Assembly: GCF_003171515.1 (NCBI RefSeq)
Contig: NC_089397.1
Span: forward strand, 1,364,001 to 1,428,000
DNA: 64,000 bases
Direction: 5' to 3'
DNA from: Pyrenophora tritici-repentis
Taxonomy: Eukaryota; Ascomycota; Dothideomycetes; Pleosporales; Pleosporaceae
The position numbers were made by a program, and so were the translations under genes. The notes beneath the pieces were generated by a model. The model saw only the letters and a program-made list of their open reading frames with translations, did no database searches and was not told where the DNA came from. Below, piece by piece: positions 1-64,000 of this stretch. Numbering within the stretch: position 1 is the stretch's first letter; each line of letters opens with the position of its first letter.

Positions 1-347
1 GAGGTTTGCTAGTAAGAAAGGCAGTCGCACAGCTCACGATAGCGTGTAATTACAGCTACCCCGCTTATTGTCGGAGCTGTCGGTGCAGCTCAACCTCGTG
101 AACGGGGCCATTTCGCTACTCAATTGGAAGGTGGGGGAAATTATGATTCATCGTGCCTGCCGACGGGCTTATCGTCGCGTGGTCTACATGTGCGCTAGCG
201 CCCATCCTTCGTCCAACGTCGAGCAGTTATGGGGAAAGTGCAATAACAGTCTCTACATTGTGAATGTTGTGATTACCACGGGAGGAGCGTCGGAGACTGG
301 AGAAAGCTATCCCTTGTGTGAAAATTCCCAATTGGTATCTAATAGCT
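1..347. other. Left-edge region without a supported gene
   Basis: I see no gene here. A 103-codon open frame on the plus strand runs into the antisense of the amidase end and has no domain-like or intron-like features. The region probably holds the amidase 3' untranslated sequence. Confidence 0.4.
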
Positions 348-2302
348 CTAAGACGTGCACTTCAATATGGTATCGATAGCCTTGGCCGCACCTAGCGCCT
401 TCTCCTCCTGCAACCTGCGTGATACTATCTGTACGCCTATTGGCATTCCATCCATCGCATCCAAATCAAAAGTGTTCCAATTCCATTCGTCTAGCGTATT
501 CCGGGGTTGGTATAAGCCCATGAGTCCTGCAGCCTCGCCATCAAGCTCTTTCGATACCTGGCCAGCGGGTAGCACTACAGCGGGGTAGTCGACAAAGTTG
601 AACACCTTGGTGTACCCAACCCATCGACACTTCCGATGTGGAACTGCGGAATGTGGCATGACTGGTGTTAGTAGTACATCGATTGGCTTGCCGCTTTTCT
701 CTGACTTGGTGGAGTTCCAGAGGTCGAGGTAGCGCTTCTGCAGTTCCAGTTTCTTCTTGTTCAGTTGCCAGTACTCGTATACAGAGACGGGTTTCCCCTT
801 GTTGATCAGGGCCTCCACGTGTGGAATAAACGGCTCGCCGCCAGCTTCGACGTCCCGTCGGATGTCTTCACCGCCGTCTGCCGTGTAGTACTGATCCTGG
901 TCAATGTCAGTGACGGGATGCATGGGTTAGTATTGGCAAATATACCATAATATCAATGCAATTTTGATGAAGACTACCTGGGCTCCATGACACCACTTCA
1001 TGTCCTGCCTTTTCTAGCTTTGATGCAACCTCGTCTATTACGCGCGAGATGGGTGGGTGGCATTTGACAACGCCATCATCCCGCATGACCGCAACTATCA
1101 ACGGTCTTGACTGAGCATCTTCGTAGACTTGAGAGCGCCAAGGCACGGGACAGCACTTTGGATCTTGGTCCCAAGGGCTTGCATCAATGACGGCCTTGGT
1201 GACTGCAACGAGGGAGTCCATGTTGCGTGCCATCGGCCCTATGACGGAAGGTACGTGCTCTTGGCCGTCGGTTGAAACTGATACGCCTTGGTAAGGAAGC
1301 CGTGTACTACTCGGCTTAAGGGCGTATAGTCCGTTCATGTGGGACGGTATTCGCACGCTACCTCCAATATCAGTGCCCCACCCAACCATAGAGCCTTGGA
1401 GGGACAGAAGCGTCGCTTCTCCCCCGGTAGAGCCTCCGCAGGTGAAAGCGGGGTCTTTGGGATGAACAGTGAGGCCCCAGAGTGGATTGTCTGTCTCGCA
1501 CCACTACCAAACGTCAGCCCAACAGTCCTGAGGGCTGATTGCGGAAACATTTCCGCGTACCATGATGCTCTGTGGCAGATTTGATTTTGCAACAATGATT
1601 GCGCCCATTTCTTTTAGTAAGGAAACCAACACACAGTCTTGCTGCGCGGGCTTGAAGGCGCGCCCGACATAGCCTAGTGTGCTATCATATCCCTTGACAT
1701 CGAATTGGTCTTTGAGAGTCATGGGCACCCCATGCAGTGGCCCAACAAGCCGGCCATTTTGCTTGAAGAAATCGTCCAGCTCATTGGCCTGCCTGATTGC
1801 ATCTTCGAAGAAAATCTCTGTAAGACTACGCGGGTTAGTATTGCAATCCACGCTCGAAGTAGGATTAAGACCTGCCAGTTTGTCTGTCTATGTCAGCGAA
1901 ATCTGGGGTACAGAGCTTGGCGTAGGGGCGGGCCGTACGCGTCGATGTGCGTCTATAGCGCTGACAAAGTGGTGTGAGAATGATACGATGTTTCAAGAGG
2001 CTGCTGACCTCACCGGTTGATGTAGGCATAGAGCAGCTGCGATGCCGTCATAGCACGAGTTGTGATGGCGATCGAAACTGAGTCAACGCCATCAACTGCC
2101 GTCAATTCACGAAGATTGCCATTCGTATTTTGAGACCTATTAAGCTGCCGTCGTCGTCAGCTTGCTCGGTTGTGTCGCAGATTGGCGGGTGTACCTCGGA
2201 TTGTATTGTTTCAGCATCAACGAATCTCTGTATGGCTTCATCACGTAACTGTTTCTTTTTGGTAGCCGTCTGCTGCCATTGAGGGCCATGGGAGATGGTC
2301 AT
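348..2302 (-). CDS. Amidase (amidase signature family, acetamidase-like)
   Basis: Likely hydrolyses a carboxylic amide to acid plus ammonia. My model has exons 348-896, 946-1503, 1561-1825, 1876-1883, 1939-1960, 2014-2144 and 2195-2302, giving 546 residues in a closed frame, the usual length of fungal amidases. The Ser-cisSer-Lys triad is visible: Lys in TLKDQFDVKG, the cis-Ser in GGSTGGEA and the nucleophile Ser in GTDIGGSVRIP. The start is the ATG before TISHGPQW; another ATG lies 54 bases upstream in frame. The third and fourth coding exons are tiny (22 and 8 bases), and the intron after the 8-base exon would be GC-AG; a read-through alternative there also stays open. No stop or frameshift is required. 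Neighbouring flavin enzymes suggest amide or aromatic catabolism, but the substrate is unknown. Confidence 0.85.
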
Positions 2303-2829
2303 GATTGTTGAGGGAGGCAATACTGGAGACTGGAGTGGCGCGTATGTAATGTGCACCCGTGGACTCTTTACTACACACGGTACCTATCAACGAGAATACA
2401 CTTGGCTGAAAAGCGCTCGATAATCGGGCCTCGCGGGGATTTCGGGCTCAGATATGGGCAGCCTATGCAGCGTTGTGCCCGTATCTGCGGCTCTTGAGGT
2501 ATGAATAGTGGGGGAGGATGCAGGGGAGCCAGCGTCGACGGGGGAAGCTGCCGCCTGTTGCCGAAAGTCTCGACTGGCTCACGACGGCACGCATGCGCCC
2601 ATGCCTGTCCTTTGCACAGCGTCACCCCATTACAGGGAAACCTTTTCGCCGCCAGCAGTACATGAAGGCAGAGTCCGCGGCGCCATGGCAGTCGTCAATG
2701 GGTTGAAAATGGGCAGCAGCTCAGCAGAGAATCAGACGTTGCCCCTCCATCTTCCTCCCGTACCTGTGTACCCCCATCTTTGCCTTAACTTAGTGGCCGA
2801 CTATTACTGCATACAGCCGACTTTAAAGA
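2303..2829. other. Divergent intergenic region, amidase / monooxygenase
   Basis: About 0.5 kb between two divergent genes, presumably holding both promoters. Open frames of 60-144 codons here overlap each other on both strands and show no recognisable features. I see no repeat or clear site. Confidence 0.4.
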
Positions 2830-4894
2830 ATGGCTTCAATATGGTCACTCATGAAGCGCTCAACGTCAACGTCGACCAGTCCACCTACGTCAGTCAGGCA
2901 GAAGATGGCTCCCGGTGTGACCAGCCGAAGCAGCGTGAGTGAGTCCCGATCGACGGGGAGCAGCTTGGAGGGGACGCCGCAGTTTGTACACGCACAAGAT
3001 ACCGACTATTCGAGCTTCATGAGTGATGTCATGGTCGTCGGCGCAGGGCCCGGTGGCCTCATGCTCGCGTATGTGTTATTGTAGTGTGGGCCGCAAGACT
3101 CTCTCTGACCGTCACAGCGACAACCTCGTCCGATTTGGCATAAAGACGCGTATCATCGACGACCGACCCGATCGAACCTCGACCGGACGTGCCGATGGAA
3201 TCCAACCAAAGTCGATCGAAACGCTGCGCCAGATGCGTCTTGCCGAGCCATTGCTACGAAAGGGCGTCAAGATCTACGACATTGCTTTCTGGAAGTCGAC
3301 GGCCGAGCAGTCGTTGCACCGCACTGGTCGTGAGGTCCACTACCCCCCAGTGGTTGACCTGCTCGACCCCTACATCCTATTAGTACACCAGGGAATGGTG
3401 GAAAGCGTATTTGAAGATGACTTGAGGGAACGCGGTGTTGTCGTTCTAAGGAACACGGCCTTTGTTGACTTTGAGTACACGCCAATGTCCATCCGTCCCC
3501 TCACCGTCAACTGTCAACAAAACGTCAATCACGTGAAGAAGACCTTCTCCGCGCGATACATAGTGGGCTGTGATGGTGCGCATTCCAAAGTGCGCAAGTG
3601 CATACCGGGAGCGACGCCTGTGGGCTCTTCGACCGATGCCATCTGGGGCGTATTGGATGGCGTGCTTGACACCGACTTCCCTGACATCTGGAGCAAAGTG
3701 GTCGTCCAGCACGACACACTCGGATCAGTCCTCATGATCCCCCGTGAGAGAGGCCTTACCCGGCTATACATCGAGCTACGGCCAGACTCGACCGAGGTGG
3801 CTGGTGCAAAGGAAACCACACAAGAGTTCGTGCAAAAGCGAGCGCAGACGATATTACACCCCTATCGCTTGGAGTGGAGGAATGTAGAGTGGTTCAGCCG
3901 CTACAGGATCGGACAACGGGTAGCAGCGCGCTTCACTGACGACCAACAACGGGTCTTCATCGCCGGCGACGCGAGCCACACTCACTCGCCCAAGGCAGCG
4001 CAAGGAATGAACACATCGATGCACGACGCATGGAATCTTGCCTGGAAGCTCAACTTCGCTACGCGCGGTCTTGCGAAGCCTGCACTGCTCGAATCCTACG
4101 AACAGGAGCGACAGAAGATTGCCAAGGATCTCATCGACTTCGACTACGAGCACGCTAATGCTTTCCACGCCGGTGACCCAGCAGCGTTAGCTGCAAATTT
4201 CGCTAAGAACGTCGCCTTCATCTCCGGCTATGGCGTCAACTACGATCCCAATACCCTCAACGTGCTTGCAAAGGGCTACAACCGGGGTCACTTGAAGCCA
4301 GGCTTCTTATTACCGCCTGCAAAGGTCACCCGCTTCATCGATGCCAACCCGGTAGACATCCAGACGGATATCCCAGCCCTGGGCCAATTTCGTATCTACT
4401 TCTTCACTCACAACATCCGAAATTCCATGCCTTTCCTGGAAACTGTGTGTCATGCACATTCGGGGAACAGCTCATATGTTGGCCGAGTAACCGCTGCTGG
4501 CAACGCCTCATACACTGTTCAGCCTCCCCTGGCAGCACCACACGATCAATTTGTCATTCCCGAACGATACACTCCAGTTAGCGGCGTCTTCACATACGCC
4601 CTAGTCACCGATGAGGACCGCAACAACTTTGAGATTAAGGATCTGCCTCCGGTGCTCCGCGAGTCATCTTTTACGTTGTATCTCGACGACGTCCCGGAAA
4701 AGGATACCCGTAAGCAGACATGTATGCAGAAGTGGCTGGACGGGCTTGATGAAAATGAGGTTGTGGTTGTTAATGCCCGGCCAGACGGTTACGTGGGCAC
4801 TGTCAAGCGATTTGCAGATGGAAGTAGAGACAATGGTACTAGGGCTGTGCTCTGGATGGACCAGTACTATGAGCAGTTCATGCGGGATATATAG
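2830..4894 (+). CDS. FAD-dependent aromatic monooxygenase (phenol 2-monooxygenase / 3-hydroxybenzoate 4-monooxygenase type)
   Basis: Predicted to hydroxylate a phenolic ring using NAD(P)H and O2. Exons 2830-3068 and 3118-4894 give 671 residues; the 49-base intron falls inside the Rossmann region. The FAD dinucleotide motif reads VMVVGAGPGGLMLA. The conserved second FAD motif is FIAGDASHTHSPKAAQGMNT, followed by HDAWNLAWKLN. The C-terminal third is the thioredoxin-like dimerisation domain of phenol hydroxylases and ends in the typical VVNARPDGYVGTV. The N-terminus is uncertain: in-frame ATGs at 2830, 2851, 2905 and 3019 precede the FAD motif, and the Ser/Thr-rich stretch from 2830 is longer than usual. 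It is divergent from the amidase. Substrate cannot be assigned from sequence. Confidence 0.88.
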
Positions 4895-5256
4895 AGCATG
4901 CTCATTGTTAGATTTAGTTCGCATTGCTTAGAAATTGAAGAATAAAGATACAGCTTAAACATGTGTTTATCCAACGTTCATTGCTCGAGATGCAGCAGCA
5001 GTAGCTACTAGACACAATCAAGTTGTGCTAATCTTCATCGAATGAAATCAATACACGTTACTCCACAAAGGGACCACAGCGCGGGAACCACGAGTGAAAT
5101 TCAATTGAAGCCCAGGCTCACAAGCGACACGTGATGATGCACGAGCCAGCATCCGTACTGCCTAGACTGCCATCATAATGCGATTTCTCACCAATCTCGT
5201 ACAATAACCAGATTTGCGCAATTATTCTGGCAGATCAACAAAGCCCTGGAATTGAA
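4895..5256. other. Intergenic region
   Basis: Holds the 3' end of the monooxygenase and the promoter of the downstream oxidoreductase. I see no gene or repeat. Confidence 0.4.
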
Positions 5257-6901
5257 ATGGGTGTTGTTGTATCGATCCTACAAGATGCATTCATAGTCCT
5301 CGTCTCAACAGTCTCCCTTCTAAAAGCTTTGTCTACCGAGTTCAACCAGGCTTTGAAGCGTGCATCCCAATCTCCCGGTCTTCCAAACCCCAAGCCATCC
5401 CAAACATACTGGCTCAGCGACCCTCCACATCCCGAACTCGTCAATGTAAGCTCGCCCGAGTTACCGAAAACCGCGGATGTGGTTATCATCGGTTCTGGAA
5501 TTGCGGGCGCTGCTGTCGCGCGGTCGTTACTACACGAGCGACGTCGCCGCAACTCCCGTACGGATGAAAAGGTGGTTGTTCTCGACGCTCGACAGCTTTG
5601 CAGCGGTGCCACTGCTCGGAATGGCGGTCATATCAAACCTGCGGCGTACGAGTCCTTTTCTCGGTTCAGCAAGCTTTTTCCAAAGGATCGTGCTGCTGCC
5701 TTGACGCGTTTTCAATCTCGGCATATTGAGTGCTTGGTTAGTTTGTGCGAAAGCGAAGGCATTGAATGTGCCGAAGCTCGTAAGGTCGAGACTGTTGACC
5801 TTTTTTTGGACGGCCAGAGTTTCGCCAAGGCTGTCGCTAATGTTGATGAATTAAAGAGATGGTTGCCTGAGGTTGGGATTGCAGTGTGGAGGGGAGATCA
5901 AGTACAAGAGGTTTGAATATTACCTCAGGTAACAGAAGAAACACCAAAACTGACAGAGATAGGAGTTCGGTGTCAACAATAGCGTCGTCGGTGCGCTGTC
6001 ATACCAAGCAGGTGCTATCTGGGCGTATCGATTCGTTGCATCTATCTGGAACGGCCTTCTAAATGATTTTCCTCATAGCCTCTCTGTTGAGATAAACACT
6101 CCTGTAGAGTCAATAAGTCTTCCAGAGGAGGCTCCGAAAAGCTTCCCATACGCTTTGAAAACCTCCCGAGGAATTATATTTGCCCGTCAAATAATTCACG
6201 CCACCAACGGCTTCGCAAGTCATCTTGTCCCGGGACTGCGCAGCAAGATCGTGGGTGCACGAGCCCACATGTCTGCCCAGCACCCAGGACAACGGTTCCC
6301 ATACGCCGGCGGTTTGCACTCCTGGGGTGTAGTTTACGGCGAGGGCTTTGACTACGCCACACAAAGACCATCGAAAGCAGATGGTTCAAAAGGCGATCTA
6401 ATGATTGGAGGCGGCTTCATGCGATCGCTGAAACAAGGTATTGATCAAGTCGGTCTGTACGACGATGGCCCCCTGCTCGAACCTCTCACCGCCATACACA
6501 TTGCCGGTATCTTTCCCGCGATCTTCCATCCCAAATGGGGTGCTGGTGCCGAGTTGAAGCAGACATGGTCTGGCATTCTCGGTCTGACTGGAGACTCTCT
6601 TCCACTAGTAGGCCGCGTGGACGCAAAATTAACAGGACGAGACATCAAACGACGAAAACGCATATCAAACGACGAGTGTGGAGAGTGGATCGTGGCCGGT
6701 TTCGCCGGCGAAGGTATGGTATGGGCATGGCTCTCGGGAGCTGCTCTTGGTATCATGATTGCTGGATGCGAAGACGAAGACCTATCCGAAGTACCTGGTA
6801 GGCCAGGTGGAAAACTGAGAGAGTGGTTTCCACGCGAGCTGTTGGTGTCACAGGAGAGGATACGCAGTGCTGATATTAGTAATTTGGCCAATCAGTTGTA
6901 A
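5257..6901 (+). CDS. FAD-dependent oxidoreductase of the DAO family
   Basis: Exons 5257-5910 and 5963-6901 give 530 residues. The nucleotide-binding motif VVIIGSGIAGAAVARSLL lies near residues 75-92, followed by the CSGATARNGGHIKP segment typical of glycine/D-amino-acid/sarcosine-oxidase-like proteins (DAO domain). A C-terminal GLTGDSLPLVGRV segment and a GFAGEGMVWAW FAD contact complete the fold. The first 25 residues are hydrophobic (ILQDAFIVLVSTVSLL) and could be a membrane anchor. The intron acceptor was chosen because it restores the frame to EFGVNNSVVG. It lies in the same direction as the upstream monooxygenase. A role in oxidising an amine or amino acid is inference; the substrate is unknown. 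Confidence 0.85.
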
Positions 6902-7150
6902 AGTCATGCATTCATGATTCATTTAGATACATTTGCTTGCGAGAGACTCCGAGTCCTTCATAATGACCAGCTGGCGCGATATATGATACCAACACTCCCC
7001 CTGAGAGAGTTCTGCTCCAAGCACTGGGCTTAACCCCGCCATCGCGTGTACCTAAGCGAGACCCAAAAGCTTTCAGTAACTGCAGGAACCCTTGGTGTAC
7101 TAAACTGAGAAATCCTCGATTACATGATTTAGAAAAGAGCTCTATGCTGC

Positions 7151-7468
7151 CTAGCAACCGAACCTTGTAACAAAAACCCCAATGCGGACCTTGTCTTCGC
7201 ATGCAGCATGGCGGCCGTTCTGCAGTTGGCACTTATCGTTGAAGCACTCGTTGTAAACGGCAAAGAAATTCGTCGTTTCACAATGCTGGTTGCCAGAATT
7301 GTAGTCCGAGTGATCGATAGCATCGCATGCTGCTTGTGTGGCGGTAGGGTCGGTGTTACCCGTAGCCCCGTCAACGCAGCGGCATTTTCTGAACCCGGCC
7401 TTGGCGGAGACGGTTTGCAGCATCATCTGGACACCCAGCAGAGCTGTGAGAGACTTGGAAAGGTACAT
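7151..7468 (-). CDS. Small secreted cysteine-rich protein (8 Cys)
   Basis: A 105-residue protein starting with a probable signal peptide (hydrophobic core LTALLGVQMMLQTVSA, cleavage near residue 23). Eight cysteines follow, in a CxC pair, four spaced single positions, one near the end, and a C-terminal Cys as the last residue. There is no recognisable domain. Even cysteine number, small size and secretion fit candidate effectors or apoplastic proteins of plant-associated fungi; this is inference. A weak alternative splice donor (AAG|GTCCGC) near the 3' end could change the last 12 residues. It lies about 1 kb from a transposon nest. Confidence 0.65.
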   Translation of the reverse strand: MYLSKSLTALLGVQMMLQTVSAKAGFRKCRCVDGATGNTDPTATQAACDAIDHSDYNSGNQHCETTNFFAVYNECFNDKCQLQNGRHAACEDKVRIGVFVTRFGC

Positions 7469-8496
7469 ATTCTTCGCTGTAGTGGTATATATATTAGATG
7501 TGTAAATAGCGTATTTTTGATTGGCCTCACTTACACCTTTGTTGAACTAGAGTAGGATGTGTTGGTTATAGACTTCGATGAAGTTGGCTGTTTGAAGGAA
7601 TAGTAAAGAAGTAGTAGCGAATTCACTTTATCCTAGGTACGGGCTGGAAGTCAAGTCTAGGAAAAAGGTTGTTTTTGATGCTAGAAAATTAGTTATTTCG
7701 ACGAAAGAAACATTACAATATATAGTTATAGGACAAACTAGGAAGAGCATGGCCGTTCCAATCTCATGGAGGCTTTGCCGGGTTTCTTTTAGTCCAAGTT
7801 CTTATTCAGGAGACTTTGCATGCTGAGTGCGTTCATGCTAGAATGACTAGTGCAAGGGTGATGCGAATACGAATGAGCTGTTTTGGTATAACTCGTAAGC
7901 TGACATGTCACTCCTCTTCTCACATTGTATCGTCGTGATTAGCTTCATTCTTAGTTTCTTGGTCTGTAAAATCATAGCAGTTTGCTATTGGCTTGGGACG
8001 TACCTAAGTGCTCACCTCCTCGAACCGCGAGTCCCATAACGGCGCGTCTGCGATATTTAAGGATAGACATGGCATGTATAGCGAAAGAGAGTTCGGCCCT
8101 ATACCACTCATCGACGCAGCAAATGTCAACCTAATAGTATTGCAGTCCATATTTATAAGCTTACTCACTGCCTAGGTAGATATAGAAGCAAGTTTCTGAA
8201 CTACTGTGTACTATCTTGCGCCTACTTTAGTTTGAACCGATGTCTGGTTGAGCATGCAGGCTAACCTTCTTCTTTAAAAGGACTTGTGATCATGTAACCG
8301 GGCCGATATGGTTATTATCGCCTACTGCTACTTTCGCGAGTGTCGCCTTACCATATCTATCTGCCCCTATGTAGGTGAAAGCATCGTACAAGGAGACTTA
8401 GTGCAGTTAGTCGAAGCTGGGGATTGTGAAACCGCTTTGCCTGCATAGGTACCGCTTGCTCTTCTCGAGATGCCGCCACTACCACCGAATGTGGTA
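7469..8496. other. Gene-poor stretch between secreted protein and transposon nest
   Basis: About 1 kb with no supported open frame. It presumably holds the promoter of the secreted protein and ordinary intergenic DNA up to the TA dinucleotide at 8495-8496 used as transposon target. Confidence 0.5.
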
Positions 8497-8547
8497 ACGT
8501 GTCCGTGCGCGTGATGCGCGGATTCGCGTGATGCGCGGGGAACACCA
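8497..8547 (+). repeat. Left terminal inverted repeat
   Basis: 51 bases starting ACGTGTCCGTGCGC and matching the reverse complement of 16597-16647 at every base. Inside it the 14-mer CGCGTGATGCGCGG occurs twice, at about 8508 and 8525, possibly as transposase-binding sites. Confidence 0.95.
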
Positions 8548-8686
8548 TATCCACTACTTCAAAAATGAAGCTATTAAGCCACGTATATAAGCTGTTATTA
8601 TACGAATTTATAGAGGGGGAGTAATTAGATGCTTGCGATCAACTTGTACTATCTATATTTTGATGGGAGGTTGACGTTGCGGCCAC

Positions 8687-8704
8687 GTGATGTGAGCTTT
8701 GATG
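8687..8704. repeat. LINE target-site duplication, copy 1
   Basis: The 18-mer GTGATGTGAGCTTTGATG occurs here and again at 14731-14748. These two copies flank the LINE, while sequence outside them reads continuously as transposase 3' end. Confidence 0.9.
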
Positions 8705-8720
8705 TTGATGTTGATGTTGA
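8705..8720 (-). repeat. Hexamer-repeat 3' tail of the LINE
   Basis: On the plus strand TTGATG units follow directly after the target duplication, whose own last bases are GATG. The LINE transcript would thus end in ATCAAC/CAACAT-type repeats. Confidence 0.6.
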
Positions 8721-9127
8721 TTATGGTTTAACGCCCTATCTGTAACCTCCCATAGGGTATTCGGGCGGGTCCCGCCGTGGTCTTATAGTGCTGTCGCACT
8801 TGCCTCGTGGAACCTATTCCTAGGTGTTTTGTATCTAAGGGGAGTGATGTCCTGCCTATATACATGTTCGTGAAAAGGACTCCCGCCATTTGAAGCCGTT
8901 TTCCTACAATATTCTAGTATTTCGTGGCTTGCGCCTTTGATCGATGCAGTACAGTAACTGCTTTTTAGAGAGAGAAACGAAAAAGTAACAAGAGGCAATT
9001 TGAGATATAATAAAAGGTTTGAGAGAGAGCGTGTGGGTTGTGGCATCTATGCGGCGTTTTGCCGCGAATCCTACACTGAATAATGCCAAGGAATTCAGCG
9101 GGTCTTTGTGAAATTCAAAAATAGAAA

Positions 9128-12100
9128 TCACTCGTCATAGAAGGAGTTCGTTACCTTCACGAAGGTCTCGAACTCTTGTGGCTGGTCTATTAATTGCGCG
9201 AGGTACGCTAGGCCTTCCTGTCTTGTGCGAGGGGGCACGATGGGGCGTAGAGGCCACTTCTTGAAGTGTGTTGTGGCTCTCTTGCAGAACACTAGGTGTT
9301 CTGGCGTCTTGGGCCTGCCGCATAGGCATTTCGAGGTATCCTCGTGGTTGAATTTTCGGTGGTACCATTCAAAGTCGCCATGCGTTGAGCGTATCATAAG
9401 GACTTTCGCGAGTATCCTTCGGGGTAGCCATAGCGCTGCGGGCGTGCGCCTAGTATCGTATGGCAGCTGCCATTGCGTGTACCATGCTGATAGCCTACTG
9501 CTCTTATCCTTCCACCAAGTGTCCCTTGTATGTTCGAGGAGGCGGCGGCCTACTGTTCGTATACCGGATCTTGTGGGGGAGGCGGCCATGCCGTATGGCT
9601 GGTGCGGGTCTTTGGCCTCGTTGTCAGCCAGCTGGTCGGCGAGTTCGTTTCCAACAATCTTCATGTGTCCCGGCGCCCACCGCGTTTTCACGCTGTAGGC
9701 CTCCATAGCTCCATGAATTTGGAGGAACGCCCATTGGGAGGAGGCAGGGGCGGCTCCGCGTATGCCCCATATTACCGAAGTGCTGTCTATGCAGAGTACG
9801 ATCTCCCTCTGGCTAGGCAGTGAGAGTTGTAGTGCGTGTTTGAGTCCTCTGCACGCGCCTATAGCCTCCGCATCGAAGACGTGGCTAAGGGCATTTAGTG
9901 AGCCTTGTCCAGTCGCCACGGCGGCCTGGCCCTGGTATATAGCGTACCCGTAAGTGACCACCCTTGTACCGTTGATTTGTTGTTCAGACCCGTCTGAGAA
10001 GACAGTGATTGTCTCTTGTCCAAGAGACTCCCACCAGATGGTGAAATTCTGGGCAGCAATGTCCTTTCCTTGCCCTTGCGTTGGGTCCTGCCTCGACCCG
10101 TATGAAAAGTGAGGGCTGGCTAGGACGTTTCGGGGTGTGGCGGGTAGCAGTTGTGCTACGCGCTGAACCTTCGATCTTGGTATCCGTCGGTTGCCCGCTG
10201 CGCGTCCTCGTATGACTAGTGGCAGTGTAGTTCTATTAGTAAGTGGGTGCTTGTCGTCTATCGTGCGTAGGTGAACCGCAAAGCGGAGCTTAGCCTCCTC
10301 CAGCGCCACCTGTGCCGACGGCATCGCAGCTTCTCTTAGCAGTACTGCGTTTGGTGTTGTCCTCCACGCAGGGAGGATTGCCTTCGTGGCTGCTACTAGT
10401 GCCTGATCTATCGTGGTTAGGTGCCAGCCTACCCTAGTGCTGACCGTGGGTTTACGGGAAACCCTTGCAATTCGTGGGTTCTTCGTCCTGCCCTCGTACC
10501 ATGTTTCGGCTCCGTATAGTAGTATGGGCAGGATACATGTTATGGCTGCCTTGCGTAGCGATCCTGCTGGAGGGCCGTGGGCTGTGTTGGCGAGGCTCCG
10601 GAGGTGGTTCGCTACTTTCCTGGCTTGCGCCGCCCTTTCCGCGACGTGCTTCTTGAAAGTTAGTCTCCTATCAAACCACACCCCAAGCCAGCGCAGCGCT
10701 GTCTGGCTTCCCCCCTGCGCAGGGGCTATAGGGTGAATTGTTTGATCTTCCAATTGGATTGGCGGCGCATGTAGTCCTTTCTGGCGCGTGAGGTGGATCA
10801 GCTCCCGTTTCTCTGGTGCAAACGTGATCTTGTTCGCAGCTCCCCATTCATTGATAGATTTGAGGTCCTCTGCTAGCAGTGCGACGTTCTCGTCTAAAGA
10901 GTGGGAGACCCGGTATAGGTTGATGTCGTCGGCATACCCGAACCGGAGTTTTCGGTCCTGGTTGAGTAGTTCAGCTAGGTATAGGGTGTATAGGACCGGT
11001 GATAGCGGCGATCCCTGCGGGGTGCCGCAGGCCACTCGATGTACAGGTGTAGTGACATTGCCTAGGCGTACTCGCACCCTCCTTTCCGACAGGAAGTTCT
11101 GGATAAATTTCCGGAGTAGGGGTGGCCACCCTTGTTGCCGCATTCGGTGTAGTAGCCTGTTTTTCAGTAGCGCGTCAAACGCCCCTTGGACGTCTAACGT
11201 GAGCATAGAGACATGCTCGTGTCTTGACCAAGCCATCTCCACGTCGTGTGTGAATGCGGTCGCCAGGTTCATCGCAGAGCGTTTTGGCAGCGCTCCACCG
11301 TGCTGTGGGCTTAGGATGTCAAAAGCCATAGCTGTGTGTGCTATGCGCCTTGCTATGATACGCTCGAGTCCCTTCCCTAGACAGGACGATAGGGCAATTG
11401 GTCTCATTGATCTGGGTGAGGACTTATCCTTCTTCCCGACTTTGGGTATCATGGCCACTTCTACCGTCTTCCAGGCGGCTGGGTAGTGGCCTTGTTCCAT
11501 GCACGCCCGGTAGATGCCTAGCACTAGGTGTCTAATGTGTTCCCAGCATGCCTTTAGGAGTCGGACGGTCACCTGATCGGGTCCTGGGGAGGTGCTAGAT
11601 ACTCCAATCACGTAGCGTTCAGTCTCCTCCATCGATATGTATGTGTCCCATGGTAGTGGCGTGGTTTGCGGGTCGTTGTCAAGAGGCGGTGGTTCTAGGA
11701 GGTCGTCCTCCGCCGAAAAACGGTCGAGGATTGCCTCTCTAAGTGCCTCAGCTTTCTCGAGTGGTGCTGTGATTGTCCTACCTTCGATTACAAGTGGGGT
11801 GTCCCGTTGGTCGAATGATAGTTTATGCCAGCCTACTAGCTTGTATAGATCTTTGTCGTTATTACAGCCGTCTATGCGCTGCTGCCAGTACGTTCTCTTG
11901 GCTTTTCGTACCGTAGCTAGGAACGCACGGGTGGCTTCTGAGGGGGATTGGCCATAGTCCGACTTTTCCTGGATATGCCGCTTATACGCCACTCTACAGT
12001 CCTCTGTCCACCATGGGGCGGAGTGGCCTTTTTCTCTATTTGGTGTTCCCGCCGCGTGCATTGCATCTCCTATAGCTTGGGTGATTCTAGCTATGCTTGC

Positions 12101-12934
12101 GTCGATTACGTCCGCTGGGGCGCTATTGCTAATTGGCTGTACGCCTACTGTGTAGAGTTGAACTAGCCCGGCAAACCTATCTATGTTTCTCTCGTGGACC
12201 CGGTAGTGATGCTGTTCTAGCACCGCTCTCCCTCGGCTTGGAAGGACAGTCACTAGGGTGAAATGGTCTGACCCTGTATACATATCTTCGCGGACTGTCG
12301 TTCTAGCGAAGGGTATATTTGAGAAGGATACGTCTAGCACGTGTCCCGCCCGATGTGTTGGGTTACCTGCCTCGCCGATGTAGGGTATGTCGTTCTGAGT
12401 GGCCCAGCGGGCGATCTCTGCCCCCCTATTGGCCGACGTGGAGCCGGGCTCAAAAAGTTCATGGCGGGCGTTTAAGTCACCCCCTACAAGGCAGTTACGG
12501 GGTGGCGTTAAAGCTGTGAGGTATTGAAATGTCGAGTCATTCTGTGGCTGCCTATAAACATTCAATATGCGGTAGCCGTTGGCCTCGATCCATAGCACAT
12601 CCCGGCTGATGCGTGGGTGTATAAGAGTAGCCCTTATATTTGGGCTCTTACGGGTATAGGTGAGCACCCGTGGTCGGTCAGTTCCCCACGTTGTGGGGTT
12701 GTTCCAGCTTATCACTGGCGATATCATATGGAATCCTGGGTGTGTAGAGGTCCGGGTTCCAGTGAGAGTAAAGGGTTCTTGGATGCATACTATGTCTATG
12801 TCTGCTTCCCATGCACGTTCTAAGGCTGTAATGTGGCAAGGCGAGCTTCTGGCCACATTCACCCAGCATACCTGCATTTGTCTGTGTCGGTGTGGCGTGG
12901 TTTCGCCGGGTGAATTTGCGGGTTGTGCCCTCAT
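9128..12934 (-). CDS. LINE ORF2: endonuclease, reverse transcriptase, RNase H
   Basis: A 1,268-residue polyprotein. Residues about 1-235 form an endonuclease/exonuclease/phosphatase domain (CIQEPF, GGDLNARH, GSDHFTLV). The reverse transcriptase follows, with GTPQGSPLSPVLYTLYLAEL and the catalytic YADD at about 667-670. An RNase H domain starts near residue 978 (VFSDGSEQ, then DAEAIG, CIDSTS, and APGHMKIVGNELAD). The C-terminus has a Cys/His knuckle (CLCGRPKTPEHLVFC). All catalytic motifs are present and no stop interrupts the frame, so this protein may be functional. Its ATG overlaps the ORF1 stop as TAATG (12936-12932). Confidence 0.95.
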   Translation of the reverse strand: MRAQPANSPGETTPHRHRQMQVCWVNVARSSPCHITALERAWEADIDIVCIQEPFTLTGTRTSTHPGFHMISPVISWNNPTTWGTDRPRVLTYTRKSPNIRATLIHPRISRDVLWIEANGYRILNVYRQPQNDSTFQYLTALTPPRNCLVGGDLNARHELFEPGSTSANRGAEIARWATQNDIPYIGEAGNPTHRAGHVLDVSFSNIPFARTTVREDMYTGSDHFTLVTVLPSRGRAVLEQHHYRVHERNIDRFAGLVQLYTVGVQPISNSAPADVIDASIARITQAIGDAMHAAGTPNREKGHSAPWWTEDCRVAYKRHIQEKSDYGQSPSEATRAFLATVRKAKRTYWQQRIDGCNNDKDLYKLVGWHKLSFDQRDTPLVIEGRTITAPLEKAEALREAILDRFSAEDDLLEPPPLDNDPQTTPLPWDTYISMEETERYVIGVSSTSPGPDQVTVRLLKACWEHIRHLVLGIYRACMEQGHYPAAWKTVEVAMIPKVGKKDKSSPRSMRPIALSSCLGKGLERIIARRIAHTAMAFDILSPQHGGALPKRSAMNLATAFTHDVEMAWSRHEHVSMLTLDVQGAFDALLKNRLLHRMRQQGWPPLLRKFIQNFLSERRVRVRLGNVTTPVHRVACGTPQGSPLSPVLYTLYLAELLNQDRKLRFGYADDINLYRVSHSLDENVALLAEDLKSINEWGAANKITFAPEKRELIHLTRQKGLHAPPIQLEDQTIHPIAPAQGGSQTALRWLGVWFDRRLTFKKHVAERAAQARKVANHLRSLANTAHGPPAGSLRKAAITCILPILLYGAETWYEGRTKNPRIARVSRKPTVSTRVGWHLTTIDQALVAATKAILPAWRTTPNAVLLREAAMPSAQVALEEAKLRFAVHLRTIDDKHPLTNRTTLPLVIRGRAAGNRRIPRSKVQRVAQLLPATPRNVLASPHFSYGSRQDPTQGQGKDIAAQNFTIWWESLGQETITVFSDGSEQQINGTRVVTYGYAIYQGQAAVATGQGSLNALSHVFDAEAIGACRGLKHALQLSLPSQREIVLCIDSTSVIWGIRGAAPASSQWAFLQIHGAMEAYSVKTRWAPGHMKIVGNELADQLADNEAKDPHQPYGMAASPTRSGIRTVGRRLLEHTRDTWWKDKSSRLSAWYTQWQLPYDTRRTPAALWLPRRILAKVLMIRSTHGDFEWYHRKFNHEDTSKCLCGRPKTPEHLVFCKRATTHFKKWPLRPIVPPRTRQEGLAYLAQLIDQPQEFETFVKVTNSFYDE

Positions 12935-14601
12935 TACGCACTAGATCCGAGGCTCATTTCAGTGTCAGCGTGCTCAGACGATGACGTATTAGGGTCTTGG
13001 TCAGCGGTGCTAGGCTGCACGCTTCTAGCAGACATTCGCGCTAGGTTGAGGTCTTGCGTAGTTGCAGCTGTTCTCTTAGACCTCCTAGTCCCTAGGGTGG
13101 TTGCGGGCTCTCTAACAGTGGCTGTGTTTAGGTTGTTTACGTCTTGTCGGCTTCTTTTACTTGCGTCCGTAGGTGTTCCCACAGGCTCAGTAGTATTAGC
13201 TATGTCGCCGTCCGTGATTTCAATGGAGGTTTCGACCGTGCTGCCTGTCTGTCTTCCTCTAGCTGGCTGCATTGCCTCAGAAGCACGGTCACCCGCCTCC
13301 CTAATGACTTTTAGTTCCCCCTTTGTGGGTTGGATGAGTCGGCCGTTCGCCCTCGTTGGGGCTGCTGGGCACTTGTCGTGGGTTGCTGGAAATGGGCCGT
13401 GGCAGTTGGCGCACTTTGGTGTGTCTTTGCATTGTTCTCCGTGTGGTCCCTGGTGAGTTGCCGTTGTTTTGCTGCATGTCGTGCAGCGGGCTGGCCTTGT
13501 GCAGCGGCTGGTTTTGCAGTACCCTAGGCAGCCTGGGTCGTGCAGCATTGCAGGTGAGTTCTTCTTTATCTCGTGCGCGTAGTCGCCCGTCCCAAATAGG
13601 CGAAACGATCGTACGGGTCTGGTGAAAGATATAATCCAGGTTGTCCTTCCCTCCGTGGGTCCATGTCTGGAGGGCCGGCAGCTCGCCGGTTCGATCCCTG
13701 TCTGGGACAGAGCTTCGCTGACTATATCGTCTATTGTGGTGGGTATACTTTCCCCTGTGATAGTGCGGTATGAGCTTTCTACGCCCTGGACTGCATAGTT
13801 CACCCATCGTTCAGGTAGTCTTGCGCTCTCGCCCTCTACCGCTCGGATCATGAGTTCGCGATTCTCCTGCCCCATAAGCAGGGCCTTGATTTTGTCGTTG
13901 CGGGGCGTAATCGCCCAGCCAGTCTTGATATGTTTTGCCGTAGGTATGTCGGAGGGGTAATTTCCTTAATCGCCTTTACAATAGCCATGCGGGCCGCAAA
14001 TGGTGATGCCCGTTGGAGCCGAGCCTCCGCTCCAACCGCTATAAGGATACGGTTGTCAGTGTTTAGAGGTCGCCTAGGAGTTTGAGCTAGCTGCTTTGGG
14101 GCAGCCGTGGCCGCTTTCGTCGTAGCGGCCCCCCTTGCTGGGGGGTTGGATTTTTCAGGGTCCTAGCTACGTCCGCCCAGGAGCGGTGCGTAGTGTCAGA
14201 GTCGCTCCCTGAGTTTGGGGGCGTGATTAGGGGCGTGATTAGGGAGGTGTTAATAGCCCTTAGCACCTTCTGTTGAAGGTCCTTAGCCACACGGGCTCCG
14301 TCTGGGTCGGTGTACTTCCCAAGGCATCTGTCGACAGCTGTCGCTAGATCCGTTATGATGGAGTGGTGGAGGTTTGTAGCTTTTTGGGCTGCCTGAATCC
14401 GCTGGCGGACCGCTTCAGAGACAGCTTGATTGTAGGAGGTGGGCGCAGTGCTACCGATAGAAGGTTCAGCACGAGTATGTGCTCGCTGCCTCCTCTTGTT
14501 GCCGCGCAGGTCAGTATTAATAGGGCTCTCAGGCTCCTCTGATCGTGTATGGGGGGTTGGGCACTCCGTGGCGCCCTCTCTGGAGTTTCTACATTAGCCA
14601 T
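12934..14601 (-). pseudogene. LINE ORF1 (gag-like, zinc knuckle), frameshifted
   Basis: The 3' part (12934-13875 and in-frame sequence back to about 13960) encodes an RNA-binding gag-like protein with Cys/His clusters CTTCSKTTATHQGPHGEQC and CANCHGPFPATHDKC. Upstream coding continues in other frames toward an ATG at 14601. Three frame changes are needed, near 14585, in the G/C run around 14130, and near 13960 (after AIVKAIKEI). These may be decay or sequence errors in homopolymers. ORF1 ends one base into the ORF2 start codon. Confidence 0.75.
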
Positions 14602-14713
14602 TCTAACCACCTCCGCGAGAGCAGAAAGCGGTTATTTAGCTGAGGTAGTTACAGGCCGCCGTGCCGTTAAAATGATGTAAAAATCGTATAATTTTATAAG
14701 GGTCCCAAATTCC

Positions 14714-16549
14714 TTAAAAGTTGGTGTTCGGTGATGTGAGCTTTGATGGAGGAGCTGGAGGCTCTTCTTGAACTTGAGCACCAGCGCGAGCAGCCTCAAC
14801 GCGTTTTTGACGCTTGTTGTTCGATGAGGTAGCTGCTGAAGCTCTCCTCTTTCCCTTTTGGGGTAGTTGTATAGCTTTAGCAGCGTCTCTCTCCTCCTTC
14901 TGGCGCGCGCGTTCAGCTGCTTTCTCAGCTCGCTCAAGCTCCCTCATCTCCTTGAGTCTCTGCCTCTCCACACGCCTCTCCTCGAGCTCATCTTGACGCT
15001 GCAGTCGAGCCTCCTCGCGCTGCTTCTTGGACCGTGCTTTTTGGAGTTTCTCCTCCGTCTCATCTCGCTCCCGTACTGCTTCTCTAGCTCGAGCCTCACG
15101 CAGCTTGCGAGGAGACCAGAAGACAGAGCCACCGTGATACTCCTGGCGCTGTTGAAGGTCAAGAGCTTTGCCCTTCTTCCTGTGCTTCTTTTTATGTTGA
15201 AGAGCCTCCTTTAAGCCCTCGTTCTCATGCTTTAAAAGCTCATACTGCACAGAGAGATGGTGAACGCTTGAGCGCAGCTTTCTTGCCTCATACTGATGGC
15301 TATCATTAACAGCAGCTCGTACTAGCCGATCGAGCTTTCTCCAGTCATGATCAGAGAGCCCTGACGATGAGCTTCTCTCAGCTTCTGGCGTGCTAGCAAA
15401 TCTACGAAGGATAACGTTGGCATCCATCGGCCAGATCCCAGTGGCTTCGAAGGCCTTCAATATGAGGCTCTCTGTGAAGGAGGATATCCAGGCGCTCCAG
15501 AAGAGCGGGAAGAAGTCCCCTTTCTTGATTGGAATAAGGCCTTGAGCCTTATGGAGATGGTTAGTGAGCTCGTTAGAGTAGGCTTGAGAGAGTGGCTTGA
15601 ACAGCACTACATCTAGCGGCTGGAGCGTATGGGTCGAATGGGGAGGAAGGATCATGAGGAGGATCCTATGGCGATCGCAGTACTTAATAAACTCCATCGT
15701 GAGGTGAGATCCATGGCCATCAAGGATGAGCAATCTCCATCTACCTGATCGTTGCTTTGTAGAGCGATCAAACACCTGCTCCAGCCAAGCTAGGCCTACG
15801 TTATCATTTGACCAGCCTGTTGGAGATGATGAGACAAAGACCTCATGTTCTCCTGCCTTGATATCTTCTACCCAACTCGATCGTATAGCTCCATTTTTAG
15901 CTGCGTAGATAAGGGCTGGAGGCAGCGAGCTCCCATCAGCGCAGCAGCAGGCCAGGACTGTCAGAAACTCGCGTGATCCATCCTGGAGAGATGCTCGAAC
16001 CTCCTTCTTCTCCCATTGACGCCTGCTGAATATCCTCTTACTTCTGCCTATCAAGCCAATTAAGAAGCCCTTCTCATCCATATTGTATATATCTCGAGCC
16101 TCTAGGTGATATTCGGTGATCTTTCGATGCAGCAGCTCGAAGTAGAGTCTATACTTTGACTCAGAATCAGCCAGGTGGCGCGTACGATCCATGGCGCTGG
16201 TCCACTTTGAGATGAGATGGATCTCGTGTCGGTTGATGAAGCGAGTAACCCAGCTCTCGCTGAGCTGCTGATGGGCTACTTCTGATGAGAAATTCCTGAT
16301 CATCTCTCGTGTAGGAGGAATGCCTCGCTTTGTGAGCTTTTCGATATATCTCACAAGCTCTAGCTCTTGTTGTGGGTTGAGTTTCTGCTGGTTGAAGTTC
16401 TTGTCTCTTTCTGAGCTTGTCTGGCCCTGGTGCCTTCGGGTCAACGTAGATCTCACAACACCATGCTTAGCAGCAATTTTAGTATACGAGAACTGTTCTC
16501 CTGGCTCTAGATTTTCAATATCTTCAATCGCAGCTTGAATTGGGTCCAT
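14714..16549 (-). CDS. Fot1/Pogo transposase (CENP-B-type HTH, DDE_1)
   Basis: A 611-residue transposase. Residues about 5-45 are a psq-type helix-turn-helix, and about 57-112 a CENP-B/Tc5-type helix-turn-helix. The DDE_1 catalytic domain has candidate acidic residues Asp158 (YNMDEKG), Asp277 (LILDGHGSH) and Asp313 (QPLDVVLFKPL), a D-D35-D spacing. From about residue 440 the protein is a long charged, probably coiled-coil, Lys/Arg/Glu-rich tail. The LINE entered after codon 606: the last five codons (PNTNF) and the stop come from LINE sequence. Across the insertion the original frame continues 12 codons to its own stop (TAG) at plus position about 8650. The catalytic core is intact. Confidence 0.93.
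   Translation of the reverse strand: MDPIQAAIEDIENLEPGEQFSYTKIAAKHGVVRSTLTRRHQGQTSSERDKNFNQQKLNPQQELELVRYIEKLTKRGIPPTREMIRNFSSEVAHQQLSESWVTRFINRHEIHLISKWTSAMDRTRHLADSESKYRLYFELLHRKITEYHLEARDIYNMDEKGFLIGLIGRSKRIFSRRQWEKKEVRASLQDGSREFLTVLACCCADGSSLPPALIYAAKNGAIRSSWVEDIKAGEHEVFVSSSPTGWSNDNVGLAWLEQVFDRSTKQRSGRWRLLILDGHGSHLTMEFIKYCDRHRILLMILPPHSTHTLQPLDVVLFKPLSQAYSNELTNHLHKAQGLIPIKKGDFFPLFWSAWISSFTESLILKAFEATGIWPMDANVILRRFASTPEAERSSSSGLSDHDWRKLDRLVRAAVNDSHQYEARKLRSSVHHLSVQYELLKHENEGLKEALQHKKKHRKKGKALDLQQRQEYHGGSVFWSPRKLREARAREAVRERDETEEKLQKARSKKQREEARLQRQDELEERRVERQRLKEMRELERAEKAAERARQKEERDAAKAIQLPQKGKRRASAATSSNNKRQKRVEAARAGAQVQEEPPAPPSKLTSPNTNF
14731..14748. repeat. LINE target-site duplication, copy 2
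   Basis: Second copy of GTGATGTGAGCTTTGATG, identical to 8687-8704, marking the 5' end of the LINE. It lies inside the transposase coding region. Confidence 0.9.
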
Positions 16550-16596
16550 ATTGGTGGAGTTAACGTGTGTTGAAGGTGAAGGGGTTTGACGTGTTT

Positions 16597-16647
16597 TGGT
16601 GTTCCCCGCGCATCACGCGAATCCGCGCATCACGCGCACGGACACGT
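16597..16647 (-). repeat. Right terminal inverted repeat
   Basis: Perfect reverse complement of 8497-8547, followed by the TA target duplication at 16648-16649. Confidence 0.95.
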
Positions 16648-16809
16648 TAAGTGTCCCCACTAAACTATCAAACTCGGATTTCCTTCCGAGTTTTCCTACC
16701 CAAGTAGCAACGCGATTGCCAATATCACACCAAAATACCAGCTGCGCCTCTTCTTGTCTAAGATCTTTCCGATCCGTGGTAAGAATCACCGCAGCTCATA
16801 TCGTCCTCC

Positions 16810-18771
16810 ATGCTTTTTGACGTTGCTCTGCGGCGTTTATCACGAGGGTCCTGCGTCTATCCTAGGGCTCGAAAACATGTAAAATTTTACAATCTACAGC
16901 GCCATGCTTTGGTCAATCATAGCAACAGAATGTTCTCGTATTGCGCGACTCTGAATGATGCTTTGACTCTGGATACCGATGAGACACCAGATTTTGCTAC
17001 GCCCACTGCAGAACCATCTGACACAGCAACATCGACGGCGAAGCAAAAGCATGCGAGAAATTACCCAAAGTATCTGGAGCTTGACAGCTCTGAGACCCAG
17101 GCGCGTATGAGCGCACTGCCCAAATATCTCAGAAACGCAGTTCTGAACAACGGTATTGAAATGAGGAGTTTCAACTGGAGAAGTAGCCTCGATAGTTTGA
17201 GTTCTAGTTCTGAGAAAGTGAAGGCTGCCACAAGCCTGATGTGGTTCATACGAAAACGAACTGCAAACAGGATGCGGAAACCGGTTGAGCCTGGATTACC
17301 GAACCGAACATGCATGCCTATGAAACGACTCAACATCCTCCTCAATACAGAGAAAGACATAGGGGCGTATATCGAGAGACATACCGTCGGTCGGAAGTCT
17401 GCGAAACAAATGGCGAAAACTCGAACAGTAATACAGCTACCAGAGACGGTAGAACATGGACTTGTGAGCGAAGAATTTCTTGAGGCTGGCTGGCTTGAGC
17501 GTACGGTCAAAGACTTGGAGCCTGGTCAACAAAGAGAAGTTATCAAGTCGACAATAAATATCCTTACCGACGGAGTACGGTCGAGCATTGAAACAGTCGG
17601 TTTGAACGCTCAACGTCAAAGGTTTCTTGCAATTATCGCCGAGGCCAAATCACTTTACAAAGAGCTCAATCCGGATGCTGCGGAGCTGACCACGGAATTT
17701 GATATCACACGTAGACGCAGCCGCAACCCATTCACCTGGAAGCTACATGGTTCTTTGGAGGGAGAACGTCAAGCGACCTTGAAATGGCAGTATGCAGAAC
17801 AAGCAAGATTGAATCGATTATCCAAAAAGTTAGACTCTACGACAGACCTTGCTCCAGAGTTGATAAGGAGCTTGCAGGAGATGTATAACACAACTGGTAT
17901 GAAGCTGAGAGCTGTTAAAATATACTTGGAGAAACTGGAGCTGGAAAATGCGCCTGTTGAATCAGAATCTCTCAAACTCGCCACGAAGCACCTTACCATA
18001 CCATACCGAGCGCAACATCACATGCTCAAGGACGTCTTGAGTCGCTTCAAGGTTGGCTTGTTTGAATTTGGCCAACGATTCTTTCCCAAAATCATGCAGC
18101 GGGAAGGCTGGTACGAGCCCGAGGGCCTTTCTATTACGGAGTTCGGGGATATCTTAGACCAGCACCGCAACATGCATGATTTCTACAAAATCTGCAGCAA
18201 GCAATGGGACTCCCTCCGTCGCATTCGCAATTCATCCGTACATGATATCCCTCAGATGAGCGTCGCGCGTCTCGAAGAGCTGCTGGATGACTGCAAAGAT
18301 CTTGCATACTTCATGGAATGCCCCGGTATCGACGTCTTGGTCGACAGGTATAACCTCCTGCTGAACAACTACAAGGACGATTACATGGGATTTCTCACCT
18401 CTCACGAACAGAAACTCCGGGATCAACTGGAGAAGATAGACGAAGAGCGTGATGCTGCACTCAGTGATCTGGATACGCTGGAGTGCAAAGACTTTGAGGA
18501 AATAAATGAGAAGCTGAGAGAGGACTTTCACGAGAAGAGACACATACTCATGTTGAAATTTCAACGCACAGACCGCGATAGAAAGCCCCTTTTCACACGC
18601 GATCTTGTGAGATACTCCGTCTTGAGCCATATTCGCCATTGTTTGGATTCAGAAGACTCCGCTTGGGCTGCAGAGGCGACAGGAGCTTTGGCCAAAGAGT
18701 ATGCAGGACGTGGGTACTTGTCGCAAAAACCACTCGAACGGGAGGCGGAAACGGACTCTCAAGATGGATGA
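16810..18771 (+). CDS. Hypothetical protein, 653 aa, charged and helical
   Basis: I do not recognise this protein. It is a single open frame. The first 50 residues are basic with few acids (RRLSRGSCVYPRARKHVKF) and could be a mitochondrial presequence, though an internal ATG at 16930 (MFSYCATLND) is also possible. The rest is rich in charged residues; a segment near residues 535-585 (EQKLRDQLEKIDEERDAALS and onward) is a likely coiled coil. It ends convergent to the zinc-finger regulator, 173 bases away. The transposon end lies 162 bases upstream of the ATG, so its promoter may have been displaced or altered. Confidence 0.6.
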   Translation: MLFDVALRRLSRGSCVYPRARKHVKFYNLQRHALVNHSNRMFSYCATLNDALTLDTDETPDFATPTAEPSDTATSTAKQKHARNYPKYLELDSSETQARMSALPKYLRNAVLNNGIEMRSFNWRSSLDSLSSSSEKVKAATSLMWFIRKRTANRMRKPVEPGLPNRTCMPMKRLNILLNTEKDIGAYIERHTVGRKSAKQMAKTRTVIQLPETVEHGLVSEEFLEAGWLERTVKDLEPGQQREVIKSTINILTDGVRSSIETVGLNAQRQRFLAIIAEAKSLYKELNPDAAELTTEFDITRRRSRNPFTWKLHGSLEGERQATLKWQYAEQARLNRLSKKLDSTTDLAPELIRSLQEMYNTTGMKLRAVKIYLEKLELENAPVESESLKLATKHLTIPYRAQHHMLKDVLSRFKVGLFEFGQRFFPKIMQREGWYEPEGLSITEFGDILDQHRNMHDFYKICSKQWDSLRRIRNSSVHDIPQMSVARLEELLDDCKDLAYFMECPGIDVLVDRYNLLLNNYKDDYMGFLTSHEQKLRDQLEKIDEERDAALSDLDTLECKDFEEINEKLREDFHEKRHILMLKFQRTDRDRKPLFTRDLVRYSVLSHIRHCLDSEDSAWAAEATGALAKEYAGRGYLSQKPLEREAETDSQDG

Positions 18772-18944
18772 AGGTATACCTTAAGATTGGCAAGGGAGGA
18801 GATACAATCTTGTGTGAACACCAAGGCATTTCCCGACAGCGATTGTGGAAGCTGGAGATGTATTAAACATGTTCATAATCATTGGTATCTATTGCCACCC
18901 AAACAACGTCATCAATCATATCTCCAAAAAATCAACCCGGTCTA

Positions 18945-21900
18945 TCACGGTCCACCAAATCCTGCCCCCGCACCGGCGCCACCGCCGACTAATCGCCACT
19001 GCACTAATCCCCTAAGCACCATCATCCCATCATGCACAACCGCCCATCTCACCTTACTCAAACACCTACTCACTACCGCCGCCAACCCATTCGTCCCCCT
19101 CTTCCCCACGCCCCCCGAAAAAACGCTCTTGGCCCCTTGCTCCAGCAAACCCATCGGTTCACTCTTGAGAATGCCCTCCAACAGCGTCTTCATCTCTGTA
19201 CTCGGATCCCAAACCATCTCATCCTCCTCCCCATCGTCGCCGTCCAAATGGCTGAGATGACTGGGCAAAGCGTCCGGCGCGGGCGGAGGAACCGGCCGCG
19301 CATACCACACCCCCCACACCACCAGCGTGCCTAGATACACAGTCCAAGCATGATGCCACAATCTCGCACTCCCGATATCACTAGCGCTGAGCTCGCCATC
19401 TAGAACATCCACGCCCTCGCTTACAATAGAAGACGCGTGCCACACTGCCTTACCCGCCTCCTTACCGTTCTCCAACACCCACTTCTTAACTACACGCTGC
19501 GAGCGTGCATAGTCGTGCCGCGCTACTGGGCGACCCAGGATATGTCTCGCGCCCGCGTAAATCTGCAGGTCGATAAATGGGGTGTGGAGTAAGATGTGTG
19601 CGGCGTGGTAGAGGGCCAGAGTAGCCGTGCGATGGATTTGGAATTCTTTTGCGAGAAAGTGGGACGGTGAGGGTAGTGCGGATAGGTACGTGGTGCAGAA
19701 AGCGGTGTAATCTGCGTGCCAGGATGTATACGAACTCGCGAGGCGAACTTGCCAGTTTCCCAGCGGGTTGCTGGATTCCAGTACGCCGAGGGAGGTTTGG
19801 TCGCGGCGTTGCATGTCCCAGGCTACAGACATGAGACCGTGGAGGAGTAGAGCGCGGGATAGGGCGTTAAGGTTCTTGGGGATCTTGGCTGCTGCGTCGG
19901 GGTGTAGGTACATCTTCAAACACGACAGAAAGAGCGGTGTTGTAGGTTGTTTCTGGCGTGCTTGGTGCCAGGATTCCGCGGAGTCTGCTTCCCAGACGGC
20001 TTGGTCGCAGGGCATGTTTGAGCGCAGTTCAAAGGCCGACATGCAGAGAGATTGACAGAAGAGCACGGCGTGCTGCGTGTCCCACATGAAGCACAGAAAA
20101 GCCAGTCTGTTTAGAGATGATTACGATTTGTTCTCAGGCAGGTGAAGACGTAGTGAAATCCCGTTGTTCCGGTCGTAGAGCGAGAAAGAGAGAGGAGGGT
20201 TTCAGTTGTTGAAGACGTACCTCTTTTTTTCCTCAGCCTCGCACCAGGTTCGCCAGTCGTCTTCAAGATCATCTGTGGATTCGTCCGGGGTGGGTGGTCG
20301 GATGCTTTGGCAGTCGCTGCGGCGGATGAGGTTAATGAGGAGTCCATGAAAGAGATGCGACATATCGTGTTGCTTTTGGCCGGCACGGCTTTTGCCGAAG
20401 CACTCGACAAGGAGGATAGTTTGGAGGACCCAGAGATCAGGCTTGGCAGAGAAGCCGGCGTTGGCAAATATTTGGGGACGGAGGACGTCATGTATACACA
20501 CCTGCATTGTTTCGTTAGCTTTGATTTCATGAGTGAGAGGGTATTTGTTGCTTACGGCAAGCTGATGTGCGTCTTTCTCTCCGTATGTAGCTCCAAGTAG
20601 AAGCACGGACGCGAGAAGTAGGGTATCAACCTCCGAGGGGTCGAATGTTGACATGTGGATAAGCGGGTATGTGGTATTGAAGCGTGTGAAGAAGAGATCG
20701 CAGTATGTCTGCAAACACGACAATGAGAGGAGTGGGTGATCTCGCATGACTATACTCCCATCAGGCATGGTGGGTTGTATGATATCGACGAGATCAAGCA
20801 ACTGCTGGCGGGCTAGTTCATCGATGACTGGTAAGCTCCTCGATGGCCGAAGCATGGACATTGGGCGCTCGATGTCGGGCACAGAACTAGCGGCATCCAC
20901 CGAAATAGTCTTAGGAGAGACCGCTGATGTGTTTTGAGTTTGTTGTTGTGGCTGGGAGATGATATTTGGATTATCGCCGTGTTCGTATAGCGGAGGGGTG
21001 ATCACTGGTGGTGAAGACAAGTGGCCTTGTAGAGATTCAGATATCTGAGACTGTAGCGGTTCATAGCGATTGAGTGTCTCTGATGGCTTTTCAAAGCTTG
21101 TATGGTCTAAATTCAAGTCGAAAGACTGACCAGGCTGCGGTAATGGCGAGGGGTTGTTCGGGAAAGCAATCGTGGGGAATGGATCTTGCATGTTTAGCTG
21201 CTGAGAGTGGTCGGTTTTCGCCCAATCCATTTCAAACAACCAGCTGTAGTTGCTTATAGTCGTGAACGGGGCGTTGAAAGAACTCGCTGTATCCGGGTTG
21301 AATATGTCTTCAAAGGATGCATCGTCAAAGGCGGTAGAGGCAAATGGATCAGGCTGAGGCTGTGTGATATCCGCAGACCAGAATCGTTGGTCTATCGGCG
21401 AGAAATTATCTTGAGCTGATAATGTCTTTGGGTCCAAGCCAGCAGGTTGGTAGTTGATCCCTATGCCGGAGTCGTGATCTTCCACGGATTGAGAAAGTGA
21501 AGGGTTATGCGATGTTGGTGGTGATATTGGAAGGCCTTGTTCGTGGGTATTGAAGTATGCAAATTCCGGTAAAGACTGCAACCTACCTTCGCTATGTGGC
21601 GATGAGGCGGACTGAGAATTTGACGCGTTGATCGATAGTGCAGGTTTCTTTGTTACTATTCTGCCTTCTGCATCCTTCCACATGCGTTTACGAGTATTCA
21701 AGACTCCACGGCCTTCAGCGCCAGCTTCTTCGTCTTTCTGACGATGGCGGCTCATATGGCGATCTATACATGCTTGTCAGCGCAAGTCGCCTTCAAATGA
21801 TGACAGTATGAAGTTCTGTAAATAATGCCATGCATCGTGGCATGTAGTCGGACCGCGAAATGGGAATAACTCGAATGCTTGGCATGGCGGCTCATTCTAA

Positions 21901-22273
21901 GTTTGACACTCATTGGGAGGCATGACCTCGCAAGGCTGGCACCACCAAAGGGACAGAGTAGTCACAAAGTGCTCGAGCACTTTAAAAGCACGTGCATTAT
22001 AGTGGCTTCTGTATGGAGAAATAAAAAAGAAACATTGCCGTTATTCTTACCAAGAAGGTCTCTCCGTTTAAAATGAGCCCTGCATCTTTCGCACGTGTAC
22101 TCGCCCGTAGAGTGATTCAAAAGGTGGCGTTGAAGATGCTCCGCCCTCGTAAAAGAGCGACCACAACCCTCATTCGAACAAACAAATCTCTTGCCGTCCG
22201 GCTTGCTCGTCTCCTTTCTTTTCCGGCCCCTAGGCGGCACCAAAATCGTATGGTCGGGCGCTACAGATGACAT
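18945..22273 (-). CDS. C2H2 zinc-finger / fungal-specific transcription factor
   Basis: Exons 18945-20106, 20221-21763 and 22051-22273 give 975 residues. The N-terminus carries two C2H2 fingers: CSNEGCGRSFTRAEHLQRHLLNH, then CERCRAHFKRRDLL joined across the 287-base first intron to DRHMSRH, so the second finger is only complete after splicing. A long Ser/Pro/Gln-rich linker follows. From about residue 375 comes a fungal-specific transcription factor domain (TYCDLFFTRFNTTYPLIHMS, then LLLASVLLLGATYG). The nuclear regulator's targets are unknown. It lies downstream of xanthine dehydrogenase on the same strand, which does not by itself imply control of purine use. Confidence 0.88.
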
Positions 22274-23154
22274 AGCGCACGGGTCACTGTGTATGTGTGT
22301 AACAATGGGATTGTGGATTTGTTGAAGGATGGGGCAACTTTGAGGGTGACAATGGGGTATCCAAAAGTCAAAGCACATACGCCTGACAGGGCTCCACACG
22401 TCTTGGTATTCGGAGGAGGGAAGTGGCTTATCGGCGTCTCAAGTTCCGATTATCACGGCCGAGTTGGAGGTGTTTGTTGTGCCGCTAGTGAGCGGGGTTG
22501 CGCGCGACAGCGCGTCTCTTGGGACCGAAGCTCCAAAAGTGGGGGTGAGTTGGTAGGCAACCAACACAATACTTAGTGTGTGTGGATGATGATTCATCTC
22601 TATGTTGTCATGGCATGTGAAGCAGCCTCTACTCTGTGAATTTAGTAGATTCAAGGAAGTCGCTGTGCCCTAAATGCCAGGCGATTGAAGCGGAGGAGTG
22701 CGCTCGCGTATCCGCACAGGTGCTCTTTGCGGCAACCCGCCGTCCGTGAGGAATACCCATGTAGGGCAATCGACTTGGTATAGGTATCCACCTTGATGAG
22801 TGATCCTACGATCGTTGTTACAGTCTGCAGTATAGTAGTTGCAACGGTGTTCGGAAGTAATCGTCGCTTCATCGGAGATAAACCCCTTGACACATTGGCG
22901 GCCCGAGCGTTAGTCATAACCCTGGCACCTCGGCCTACCTATGTAGATTGCCGCCGATAGACGCCAATGTGTTCCACCTTCTGAAGCTGATGTCGGGAGA
23001 GGATCATCGCGGTAGCTACAGCATGCTACCATGGAAGGATGACGTTCACATTTTGAATGGGATGGGCCCAATTAAGCTGGCGATACATTCAAAGAGTAAC
23101 GGAAAGCTTCAAGCGTAATCATGATAGGGCAAGTGTTCATTTGTAGACCAATCC
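22274..23154. other. Upstream region of the zinc-finger regulator
   Basis: 0.9 kb with no convincing gene. An 88-codon minus frame at 22651-22917 has no recognisable feature and may be part of a long 5' leader. No repeat seen. Confidence 0.4.
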
Positions 23155-26100
23155 TTACGCAACAGCAACCAAGAAACCCTTCTCACCCTCCTTTCTCACC
23201 GTTTTCGCCCTCTCCGCAAGCTCATCTCCAACTGCTAGTCTCAACCTCTCACACGTGGCAGGACTATCCAGGTTCCAAACCCCTGCGTCCCCACCAACCT
23301 CCTTTCCGTTCATCCTCCTAGCAGCAATTACTGCCTCTCGTAGTGCAAAGAAGACTGTACTGCCTAGGAATAGGGGGGGTTCCCCAATTCCCTTTGAACT
23401 CTGTACAGTCCTCAGATGATGCCAGCTCAACGGCTTGCCCTCGTTATCGTTGCGTAGCATGCTGGCGTTGAAGATCTGCGGAATATCGGAGAAACCCGGG
23501 ATCTTGTAGGTGCCTGGGCCGCGGGTGAAGAGTTGGCCAGACTGGGTCCAGAGACTTTCTTCGATAGTGAAGAGACCTTGGCCTTGAATGAAAGCGCCTT
23601 CGATCTGGCCGTAGTCTATCGCTGGATTGATCGAGTTGCCAACGTCCTAGAAATGTGTTAGTAGGCAAGAAGAAAGGGATTCAAATAAAGACATACCATC
23701 ATGATGTCACTTCGTAGAACAGTGTGATCGCCAGTGAGAAGGTCGAGCTCAACCTCGGAACAGGCCGCTCCTTGGGTCCAATAGTAGTACATGGGTTTGA
23801 CTGTCTCCAAGTTCGTGTCGCCCCAGGTGTAGCCAACCTTTGGCATTTTCCAGAATCCGTTAGCAGCGAGATTGACCCGGTCGACATAGGCGGCATGTGC
23901 AAGCTCCTTGAGTGGAGCATCTTTGCCCAGCTTCTCGCGGTAGGGTTGTAACCTTTTATTGATCTGGTCACAGGCGTCCTTGACAGCCATGCCGTTGAGA
24001 TCAGATCCGGATGAGGCAGCGGTAGGCGAAGCGTTAGCAATCTGGTACGTCTGGCTGTCCTGGGTATAGATAGCATCGAGGGGAGTACCGAGCTCTTGTG
24101 CGGCTATCTGGCACATCTTTGTGTATAGCCCTTGCCCCATCTCTGTTCCTCCGTGGTGCAACAAGACACTCCCGTCGTGATAGATCTTGACGTATGCAGC
24201 AGCCTGGTTGAGATGCAGAGCTGTGGCGAAACTGAGACCAAACTTGGACGGAACAAGACAGATGCCTCGCTTCCTCCATCGGTTCTTTGAGTTGAACTCT
24301 TTGATTGAAGCCTTTCTCTTTTCGTAGTCGGATGATCGACTCAGTTGGTGCAATAGCATCGGTACGTGCCAGTCCTCGTCAATCTTTTGGAAGAAAGGCG
24401 TGTGTTGTCCAGGCTTGTACAAGTTCTTTTGTCGCAGCTCATCAACATCCATGCCCAGACCTTCAGCGATATTGTACATGATGGTCTCGGAGAAGTACAT
24501 TCCCTGTGGCGCACCGAATCCTCGGTAAGCCGTGTTGCTGTGGATGTTGGTCCGACATACATGACCGCGCAAGAACACATTCGGACACTCATAAGCATTA
24601 TCGATGTGCGTCAAGCAACGATCCATAACGGCTCCGCTCATATCCTGAGAGAAACCGCCATTGTTGTACATGTCGACTTCGAGAGCGATCAGCTTGCCTT
24701 CCTTCGAGACTCCGACCTTCCACTGTGCCTTGAATGGATGTCTCTGGCCGCTGAGCAGCATATCTTCATCTCGATTCAGCATGATTCGCACTGGTCGTTT
24801 CTCTTTATTAGCAGCTATCGCGGTGTAGACTGCAAATGGTACGCTTCGAGACTCTTTGCCGCCAAAGCCACCTCCCATGCGCTTGACACGGGAATTGACG
24901 CGATTGCTTGGTATGCCCAAAACCGAACTGACAAACTCCTGAGTTTCCATGGTGTTCTGGGTAGATGACCACACCTCGATAGCCCCGTCTTCACCAGATG
25001 GTATCGAAAGCGCCGCGTTGGTCTCCAAGTAAAAGTGTTCTTGGCCGCCCAACCGGCTCATGCCCTCAAAGATCTTGTCGCATTGCGCGAAGGCGTCCGC
25101 CATTTTATCGTCAATAGCAAGACCCTTGCGCAAGAATTTTCCGTGCGGAAAAAAGCTTTCGGCCGCTATAGCTTCATCGATGGTGAGAATCGGAGGAAGG
25201 TCTTCGTATTCGACTTTGACGGCTCGAGCAGCTGCTTGGGCCTCCAGCGCTGTTTCAGCATAGACCATACCAATGACCTGACCATGCGATAGCACCTTGT
25301 CCACGGCGAAGAACGGTTCGTCTTTCTTGATCGAGCCCCAAATGTTGGCCTCGGCGGAGATGCTGTTCTTGTCAATGTAGCCAGCGACACCAGACATTTG
25401 GAGCGCTGGCTCCCAATCGATGCTTAGGATCTTCGCGTGTGCTTTTGTTGACATGACGAGACCACCAAATAATTCCCGGTCTACTCTTGGCATGTCATCG
25501 ACATACTCGGCCTCTCCCGTACACTGCTTCAAGGCGGACAAATGCGGCACTTGCTTGCCTACTACACGTTGTTCATGCGGGTTGTAGTCATCTCGGGTAC
25601 CACTGGAAATCTCGCGGTGAATTTCATCGATAACCTGCTCGTCAACCTTGCCGAGGCCAAGATCAGCAGCCGACTCATGCCAGAAGCGGAAAAAGAGCGA
25701 GAGTGTGAGCGTCTTGCGGTAGTCCGCCATGCCACCCGGAACGCCGTAAGGAAGATCGTAATCTTGTAGCAACGCGGTAAGGGCAGCATCGAGCGTCTCG
25801 GAATGGAACCATGGCTTCCCCAGAAGAGCGCTCTGTGTCTTTGGTGACTCCTTCGTCATAGGCGCCATTCCACCGAACACAATGGAAGAATCCTCTACCA
25901 GACCATCTGAGTCGAGGCGCACGCGGAAGGCTGCTGTGACAATCGCAATATCGTCGTCCTTACGCTTTGCCTGCTTGTACGCTTTGAGAACCTCCCGGGA
26001 GCCTTGCAGGGCAAAGGGTATTCGGATTCGGTGTAGAGCTGCGTCGGGGGGAAGGGTCGTCGTTCTATAAGCAATGAAGAATTTCGACATGGGAAGGTCA

Positions 26101-27735
26101 ACACTGCCATCCTTCTTATTGACTGCCTCTAGTGTCGCTCCCGCCGCAATCAACACGGGATTCGCATCAGAGATGGGCGAGGCGGTTGCGATATTGCCCG
26201 CTAGCGAAGCAACATTACGGATCTGGCGACCAGCAAAGTATCGCAGTTGTTTGCGCAATGCCTCAAGAACCATTGCTCGCTTTCCGAGCTTCGCATAGAT
26301 ATTCTTGCAAAGTTCTTCCAGCTCAGTGAGTGGCGTGTTGGCCGCAATGACCAGCTCCTTTGCCGCCTCGAGCTCAGCATCCATTGGGAGTCTAGTCTGC
26401 TTCAGCTCCGGGATATCAGAAACGTATACAGACACAGAAAAGTCGGAATTCTTGAAGCGAACTTCCACTTGCACCTCACTAGCGCCGCCCACAAGCTTCG
26501 CAGAAGGGTAGGCATCTTTCAGCTCGACCAACTGCTCAAGCCTGGTGGGCCTGAACCAGATCTTCTTCTCGTTCCCGTAGCAGAGAGGTTGTGGTTCATA
26601 CTTCCATAGTGCAGGTGGAAATATGAGCTCCGTTTCAGGAACATACTCCAAGAACTCAATCTTGGGCACGCCCTTTTCCGAGTTCCCCGCTGGTGCTATG
26701 GTGGTAGATGTAGCAGTCTTGGACTCTGCAGCAGCACCAGTCTCTTTACTTTTCAGCGGCTTCGCATAGTCGGCGCCACTGATGGCAGCATCCACAGACG
26801 GCTGTTTCCTTGCGTCAAGGATGGCGGGAACATGTTCATCTTCTGAAGCTGATGTAGGCTCAGTTGGTGGTGACGAAGTCTCTGACTTGGTGTCTGTTGA
26901 GCTGCTATCAGATGGTGTATCACGGCAGCAACCGCCTGGTCTTCCACAGGAGACCTTGGAGGGACCCGCACAGCCGTTACGCGTGAGATCAATGACATCT
27001 TTCTCATACTTCTCGGCATCCGCAGTGGTTGGCTCGTCTTCCTCAGCTAGCTGGCCTTTCAGATCCTCGGTGACGAAGGTCTTTGCAGCTTGCAGAATCG
27101 GCTTATATCCAGTGCATCGACACAAGTTGCCATCCAAGTGGCCCTCCATCTCGATCTCGCGAGCGCTAAGATGGAACTTCTTCGTCTCTGGGTCATAGGC
27201 ATTCCGCACTACCGCATAGAGACTCATGACAATTCCAGGTGTGCCTTGAGCATACGTTAATGTGCGTACAGTGGAAAAACTCTTGACTATACTTACAAAA
27301 GCCACACTGGCTGCCATGAAGCTTCGCGATTCTCTCCTGCAAAGGGTGTGGTCGACCCACATTGCCGATGCCCTCAACTGTGATGACATGTTTGCCGTCG
27401 ATACCAACCAGCGGAAACAGGCATGCATTTACCGATAAGTGCTTGATCCTCCTCTTCTCAGACTGCAGATCCGGGACCTGGAGAACAACTGTGCACGCGC
27501 CACAGCCGCCTTCGCCACACCCCAGCTTGGTCCCCTTGAGGTTTGGTTGCGCGCGAATGTAGTCCAACAGGGTCCAGTGCGGGTTCGCATTACTGATGAC
27601 TGTTCTCCGACCGTTGATGTATGTTGTAATATCTGGTGTTTTGTATGTCGATTCGATCAGGGGCGTGAGGGCCTCGGTGGCGGAAAGCCCGCGCGCACTG
27701 GCCGCACTGCTTTTCGGTGGAGACGGCAAAGACAT
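23155..27735 (-). CDS. xdh: Xanthine dehydrogenase (purine hydroxylase I)
   Basis: Oxidises hypoxanthine and xanthine to uric acid in purine catabolism. Exons 23155-23646, 23697-27244 and 27297-27735 give 1,492 residues. Domains in order: plant-type 2Fe-2S (CGEGGCGAC), second 2Fe-2S domain (GSQCGFCTPG spanning intron 1, then CRCTGYKPI), FAD-binding domain (KLVGGASEVQVEVRFK), and the molybdopterin domains (GGGFGGKESRS, RGFGAPQG). The glutamate-containing product end is normal. The linker between the 2Fe-2S and FAD domains is long and Ser/Thr/Glu-rich, which makes the protein longer than the roughly 1,360 residues usual for the family. The start is the ATG before SLPSPPKSS. It is divergent from an Old Yellow Enzyme gene. 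Confidence 0.96.
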
Positions 27736-28276
27736 GTTCGGACAGGCGTCAAACCTCAACCACAATACAGTAGAACCGTAGAAGGTGCGATGGGCTCCTC
27801 ATAATATGATGGACAAATACCAATGACCCCTCATCTTCTGCATGCAGCAGTATATTATGGCTGTCTCACGTAATGGCATCGCCGATTGGCCTGGTTGATT
27901 GACTTGTCGGTAGATGCTCACTAAGGCCCGCCGATAGACGCTCTCGCCTTCGTAAAGACTGGGCCCGCACCACCCCACTCTTGAACCACCAACCTTCAGC
28001 TGACAGTCCAGTTGTACAGATGGTCGTTTGTTACCACACCGCAAACAGTAGCCTCGCTAGTCCCAGCCTAGTCTCCCCCCATTTCTGCCACTCTGTGCCC
28101 TGGGAGATGCGGCTATGGAGACCATCATCGGCTTTGGCGTTAGCGCCAGGTACATAGAGCACCCTGAGTAGTCACCATGTGTGCCACGTAGTTTTTGGAA
28201 GACTTATGCCACGGCCCCAATTCACTTCACACTGTCAAAGACATCAGTTTTCAGAGGTAAATCGACACTCGCAAGC
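27736..28276. other. Divergent intergenic region, xdh / OYE
   Basis: 0.54 kb that should contain the promoters of both divergent genes. A short open stretch directly upstream of the OYE start is in frame but has no ATG. Confidence 0.45.
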
Positions 28277-29599
28277 ATGCCAGACTTCAAGCCGCTCAAG
28301 GAGACACCGCTCTTCTCACCGTTCAAGCTCGGTCCTCTCAACCTCGAGCACAGAATTGTGCAGGCACCGTTGACACGTATGCGTGCGGTAAAAGAAAGTG
28401 ACGGGGTGTTTGTGCCAAAGGACCTACACGTTGAGTACTACAGCCAACGTGCGAGCAAAGGCGGCTTGCAATTGACCGAAGCTACTGATATCGCCAAATA
28501 TGTCAGTCACTCGCTCTTCCTGTCGCCAATAACCATGTTGACTTGTCTAGGCCAGCGGATATCCCGGCGTACCCGGTGTTTTCTCGGATTCGCAAATTGC
28601 GGGCTGGAAGAAAGTCACAGACGCAGTACACGCAAAGGGCGGCTACATCTTCTGCCAACTATGGCACACCGGACGTGCCAGTCCGCCATCGTTCCGTGCT
28701 GGAGCGCCGACGGTGAGCTCAAGCGACGTGCCAATGGAGGGTAGCTGGCTCGATGGTGTGGCATGTGCCGACCACCCACCCAAACCGTTGGGTGTCGAAG
28801 AGATCCAAGACCTCGCCAAAACTTGGGGAGAAGCATCGAAAAAGGCGATAGAAGCTGGTTTCGATGGTATTGAGATCCATGGTGCCAACGGATACCTCAT
28901 CGACCAGTTCCTACACGACAACGTAAACAAGAGGACAGATCAGTATGGTGGTTCAATCGAGGGTCGCAGTCGCTTTCCCCTCGAGGTCATCCAGGCCTGC
29001 TCAAAAGCCATTGGCGCTGATCGTGTAGGCATCCGTCTCAGCCCCTACAACTACTTCCAGAATACCAAGGACAGCAACCCCAACGAGCACTGGGAATACC
29101 TGTGTGAGAAGATTGCATCTCTACCGGAGGCAGAGAGGCCGGCATATGTCCACATGTGAGTCATCAGACTTCAGCTCCAAGAACAATCCTAACAACTGCC
29201 AGGGTCGAGCCGCGCTTCGACGAAGTCCTAGACGAACAGGCCAAGATGGATGCGCTGGCCGCATATACCAACAAAGGTGGCAAGGGCGTTGAGGCCGAGG
29301 CGACCGTAAAGGCCAAGGGGAACACACTCGTCAACTTCCGCAATATTTTGCAGAAGGGCGGCGTAAAGTTCATCGCGGCTGGTGGCTTCAACCGGGACAA
29401 CGCCGCGCCCAAGGTTGAATCTGGTGATGCCGACCTCATCATCTTCGGTCGCTGGTTTATTGCCAACCCCGATCTTCCCAAACGCCTCGCTGAGGGTCTG
29501 GAGCTGAACCAGTACGATCGCGACACTTTCTATGGCGCTGATCCGCCACAGAAGGGCTATACCGATTACCCTTTCCATGCGCAGACTGCTTCTGCGTAA
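28277..29599 (+). CDS. NADH:flavin oxidoreductase / Old Yellow Enzyme family
   Basis: FMN-dependent reductase of activated alkenes. Exons 28277-28501, 28551-29155 and 29203-29599 give 408 residues, typical of the family. Family motifs are clear: PLTRMRA near the N-terminus, CQLWHTGRAS, the FDGIEIHGANGYLIDQFLH active-site stretch with its His-Gly-Ala-Asn, NKRTDQYGGSIEGRSRF, and the FMN phosphate site DLIIFGRWFIANPDLP. Both introns restore the frame exactly. The physiological substrate is not predictable; such enzymes occur in both detoxification and secondary metabolism. Confidence 0.93.
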
Positions 29600-30064
29600 A
29601 TCGGCTGTCTACTGTAATGCATTAGTGGCGCTAATTCAGTTGTTGCATTTCAGAGCGCATTTGGTTAGTCGTAGAACAATTCATCTGCCTTAGACATCCA
29701 AGTTCGTGTTTCATCAATTGATGTGGGTGGGAGCTGTTGCGCGAACATGACGCGTCCGAGTCACGGGTCTGTTGTGATGATCATGATCTGGGTGCCGAAT
29801 TGACCTGACCAACAAGCCAATTTTTAGTCAATTGGTAGTAACTTGACCGGCATATGATCTTCTATTAGTGGCTGAGATGCGTCCAAGACTACATAACATC
29901 AAATTTGAACGCAAGCATGATGATGGAAGATGCTCGTTGGAAAGGTTTGTTGTGGACAGGGGGTCCCGGTAGCGGTACGACCGGCATGGTGGACAACACG
30001 CGATCCGTGACTTTACTGTTACATCCCACTTTCACTGCATCGTCGTATTCACTCTCCGGGCATC
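29600..30064. other. Intergenic region
   Basis: No supported gene; a 72-codon plus frame overlaps the F-box start in another frame and looks accidental. Confidence 0.4.
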
Positions 30065-32012
30065 ATGGCAAGACGCAAAGCGAAGAATCTCGCGCCATCG
30101 GTCCCGCTAAGACCTGCCGGTAACCAAGCTGACGAGACGAGAATTACCCAGCACTTCGAGGCTATCACTCAACGCAGCGCTGGTGATTATCTCAGCAGGC
30201 TTCCAGATGAGGTTCTTCTCAGAATCTTTAGTTTCATACCGATTCCAGAATACCTCTTCGATGGCCCTCGAGCAACAAAAGGACTACCAGCATCTCCAAC
30301 CCGCGATTATTTATCGCTTTCCCTGGCCTGTCGCTCGCTGAACGGCGCTGCCACGAGCATGCTTTATTAGAGATACCTTCATAACTGGGATCACGTATCA
30401 TCGACAAAATTCATTAGCGCTCTAATTGCGAAGCTTACTTTTGCAAGGCTGGTCAAGGAGGTGAAGGAGGTTGGCACACAGTACTACGCTTGGGACAAGT
30501 ATCACTGTGTTGCCCGTCGCTACCGCAATGCCGAAATCATCGAGTCCATGCGTTCTCTCACGGTAAACCTTGAAATCCCTCAAGCCGATGCCTATAACGC
30601 TCTATTCATCGACGACCAGGATCTTTATCACAATCTGGAAGCAGCACTCATCTTGTTTCAAACACCAAACATTGAGAGGCTCTCAATGAACTGCGCCCCA
30701 GGATTGAAAACACTGGTCCGGTCTTCATTCGGATTCCTCATGAATTCACTCAGGGAGCCTTACGCAGCTCTTCTGCCTCTGCTCTATGCAGCACAAAACA
30801 TTCCGTACGGCAAGGTGCACACGTTCAAGAACCTTAGAAGCCTCAGGCTACGTATGATTGGTCTGCATATCAATACCGTATCACCACTGCTTCAGCTGGA
30901 GTCTCTACGTGACTTGGTACTTTTTAATTATGAGGACATGGGATTCGACCTTGATGACCCACCTTGCGAATGGAAGTGTCCTTCGCAGACCTCGAACGTC
31001 CAAAATATAAGGCTGTACAACTTCCAATGCCATCTGGGGTCTCTGGAGCATCTTCTGCAGTCATGCCGAGCCTTGAAGACGTTCTCTTTAACTACTACGC
31101 AGGATAACATCCCTGTCTCGAACTGGCCGAAATTCAAGGTCCTTTTGTACAAAAATCAGCCTTACCTGAGAGCGGTGAAGATCAAGGACATGCGTTTTAG
31201 CAGGATAGATTTTGAGCCACTAGGGTCTCTCAAAGAGTTTACATGCCTGGAATATCTTGCTGTAGCACTGGAGCTCTTGATTGGTAAGTGTTCGGATCTT
31301 TCCTTGCTAGCAGTCACTGATTAGGCCAGATCCTTCGGATGAAACCAAGGATTCCACACTCGACAAAGTATTGCCTCCAAGCCTACAGACCCTCGTACTC
31401 CGCAAAGGACATGAAAGGTCACTTCCGCAGTCTATTGAGGATATTTTCGACAGAGTCGAATGCGACAGACAATTTCAAACGTTGCTGAATGCATGCCAGA
31501 CGGGGAGAATACCCTTCAAGACCTTTGGTATATGGTATCATACGAGATTTCCTATAGACATTCATGGAAGCCTCCTGGTTGGAAATTATTGGGATATTGA
31601 TGACGTGCATATCGACTTTTACGGATGTGCGAGGCTCTTCAAGACACTCGGTATACACTTTGATTACGTCATCCAAGTACACCACGAACTAGAACATGGT
31701 AAGAACATCAGTTACCAGCCATCAAATTCCTACACTAATGCTATTCTTTTTACAGAATGCCAAAAGATTCTGATACCGACCCTAGTCAAAAGGGGAAAGA
31801 CGGTTGAGCGAGAGTATAGAAAACATCTGAGATCTACCTCTAATACCTATTTCCTCTACAATTTTAAGTGTGTCCGGCGTCCGACCTTCTTTGATAAAGA
31901 TGACGACCGGTACCAGATTCAGTCCGACAGTATAGTAGAGAAAAACAGGGCACGAGGTTTACAAACAGTGCCCTTTTATGCGGAAGACGACAGCCCACGC
32001 GGCCCAGAATAA
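30065..32012 (+). pseudogene. F-box protein gene with in-frame stop
   Basis: The N-terminal part contains an F-box (YLSRLPDEVLLRIFSFIPIP, about residues 38-57), normally the SKP1-binding module of SCF ubiquitin ligases. After SMLY the frame hits TAG at 30368-30370, then continues open for nearly 1 kb in the same frame. Downstream, the best donor (GTAAGT at 31284) and acceptor at 31324 would leave an intron of only 41 bases and a frame mismatch. A third interval, 31700-31756, is a good intron of 57 bases that is also open if retained. The gene is therefore probably broken, or the reference has errors. Without the stop the product would be about 620 residues. Confidence 0.6.
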
Positions 32013-32180
32013 GTGCGGCGCTAGTTTCACACTGCGGCTACCGAGACAAAGACCGGGTCACAGTGTTGGATGACAGTGTCTGCTTTATATCATACATATA
32101 CAACTTGGATTTATTTGTTACCTACGAACTTTCTGATTGTTCAGACCATTCGCGTATCTGACTGACACTTTCTGGTAAAG

Positions 32181-33547
32181 ATGTCAATCCAGCAACAATC
32201 GCAAACCATGGCTGAATTAAGCAACGGAATGTCGTCACCAGTGATCCTCGCGGAGAACCCCTTTTCAGACCGCTATGCGCTAGACACATCTCCCCGGCAT
32301 GAATCTGTCTTTGCCATCGGCGACGGTGAAGAAGACGAAGAACCAGCCGCGCCCCCAGCATCCGAACACGCACAGGTCCCAAACCCCACCCTTCAACGCC
32401 AAGCCATCCAACTTATGCTCGACCTCTTCCCTGGCCATACAGCCACAGACATCAAGGTAACGCAGATGCACTCCAACCCCCACAACCTCACAATCCATAT
32501 CAACCTCTTCCCTCCGTCTCCCCCGGCCCCCTGGTACACCCTCACAACCCTCATCTCTTGCCTCCCTATCCACCACCACCGCCGCCTCACCCGTCCAACC
32601 CGCTACACCCTCCGCATCCCTTCCACCACCACGCCCTCCACAGCTCTAACCTACGAGGTGACCACCCTCACCTACCTCTCCCACGCCTTCCCGCAACCCG
32701 TCCCCAAAGTCACCGTCTACGACTCCAGCACGTCTAACGCGCTTAGCACTCCGTATATCCTGTACGAACGTCTCCCTGGCTCTTCTCTCCGCGCTATCTG
32801 GGGCACTTTGAATGCTGCACAACGTCAAAGCGCCGCCCGTGGTGTCGCATCTTTGTTCTGCGATTTGCAAAAGTTGCGGAACAAGTGCGCTGGTGTTGTT
32901 AGTCCGCGCAACACGGTGTTTGATTTCAAACAGGATGTTGTGCGTCTGGAGAAGGTGCCGCTTTCTCGGTCTCGCTCCTCTGCTGCAATGGGTGGTGCTT
33001 TACCCTCGCTGGCGGACGCGATGAGCACGCGTGAGCTGTTGCATGATCTTGTGAAGCGACAGCGGAACAATACGGAGACACCTGGCGCTGAGGTTGTTTG
33101 GACGCGCGTGGAGGCTATGATTGAGGCGTTGTCTGAGCGCGGTGTTATCCCCGACTCTGAGCCCTTTTTTCTGCAGCGGTCCAGGCTGGACGCGGATCAT
33201 ATTCTTGTCTCCGTAGTTGATGATGCGAATGTGAAGATTACGGGCGTTCTTTCTTGGGGGGATGTGCTGTTTGGGCCTAAGTTTCTGGGAGCGCAGGTTC
33301 CGCAGTTTCTGCTCAGTGGTGGGGGGGGGAGAGATTTGGAAGGCGTATGGGGAGGAGTTGGTGGGTGTGTTGGCGGCTTTCGAGGGGGGGTATGGGTGAG
33401 GAGTGGTGTAAGATGGCGTATCGAACGGAGACTGTGCTGGCGTGGAAGCTCTGGGCGGTTTTGCTCAAGGGGTTGGTTGGTGGTTGCGATGTTTTTGCTG
33501 CGGAGGAGATGTTGGATGAGTTTGAGAACTTAGGGATGCGGGCGTGA
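32181..33547 (+). pseudogene. Phosphotransferase (APH/choline-kinase-like) gene with two apparent frameshifts
   Basis: The frame from 32181 encodes an aminoglycoside-phosphotransferase-like fold: a beta-rich N-lobe (YTLRIPSTTT), the linker YILYERLPGSSLRAIWGTL, and VKITGVLSWGDVLFGPKF in place of the usual metal-binding ITGVIDWE segment. The usual catalytic HGD is not recognisable (SRLDADHIL), and the metal Asp is Ser. Coding then changes frame twice, once in a run of nine G at about 33321-33329 and again in a run of seven G at about 33384-33390; removing one G from each run would keep the sequence open to the stop at 33545. These may be homopolymer errors or real decay. If real, the product is truncated or altered after about residue 380. 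Confidence 0.55.
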
Positions 33548-34652
33548 TATGTTTGTCTCTATTCATCGTTGGAAAGAAAATTGTTTCGCAAGTTCCAGGC
33601 TTTGTCCTCCTTATGTCATGTGTCTTTCACCGCAATGTATCCTTTTGCTCATTCCGCGCTTTCCTCGTCCAATATGAGATGTGCATCATTGCCTCTTACC
33701 ATTACACAAGTCTACGCTGGAGGGTAGTAGACATGCTAGACAAAAAAATTGAATTGCCATGTAAACCCCGTAGCAATACGTACAAGACTTCTATTAATGC
33801 CTCACTCTCTTTCTCTTCTTCGTCTTTGAATTCAGCTTTGACTCCGTCCCCTAGCATCCGCCTGCACTCGTTTGTTGCCTGCCCTAGAGCATTAAAGAAC
33901 TTCTCGAGAATTAATGTCACCTACTGCGAAGCGAGACACACAACGAAGCGAGACAAACTACAGGTACTTTAAACTTTCATAACAGAGCTTCTTATGAGAA
34001 AGCTCCGCGTCTTAGAGTTAAAAATTACTAGTCCTACGATGTTCTTTATAGCCTTATTAAAAGGAGCATCCTATTTATCTGTTATAAACACCTTAGTCTT
34101 GTCAGATATTCACTCTCATCTGGAATACTGATGAAATAGGTAATGAATGGTGATGATGTTGATTATTGATTGTGTTGTGGTTCTGTCTACGGTTGTGGGC
34201 ACACCTAGAGGGTGCCAAGCCTTCCTGTGATCCGATTGGCTCTCACAGATGCCGGGTCGCGCTAGTCTAACCCAGCGTCTGTACGCTCTCATCTTCAACA
34301 GTGCTATTATCTGACAAGTCTACAACAACACCTTATAGTTAACCGCAGCTTCTAATCTGATAGATCTTTTCACCACTGCGTACTCAATTATACATGACTT
34401 TCAACGGCTCCTATCGCCCGTATAGCTGCCGCAGAAAGCAGATTTATGCGATGTCGCCACCCTGGTCAGTACCTAGAACTTTAGCGAGCACGGCAACACG
34501 TGATTCGCACGAACGATAAGCCGATATCGAAGATTACATAACATTCTTGGCACTAGATCACTGTTAGTAGATGTGGCTGTGCTTTGTATTAGCTAGATTA
34601 GGTGAGCGTCTATATTATGCTTACAATACACTAGCCTTATCAATGTACGAAG
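33548..34652. other. Gene-poor, AT-leaning stretch
   Basis: 1.1 kb with only short overlapping open frames. No convincing gene; flanked by a kinase-like relic and an NLR relic. Confidence 0.5.
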
Positions 34653-36320
34653 CTAGAGAATCCTGAGCAGAACTACACGACCAGATACAAGCCCCAGACA
34701 AGCTATGTCCTCGCATACTGCGGTCGAGCTTGATCGATATTCTGGCGGAAGCCATAGAAACCGTTGCTGATTGCGCAATATCCACTGATCCTGCACTTGA
34801 ACGTAGAAGAACTGCAGCTGCGGCCTCCAGAGCGATGTCACAACAGGAGTTTGAGGCAAAGGAATATCGCCTTGGTTAGTGCGAAGTACCTGGCCATCTG
34901 GCGAGAAATCGACATAAGTGATGATACGAGAAGAGCCCTCGAGCGTGCTGCGACACGTCCCCTTCGCCGCCTCCCACAGCCGTACTGTCTTGTCACCTGA
35001 TGCCGACGCGACCAGCTGCCCGTCTGGCGAGAAGGCCACCGCGCTGACACCAGAGGAATGGCCCTCGAGCGTGTTGCGATACGTCCTCGTCGCCGCCTCC
35101 CACAGCCGTACTGTCTTGTCCCAAGATCCCGACGCGACTAGCTGCCCGTCTGGCGAGAAGGCCACCGCGCTGACATGGAAGGAATGGCCCTCGAGCGTGC
35201 TGCGACACGCATCCCAGTCTGCTTCTCTCATAGACAGCATCTTGACCTTCTCTAGCACTTGTTCTTTAAAAGTTTGTCGTACTAGGCTCCTCTCCAGTGC
35301 AAACACGAGTGCGGAGTAATAGATCTGCAGCGGCGCATCTGCGAGCACAGACTGAAACCGCAGCACAAACCGCTTAGCATCTTGAAGAAAGGCTAAAACT
35401 AAGTTTGCAGATGGTTGCGTTACACGTTAATAGAGTAGGAGAAAGGTGTTTTATAAAGATCTTACGCTGGCAAGTGCTTGGAGGCTGTCGAGCAAGTCGA
35501 CGCATCTGCTTAGTTCTCCTATAAGGCTCATGGCTTCGAGCCAATGAAGAAGGTGCTTCTGCAGGAAGAGGTGGGTCATGTCTCTATTAATGATGTCTTC
35601 CTGACCCTGCTTAAGATGATCGACCCAGTAACGACACGCATACTGTAGGTCAGGTGACAACCCACTAGTAATTCTCCCCTCGTCAATCTCGCTCCTTAGG
35701 GCCCCGGGTCCTGGAAGGCTGCACATGTCTTGGTGTAGGCCGCTTGGTCCAGACATAAGCTTAAGGCAACGAGAGGCGAGCTTCTTGTGCGTGATTTTCT
35801 CGTCTACCCAGAACAGGCTCTTTCCTTGTTTTTGGGGGTCGACAAGGAACTCGCGAAAGGATAAGTGCAAAAGGCGAACAGGTGCGTCCTCGCCGTTAGG
35901 AACACTAAGAACAGAGTGCAAAGAGTCGAGTCGACACTGGATCTCCTCTTTTGGAACTTGAAGCAGCTGCGCAAGTGAGACAGCCGAGAGTGGGCTTTGA
36001 AGAACAACAACACTGCCGACGACTTCTCGGAAAGCCTGAAGCCACGCCTCCTTCTCGTCTTCCTCCTGCTCACTAAGCAGCTGGTCGAGCACAGGGAGGT
36101 ACGTCCGATCTAGCTGCGAAAAGGTCGCCTTTTGATACTGCAGGACCTTGTTCAGAAAAGCCGTAGGACTGCTTCCTTTGCTACCAACATATCGACACAC
36201 AGTGGCAGCGTAGATGAATAGCGGCACAGCCAGCTCAACCAGCGCGAAGATCTGTTGTTTCGCTGGCCAGTCTGAAGCCAACTTGCGTTCTTTTCGTATC
36301 ACACCGAGTTCATGCTGCAA
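34653..36320 (-). pseudogene. 5'-truncated NLR-type gene: helical region plus WD40 repeats
   Basis: The upstream part (35466-36320) encodes the helical region that follows NACHT in fungal NLRs (VLDQLLSEQEEDEKEAWLQAF, VRLLHLSFREFLVDP, ACRYWVDHLKQ). The second part (34653-35398) carries the AKRFVLRFQ...DAPLQIYYSALVF linker and WD40 repeats with two near-identical 42-residue units. No N-terminal effector or NACHT P-loop domain is found upstream. The intervening intron has GTAAGA and TTAG ends but joins out of frame. I read this as a relic of an NLR (NWD/HET-type) gene; these proteins act in non-self recognition and programmed cell death in fungi. Confidence 0.7.
34935..35186 (-). repeat. Two tandem 126-bp WD40-encoding units
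   Basis: Units begin at 34935 and 35061 and a third partial unit at 35187, spaced exactly 126 bases. They share long identical stretches such as CAGCTGCCCGTCTGGCGAGA. Each encodes one WD40 repeat (GHS...VSAVAFSPDGQLVAS...DKTVRLWEAA). Confidence 0.85.
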
Positions 36321-36921
36321 TCACTACACTATAGAACTATATTATAGTAGTATTTGTAAGTAATGTCGATGCTTAGCAGCAGATCTTCCTCGTTCCATAC
36401 GCGTATCGTGTACTTCCATTGTTTGTAACTCCCCAAATCTAATTTCTTTTTGATTTATTTATCTGTAAGCGGTGATGGAGTTTCCTGCTGCTCTGCGAGG
36501 ACTTGCAAGTCATGGTAGACAGTTGAAGCCTTGGCATGGGCTTAGCTGTAGGGCTTGCGACTGGCATTGCCGCTTGCTTTTATAAAAGTTTCGGGCATAA
36601 CGGCAGTGACAGATGCTACCTGCTAAGAGTCTTATTCATTGTTGTCACGACTCATATATTAGAAAAGTCTCGCTGAACACCACAATCATAACGATATTAT
36701 TTACCTAAAGAACGACTATATCTATACCCTGGTGTCCGGACAATATGAGACTAGAGTGTAGGCTGCACATATCAACCTAAGCTGCCATAGTATTGCACAA
36801 GACGTCCGTCCAATAGTTGTGGTCGTCCACTCTGGAACATCTTCGCAAACCGATCCCATCAATCCAGCACGATGTACGGTTTGAGAACGAAGCACATCCC
36901 TGCGTAGCAGCTGTGGTCCTA
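36321..36921. other. Region without a gene, upstream of the NLR relic
   Basis: Here the missing NACHT-encoding exon would be expected, but no such frame is found. A splice acceptor-like ATTGCAG directly precedes the NLR relic's first ATG, suggesting that the exon was internal. Confidence 0.45.
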
Positions 36922-37240
36922 TTACTCTTTGGGTGGGGGGTTGAGTGTGATAGGAACCTGCTGTTTAGGTGTTAGTCTTGATCATTTCGTAGAAGGAAAT
37001 CATACATACGCTGATGCAGCGACCATGCTGGTTACTTGGGCATCCGCAGTCGCTAGGGTTTGGGCATAAGGAAGAAACGTCGTCGTTACTAGAAGCATCC
37101 TCACAAAAGCAGATAGTCGTTCCTTCGCCTCCAGCACAACCACAGTTTGCCGCCCCGTCTGGGCATCCAGGTGGGCCGCACTCTGTCTGCGCAAGTGCCA
37201 TGGAGGCAAGACAGGCAAAGGCGATGATGACGAAACGCAT
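36922..37240 (-). CDS. Small secreted cysteine-rich protein (10 Cys)
   Basis: Exons 36922-36960 and 37010-37240 give 89 residues. The signal peptide is clear (RFVIIAFACLASMALA, cleavage near residue 18). The mature part has ten cysteines in two related Cys-Gly-rich halves (ECGPPGCPDGAANCGC and LCPNPSDCGC). The 49-base intron near the 3' end has a GTATGT donor and a tandem CAGCAG acceptor; both choices keep the frame and differ by one Gln. Function unknown; a secreted effector or structural peptide is possible. Confidence 0.7.
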
Positions 37241-39131
37241 TGTCCTTGATGGAAGCGTAGGATACGGAATTGTTGAAGAGCTGGTGATGGTCGACACAAA
37301 GATGATTGAGATAGTGATGGAAAAAGAGAATGATTGCTGAAAGACGATGACTTTATATCTGTACCTTCTACGAGGCACCCTAAGATATAATCATAAACGG
37401 TAACGGGATATCGCGCAGTACAAAGTAGCTGTCATAGAACCTGCAGGCGGCCTGACAAAGTCCATCAGACAGGGCGTTGGAATGTACACTGTCCGACAAT
37501 TCCCTCTGCATGTGGCGAATCAATCGGAGACTCTCATGCATTGCCTCGGAATATGAGAAGACCTGTATAGCCTAGTCGAGCTGAAAGATATAGCTCACAG
37601 ACGCAGCATTGGTTTTTATTGGATGGAACTACGGTGCTAACATCGAGCCGATACGCCTCTTGTGCTAAGGGAACCTGGAGCCATCGCTCCAAGGACTCAG
37701 AAGGTTTTCGTATTTCTAAGCAGAATCCTGGTTTAGGCAACCCAGAGTTAGGTTGGAGACGGGTTGCGATGGGAGGAGAAAAGAAACTTACGCCTTTGTC
37801 TATTGCTCCCATCCTATCACCAGCGTCAGGTTGAAGATTCTGACGTCTCTGACATGCTGGCTACGATGAAGAGGACTAGATTAGGCCACCAAGATGGGAG
37901 AAGGAATCCTTTGAGTAAGAATACGCCCTGTAGGTGCATCTTACAACAGCGATCGTCTGAAATATGTGTCCAGGCCCCTCGAAAGTTTGGTGGCTAAGCT
38001 TCGGCGAAAAGTCACCGAGAAATGCTTATTTTGCTACCACAAATGCTTATTGTGAGGATAGTGATCGTTGTCAGCGGCAGCAACCCCGCTTGTCCTACTG
38101 AACAGTTCTAATCATAATCCAGAGGATTCCAAATTTGTGATTCCGGCTGGATCAGACAGACGACACCGCTTTTGTTGCCCTTCTTTGCCTTGTGGACTGT
38201 AAATGATGGATTGGATTGAGGCCCAGTGTTAGGCGTCCATCAGGACATTGTAACCAAAATCATTGGGTGTTGAATCTATTTTTGCGGAATAAGGGAACAG
38301 AATGCTAGTCAACGCTTCGATCTGATACAGTCTATCAGGAAATTGACCTGATTAACAACTGATTGTTTACCATCTAGCGCCGAATAAACAAGCTGATACA
38401 CTTCTCAAGTTGTTTGGTGTCTCCTGCAGGCATCCTACCCTGAATCAGGTTGTTTTTGTGGGTCTGAATAGCCCTGATCTTGGGAAGTTGACAAGTTAAT
38501 TAGTGAATCTACAAAAAATGTGAGCTATTTGATGGAGCGCTTCGTGAGTAAGTCCGCCAATATCATCATCACCACCACCATAGATTGCCCATAAGTATCT
38601 AGGTGAAGAACTTGAATTTGAAATCAGGTGGATATATGACATCAACACAGGATTCAAGATTTTATTGACCAGTGGGTTGTGTTGTGTTGACGGTGAAAGG
38701 AATGCGCTAGTACAAGCCTGGAGTTGCTGGCCCGAATGTCTTCGCCTTTCTGAAATTCCCAAAAGTGAGATAGAATAAATCCGATGCTGTTCAAAGATTC
38801 GAGAATTTTCACTCAAATGAATCACGTTGTAGTTGACGCGGAAATCGTCATTTCATTACGCGTGAAGATGGGTGAAAACGTCTCTATAAATCTGTTATTA
38901 ATTCTATATCACCTAACAGCGATATCACGCCACGCCAATACGTACGAAACATTCAGATCAGCCATTATGAACCACCTGACATCAGTAGTCGAGTCGAACT
39001 AGCCATCGGAGTTGGCCGAAAGGTAGCATAGTCTTAATAGCGTGCCCCACGGCAAACCTCGGCTCAGCGTTTACCCCAAAAGCAGCCCGCGTCGCGCCTC
39101 TCCCTTGTTTTCTTTCCCTTCCTTTCCCACA
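37241..39131. other. Long gene-poor intergenic stretch
   Basis: 1.9 kb holding the leader of the secreted peptide gene, then short unsupported frames on both strands. I see no transposon ends or tandem repeats beyond short low-complexity tracts. Confidence 0.5.
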
Positions 39132-39762
39132 ATGTCAACAAGCAGCGTCCCCAAATTCACTCCTGGTGAAGCTGTGACGGAGAAAGATGGGTTGATTCAC
39201 GGTGTTTCTGCGCAGGAGTTGCAGGTGTTGGGCGAGCGATGCTTTGAGGCAAAGGTCAAGGCTTACTGTACGTATCCTGGGACAAGACTGTTTACGAGGT
39301 TCATGAGATGGGATGTATACTAATTCGAAATCAACAGGCCCATACTCCCTCTTCCGCGTTGGCGCCTCGCTCCTCCTCAACACCGCAACATCCACGAATG
39401 TCACGGCAGACGAACACACCATCATCGGCGCAAATGTAGAAAACGCAGCATACCCCGTCGGAACCTGCGCTGAGCGCGTCGCAATGGGTACAGCTGTTGT
39501 GGCGGGCCACCAAATCGGGTCGTTCAAGGCCGTAGGCGTGACGACGGATATCGACGATTTCTGCTCGCCGTGTGGCATGTGCAGACAGTTTCTGAGGGAG
39601 TTTCTGAAGCTGGAAACACCTATTTTCATGTTCAATAAGGAGGGCAAGTGGATTGTGAGGACAATGGGGGAGCTGTTGCCGCTGAGCTTTGGGCCGGACG
39701 TTTTGCCGCCCAGGGAGGAGATGAGGAAGACTCAGGAGGAGGATAAGGCGAAGACTGCGTAG
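39132..39762 (+). CDS. CDD1: Cytidine deaminase
   Basis: Zinc-dependent conversion of cytidine and deoxycytidine to uridine forms in pyrimidine salvage. Exons 39132-39267 and 39338-39762 give 186 residues, a little longer than the 130-145 of minimal homologues because of N- and C-terminal extensions. The zinc-binding and catalytic motifs are intact: TCAERVA (zinc Cys and catalytic Glu) and CSPCGMCRQFL (two zinc Cys). The substrate-binding ENAAYP segment precedes them. The intron splits the conserved AYCPYS start of the fold. Confidence 0.94.
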
Positions 39763-40276
39763 GAGGTTTTGGTTGCGATAGCATAGCGAGGGCGTTGGGT
39801 AGGGGTGAATCTACGGGGCGTTGGTGGGAGGTGCGGATATAGGTGCATGACAAAGGTGCTAGATTAGATGGTAAACCCTACCGGAGAGCTTCAATGCTGT
39901 AGAAATTATACACTACACATCCAAAGGTTTTTTCGCTGTTCGCCAGACCATCTTTTACCACCTTGCCCCACGAGAAAGCCCCGCGGAAGAGCCCATCACG
40001 CAGCCCTGATAAGCCTCGCGATAAGCATCCCAACCGCCAACCAACAATTACCCGCATCTCCGCGCCCCGGGGATATGTCATGTAACACTGACATAACAAA
40101 CCTGGCATAAACGAGGATTTGTCGAATTGGGAAGCTGACATGATGGGGAATGTCCTGTTCGACGTGCCGTTGCGCGTCTTCTCATTCTCCAACCCTCACC
40201 CCTCGAAGGATCATTGCCTTTTTTCGCTACAACATTGAATTTTCGAAGCTCCTGATACAATTCACCGGCTGATAAC
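39763..40276. other. Intergenic region
   Basis: About 0.5 kb. A 104-codon antisense frame is present but shows no family features. Nothing else seen. Confidence 0.4.
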
Positions 40277-41436
40277 ATGGCGGAATCGAATGGTGGCAGA
40301 GATGTGGGGATCACGGACTCTGAGCACTTTTCGCCATATAGGGCAGACGGGAAACTTGTATGTGTTGATCTCTTGAATTTTTGGATGTCAAGGTGGTTGG
40401 GTTGAGAAAGAGAAGAGAGAACACTGGATGAAATCGAAAAACGACGTGACTATAGTGATAAAGATAGCTGACATGTGAATGATATCCAGTATGGCTTCGT
40501 ATGCGTAGTAACAGGAGCAACACAACCTGTTGGAAAAGCCATTGTCGCCGAGCTCGCCGGTGTGTATATTCCAAGTCTCCATCTTCTCAAACGCAGAACA
40601 CCAGGATTAGATCAGAAATATCATAAACCAACCAACTAACACCCTTCCCAGCCCACGGTGCAGCTTGCATATACGCCTGCTCCTCCCTCTCCAGCTCACC
40701 CTCACCCACCGACCTCTTCGCCCCACCAACCACTTCCCACCCCAACACAAAGATAATCCCCTACCCCTACAACACCGCCTCGGAAGAAGACACCCTCGCC
40801 CTCATCGACGACGTGCTAAATACCTGGGGCAGACTCGACGTCTGGACCTCATCTACCGGCCTCCTGGGACCCCCCTCCATCAACCAAACCGGACCAAAAG
40901 ACCTCTACGCTGCATTCGATACAAACGCTCTACCGGCTTTCTTCGCGCTGAAATACGCGCCGGCTGCTATGCAGAAAACTACGCCAAAGGGTAGTTATCC
41001 TAATGCTGCACCTAAGGATGTTCCGTACGGGAGTATTATCGTTGTTACTAGTGTAGCGGGTACGTATGGTGGGTGTTGGGCTCCTGCGTTCACTATGGCG
41101 TCGCATGCGGCGCTGGGGGTGGTTAGGTCTGGTGTTCTTGTGTTGAAGGGGACTGGTGTTCGTATCAATGCTGTTACGGCGGGCCAGATTGATGTGGGCG
41201 TTGATTTGAAGGATTGTGGGGTCAAGGAGATGGCTATGGGACAGTTTCCGCCGGCGTCGTTGCAGGGGGAGGAGAGTCAGAAGAGGGGGATTGGACTGGA
41301 GAGGGCGGGGCGACCGGAGGAGGTGGGGAGGACGGTGGGGTTTTTGGCGAGTGGGTTTAGTAGTTATATTACGGGTACGGAGTTGAGGGTTGATGGGGGC
41401 GCGGGAGTTATGAATCCGATTACAGTGCCTGTGTAG
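40277..41436 (+). CDS. Short-chain dehydrogenase/reductase-like protein lacking YxxxK
   Basis: Exons 40277-40357, 40490-40559 and 40652-41436 give 311 residues. The Rossmann start is VVTGATQPVGKAIVAELA, and the C-terminus has the family end ITGTELRVDGGAGV. The catalytic Ser segment (VVTSVAG) is present, but the block that aligns with AYSASKHA reads AFTMASHA, so Tyr is Phe and Lys is Ser; the NAG motif reads STG. Introns are longer than the local norm (132 and 92 bases). It may be a non-catalytic or altered SDR. No pathway link to neighbours is visible. Confidence 0.82.
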
Positions 41437-41606
41437 GTGTTGGTATGTCCGGATGTAGGAATTGGTAGATAGTAAGATGGGGAGGTATTGTTCATGCTTG
41501 GTGAATATTAGATTTCTACAATGATGTTGGCCATCCTCGCCTTCCTTCACCTCCCATATTTACACCAATATCTATAACTACGTCTGATACAATACAACAA
41601 CCACAC

Positions 41607-42338
41607 CTAATCCTTCTCCAGAATAGTGTCCCTGATATTAACCCAATACCTCAAACTAACTGCCGCCTTCTTCGCCGCTTCCAAATCATCCCTCTTGAAT
41701 GCCCTATCAATAGCCTTGACGTTCTTTTTTATCCTATTCTCATTCTTGTCCCAAATCTCCTTTAAATTCCCATCCCACTCTGCCTCTTCGAGCATTTCCC
41801 TCGTCTCCATAACCTCTAACAACAACTGCATATCGTCAACCTTCGCTGTCTCATCCTCCAGCTCCTCGCCGCGCATGGAAAGCAGGTACTGCGCTCGTAA
41901 CAGTGGGTTCTCAAGTGTTTTGTAGGCTTCATTTATTTGCGCAGAGTGCGCCTCAGCGCGCTTCTTGTCCGCTTGTTGGTGGAGGTCTGGATGCGCGGTG
42001 GATTGCAGTTTTAGGAATTCTTTCTTCAGCGCCTTGACATCGATGTCAAAAGGGCCGTTTGGTGGGGGGCCTGCTGGCAGCGTTTCTGGGAAAAAGGAGT
42101 AGTAGTTTTGTGGTTGTTGCTGTTGTTTGGCGTTTTGGCTTTCAAACGGCTTCTCGATAGTATTTGAACTTGTGGACGTGGATTGGAAGCGGCGAGATAT
42201 TGATTGGGGTGGTATGCGGTGTGCGCAGAGAAGGCATGGTGGTGGGATTCGTCGCGTGCGGAACGGGATTGTGGTGGGGGATTTAGACGTGAGCGATGCG
42301 CCGAACCTGCGCGCTGCTGATGGGCGTAGGGACCGCAT
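41607..42338 (-). CDS. JAC1: Mitochondrial J-type co-chaperone Jac1 (HscB family)
   Basis: Co-chaperone that brings the Fe-S scaffold to the mitochondrial Hsp70. A 243-residue single-exon protein. The N-terminus is Arg/Ser-rich without acids (RSLRPSAARRFGASLTSKS), a mitochondrial presequence. The J domain includes YYSFFPETLP and the essential HPD in TAHPDLHQQAD (about residues 117-119). The C-terminal HscB helical bundle ends with AVSLRYWVNIRDTI, typical of the family. The 3' end is about 170 bases from the convergent SDR gene. Confidence 0.93.
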   Translation of the reverse strand: MRSLRPSAARRFGASLTSKSPTTIPFRTRRIPPPCLLCAHRIPPQSISRRFQSTSTSSNTIEKPFESQNAKQQQQPQNYYSFFPETLPAGPPPNGPFDIDVKALKKEFLKLQSTAHPDLHQQADKKRAEAHSAQINEAYKTLENPLLRAQYLLSMRGEELEDETAKVDDMQLLLEVMETREMLEEAEWDGNLKEIWDKNENRIKKNVKAIDRAFKRDDLEAAKKAAVSLRYWVNIRDTILEKD

Positions 42339-42815
42339 TATGAGGCACGAGCGTATATACGGGCCTGTTTGTAGACGAGTGAAAGTGAGAGTGGCTTGGT
42401 GGCTGATGTTTGTTTGTGTTGTGAGGCGAAGCGCAGAGGCGAAAGATGGTTATGCGTTCGACTTCAGATCGATTACGTCATCCACCACATCTACGCTAAC
42501 ACTAACCATCAACTCACTCTCCTATCACATTGTCTTACCAAAAAGCAGATATTATCATTTTCGTATGCGCCGAGCTGTTTATTGCACAGATTCACTAAAG
42601 ACAGACGCTGTTTTGTCCACCGAACTCTCCAGTTCCAAGTCAGATTCAACATCGTGAGAAGAATGAGCCGGGATATGTTGATACAATACAGTCCCTTGCA
42701 ATATAACCAAAGCTGCGTCTCCTTACGTCTACAAATTCCCATGTAGTACTAGAAATTCATACCTGATAACATGCCACAAGTACACTCTCAACGCCCTCAT
42801 TGCATTTCATACTGA
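42339..42815. other. Intergenic region
   Basis: 0.48 kb with only a spurious plus-strand frame overlapping the JAC1 5' end. Nothing else seen. Confidence 0.35.
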
Positions 42816-43340
42816 CTATAGCCCCCTTTTTCTGCCCCGCCCATCACAGGCCCGGCAAGTTTTCAAGAAATAGCGATTGCAAGCTTCATGTTGCGTGTCG
42901 AAGTAAGCAAGCGACCGGTTCTGCACCGTAGGATTGCTCGTTACAATGCCATACCCCTTGAAGCAACCCGAAGAAAAAGCTGCAAAAATACGAATTGGAA
43001 ATCTCAATCCAGCCCGCATCCACGCAGCTCGCCGAAAAGCATAGATGGCAGGCCCCGACAAGACCGCTCCCGCGACAATTCCATCATCCACAGTGTATTC
43101 ACTAGTCGACTCGTACCATTGGAATGGTCCCATGACTTCGCCTTTTTCTTTGATGAGTCGCTGTTTGATTCTGCGCTCGCTCTGCTCCATCGCCCAGCTA
43201 GACACTGCCATAAAAGACAGTATAGCGAAATGTAAGCCATAAAATTGTCGTAGTCTTTGGCCTTGATACAAGAGATTCTTGAAACTGTTGAGAATACAGT
43301 CCGTAAGTGACTTGGTGGTATCAAGCGGAGGAGTAGTCAC
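42816..43340 (-). CDS. Hypothetical small membrane-associated protein, 174 aa
   Basis: Not recognised. A hydrophobic segment (FYGLHFAILSFMAVSSWAM, near residues 38-56) and a second at GIVAGAVLSGPAIYAF suggest membrane association. The block YTVDDGIVAGAVLSG followed by FRRA resembles WTVEDTTLYGGALGI in the larger gene 1 kb upstream on the same strand, so the two are probably diverged paralogues. A C-terminal CRACDGRGRKRG is basic. No domain assigned. Confidence 0.6.
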   Translation of the reverse strand: MTTPPLDTTKSLTDCILNSFKNLLYQGQRLRQFYGLHFAILSFMAVSSWAMEQSERRIKQRLIKEKGEVMGPFQWYESTSEYTVDDGIVAGAVLSGPAIYAFRRAAWMRAGLRFPIRIFAAFSSGCFKGYGIVTSNPTVQNRSLAYFDTQHEACNRYFLKTCRACDGRGRKRGL

Positions 43341-43955
43341 ATGATTGGTGACACGTGCAGGTGGGTCCTAGCGGGGAGCTTGGACGCAGCTGCACGCAAC
43401 ACGGATCTACGAACGTGTGAATAGCTCCTTAGTCAATACAATACGAATCTGTACCACCACTACCGTTGTGCTTTAGAGGGCGCTCTATTAGGTAGTCACA
43501 CTACTACTAATAGTGCCAACTTCTCAATAGAAACCATACTCTTGCATTGTGAAAACTTTGGACATGTCTCGTATCCTCGTTATCACACTGGTCACAATGC
43601 GCGGGGCTATCAGCACACTCTCAGCCAATTTGGTGCCTAGTGGGAATGGTGGCGAAGGCGCACACTCATGTTATCCTTCGCCTGCAGCTAATCTGCGTTA
43701 GCACAGACTTGTTGTGTTTGTATGTTGACAGCATACCCTCGGGTACGAGCAGGCGAACCATGTTGGGGTGAGTATGGCAGAAACTGTATGTGGCGGCACA
43801 GTTGTGTAGGGGCGGCGCGGGCTGGAGCGTACAATCGAAAGTGAGACGTGAATGTTATGGGCAAAGCGATTATAAGGTGCACATCTAATTTTCAACCTAA
43901 TTACTGAGTAAGGATGCCTGACGTCGTGTATTGCAATGTTACACAAATGGTGGGT
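43341..43955. other. Intergenic region
   Basis: 0.6 kb; short minus-strand frames near 43690-43946 show no features. Nothing else seen. Confidence 0.35.
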
Positions 43956-44363
43956 CTATTTCTCCCTTTGTTCAGCCCTGCGCAATTGATCCTCATACCA
44001 CTTGAGCAACCGCCTTCTGGCCTCTAGTTTATCCATTGACTCTCTTGCTCTGCCCTTTATGACACTGATTATTTCACAAAACTGTGGGTTTATTTTGGGC
44101 GATACGCCTTGCCTCGATGAGGCGAATTTTTTGAGAGAATCCAATCTATCAGCTTCTTCTGAACAAGCAATTCGTAGTCTCTCAGTGATAAAGTGCGGGC
44201 TGTTGTGTATCTGGGGGTCTATCTCGGCTACTTCTTGCGGAGAGAACGGCACGCCATTCCATGCATGGGTTTTTCATCTGTTCGAGCTGCTTGTGTGCAT
44301 CAGCCTGGTGGTAATCCAGAACAGAGCATCTAGTGTGCAAATCAAGGCAAAGACTGTTGAGCG
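43956..44363 (-). pseudogene. Out-of-frame coding continuation of the upstream membrane protein
   Basis: After the stop at 44364-44366, protein-like sequence goes on in a second frame (CLDLHTRCSVLDYHQADAHK, to about 44260), then in a third frame (GVPFSPQEVAEIDPQIHNSP to REK at 43956), both charged and helical. No consensus intron joins the three parts in frame. Either two frameshifts have truncated the gene or the reference has errors. Confidence 0.45.
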
Positions 44364-45365
44364 TCACAAGTCCCTAACGGAGATTGTCCTTTTCATGATC
44401 ATCCTCGACATGACTATAAACTCGTGTTCCTTGTTCAGGAGAATCTGCCAGGCCAATCGGCTCTCAGCCCTTAACCTACTCCTGAGATCTTGGATGCGCC
44501 CCAATCGTTCTTGTATGCTGTTTCCATCCCGCGATGGAATGCTATCCATGCACTCTTGACTGTCTGTTTTAATGTCCGGTCCATCAAGTTCGTCTCTCAC
44601 AAAACTGACTGAGATGGGCGGGTGTAGGATCTCTAACCGTTGTTTAGCAGTCTCTGCCAGCTGTCTGTCAGATGAAGATTGATTGGAGGGCATTTCATTG
44701 AGGTTTTTTGTAAACGTAGGCCTCATGCTACGTACTGCAGACATTGAGGTTCGTAGATGTGGAGGCGTGTGGTACTCGAGCGCAAACTTGCCGATACGAG
44801 AAAGCGATGCTTGGGATTGGGGATTCGTTTTCAAGTGTTGGTAATAGCTGGGCCTTATCCAGCCTCTTAGCCAGTTGTGTTCTCCAATGTAGTGAGTGTC
44901 GAGAGTCCTCTCAAAAAGGCCTGTCCCAACTGCGTAGCCAAGGTCACATCCAACCATGGCCGCTCCAAAATATCGAAAGAATCCATGAGCACCAGGCACA
45001 GCGCGTCTGTTCAATACGGCGGCGATTCCCAATGCCCCACCGTATAGTGTCGTATCTTCTACGGTCCAGTACTTTGTCCGCTCCCAGAGCTCGCCCGGTT
45101 GCGGTTCGATATTCAGCATTTTGAAGATGCCTCTATGCAACTCTCGTCGTCCATACAGGCCCGCAGCTTCCCAGGAAAAGTTGAGGACACTGAAAATGGC
45201 GGCGGACTTGACAAAAGTACCCGGTCGTAAGCGGCCGCCAAGAGCGAGAAGGCCAGTCCAGCCCATAGCAACGAGCGTACCCACCCATGGCGATGCAATG
45301 AGATTGGGCGTAGTGATAGGTACACCCTCGGGTCTTCTCATTATAACGTGCTGCGACTCGCCCAA
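44364..45365 (-). CDS. Hypothetical membrane protein with helical C-terminus, 333 aa
   Basis: Not recognised. Hydrophobic stretches near the N-terminus (WVGTLVAMGWTGLLALGG, then FVKSAAIFSVLNFSW) and a third (LYGGALGIAAVL) suggest several membrane segments in residues 20-150. The C-terminal part is charged and predicted helical (ERLGRIQDLRSRLRAESRLA). It shares the WTVEDT-GGALG block with the smaller protein at 42816-43340. The 3' end appears truncated relative to out-of-frame coding sequence downstream. Confidence 0.6.
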   Translation of the reverse strand: MGESQHVIMRRPEGVPITTPNLIASPWVGTLVAMGWTGLLALGGRLRPGTFVKSAAIFSVLNFSWEAAGLYGRRELHRGIFKMLNIEPQPGELWERTKYWTVEDTTLYGGALGIAAVLNRRAVPGAHGFFRYFGAAMVGCDLGYAVGTGLFERTLDTHYIGEHNWLRGWIRPSYYQHLKTNPQSQASLSRIGKFALEYHTPPHLRTSMSAVRSMRPTFTKNLNEMPSNQSSSDRQLAETAKQRLEILHPPISVSFVRDELDGPDIKTDSQECMDSIPSRDGNSIQERLGRIQDLRSRLRAESRLAWQILLNKEHEFIVMSRMIMKRTISVRDL

Positions 45366-45935
45366 GCCTTGTTAGAGCTGTAGGTACATTCCAAGGTTTT
45401 ATGTAAAACCTTGGCGGTACCTTCGGGGATGAAAAGTTGAACCATTACGACTTATATGATTTCCTGTGATGTCCATAGAGGCCAAAATGTAGTAGCGTTT
45501 TCCATCATGTGTTCGTGTTCATCAATAACATGTCGGGGCTGCGGAGGACGTCATGAAGGAACTTAGGTACCGGGGAGCTTCGCATTCATATTATGTTGAG
45601 TGCGGGACGCTCCTCGGGTCGCACAAAACGCCACATGGACCCAGGTTGCGGCAAAACGGCAAATAGCATATAATGCGACACGTCGACCGGACTTTGGTGC
45701 TTATCGAACCGAAGAACTTGATGTCTCATGCTTAGGCTTCAAACCTGGGTTGTCAGTGTTGGCTCTACATCGAGCCGGAGCTTCCCCACACCATTGATGT
45801 TTCCGCCGTTAAGCAGCTCGCTTAGCCGTCTTCCCACTCGACCCCTGAGTACACCTTATCCCCTTACAATGTAAAACTACATAAACGTACTAAATTCGAT
45901 TCCTTCCATCAATAACTGCATCAGTAGTTCACAAT
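45366..45935. other. Intergenic region upstream of tRNA-Pro
   Basis: 0.57 kb without a supported gene. A 65-codon plus frame lacks features. Confidence 0.4.
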
Positions 45936-46026
45936 GGTCTTATGGTCTAGTGGTATGATTCTCGCTTAGGGTGAACAACCTGAGCACACTTGCGAGAGGC
46001 CCCGCGTTCGAGTCGCGGTAAGACCC
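45936..46026 (+). tRNA. tRNA-Pro (AGG) with a 19-nt intron
   Basis: The acceptor stem GGTCTTA pairs with TAAGACC, the T stem CCGCG with CGCGG around TTCGAGT, and the anticodon stem CTCGC with GCGAG. The loop TTAGGG-T gives anticodon AGG. The intron (45972-45990) lies after position 37 and contains CCT, complementary to the anticodon, as usual for fungal tRNA introns. Confidence 0.93.
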
Positions 46027-46431
46027 ATTCTTTTTGCGTTTCCGGGCGTCCTGTGGGCAGCGGTGAGATGACAGGAACTTTTTTTTGCATAGACGATGGT
46101 CGTGGCGGAGTCTCAGTGAAGCATGTAAAGATCTCAGATGGCTACGTGGCACTGTCAGTCGCATGCAGGATTTTTTGCTGGCATGGATGTGACATGGCAT
46201 GGTTCAATTGCAGCAGTCAGGTAGCTGTAAAGTGGATGAATCAGCTCTGTATGCTGTGTTGAATTAATATTGCTAGTGAGCGACAAACATTGTGAACTCT
46301 GTAGAATTTATAATTGTTAAGCCAGGTGCAGTGCCCGTAGCAACAAGCCATCACTTCGTAATATCGGGGTATGGCTCTACATGGTATCGGAAGGTGTGTT
46401 ATACGGCAACAAAGAAGAGAAAAGCGCCCAT
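46027..46431. other. Intergenic region
   Basis: 0.4 kb downstream of the tRNA; includes a T-run at 46078-46086 that could serve as the polymerase III terminator. No gene seen. Confidence 0.4.
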
Positions 46432-47373
46432 TCAAGACTCACTATCCTTCTTCTGCCCAACACCAAACGAAGCGCCCCCCTCGTCCATGAACCGCCTTTC
46501 CTCCTCCGTGCTCTCCCTTCCCAAAGCACCATTGCGATGAGGATACCTACCAAACTGCTCCAATATATCTGTATGCTCCTTCAGCGCCTTTTCATGCCCC
46601 TCCAGAAACATCTTTGTGCCATTGTACCCCTCCAGGCCCTCTACTTCTCTCGCATACTCGTCTACTATCTCACTGGCAAACCTATGCGCAGCAAGATCTT
46701 CAGAGTGCATGAGTGGCATATAGAACCATATCCTATGTGCTGCTGACAGCCGAAACACTGGATGCTTATCCGGACGCGGGATAGGCGAGCAAGGGGAGAG
46801 GAGACTACGAGCGAGCGCGTAGCCCATGCGGTCATAATGCGTGTATACTAATCGCAAACCGTCTTCTGTGCGATGTATATTTCGCGGCATCTGGTCTAGC
46901 AGGAGTGTTAGACTCAATGCTGTCCACGCTGCTTCTTCTCCCTTTGCCTTTCCCGCGGTATCCCGTTCTGCCTCTTCATCTGCAACGCGTTGTATCTCGT
47001 CCAGAAGTGGCTGCGCGTTTGCTTCGGGGAATTGGTCTGGTCCAATTGAATCCAGTGCGTGCGCAAAGGCAGTTCTACACTGGGCGTCGAAAGTAGCCTT
47101 TTCTTCAGGCGTGCCCATGAACCAGCGTTTCGCGACGCTCATGTCTAGCTCCTGGCCACTTATATCGACGCCTGGAAACCATAGCTCCGTTACATGTTTG
47201 TAGAGCGTGCGATTGAATATCGAAGGGTCGAGTTTGAATGTGGACGTGGAAATGGCGCGTTTAGATGTGGTGTCGAGGTTTGCGGGTTGGAGGTTTGACG
47301 GGCGGAAGCTAAAACTTGACGTTAGGAGCCGCAAAGGCGCGCGAACTGCGAAACGAGGCATCATAATTGTCAT
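46432..47373 (-). CDS. DUF924 family protein
   Basis: A 313-residue single-exon protein. Family motifs are clear: ELWFPG near residue 64, LLLDQMPRNIHR, RIWFYMPLMHSEDLAAHR, and ILEQFGRYPHRNGALGRES near the C-terminus. The fold is a TPR-like helical bundle of unknown biochemical role. The first 48 residues are basic and Ser-rich, consistent with a mitochondrial presequence. It is divergent from a cytochrome P450. Confidence 0.9.
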   Translation of the reverse strand: MTIMMPRFAVRAPLRLLTSSFSFRPSNLQPANLDTTSKRAISTSTFKLDPSIFNRTLYKHVTELWFPGVDISGQELDMSVAKRWFMGTPEEKATFDAQCRTAFAHALDSIGPDQFPEANAQPLLDEIQRVADEEAERDTAGKAKGEEAAWTALSLTLLLDQMPRNIHRTEDGLRLVYTHYDRMGYALARSLLSPCSPIPRPDKHPVFRLSAAHRIWFYMPLMHSEDLAAHRFASEIVDEYAREVEGLEGYNGTKMFLEGHEKALKEHTDILEQFGRYPHRNGALGRESTEEERRFMDEGGASFGVGQKKDSES

Positions 47374-48036
47374 GTTAGTGGAGAGATCAAATCGCGTTTC
47401 TTATACTACACATGAAGATTTCTAGCATACGCTAGCTTTGTGCTTCGAGTTGCTTTGGTGAAAGTGGATGCCTTTCGGTGGCTTCGGAAGGCCGAGCAAA
47501 GACGGCTGACTAAAACATCGCGACGCGAACTGTTCGTTATCTCCACATACACACAGCCCATTTCAATCGAGCTTGTCAGCGGCTTTGCAAGCAGCATCTG
47601 AGGACGTTGTGAGAGTCTGTGAGGATGCTTCGTCGGCTTGAAGACAACGAGAGATGAAACCGATTCTCGACCGGCGCTCGACGGAACGGCATTGCGTCTT
47701 CTCATCTGGGCAGACTAACTAGGTTCGAGGTCACTGAATACAGTGCATTTGCCGTGGATTGGAGAACGAGTGCTTGGAAGAAACAGAGCTAGCGCTTCAT
47801 CTTTCTCCGCATTCCCCTCTTCAGCCCAAGCAGGCACACGGCATCCCTGGATACACCCAAGCGAGCATGTGGGGTAGACCTGCGTGGTGGAGCATGAACA
47901 TGCGCATTCGGTCACATTAATCATGTTTAGATAGCCAGTATATTGATTCCCGATAGTAAAGGGTTACTAGTAATACATCACCGTCGTGTTGCTTCTGCGT
48001 TTTCCTTCGACTGGAGCCTCCAACATCCTGCCCCAC
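47374..48036. other. Divergent intergenic region, DUF924 / P450
   Basis: 0.66 kb. Minus-strand frames at 47406-47705 and 47715-47924 are open but unsupported; the second is cysteine-rich without a signal peptide. Promoters of both flanking genes are expected here. Confidence 0.4.
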
Positions 48037-49715
48037 ATGTACACCATCATCTTACTATCATTGTTTCTCGCAACCTTTGTCTTATACAATCGATACAAAA
48101 ACAGACCACCTCCTGGAAAGAAAGCCGCGCCTGGGCCTGCTGGTCTTCCAATACTAGGAAATGCACACCAACTGGGCAAGCAACCGTACCAGCAAATCAC
48201 AAAGTGGGCTCGCGAGTATGGCGAAGTGTACAAGATCCGTTTGGGATGGAACGACTGGTACATGGTCTGCTCGCCGGATGCATGCAAGGAGATTCTCGAC
48301 AAACAGTCTGCCTACACCAGTTCACGCGCGCCGTTTCCTGTAGCTGGTGATGCGCTGAGTGGTGGTATGCGTTTCCTATTTATGGAGTACGGACCCGAGT
48401 GGCGGAAGCTGAGAGGCATCAGTCATAAGTTGCTTACTCCAGCTGTGAGTGCGACGTTCAAACCGAGTCAAGAGTTCGAGGCCAAGATGTTGCTGGAAGA
48501 GATTCTGAAGGGTGCGGATGCGGAGAAGGGAAATGATGTTAGCTACATGGCGATTAGGAGGTATACTGTTAGTGTAATCATGACAAGTACATATGGGAGA
48601 AGGATACCGCAGTGGGTGAGTGCATGGACAGCGTTCTAGCATAACGGGAAAGGAGAGCTCATGTGAGACAGGACTGCCCCGAGGTTCACAGCATCTACGA
48701 GATCATGAATGATTTCTCTACAATAGCAAAGCCGGGAGCGTACCTTGCAGATACTCTTCCTTTTTTCGGCAAACTTCCGCCAAGTCTACAATGGTGGCGC
48801 AAAGGTGTCAAGCCATACTTTGACAAGCAGGCCAAGCTATGGATGTCATTCTGGAGTGCACTCAAAACCCAAAAGGAAACCAGACAGGCACCCGAATGCT
48901 TTGTTAAGCAATTCATGGAGAGTGGTTACGAGGAACAGGGCATCAGCGAACTCCAAGCCGCGTTTTTGGCGGGCAGCATGATCGAAGCAGGAAGCGAGAC
49001 AACGTCCGCCGCACTGAACACTGCGATCTTATACCTCAGCGCCAATCCAGATGCAAGAAAAAGAGCAGTCAACGAGATCCAGGAAGTCATCACCTCCTCT
49101 CGATCTCCTACATTCGATGATGAACCGAAACTGCCCTACATCCGCGCCATCGTGAAGGAGACACTACGTCTACGCCCCGTCACCAACATCGGCACACCGC
49201 ATTATACGACTGCGCCCGTAACCTACAAAGACATACATATCCCCGTAAATTCAGTCGTCTGCCTACAGCAATACCCTATTCACTACGATCCCACTGTGTT
49301 TCCCGAACCCCAACGCTTCACACCCGAGAGGTATCTTCACCACCCCCACGGCTCGGGCCATTATGCCGCAGGTCCAGCCGCCAGTCGCGACCATTGGGCT
49401 TTTGGTTCTGGGCGCAGGATATGCAGTGGCGTGCATCTAGCTGAAAACAGCATGTTCATTGTACTGGCAAAGCTACTTTGGGCTTTCGATATCTTGCCAC
49501 CACTTGATGCACACGGCAAAGAAGCTCAGGTGGATACGAGTGATGATTCTTTTGATGCAGTAGGTAGTACTACCATGGCGAAGCCTTACGGGGTGAGGTG
49601 GCGGGTGAGAAGCGAGGAGATTAGAGAGACTATCTTAAGAGAGGCGACGGAAGCAAGAAGGGATGGGTATGTGTTGAGGGGCGTGCGCGTCGGCGAGGCA
49701 GGTGTTGATTTGTAA
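48037..49715 (+). CDS. Cytochrome P450 monooxygenase
   Basis: Exons 48037-48615 and 48672-49715 give 540 residues. An N-terminal membrane anchor (TIILLSLFLATFVLY) is followed by the proline-rich hinge RPPPGKKAAPGPAGLPILG. The I-helix is AGSETTS, the K-helix ExxR is in KETLRLRP, and the heme loop is FGSGRRICSGVHLAE with its axial Cys. It should act at the ER. The general layout resembles fungal aromatic-compound hydroxylases, but family and substrate cannot be fixed. It lies 3.6 kb before an aromatic-catabolic gene block, which is suggestive only. Confidence 0.93.
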
Positions 49716-49949
49716 AAGTTTGTGCGACAAATTCTCTTACTCCGACTGTTGTGTCCGCATCGGGTTGCCTTAGTTGATGTTGCGCGTGCCTGCCCGTAGC
49801 AACCAATTTCGTCATCATTTGCCCTGCGTCTCTATTTGTTGTCTCCACTATTGTTGGTCGTACCCACCCTCTGCTCACCACCTTATGAGCTTCTTTGTTT
49901 GCGCATTTCTGCCAACAGATTGTCTCTACCATCACGGTTTGGTGTGAGC

Positions 49950-51591
49950 ATGTCGTCAACGCCACCCGACACCCCTCCTGGGACGACATCCACAACACTA
50001 GAACACATGTTTCCTGCGGCAAACAAGCTCGTGATCGAGGACGAAGAGTCGAGCTCTCCTTCTTTCTGGAACGAATCGTCGCTCTCACCATCCGACTGTC
50101 GCACTCTGTACAAGCTACTCATGGATACGAGCAGCTCTTCGCCCCTCTCACGGCAGCCGCTCTTTAGCGCCAACAGTTCAAGCCCACCAGCTCTAGACAG
50201 TACTTCTGAAAACTTGGTCATCCCAGAGAGCGAAGATGAGTCGTTCCAACAGATGGAGCACTTCGATTACGCCAATGAGCAAGAGGCTGGTTACCAAGAC
50301 GACAACGACAGCATGGATATGGACGACACTGATGATACCCTGGACACGCAAGAGAAAGACGACTTGTCTATAGAGTATGGTATGAATCTGGCCGCAGCGA
50401 TGGCACCTTCTCTGCCTGTTCAAGACTTTGGAAGCTTCTATGATCATGACGAGTCGACGTCGAATGAAAGCGAAGTACCGCGCAGTTATCGCTCTGAGGT
50501 TGAAATGAGCGTGCGGAAGCTCGAGGAGCAGTTGAGGAACAAGAATCTTCAAGATCTGTGGGATTTGCTGAGACCACGCGACTTCATTAAACCATTCTCG
50601 GCCCCAGGTGACACATCAGGGTATCGCATGCGCCATACTCGAGAGCAAGGCCATCAGCGAAACAGGCATCGTTTGACCACTACGCCTGTAGAGCCAAGCG
50701 AGACTACAATCAAGGTAGTTCTGTCAATGCTTCTAACGATTTAATTCACTGACCCTCGCATAGCCCCCTTCTTTACAAATTGCCGGTACCTCCTACTACT
50801 CACCACCCTACAAGCGCCATCGACGTGCCTCAGACCACGAATACTCTCGATTCAGCCCTGATACCATGTTTCCGTACCCCAACAGCCCCTTCTTCGAGTA
50901 TTTTCCGGTATCTACTAACCTGGACTCACCTTCGAGCCGCGTCATCACGTACTACAAAGGCCTGGAAAACTCACCTCCCAAACGCCGTCGCAACGCCTCT
51001 TCACCAGAAGAACTCGCCCAGATAGCCCGCGAAGCTAGAGTTGATGAAGAAGAGGCCGAGGAGAAGAAAGAGCTACAAGAGTTAGATCAATATAGGGATT
51101 TCGATCTGGCACCCATCGAACCTGTCATGGAGAGCCACGCTGCTGGTGACCTGATCATGTCTGCAACACCTGCTAAAGCGAGGGCTGCAGAGGATTGGAA
51201 TGAATGTATCTCGCCCAGTGCGCTCTCTCGTGTGCAGCATGCTTCCAAAGCGCGGGGCTTTTCGGTAGTATCTTCGCTTGTCGACACAGAGGACGAGGAA
51301 GATATTGACGCTAGTTACTTGGCACGCCCATGTGCGCCCACGCCTTCATCCCGTCGACCGAGGTTGCCAGTCGAGCAAGACGAGGAAGATGATGCTGATG
51401 TTGAGGATTGGGACTTTGTGGTCCGGCGAGAGGACAAGGATGTCTTTGTCGAGTCGTATGAACCTACGTTCATCACCGTCATTGGTATGCTTCCGACTGC
51501 TATGTTCTGGGCTACTGCGGCACCAGTCGTCAAACTCGGAAGTGACGCGTTTGACACGCTTGTGGAGACGCTGACAGGTCTGAAAGTGTAG
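49950..51591 (+). CDS. Hypothetical acidic, mostly disordered protein
   Basis: Not recognised. Exons 49950-50714 and 50764-51591 give 530 residues. Long stretches are Ser/Pro- or Asp/Glu-rich (DDNDSMDMDDTDDTLDTQ and EEDDADVEDWDF), with a basic patch PPKRRRN that may be a nuclear localisation signal and a charged helix around EEEAEEKKELQELDQ. A hydrophobic run near the C-terminus (ITVIGMLPTAMFWATAAPVV) could be a tail-anchor membrane segment. The start is the first ATG of the open frame. It lies convergent to the CoA-transferase gene. Confidence 0.7.
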
Positions 51592-51787
51592 GGGAATATC
51601 TTGTACAGATTCATGAGGTAGAAGACTGGCCGAGGGATTGACGGACGCGAAAGTGGATAATTCATGTATGACGTCAAACAGGTTATATAAGAGCATCTTC
51701 AGCGCGACAGCAGAGCCTAGATAGAAACAGCGCTCATAATCATAATCGTGGCTATAGTTCAAAACGCCTTTTCATCCCATCATCTCA

Positions 51788-53578
51788 CTACACATCCATC
51801 TCCTTCAACTCGCCACTAACCTCAAACTCAGCCTCTGTCTTCTTCCGAATCTCCTCAACACTAACACCCTTTGCATGTTCCTTCAGCGTCAATCCCTTGA
51901 CACGATCGACGTCAAAGACGGCCAAATCCGTGATAATAGTGCTCACGCACTTTTGCCCTGTCAAGGGGAAAGTGCATTGTTTGAGGATCTTGGGGTTGCC
52001 CTTCTTGTCCACGTGCTCCATTGTGATGACGACTTTCGTCTGCGTGGGGTTGGCGACTAGGTCCATGGCGCCGCCGATGCCTTTTACTTTGCCGGGGAGC
52101 ATGAAGTTTGCTAGGTCTGTAGGTGTGTGTGTTAGTGGGGAGTTTGGCGGGATGGGAAGGGGAATGCGTACCTCCGAATTGGTTTACCTGCATAGCACCT
52201 AGCATGGCCACATCTATTCTCCCCGATCGAATCATGCCAAAGGACTCGTGGCTGCCGAACGTAGAGGCGCCTTTGATTAGAGTGACTGTTTCTTTGCCGG
52301 CGTTGATGAGGTCTGGGTCCTAATTTGATGTCAGATATTGCGTTCAGGTGGGACAATGAAGATGGTGGAAAAGCTTACCTCTTCACCTGGCATGGGATAC
52401 CGTCCCATACCCAAGATACCGTTTTCACTCTCCAGCACGATTTCTGTGCCTTCGGGCAGGAAGGCTGGGGCCGCAAGTGGCATGCCGATGCCGAGGTTGA
52501 CATACATGCCGTCTTTCAGTTCTTGGGCTGCGCGCTTGATGATGCGTTCGCGCTTTTGGGATGCTTCTGTTGAGCCTATTTGTCTGTGGTTAGCCGGGTG
52601 CATGACAGGTATGGGAGATAACGGGATACGTACCACCTTCCAACAACGCCTTCTTCTGCTCCTCTGGACTCTTCCAGAACACTTTCCGTTCAATTTCCTT
52701 GCCAACGGTACTCTTGATCACCCTCTTAACGTAAATGCCCTGGAGGTGAATATCCTCTGGTGCAATTGCTCCGTCTTCTACAATCTCGTCTGCCTCGACA
52801 ATGGTCATTTTCGCGTTCTTTCCCATGGCCTCGTTGAAGTTGTTTTGTGCTTTACGGAACTGGCAGTTGCCTAGTCTGTCGGCTTTTGCGACTTTGACGA
52901 ATGCGTAGTCGCCGAAGATGGCTTCTTCCATGACGTAGGACTTTCCGTTGAATTCGCGGGTTTCTTTGGGGGGAGCCATGACGGCGATTGTGCCATCGGT
53001 GTTGTAACGGACGGGAAGTTCACCGGTTTGTACTGGTGGCTGTTAGTTGTTGTGTTCTGTAGTTGCTCGACGCATTCAGGAGAGACTCCAACTCTGAAAC
53101 CTCACGTACCTATCGTGCCATAAGCTGCTGGTGTATAAAACGCTGGTACTCCTGCGGCTCCAGCAGCGCACTTCTCTGCGATTGTGCCCTGGGGGGTCAA
53201 CTGCAGACTCAATTGCCCCTTCAAGTACATTTGCTCAAACACCTTGTTGTCTCCGATATAACTGGCAATCATTGTACCGATCTGCTTCGTTTCCAATAGC
53301 TGACCCAGGCCCACACCCGGCATACCTGCATTATTGCTGACAACTGTGAAGTTTCCGAGATCTTTTCGGTCGCGTAGCGCGTTGATGAGGGTATTTGGTA
53401 CACCAGAGAAACCGAATCCGCCGACCAAGACTGTGGTGTCAGACTTCATGTCTTTAATAGCTTCTTCGGCAGATGAGACTATCTTGTTGATTGCGGGTCG
53501 CGCGGCGCTGGCTGAGAAGAAGCGCATGCCAGTTGCTGGGCCGCGGCGGTGAGCCGTGAAGACGAGTGATCGTTGCAT
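51788..53578 (-). CDS. Succinyl-CoA:3-oxoacid (3-oxoadipate) CoA-transferase
   Basis: Transfers CoA from succinyl-CoA to a 3-oxoacid. Exons 51788-52116, 52172-52319, 52379-52575, 52634-53032 and 53110-53578 give 513 residues with both alpha and beta CoA-transferase domains fused, as in eukaryotic SCOT. The catalytic Glu is in VLESENGILGMG. GGFGFSGVPNTLI and GNCQFRKAQNNFN mark the alpha domain. The N-terminus (QRSLVFTAHRRGPATGMRFF) is a mitochondrial presequence. Substrate could be acetoacetate or 3-oxoadipate; the neighbouring maleylacetate reductase and thiolase favour 3-oxoadipate. It lies upstream of, and faces the same way as, nothing in the cluster except the reductase, both on the minus strand. 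Confidence 0.93.
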
Positions 53579-54134
53579 CGTGAGGATGTGGAGTTATCGA
53601 ATTTCGAAGGAAAAGAAGTTTCAAAACTGGCACGCTTCAAAGCAGCCCGAGTATATCAAGATTTCGCAGAGCTATTGCAATCGCTAACTGATCTCAGAGA
53701 TTGAGTTCGGACGGCTCCACAGCAGCAAGCTCAGTCTTGTTCAACGTCCCAGATTGTGCGTGAAGAATGTCGCGTACAATGCAGCGAAGTTGAAGGCCCC
53801 TCCACAATTACCACGAGGGAATACATGATGAAGACTAGCCAATTGAAGTAGACCGACGCAAATGCCGGCTGATGGCGGATTCGCGAGCATTGTCTCCACA
53901 ATCGGAGGTGGATGAGACCTTAGCCGGCTCATGTGCGGAGGTTGCGGGCAAAACGCATGTTCATTGGGTCACACGGAGCACGGAAAAACAACGTGGGGAC
54001 ACGGAAATGGAAAACATTTCCTCTTGATAGAATAGGCCGGCTCACGTGCTAACGCGTCACTACTGGGAAATCTCAATTGACATGTCGCGATCCACCATAT
54101 TCTCCAACACACAGCCTTCGCCCATATTCGTCTC
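53579..54134. other. Intergenic region, reductase 3' end to CoA-transferase start
   Basis: 0.56 kb that should contain the CoA-transferase promoter. A CACGTG core occurs near 54042. No gene seen. Confidence 0.4.
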
Positions 54135-55590
54135 TCAGTACAAGGCGTGGACAATTTGCTTCACTGCGCAATTCTGTGAGTGATTGATACTTGCGACTAT
54201 CCACAAGATAACTTACAGCTGGCAAAATCCTTGTGGTCCTTGCTATGTAGTGCGCGTGATGCGATGGCTTCTTCTTCGGCATCGCCAGTCGGCACGTTGT
54301 ACTACCGAGGGTCAGCACGAGCAAATTGGGCATCCTTCAATAACTTACAGCAGTCAATGTGGTCTTGTGTCCAAGCTCCTCAACCAGTCCTGCGATGGCA
54401 TCGGCTACTATATGCGAGTCCTTCTCGTCGCTCCCGGTTCCTTGCTTTCCGATATAGGGGATGATCCTGGCAATCTGCTTTGCTTCTTCGGGGTTGCTTG
54501 CCTTGAAGTGTACTGTCGGCGCGAGACTGAGGCAGCTCGTGATACCGTGGGGAATGCTGTACGTGGCGCCTATCGCATGGCCGATGCTGTGGCTTAGGCC
54601 AACGCCGCCAGTGTAGAGAAAGGGGAAAAGCGAGGAGTAGCAAGCGAGGAAGAGCTTCGTGCGGATCTCAGCATCGTCGGGATTTGATTTCGATTGCGGA
54701 AGAAATGTGAACAGGTCCTTGATGGCTTCCAAAGACATTCGTTTTGTCGGAATCTCAGCGGCAAGAGGGTGGTACATGAGCTCGACTGCATGATCCAGCG
54801 ATCGAATCTGGAGCTTGTCAGGCCATGATTTCTTTACATATGAAGAATAGGGTCACATACGCCTGTGCTTATCCATAGATTCATGGGTGTGTATAGAGCA
54901 AGCTCACCATCGTAGACAACAGCTAGGACTAGTTAGTGGGGAACTTAGCAAGGGCGGGAGATCTTGGCATATACCCTTTGGCACAAGTTCAGGATGACTG
55001 ACGGCAATCTTGTGCTTCTCTTCTGTCGTGAAGCCGGCGTTTTGTGTAGTCTCAGCTACGCTGAGCGTTGTTGGTACAGCAATGCTGGGTATCCACTTTC
55101 CCGTTTCTTCGTGAATGTTGTATGCAATTGCCTTTGCTGAATCGATTGGTGAACCGCCACCTATTGAGATGAGTACATCGCATCCTGATTTCGACATCAA
55201 GGCTGTTGCTTCTCTAATGTCCTGAATCGGCCTGTCCAATGTCAATTCCTGCTAGGAAGTCATCAATAGAATCCAACTCACGCATGCTGTCCAATCTTGC
55301 TAAAGGTACCACCATGAGCAGAGCCAAGTGTCTTTTCAATGTTCTTGATCACAGGCGTCTTCTCGTAGAGTGACCGACCAGTGATGATGAAAGCCTTGGT
55401 TGCACCGAGCTCGGCAATGACGTCTGAGAGCTGCTTGCTTGTACCTAAGCGATAGTATTAGATCTGCTCAGGCTGCAAAGATGGCGAGCGTACCGTTTCC
55501 ATATATCATAAGCTTGACGGGTGATGCTCTATACACTCCCTTGGCGGAGGAGTCGATGTTGCCATTCTGGTACTTGGTTGGAAGCGCCAT
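54135..55590 (-). CDS. Maleylacetate reductase (iron-containing alcohol dehydrogenase family)
   Basis: Predicted to reduce maleylacetate to 3-oxoadipate with NAD(P)H, the last upper step of the hydroxyquinol route. Seven exons: 54135-54163, 54217-54301, 54349-54807, 54861-54922, 54975-55231, 55282-55444 and 55494-55590, giving 383 residues in a closed frame. The nucleotide motif is ISIGGGSPIDSAKAIAY, with PTTLSVAETTQNAGF following, and the metal-site His-rich segment is GLSHSIGHAIGATYSIPHGI. The last exon gives the family-like end LKQIVHALY. Six short introns make this the most intron-dense gene here. It shares a 281-base bidirectional promoter with the thiolase. Confidence 0.9.
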
Positions 55591-55871
55591 GGTGTAGTGC
55601 CGTGTATGTGTCAACTTGCGCGTCAGAATGTTCAAGGTGAATAGTCGCGTCTTCATTCAGGCTAGATTCGGCAAGCCTCAGCTGGCAGTGCCCTGGTCCA
55701 CCATTCGTCATATGGAGGGGTCTTCCCGATTGCCCCACACAAGCTATCCGCCCCGCCACAGCTCGTGCGTCCGAACGCGATGCGGCAGTTTCGACATCGT
55801 GAAGTCGCCCTACATGGTGCTTCATTAGGCGCAACCATGTGTTGGACATTCCTCTCAAGCCAACGCGCAAC
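55591..55871. promoter_or_regulatory. Bidirectional promoter, reductase / thiolase
   Basis: 281 bases separate the two divergent start codons, so both genes must be driven from this interval. I cannot name a specific operator. Confidence 0.6.
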
Positions 55872-57189
55872 ATGGCATCCTTTAGCAGAGCCGCACGGAA
55901 TGCATTGCAAAAGAGCCCCAATGATGTTGTCCTCCTTTCTGCAGTCCGGTCACCCATCAATCGAATCTTCAAGGGCGGATATAAAGATGCGCATCCGGAG
56001 GATATTTTGATGCCGGTCAGTCTCGGCGAGTACATGCGTTGTGGTAGCTAACTCGCCGCAGGTTATGAAAGCGGCTGTGCAACGAGCTGGCATTGAGAAG
56101 AGCGACGTGAACGATGTCATGATTGGGAACGTCCTTGCTGAGCTTGGTTTCGCAAAGACGGGACGTATGGCCCTCAACCATGCCGGCTTCCCGAATTCGA
56201 CAACTTTTCACACCGTCAACCGTCAATGCTCGAGCAGTCTACAGGCTATTACCCACATCTCACATTCCATCATGGTGGGCCAGATAGACGTGGGGCTCGC
56301 TGGCGGTGTAGAAAGCATGTCAAGAAACTATGGCTCGCGGGGCGTCCCCACCGACGTCTCGCCCGCCCTTCTCGGATCGAACGTCAAAGATGCTCGCGAC
56401 TGTCTCATGCCCATGGGCATTACATCTGAGAATGTAGCAGAGAGATTCAAGATCGACCGGAAGTCGCAAGATGAATACGCTGTGCGGAGTCACGGTCGCG
56501 CAAGTCGCGCTCAGAAAGAAGGGCGTTTTGACTGGGAGCTTGTGCCAGTGACGGTCCAGAGAATGGACGAGGCAACCGGTCAGCCTGCAGGATACGAGGT
56601 GACCAAAGACGACGGTATCCGCCATGGATTGACATTTGAGAAGGTGTCAACGCTTAAACCTGTGTTTGGTGAAAACGGCAAGAGCACTGCAGGCAATTCG
56701 TGAGTATTCGATCCCCCTTTGACACTGCATAGCTGATAATATAGATCTCAAATATCCGACGGTGCATCGTCTACCATTCTTGCTCGACGTTCCTGGGCAG
56801 AGGAGCGTGGGCTCCAGCCTCTCGGTCGCTTCGTGGGCACCCAGGTCAAGGGCTGTGCACCAGACGAGATGGGTATCAGCCCGATATACGCCATTCCAGC
56901 ATTGCTGAAGTGGACAGGTGTCGAACTCAAGGACGTCGATGTGATTGAACTGAACGAGGCTTTCGCAAGTCAGACTGTCGCTTGTATCCGAGAATTGGGT
57001 CTGGACGAAGACAAGGTGAACCCTAATGGAGGTGCGATAGCCCTTGGGCACCCAACCGGAGCGACAGGTGCTCGACAGACAGCTACACTATTTGGTGAGC
57101 TTCGACGCCAGGACAAGGAGATAGGCATTGTCAGTATGTGTGCCAGCACCGGCATGGGCGTCGCATCCTTGTTTGTGAGAGAATCATGA
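55872..57189 (+). CDS. 3-ketoacyl-CoA (3-oxoadipyl-CoA) thiolase
   Basis: Cleaves a 3-oxoacyl-CoA to acetyl-CoA plus a shortened acyl-CoA. Exons 55872-56015, 56062-56699 and 56745-57189 give 408 residues. Active-site residues are present: nucleophile Cys in NRQCSSSLQ, His in [16 protein letters not shown], and second Cys in MCASTGMG. The TAGNSSQISDGA segment spans intron 2 correctly. No C-terminal peroxisomal tripeptide is seen. The N-terminus ([13 protein letters not shown]) could be a mitochondrial or peroxisomal PTS2-like signal, unresolved. Position next to maleylacetate reductase favours 3-oxoadipyl-CoA over fatty-acid substrates; this is inference. Confidence 0.92.
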
Positions 57190-57501
57190 TAGACGAAGAG
57201 GGCCTAGTCGTGCCTGTAGATCAATGCAGAAGAAAGATGCCGGTGCGGAATTCCGGTGACGCCAAATTGTCGCGTACATCACGTGCTGTACCGCTAACTA
57301 ACTGTTTTCGGTGCTGCCAAATGCAGGGGCCGACACTAGCTCGGCAATGGCTTCCCCACACGCCCGAACCTGCATCATCCGTCCCACACGTCCCCGGCCA
57401 CCGCATGAAGCCATGATGTTTAATATGCTCTTGAGGTTCTGTTTCGAGCCTCATTTTCCTCCCCTGATTCCTTAAAGTCTTTGCATCTTTACCAATCCGT
57501 C
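57190..57501. other. Intergenic region, thiolase to lyase
   Basis: 0.3 kb separating two genes in the same direction; presumably the lyase promoter. A TCACGTGC element lies near 57278-57285. Confidence 0.4.
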
Positions 57502-58929
57502 ATGTTCTTACTTCGGCGTGCCCCACTCCGTGCCATTCCCCGGCTGACCGCAATCCGTCCCCAACGACGATCACTCGGCAGCGTGAGCGCCATCGACTCT
57601 GTCATCTTTCGCACGCTCTTCGGGACTGATGAAATCCGCAAAGTCTTTGATGATAAGGCTTACATCAATCGTTGTGTCGATGCGGAGACAGCTTTGGCAA
57701 GAGCGCAATCAAAATGCAATGTCATTCCGTCTCATATCGGAGAGATTGTGACGTCGAAAGCCAGTGAGATTTCTCTAGATTATGACAGACTACGCCAGGA
57801 AACTGAAATCGTTGGTTATCCCATCTTCCCGCTGGTACGGCAATTGTCCGCATCGTGTGGGGACGAAGCTGGACGATATGTGCACTGGGGGGCAACAACT
57901 CAAGACATCATGGATCTGGCGAGCATTCTACAGATGAAAGAGGGTCTTGAGATAGTCGAACGCACGCTTCGGTCTGTCATCAAGAACCTGGAAGATCTAT
58001 CGAGAAAGCACCGGGACACACCCATGGCTGGCCGCACGCATTTACAACATGCACTTCCCATCACCTTTGGGCACAAATGCGCTATCTGGCTATCTGGATT
58101 TCAACGACACCTTGAACGTCTCGAGCAGCTCAAGTCTCGCGCATTGATGGTTCAATTCGGGGGAGCCGCAGGTTCTTTGGCCTCTTTGGGCTCGGGCGAC
58201 GATGGGATCCGTGTTAGGAAAGAGATGGCCAGAGACCTTGGACTTACAGATCCTCCAATCACCTGGCACGTTGCGAGAGATGGTGTTGCTGAGATCACGA
58301 ACTACCTTGCACTTGTTGGTGGTACTCTAGGCAAGCTGGGCTTGGACATCATCATCATGTCGTCAAACGAGCTGTCGGAAGTATCGGAGCCTTTCGTGCC
58401 CCATCGCGGTGCTTCTTCTACAATGCCACAGAAAAGAAACCCCATTTCAAGTGAAGTCATCCTGGCAGCGTCAAAGATCTTGCGATCAAACGCAGGTTTG
58501 GTACTGGATGGCATGGTTTCCGACTTCGAGCGCGCGTCGGGTCCATGGCATCTGGAGTGGGTGGCCGTCCCGGAGAGCTTCGTCATCGCTGTGGGCGCCC
58601 TTAACCAGGCTGACTTTGCGCTTTCGGGCCTTGTAGTGAACCCGAAGCAAATGCTCACCAACCTCTACTCCACCAGAGGTCTCATCGTTGCGGAGGCTGT
58701 CATGATGGGGCTTGCTCCACATGTCGGTCGTCAGAAGGCGCACGATGTCGTCTATGAGGCATGCAGAGAGAGCATCGAGAACGACACTAGTTTGTTGGAG
58801 GCTCTGCAAACACGCTCTGAAATCACTGACAAGATTTCGAACGAAGAACTGAGCTCGTTGTGCGACGCAAAGAACTACCTCGGCTCCTGTGGGCTCATGG
58901 TTGACGAGGTTCTGGCCGCGTCGAGATGA
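57502..58929 (+). CDS. 3-carboxy-cis,cis-muconate cycloisomerase-like lyase (fumarase/aspartase superfamily)
   Basis: An intronless 475-residue protein. The N-terminal 27 residues (FLLRRAPLRAIPRLTAIRPQ) are basic with no acids and look like a mitochondrial presequence. The superfamily signature is GASSTMPQKRNPISSE, and the substrate segments WGATTQDIMD and AGRTHLQHALPITFGHK are present. FERASGPWHLEW is typical of the bacterial PcaB type. Fungal protocatechuate pathways usually use an unrelated beta-propeller lactonizing enzyme, so this bacterial-type protein is notable. Adenylosuccinate lyase is the main alternative within the superfamily. It lies between the thiolase and the dioxygenase, all on the plus strand. 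Confidence 0.87.
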   Translation: MFLLRRAPLRAIPRLTAIRPQRRSLGSVSAIDSVIFRTLFGTDEIRKVFDDKAYINRCVDAETALARAQSKCNVIPSHIGEIVTSKASEISLDYDRLRQETEIVGYPIFPLVRQLSASCGDEAGRYVHWGATTQDIMDLASILQMKEGLEIVERTLRSVIKNLEDLSRKHRDTPMAGRTHLQHALPITFGHKCAIWLSGFQRHLERLEQLKSRALMVQFGGAAGSLASLGSGDDGIRVRKEMARDLGLTDPPITWHVARDGVAEITNYLALVGGTLGKLGLDIIIMSSNELSEVSEPFVPHRGASSTMPQKRNPISSEVILAASKILRSNAGLVLDGMVSDFERASGPWHLEWVAVPESFVIAVGALNQADFALSGLVVNPKQMLTNLYSTRGLIVAEAVMMGLAPHVGRQKAHDVVYEACRESIENDTSLLEALQTRSEITDKISNEELSSLCDAKNYLGSCGLMVDEVLAASR

Positions 58930-59354
58930 CAGCCACCATCCATAGATAGGCTGTGATAGCAATCTCGTAGATATCTCATCTGAGTCAGCACTACATTATC
59001 ACACCCTCACCTTGTCAAACTTAATAACCAACCCCGCAAGTGAGCCACCGGATCCACATCGCATTCCCATTCCTCTGGCATGATTTACGCACCATCATCT
59101 CGGAGGTCCCACTAACCCGGTCAGGATCCTTCGTCCACTACTTGTGGGCCTCCCACCGCTCCCGTAGCCTAGGTACCGAAAGTGGCAACCCCGCTATTCA
59201 GAGACTCGGGCCCCGCCACCACATACTGCACAGACCTGTCACAGTACTGCGGCAGATGTCGGCCTAACCAGGCACGGTCACGTATGTCTGATATAAGACT
59301 TGACCGTTGATTCTGAGAGCTACTTCATATTCACATTACTACTCCACACCTAAC
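58930..59354. other. Intergenic region, lyase to dioxygenase
   Basis: 0.42 kb, presumably the dioxygenase promoter. No gene or repeat seen. Confidence 0.4.
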
Positions 59355-61132
59355 ATGATGCAAGACTTCAAGGAACGCAAGCTCGTCACCGACCCCCAAA
59401 AGGCATTTCATTACACCGACCTTCAGCGACTGAAACCAACACGCGCGAACGATCCATACGACTATCAAGCAGGATGGGGAAATCGCCATCAGTCTGAGGT
59501 CATTCCAGGCACATTGCCCGTTGCCCAGAACAACCCCCAAGAAGTTCGTTTCGGGCTCTACACTGAAGGCATCACATATTCGGCATTTGCCGCACCGCGC
59601 GCACATAACTTCAGTACTTACATGTACCGGTGCCGTCCTGCAGCAGCTCACAGTATGTGCAGTGAAATCATCCCTAGTTTCAATTGCTAAATGGTATCAG
59701 ATGGCTATATTCCTATTGAGTCCAAGTCAAACATCACCAACTGCTTCCTCTCCATTAATCCCAAAGTCGAAACCCTTCCCGAACAAGCTGAATGGCATCC
59801 ATTCCCACTTCCCAAGGAGGATGAGAAGATCGACTTTGCCGATGGTCTACACACTCTCTGCGGCAGTGGAGACCCTAACATCAAAGAGGGTATTGCGCTA
59901 TATGTCTACATGATCAACTCAAACATGGAGCGCCGAGCATTCTGCAACACTGATGGCGACTTCCTTATCTGCGCACAACAGGGCAATCTAGACATCAAGA
60001 CAGAAATGGGAAAGATCTTCCTTCAGCCAGGCGAGATTTGCGTCATACAGCGCGGCATTCGATTCTGCCTGAACTTGGCTCCGGATACCCCAGTAGCACG
60101 CGGTTACATAACCGAGGTATGGGGGTCCATGTGGGAACTTCCTGATTTGGGTCCTCTGGGGGGCCACGGTCTTGCCAATCCTCGTGACTTTCTTTACCCG
60201 GTAGCTGCTATCGATGATGAATTGCACGTGGACTGGCAGATTGTCAACAAGACTAACGGCCAGCTCGTGGCTATTCAGCAAGATCACAGTCCATTTGATC
60301 TCGTTGCATGGCACGGCAATGTTGTCCCTTACAAGTACGACCTTACCAAGTTCTCCTCGCAGAACAGTACATCCATCGATCATACCGACCCCTCGATTTT
60401 CACGGTTCTCACTGCCAAGTCACGCGACCCTCTCACACCGCTGGCCGACTTCCTTTGGTTCGGTCCACGATGGGACGTTGCGACTAACACCTTCCGACTT
60501 CCCTACTTCCACCGCAACTCCGCGTCCGAATTCCTAGCTTGCATTTATGGGCAAGGTCTTGGACGAAGTGACGACTTCCAGCCCGGTGGAGGCAGCTTCG
60601 AAGGAGGCCACACACCTCATGGTGGCTTCCACGAAGGATACCAGCATGGTATGCGTATCCACGAGAGTCAACCGGAGAAGATTTTGACTGGTGAGTGACA
60701 ATCATGGTTACATCAATTGGCTGTTCACTAACGTGATGATAGATCAATTGACAATCATGATCGAGTCAAGCCGCCTCTTCCTCTTTACGGAGTACGCTCG
60801 CAAAGGCTGTGGTACAATCGAGACCCGCGGCACCGACTATAAAGTTTGGGACGCTCTACCGGTAAGCTAAAACGCTTGAGCTTTCTCAATATCTTACTAA
60901 TGATTCCCAGGATCGCTTTTCCTCAAACAAGAGAGCTCAGGAATTGCTCACTCGAATCAAGGAAGATAAGATTGCTGAGAAGAAACGGCTCGCACCTTAC
61001 TACTTTGGTGGATTTTCGCATGGCGCCAACACCAGCGATACGGAAGGCGTTCACTCCGAAGAGCTTCAGCAATACCTGTCCAGTAAATCAAAGACCAACG
61101 GCATCAATGGTACTAATGGAGTGGGGGCATAA
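59355..61132 (+). CDS. Homogentisate 1,2-dioxygenase family protein (paralogue)
   Basis: Predicted non-heme Fe(II) ring-cleaving dioxygenase. Exons 59355-59652, 59701-60690, 60743-60861 and 60911-61132 give 542 residues. The iron ligands of the family can be placed: His and Glu in YFHRNSASEF, and His in GGGSFEGGHTPHG. Other family stretches are YQAGWGNRHQSE, GLHTLCGSGDPN, DHSPFDLVAWHGN and DPSIFTVLTAKS. It is about 100 residues longer than classical enzymes (about 445), partly a C-terminal tail ending in an Asn/Gly-rich stretch. The genes for maleylacetoacetate isomerase and fumarylacetoacetase that usually accompany it are absent here, so homogentisate may not be its substrate. Confidence 0.9.
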
Positions 61133-61417
61133 TGTGCTGTTTCGGTTTCCGGCGGTTTCAGTCACTTCAGCGCTTTACTTTTCTTTCTCTTGCAATTGGC
61201 GTGTACACATATTCGTTCGATATCCAATGCTACACAATGAACATGACCAAGTAACCATATTGCTTTCCAAAAGATGTCCGTGCCTTCGCGTTCTTGAGCC
61301 TCTAGCTTTCTGCTGACCCCACAATCGGTATGTGGGGCGATGATTCGAGAAGGCGATGCTTCTTGTTCTTCTCTTTAACATGGAAACGCGCGAAGATGGC
61401 GCGTCAACAGCAAGACC

Positions 61418-63021
61418 ATGTTTCCCCTCGGATTTGTTACGAGAACAGCAGCGCACAGCCCTCTATGCCATATAGCTAATCGATTGGCTACATCAAGGTC
61501 GCAAATATGGCGGAGAGGGATTACATCCAAGCGCGAGGTGGATAAGCAGATGGTAGAAAAACTACCGTTGGCTGGTATCAAGGTGCTGGATATGACCAGG
61601 GTGCTTGCAGGGGTAGGTGACGACTGCATGGAAGATTGAAGCCAACGGCACTAACATCACGTAGCCATACTGCACGCAAATACTTGGAGACCTCGGGTGC
61701 GCGAAAAGTTACACCAGTACGCCTTCAATTACTAACTCGAGGGTAGAGCCGATGTGATTAAGATTGAACACCCAACAAGAGGCGACGACACGCGATCCTG
61801 GGGACCACCAGATGCACTATATATCGATGGCGTCGAGCGTCAATTCCCTGGCGAAAGCGCGTACTACCTCTCTGTAAGTTACTACTATCGTCCGGAGATA
61901 AGATTTTGCTGATGAATATGCCAGGTAAACCGCAACAAGCGATCTGTCGGCCTCGCTTTCAACAACCCAACCGGGATATCTATCCTCCACCAGCTCGCTC
62001 AGAAGTGCGACGTACTTGTCGAAAACTACCTCCCCGGCTCCCTCGCGAAGTACCAGCTTGACTATGCCACGCTCGCAAAGCTCAACCCCTCTCTTATCTA
62101 CGCTTCGGTGACAGGATATGGCCAAACGGGACCCTACCGCGACCGCGCTGGATACGATGTCATGGTGGAAGCTGAGATGGGGTTGATGCATATTACTGGA
62201 GAACGTGATGGGCCGCCGGTGAAGGTTGGTGTTGCTGTTACGGATATCATGACGGGCATGTACACAGCGATTGGCATACAAGCGGCGCTCTACTCGAGGA
62301 AAGAGACGGGGTTAGGTCAGTGGATTGATGCAAGTTTGAGCGATGTGCAAGTCGCTGGGCTGGCCAATATAGCAAGTAGCGCACTTGTTACAGGAAAGGG
62401 GGATAGTGGAAGATGGGGAACTGCTCATGGTAAGTTTTTCACGTCTCTCCGGGACATGGGGTGATTGAGCGGATGAATAAGTAGATGTCGGAAGACAGAG
62501 CTAACACCACATCAGCAACCGTCGTCCCCTACCGCGCCTACAAAACAAAAGACACAAACATCGCTGTAGGCGGCTGCAACGACCGCCTCTACGGCATCCT
62601 CTGCGACAAGCTTTCCCGCCCCGAATGGAAAACCGACCCCCGCTTCCTCACGAACGCGCTCCGCGTCAAACACCGCATCACTATTGACGCCCTCGTAGAA
62701 GCAGAGCTCATGACAAAGACAACGCAGGAGTGGCTTGAAATCTTCGAGGGCAGTGGCATGCCGTATGCGGCAGTCAACGATATCAAAGGGACAGTGGAAC
62801 ACGAACATGTTCTTGCGAGGAACATGATTGAGGAGGTGGAACACCCGGCTGTAGGCAAGGTCAAGTTGGTCAATCATCCTGTCAAATATTCGAGAGCGGA
62901 ACCGAAGATTAGGAGCCCGCCGCCGTTGTTAGGACAGCATACTGATGAGATTCTGAGAGAGGTGCTGGGGTATGGGGAGGATGAGATTAAGGAGTTGAGG
63001 GAGGGAAAGGTCGTTGCATGA
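61418..63021 (+). CDS. CaiB/BaiF CoA-transferase, succinyl-CoA:glutarate CoA-transferase-like
   Basis: Family III CoA-transferase. Exons 61418-61612, 61665-61696, 61747-61873, 61925-62429 and 62516-63021 give 454 residues. The N-terminus (FPLGFVTRTAAHSPLCHIAN) is Arg-bearing and acid-free, a mitochondrial presequence. Family motifs: MTRVLAGPYCTQILGDLGAD, SVNRNKRSVGLAF, VENYLPG, TGYGQTGPYRDRAGYD with the catalytic Asp, RWGTAHATVVPY and PPPLLGQHT. The overall pattern matches the eukaryotic SUGCT branch, which moves CoA from succinyl-CoA to glutarate or similar dicarboxylates. It directly precedes a mitochondrial dicarboxylate-carrier gene. Confidence 0.92.
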
Positions 63022-63156
63022 GATATCTTATTGTACAAATTTGTATCACATATTCAGGACAATACTTTAATTCCAACAACACCCATCCTTCATACCCAAA
63101 CTTCCCACACCACCGCCCTCATCTCACCTCCCCTCCCATGCCCCCCAAACACGCCA

Positions 63157-63167
63157 TCACGTGACCC
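63157..63167. promoter_or_regulatory. TCACGTGACCC element, copy 1
   Basis: 11-mer with the palindromic core TCACGTGA, a Cbf1/bHLH-type site. An identical copy lies 157 bases downstream. Confidence 0.45.
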
Positions 63168-63313
63168 AGCACACCACCCCTTCCGCTTCCAAACCTTCTC
63201 GGGTAATATTTTTGCCAAGCCGGCCCGATGATGCAAGTCTCATGTCCGTGCCAGACGCCAACTCCACTCCTCTCTGCTCGGACTCCGCTGCTCGGATATT
63301 TGCGGCTGCCAAC

Positions 63314-63324
63314 TCACGTGACCC
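63314..63324. promoter_or_regulatory. TCACGTGACCC element, copy 2
   Basis: Identical to 63157-63167 and in the same orientation, about 350 bases before the carrier start codon. Confidence 0.45.
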
Positions 63325-63672
63325 CGTGTTCGTATTTTGCTGTGCCCCACCGCACGTTTCGCCTCACCGGTCTGTCTGCTGCGCCGCTAGCCCCACATAA
63401 GCCACGATGCGCCCCACTGATGTTCTGAGCGTGGATGTTTGGACTTGGCGAGTTGCATAGTGGATGGGATGAATGGGATGGGCATTTGGGAGATGGGAGG
63501 GATGGAGCATGTGGTGTGCGATGGGTGGGGATGCGCGATGGTGGTGTTGGTGGTAGTGGGATATGCCTGCCTAGGTAGATGAGTTGGGTATGAGTAGGGT
63601 GAGCATCATCACGGCCATCGGACTTGCATTACTTCCGAAACTGATGTGAAGATTCACGAAGTGCTTGAAGCA

Positions 63673-64000
63673 ATGACGACAAAGGATGGAAAGACATTGC
63701 CATTCCGGTACCAATTTGCTGCTGGGGCGGTTGCGGGTATATCAGAGATACTGGTGATGTGAGAAAATATAGCTTTTTTATCCCTTGAAATTCTGTTTGG
63801 AGAGTGCAAGTTGCTGAGAATGTAGAAAGGTACCCGCTTGATGTAGTCAAAACGCGCATTCAATTACAGCATGGGACGGTGGTTGATGGACAGGGGTATA
63901 ATGGGGTATTGGATGCTTTCAGAAAGATTATGAAGAATGAAGGTGTTTCGAGGCTGTATCGGGGAATAACTGCGCCTATATTGATGGAGGTACCAAAACG
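63673..64000 (+). CDS. Mitochondrial 2-oxodicarboxylate carrier (partial, 5' end)
   Basis: Inner-membrane carrier, cut by the window edge. Exon 1 is 63673-63758 and exon 2 starts at 63830 after a 71-base intron. The first transmembrane helix (FRYQFAAGAVAGISEILVM) leads into the carrier signature YPLDVVKTRIQLQ, then GYNGVLDAFRKIMKNEG and SRLYRGITAPILMEVPKR. These features match the Odc-type branch that exchanges 2-oxoadipate and 2-oxoglutarate. The pairing with a SUGCT-like gene upstream points to lysine/tryptophan or glutarate metabolism. Confidence 0.88.

Follow-up and report, generated by a model that had tools for sequence, protein, structure and literature searches.

A divergent homogentisate dioxygenase paralogue and a fumarase-superfamily lyase in a candidate aromatic catabolic block of Pyrenophora tritici-repentis

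In a window of 64,000 nucleotides from Pyrenophora tritici-repentis, six adjoining genes (positions 51788-63021) form what looks like a conserved variant of a 3-oxoadipate-type route, a reading adopted because the co-location of two of their products, a homogentisate dioxygenase (HGD) paralogue and a fumarase-superfamily lyase, recurs in other fungi. Tentatively, we explain the whole as a dedicated aromatic catabolic cluster, in which the HGD paralogue would open the ring, a maleylacetate reductase (MAR) and an elimination lyase would process the product, and a CoA-transferase and a thiolase would finish the route. In its support we observed the gene content, the open frames, the paralogy, the HGD-lyase co-location and the motif class of the lyase.

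Results

The sequence-only reading had placed five of these genes side by side, and our hand-made models confirm all five at the positions that it gave, with GT-AG boundaries at all introns and matches to the expected families (Table 1). A sixth gene, absent from its list and encoding a family-III (CaiB) CoA-transferase, extends the block, and all six spliced frames are open. The MAR and thiolase genes are divergent, their starts being separated by 281 bp. No Rfam match was found within positions 47000-64000 at gathering thresholds.

Table 1. Genes of the block, with window coordinates
Product	Length	Position	Strand	Exons	Basis of assignment
3-oxoacid (SCOT-like) CoA-transferase	513 aa	51788..53578	-	53110-53578, 52634-53032, 52379-52575, 52172-52319, 51788-52116	
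Maleylacetate reductase (MAR)	383 aa	54135..55590	-	7	Nearest PDB relative and Asp-to-Arg change
Thiolase (acetyl-CoA C-acyltransferase family)	408 aa	55872..57189	+	3	TIGR01930
Fumarase-superfamily lyase, PcaB paralogue	475 aa	57502..58929	+	1	Profile scores and motifs
Homogentisate dioxygenase (HGD) paralogue, clade W	542 aa	59355..61132	+	59355-59652, 59701-60690, 60743-60861, 60911-61132	
Family-III (CaiB) CoA-transferase	454 aa	61418..63021	+	5	Nearest model succinate-glutarate CoA-transferase

The SCOT-like CoA-transferase scores above the cut-offs of both TIGR02428 (288 bits) and TIGR02429 (204 bits), and so exceeds the general pcaIJ/sco cut-offs. Its best PDB match is the SCOT entry 3DLX, which we take to be the human enzyme, and by eye its N-terminus is basic and resembles a mitochondrial presequence. 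The MAR matches PDB entry 9PH0 ('MAR1') with 309 bits across residues 16-383 (runner-up, 110 bits), and alignment by eye shows its first metal-binding Asp changed to Arg at STGIRSLDHAVE. Replacement of this ligand by Asn or Arg is a MAR trait (PMC5125639), and the window protein combines it with closest similarity to known MARs. The thiolase reaches 422 bits against TIGR01930 and stays below the cut-off of the 3-oxoadipyl-CoA thiolase model pcaF (284 versus 597 bits), as does the CaiB CoA-transferase with the succinate-glutarate CoA-transferase model (358 versus 750 bits). Neither the window MAR nor the SCOT-like CoA-transferase is the sole member of its family in the genome: elsewhere we found a second MAR (45% identity) and two paralogues of the SCOT-like enzyme (64% and 50% identity).

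Neither a maleylacetoacetate isomerase nor a fumarylacetoacetase is among the six genes. The earlier statement that intradiol dioxygenase and fumarylacetoacetase are missing holds for the block, but not for the genome, in which intradiol dioxygenase matches lie at three sites outside the block and FAA_hydrolase-family matches at five, one of them adjoining the canonical HGD (contig C1, 3.13 Mb). The intradiol match at C1:7329053 has one stop inside the aligned stretch.

The window HGD carries both HgmA domains in its main exon (PF20510, 253 bits; PF04209, 107 bits), whereas the full spliced protein falls below the curated cut-off of the hmgA equivalog TIGR01015 (471.6 versus 510.75 bits). The three iron ligands are kept, while Tyr350 is replaced by Gly and His365 by Glu; we take these positions to follow human HGD numbering and to have second-shell roles. 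Of the 94 rows closest to the window HGD, which comprise its own clade (clade W) and a sister clade, at least 90 have another residue in place of Tyr350, and 119 of the 122 rows of the other HGD clade retain it; one column of the residue alignment, H371, is out of register for the canonical HGD. The tree comprised 217 sequences of 420-700 aa, namely 214 of the 234 HGD rows and three from this genome. The best sequence match of the window HGD, PDB 9PZ4 (titled homogentisate 1,2-dioxygenase), shares, as judged by eye, the Gly in place of Tyr350 and is absent from the structural matches of the window HGD. The genome encodes three HGDs; the canonical one, 43% identical to the window protein, adjoins a fumarylacetoacetase-like gene on contig C1, and we therefore rejected the window HGD as the genome's tyrosine-pathway enzyme.

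The description of the lyase as PcaB-type stands at the superfamily level only. As a PcaB, it misses both cut-offs (NF006554, 448.2 versus 595 bits; TIGR02426, 342.7 versus 355.75 bits, the latter being slightly exceeded, with 362.6 bits, by the bacterial same-clade lyase L119). Its motifs are RTH and GASSTMPQKRNP. RTH occurs in 21 of 21 lyase-clade rows (the window lyase and 20 others, three loci being represented twice) as opposed to RTW in five of five true PcaBs, which speaks against a standard PcaB, an identity that we rejected. Moreover, in all five bacterial genomes compared, the relatives of the window lyase are paralogues separate from a true PcaB that is also present. By these profile and motif comparisons, the public names of the HGD and lyase relatives, homogentisate dioxygenase and 3-carboxymuconate cycloisomerase, are not borne out. 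Two stretches of a structure model of the lyase, residues 1-29 and residues 289-314, are of low confidence; the second spans the SSTMPQKRNP loop. A basic extension at the N-terminus is common among the fungal lyases, and the window lyase possibly carries a mitochondrial presequence; by eye, the HGD and the MAR have no such extension.

None of 80 bacterial loci with lyase relatives, inspected over up to 9 kb on each side, contains an HGD, MAR, CoA-transferase or thiolase gene. Near the lyase relative, 15 of them encode a DctA-type C4-dicarboxylate transporter and 4 a class I fumarase, a setting that fits a substituted C4 acid. In 51 of the 80, the downstream ORF belongs to a single family, whose one examined member is an M29 peptidase, and this neighbour does not fit a C4-acid context.

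The sequence-only reading had proposed a synteny search, and the HGD-lyase pair indeed recurs across fungi. We compared the best 120 rows for each protein (one representative per 90% cluster) and read contigs of equal length as the same contig, bearing in mind that a shared megabase contig is not adjacency. On this basis, HGD and lyase are co-located in 13 of the 14 named fungal assemblies common to both lists and in three more; the exception is Cladophialophora carrionii CBS 160.54, in which the contigs differ in length. In all six assemblies with locus tags in both lists, the two tags are consecutive. The longest contig equals that of a lyase row in length for 16 of 81 clade-W rows (P0001-P0075, P0085, P0086, P0092, P0099, P0105 and P0106), compared with 2 of 119 control rows from the other HGD list, one a 6.7-Mb Phlyctema contig and the other a chance match at 1723 bases, a length that could not hold both genes. 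Nearby HGD rows outside this count include P0076, P0077, P0078, P0087 and P0101, none of which matches a lyase-list contig by eye, and A. niger, Paecilomyces variotii, Fusarium decemcellulare, Elasticomyces elasticus and Clonostachys rosea were not counted, their two proteins coming from different strains or assemblies. The other HGD clade and the lyase list share seven species names (Phlyctema, Venustampulla, Lineolata, Dactylonectria, P. verhagenii, A. venezuelensis and A. hiratsukae), of which, read by eye, Phlyctema alone has equal-length contigs.

Both proteins are present in A. niger (P0041, P0152). Within the best-120 lists, many Aspergillus and Penicillium rows appear for the lyase only, which leaves room for a lyase function independent of a clade-W HGD. 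Two gene models join neighbouring domains, the C-terminal domain of a thiolase with the lyase in Thermoascus (P0159) and HGD with CaiB in Didymosphaeria (P0003), so that the thiolase-lyase and HGD-CaiB neighbourhoods each recur at least once. A full-text literature search for fungal clusters uniting the lyase and HGD returned bacterial papers only.

Discussion

In the route that we tentatively favour, an aromatic compound would be funnelled to an oxygen-substituted 1,4-hydroquinone, which the clade-W HGD would cut between the C-OH and the adjacent C-O carbon, as MhdA does with methoxyhydroquinone, giving maleylacetate itself or a derivative of it with a substituent or an ester group. Reduction of the C=C bond by MAR would then yield a 3-oxoadipate-type acid, and in the mitochondrion the CoA-transferase and the thiolase would convert 3-oxoadipate to succinyl-CoA and acetyl-CoA. 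The lyase would most likely act by beta-elimination of the leftover ring substituent, HX, from a 2-X-4-oxoadipate with its substituted-succinate core, the fumaryl-type product being reducible again by MAR. This lyase reaction is the weakest step of the proposal, and the basic N-terminal extension on the lyases, with none on HGD and MAR, is awkward for a lyase acting between the two.

The idea of a 1,4-dihydroxylated ring being opened by an HGD-like enzyme, with the product passing through maleylacetate reductase to 3-oxoadipate, is chemically sound and has a precedent in Aspergillus niger, whose HGD-like MhdA converts methoxyhydroquinone to 4-hydroxy-6-methoxy-6-oxohexa-2,4-dienoic acid (PMC8336404). 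The claim that such a route had not been described fails for the kind of route, as the A. niger sequence of VhyA, MhdA, a proposed MAR-like reductase and OmeA, leading to 3-oxoadipate, was published in 2021 (PMC8336404). For the window HGD enzyme itself, or for a pathway fitting HGD plus lyase, we found no published description.

The published vanillate route might itself be what is clustered here, with the window HGD acting as a methoxyhydroquinone 1,2-dioxygenase and the lyase as a passenger. We consider this unlikely, though it would account for the shared family and for the adjoining MAR, and deletion of mhdA, which abolishes A. niger growth on vanillin, only lowers growth on vanillic acid (PMC8336404), so that a second enzyme could share methoxyhydroquinone. 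Orthology with MhdA, first suggested by matches of 70-72% in A. niger and Paecilomyces, was dropped when a second clade was found: among the three HGDs of the genome, mass and taxon list fit MhdA to another, and the window HGD is probably not its orthologue, the probable orthologue lying in a different tree clade. The expected 55.5 kDa of MhdA-His (PMC8336404) fits the untagged masses of the other clade (54.1 kDa in this genome, 54.3 in A. homomorphus, 54.5 in A. fijiensis, 54.3 for P0298, 53.7 in P. rubens and 51.6 for a 460-aa A. fumigatus row), better than that of the A. niger clade-W protein (60.6 kDa, or 56.8 kDa for a version ending at residue 504). That other clade also includes A. fumigatus and P. 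rubens, consistent with the taxa listed for MhdA (PMC8336404). In addition, no OmeA-like esterase is among the six genes, and, by species names in the best-120 lists, the two clades occur together in at least 15 species.

As the sequence-only reading had suggested, the lyase could instead decarboxylate a carboxylated ring-opening product and so supply maleylacetate to MAR, which we regard as improbable. A comparison is offered by the related Tad1, the trans-aconitate decarboxylase of Ustilago, which converts trans-aconitate to itaconate. Tad1 is 40-41% identical to the window lyase, carries RSN where the latter has RTH and lies outside the lyase clade; a literature search for an active-site study of Tad1 found none.

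About equally improbable is that two separate functions merely adjoin, a 3-oxoadipate finishing module (MAR, CoA-transferase and thiolase) and an unrelated module of HGD, lyase and possibly CaiB. Co-location across a range of fungi was shown for HGD and lyase only, and the C4-dicarboxylate setting of 15 of the 80 bacterial lyase loci points the same way, but the joined Thermoascus and Didymosphaeria models and the closely spaced starts of MAR and thiolase on opposite strands argue against such a division. A role for the HGD paralogue as a further homogentisate or gentisate enzyme with incidental neighbours, as its family name and iron ligands might suggest, is highly improbable in view of its score under the hmgA cut-off, its distance from a canonical copy that itself adjoins a fumarylacetoacetase-like gene, the changes at Tyr350 and His365, and a block lacking maleylacetoacetate isomerase and fumarylacetoacetase.

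Should the dedicated cluster with an elimination lyase be correct, it might represent a further fungal central ring-opening pathway, in which a clade-W HGD would act on a doubly substituted hydroquinone, MAR and the lyase would reduce, eliminate and reduce again, and CoA-transferase and thiolase would finish; we rate this broader possibility as rather unlikely. Such a pathway would lie beyond the eight intermediates listed by FAMeDB (2026). The map of how fungi break down lignin and plant phenols is still incomplete, the methoxyhydroquinone and tetrahydroxybenzene routes having been characterised only lately (PMC13094099), and the HGD-lyase pair, recurring in several filamentous ascomycete groups with both proteins in A. 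niger, marks a concrete, testable gap.

Among known systems, the homogentisate (tyrosine) pathway of HmgA and FahA has its own cluster elsewhere in the genome, on contig C1, and the window HGD differs from its enzyme in overall sequence and at the active site. The lyase is set apart from PcaB by RTH in place of RTW, and in A. niger the 3-carboxymuconate step is handled by CmcA (PMC10406623). Regarding the fumarate lyase of Mesorhizobium sp. BNC1 (PDB 3C8T), no ring-opening genes stand beside any of the 80 bacterial relatives. Closer in gene content is a Scedosporium cluster, in which MAR and CoA-transferase genes likewise accompany a ring-opening gene; there, however, ring opening falls to a hydroxyquinol (intradiol) dioxygenase (PMC8283699), whereas the block has an HGD paralogue and a lyase. 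The A. niger MhdA route shares with our proposal an HGD-family enzyme opening a 1,4-dihydroxylated ring, a MAR-like reductase proposed as the next step and 3-oxoadipate as the end point. It differs in that mhdA lies next to genes for an esterase and an MFS protein, that the reductase candidate NRRL3_4956 is, judging by its gene number, unlinked to mhdA, and that the accessible part of the report mentions no lyase (PMC8336404), whereas the P. tritici-repentis block has one beside its HGD.

Composition of the gene block

The window covers C8:1364001-1428000 of a 40.9-Mb, 41-contig assembly. Its HGD paralogue belongs to a block of six genes, each of which gives an open frame in hand-made models with GT-AG introns. 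These include all five genes named in the sequence-only reading, which placed the two ends of the block precisely at the stop codons of the CoA-transferase and the HGD; its list lacked the sixth member, a family-III CoA-transferase.

Features of the window and of locus L006 (C1:195500-205000)
Feature	Position	Strand	Remarks
Phenol-hydroxylase-like flavoprotein	3023-4894		
Reverse-transcriptase ORF	9128-12940		1270 aa; endonuclease and RNase H matches
Tc5/DDE_1 transposase ORF	14714-16612		632 aa
Fungal-specific transcription factor ORFs	18945-20120, 20202-21776		
Molybdenum hydroxylase	23658-27428		xanthine-dehydrogenase type
NADH:flavin oxidoreductase ORF	28551-29159		
Cytochrome P450	47974-49715		two ORFs, immediately ahead of block
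Gene block	51788-63021		six genes
CoA-transferase		-	spliced
MAR		-	spliced
Thiolase		+	spliced
Lyase		+	intronless
HGD paralogue		+	spliced
Family-III CoA-transferase		+	spliced
HGD paralogue in L006	~3900-5900 of L006	-	open spliced frame; 885-aa ORF adjoins

At family level, the CoA-transferase, MAR and thiolase supply the finishing steps of a 3-oxoadipate route in the block, but their specificity for 3-oxoadipate is a prediction. In profile searches, the CoA-transferase exceeds the cut-offs of the pcaI/scoA and pcaJ/scoB models alike, its top solved-structure match being the human SCOT entry PDB 3DLX, and the thiolase scores 422 bits against the general thiolase model without reaching the pcaF cut-off. 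Over its residues 16-383 the MAR scores 309 bits against PDB 9PH0 ('MAR1'), and the runner-up reaches 110 bits. In a by-eye alignment it carries an Arg (STGIRSLDHAVE) at the position of the first metal-binding Asp of iron alcohol dehydrogenases, and a second MAR on contig C2 (45% identity) has the same Asp-replacement trait (STGMRAMDHAIE), which is described as characteristic of MARs (PMC5125639).

The lack of an intradiol dioxygenase and a fumarylacetoacetase, pointed out in the earlier reading, holds for the block but not for the genome: intradiol dioxygenase matches lie at three sites outside the block and FAA_hydrolase matches at five genome sites, and these families are therefore lacking in the block only, not in the fungus. 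The HgmA_C domain was found by profile search at three sites, namely C1:3.13 Mb (the canonical HGD, adjoined by a fumarylacetoacetase-like gene), C1:0.2 Mb (a second paralogue, 483 aa after hand splicing) and the window.

Elsewhere in the window, the gene set at 3023-29159, within which the reverse-transcriptase and transposase ORFs lie (9128-16612), may resemble the Aspergillus nicotinate (hxn) cluster.

HGD-lyase pairing in fungi

Pairing was counted among the best 120 HGD and best 120 lyase relatives, with equal size of the longest contig as a proxy. Clade-W HGD and lyase bear consecutive locus tags in all six assemblies with tags in both lists (Penicillium alfredii, Oculimacula yallundae, Scytalidium lignicola, Fusarium nematophilum, F. 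lateritium and Verticillium albo-atrum); on this evidence the pairing is shared by Eurotiomycetes, Leotiomycetes and Sordariomycetes, and, given the equal longest contig in Lineolata together with this window, by Dothideomycetes. The longest contig equals that of a lyase row in 16 of the 81 HGD rows; among these are 13 of the 14 assemblies matched by name in both lists, including all six with consecutive tags. The exception, Cladophialophora carrionii CBS 160.54, has HGD and lyase on contigs of unequal size; in the tree, the HGD of this strain branches deeply within the clade. When the other HGD list was set against the lyase list as a control, only 2 of 119 rows matched, through one 6.7-Mb Phlyctema contig and one 1723-base coincidence. 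Joined gene models extend the neighbourhood, with the thiolase C-terminal domain joined to the lyase in Thermoascus thermophilus (P0159) and HGD joined to CaiB in Didymosphaeria (P0003). By name, both HGD clades occur in at least 15 species (best 120 each).

The lyase also has a large bacterial subfamily, 3C8T-like and separate from PcaB (loci L034-L113; Bradyrhizobium, Burkholderiales, Streptomyces and others), with a DctA-type transporter nearby in 15 of 80 loci and an adjoining M29-peptidase-type ORF family in 51 of 80.

Proposed route

The best-supported stretch of the route is HGD - MAR - CoA-transferase - thiolase. If the ring carbon beside C-OH bears oxygen, HGD cleavage would give an acid or ester, not an aldehyde. 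MAR would reduce the resulting 2-X-maleylacetate to a substituted-succinate core, the substrate type of elimination lyases, and we propose that the lyase then removes HX, leaving a fumaryl acid that would be reduced once more; bacterial MARs remove chlorine reductively in a comparable manner. Predicted compartments do not agree well with this order of steps. Possibly, the lyase acts instead by decarboxylation, or has a separate role.

Relation to the methoxyhydroquinone route

The window HGD is probably not MhdA, the A. niger methoxyhydroquinone dioxygenase, with which it was compared by mass and taxon list rather than by sequence; the orthologue of MhdA in this genome is probably the C1:0.2-Mb copy (L006). 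In a tree of 217 sequences, the window HGD falls in clade W (74 rows, support 0.995). Clade W and its sister clade form a group of 94 rows, and the split between this group and the clade containing the C1:0.2-Mb copy has support 1.0. The window HGD shares 43% identity with the canonical HGD and 50% with the second copy (47% between the latter two), its closest relatives among the best 120 being Plenodomus lingam (90%) and Paraphoma (89%), both Dothideomycetes. The nearest solved structure by sequence, PDB 9PZ4, is named homogentisate 1,2-dioxygenase and, by eye, has Gly at the Tyr350 position, as does the window HGD.

With about 1.1 kDa added for a short His tag, the second-copy-clade proteins of A. 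homomorphus (54.3 kDa), A. fijiensis (54.5 kDa) and P0298 (54.3 kDa) come to 55.4-55.6 kDa. Among the best 120, this clade also holds A. fumigatus (51.6 kDa, a 460-aa row) and P. rubens (53.7 kDa), which we equate with P. chrysogenum. The mass expected for MhdA-His is 55.5 kDa, and the membership of the clade agrees with the published list of taxa that have MhdA, which names A. fumigatus and P. chrysogenum (PMC8336404). The A. niger clade-W protein (P0041) has 60.6 kDa, or 56.8 kDa if truncated after residue 504. No A. niger row appears by name in the second-copy clade among the relatives listed, and the sister clade within the 94 rows could be another home of MhdA.

The sequence-only reading considered its route undescribed. 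Its general kind is, however, already in print (PMC8336404). MhdA carries the annotation homogentisate dioxygenase but acts on methoxyhydroquinone, which it opens to 4-hydroxy-6-methoxy-6-oxohexa-2,4-dienoic acid; the proposed further path to 3-oxoadipate runs through a MAR-like reductase and the esterase OmeA. For clade-W HGD and its pairing with the lyase, no description was found in the open-licence literature, to which the search was limited. In A. oryzae, growth on vanillin raises the expression of the mhdA, MAR and omeA homologues (PMC12335040), a 2025 review again gives MhdA as HGD-like (PMC12388069), and a 2026 database paper counts methoxyhydroquinone among eight fungal ring-opening intermediates, with MAR common to the hydroxyquinol and methoxyhydroquinone pathways (PMC13094099).
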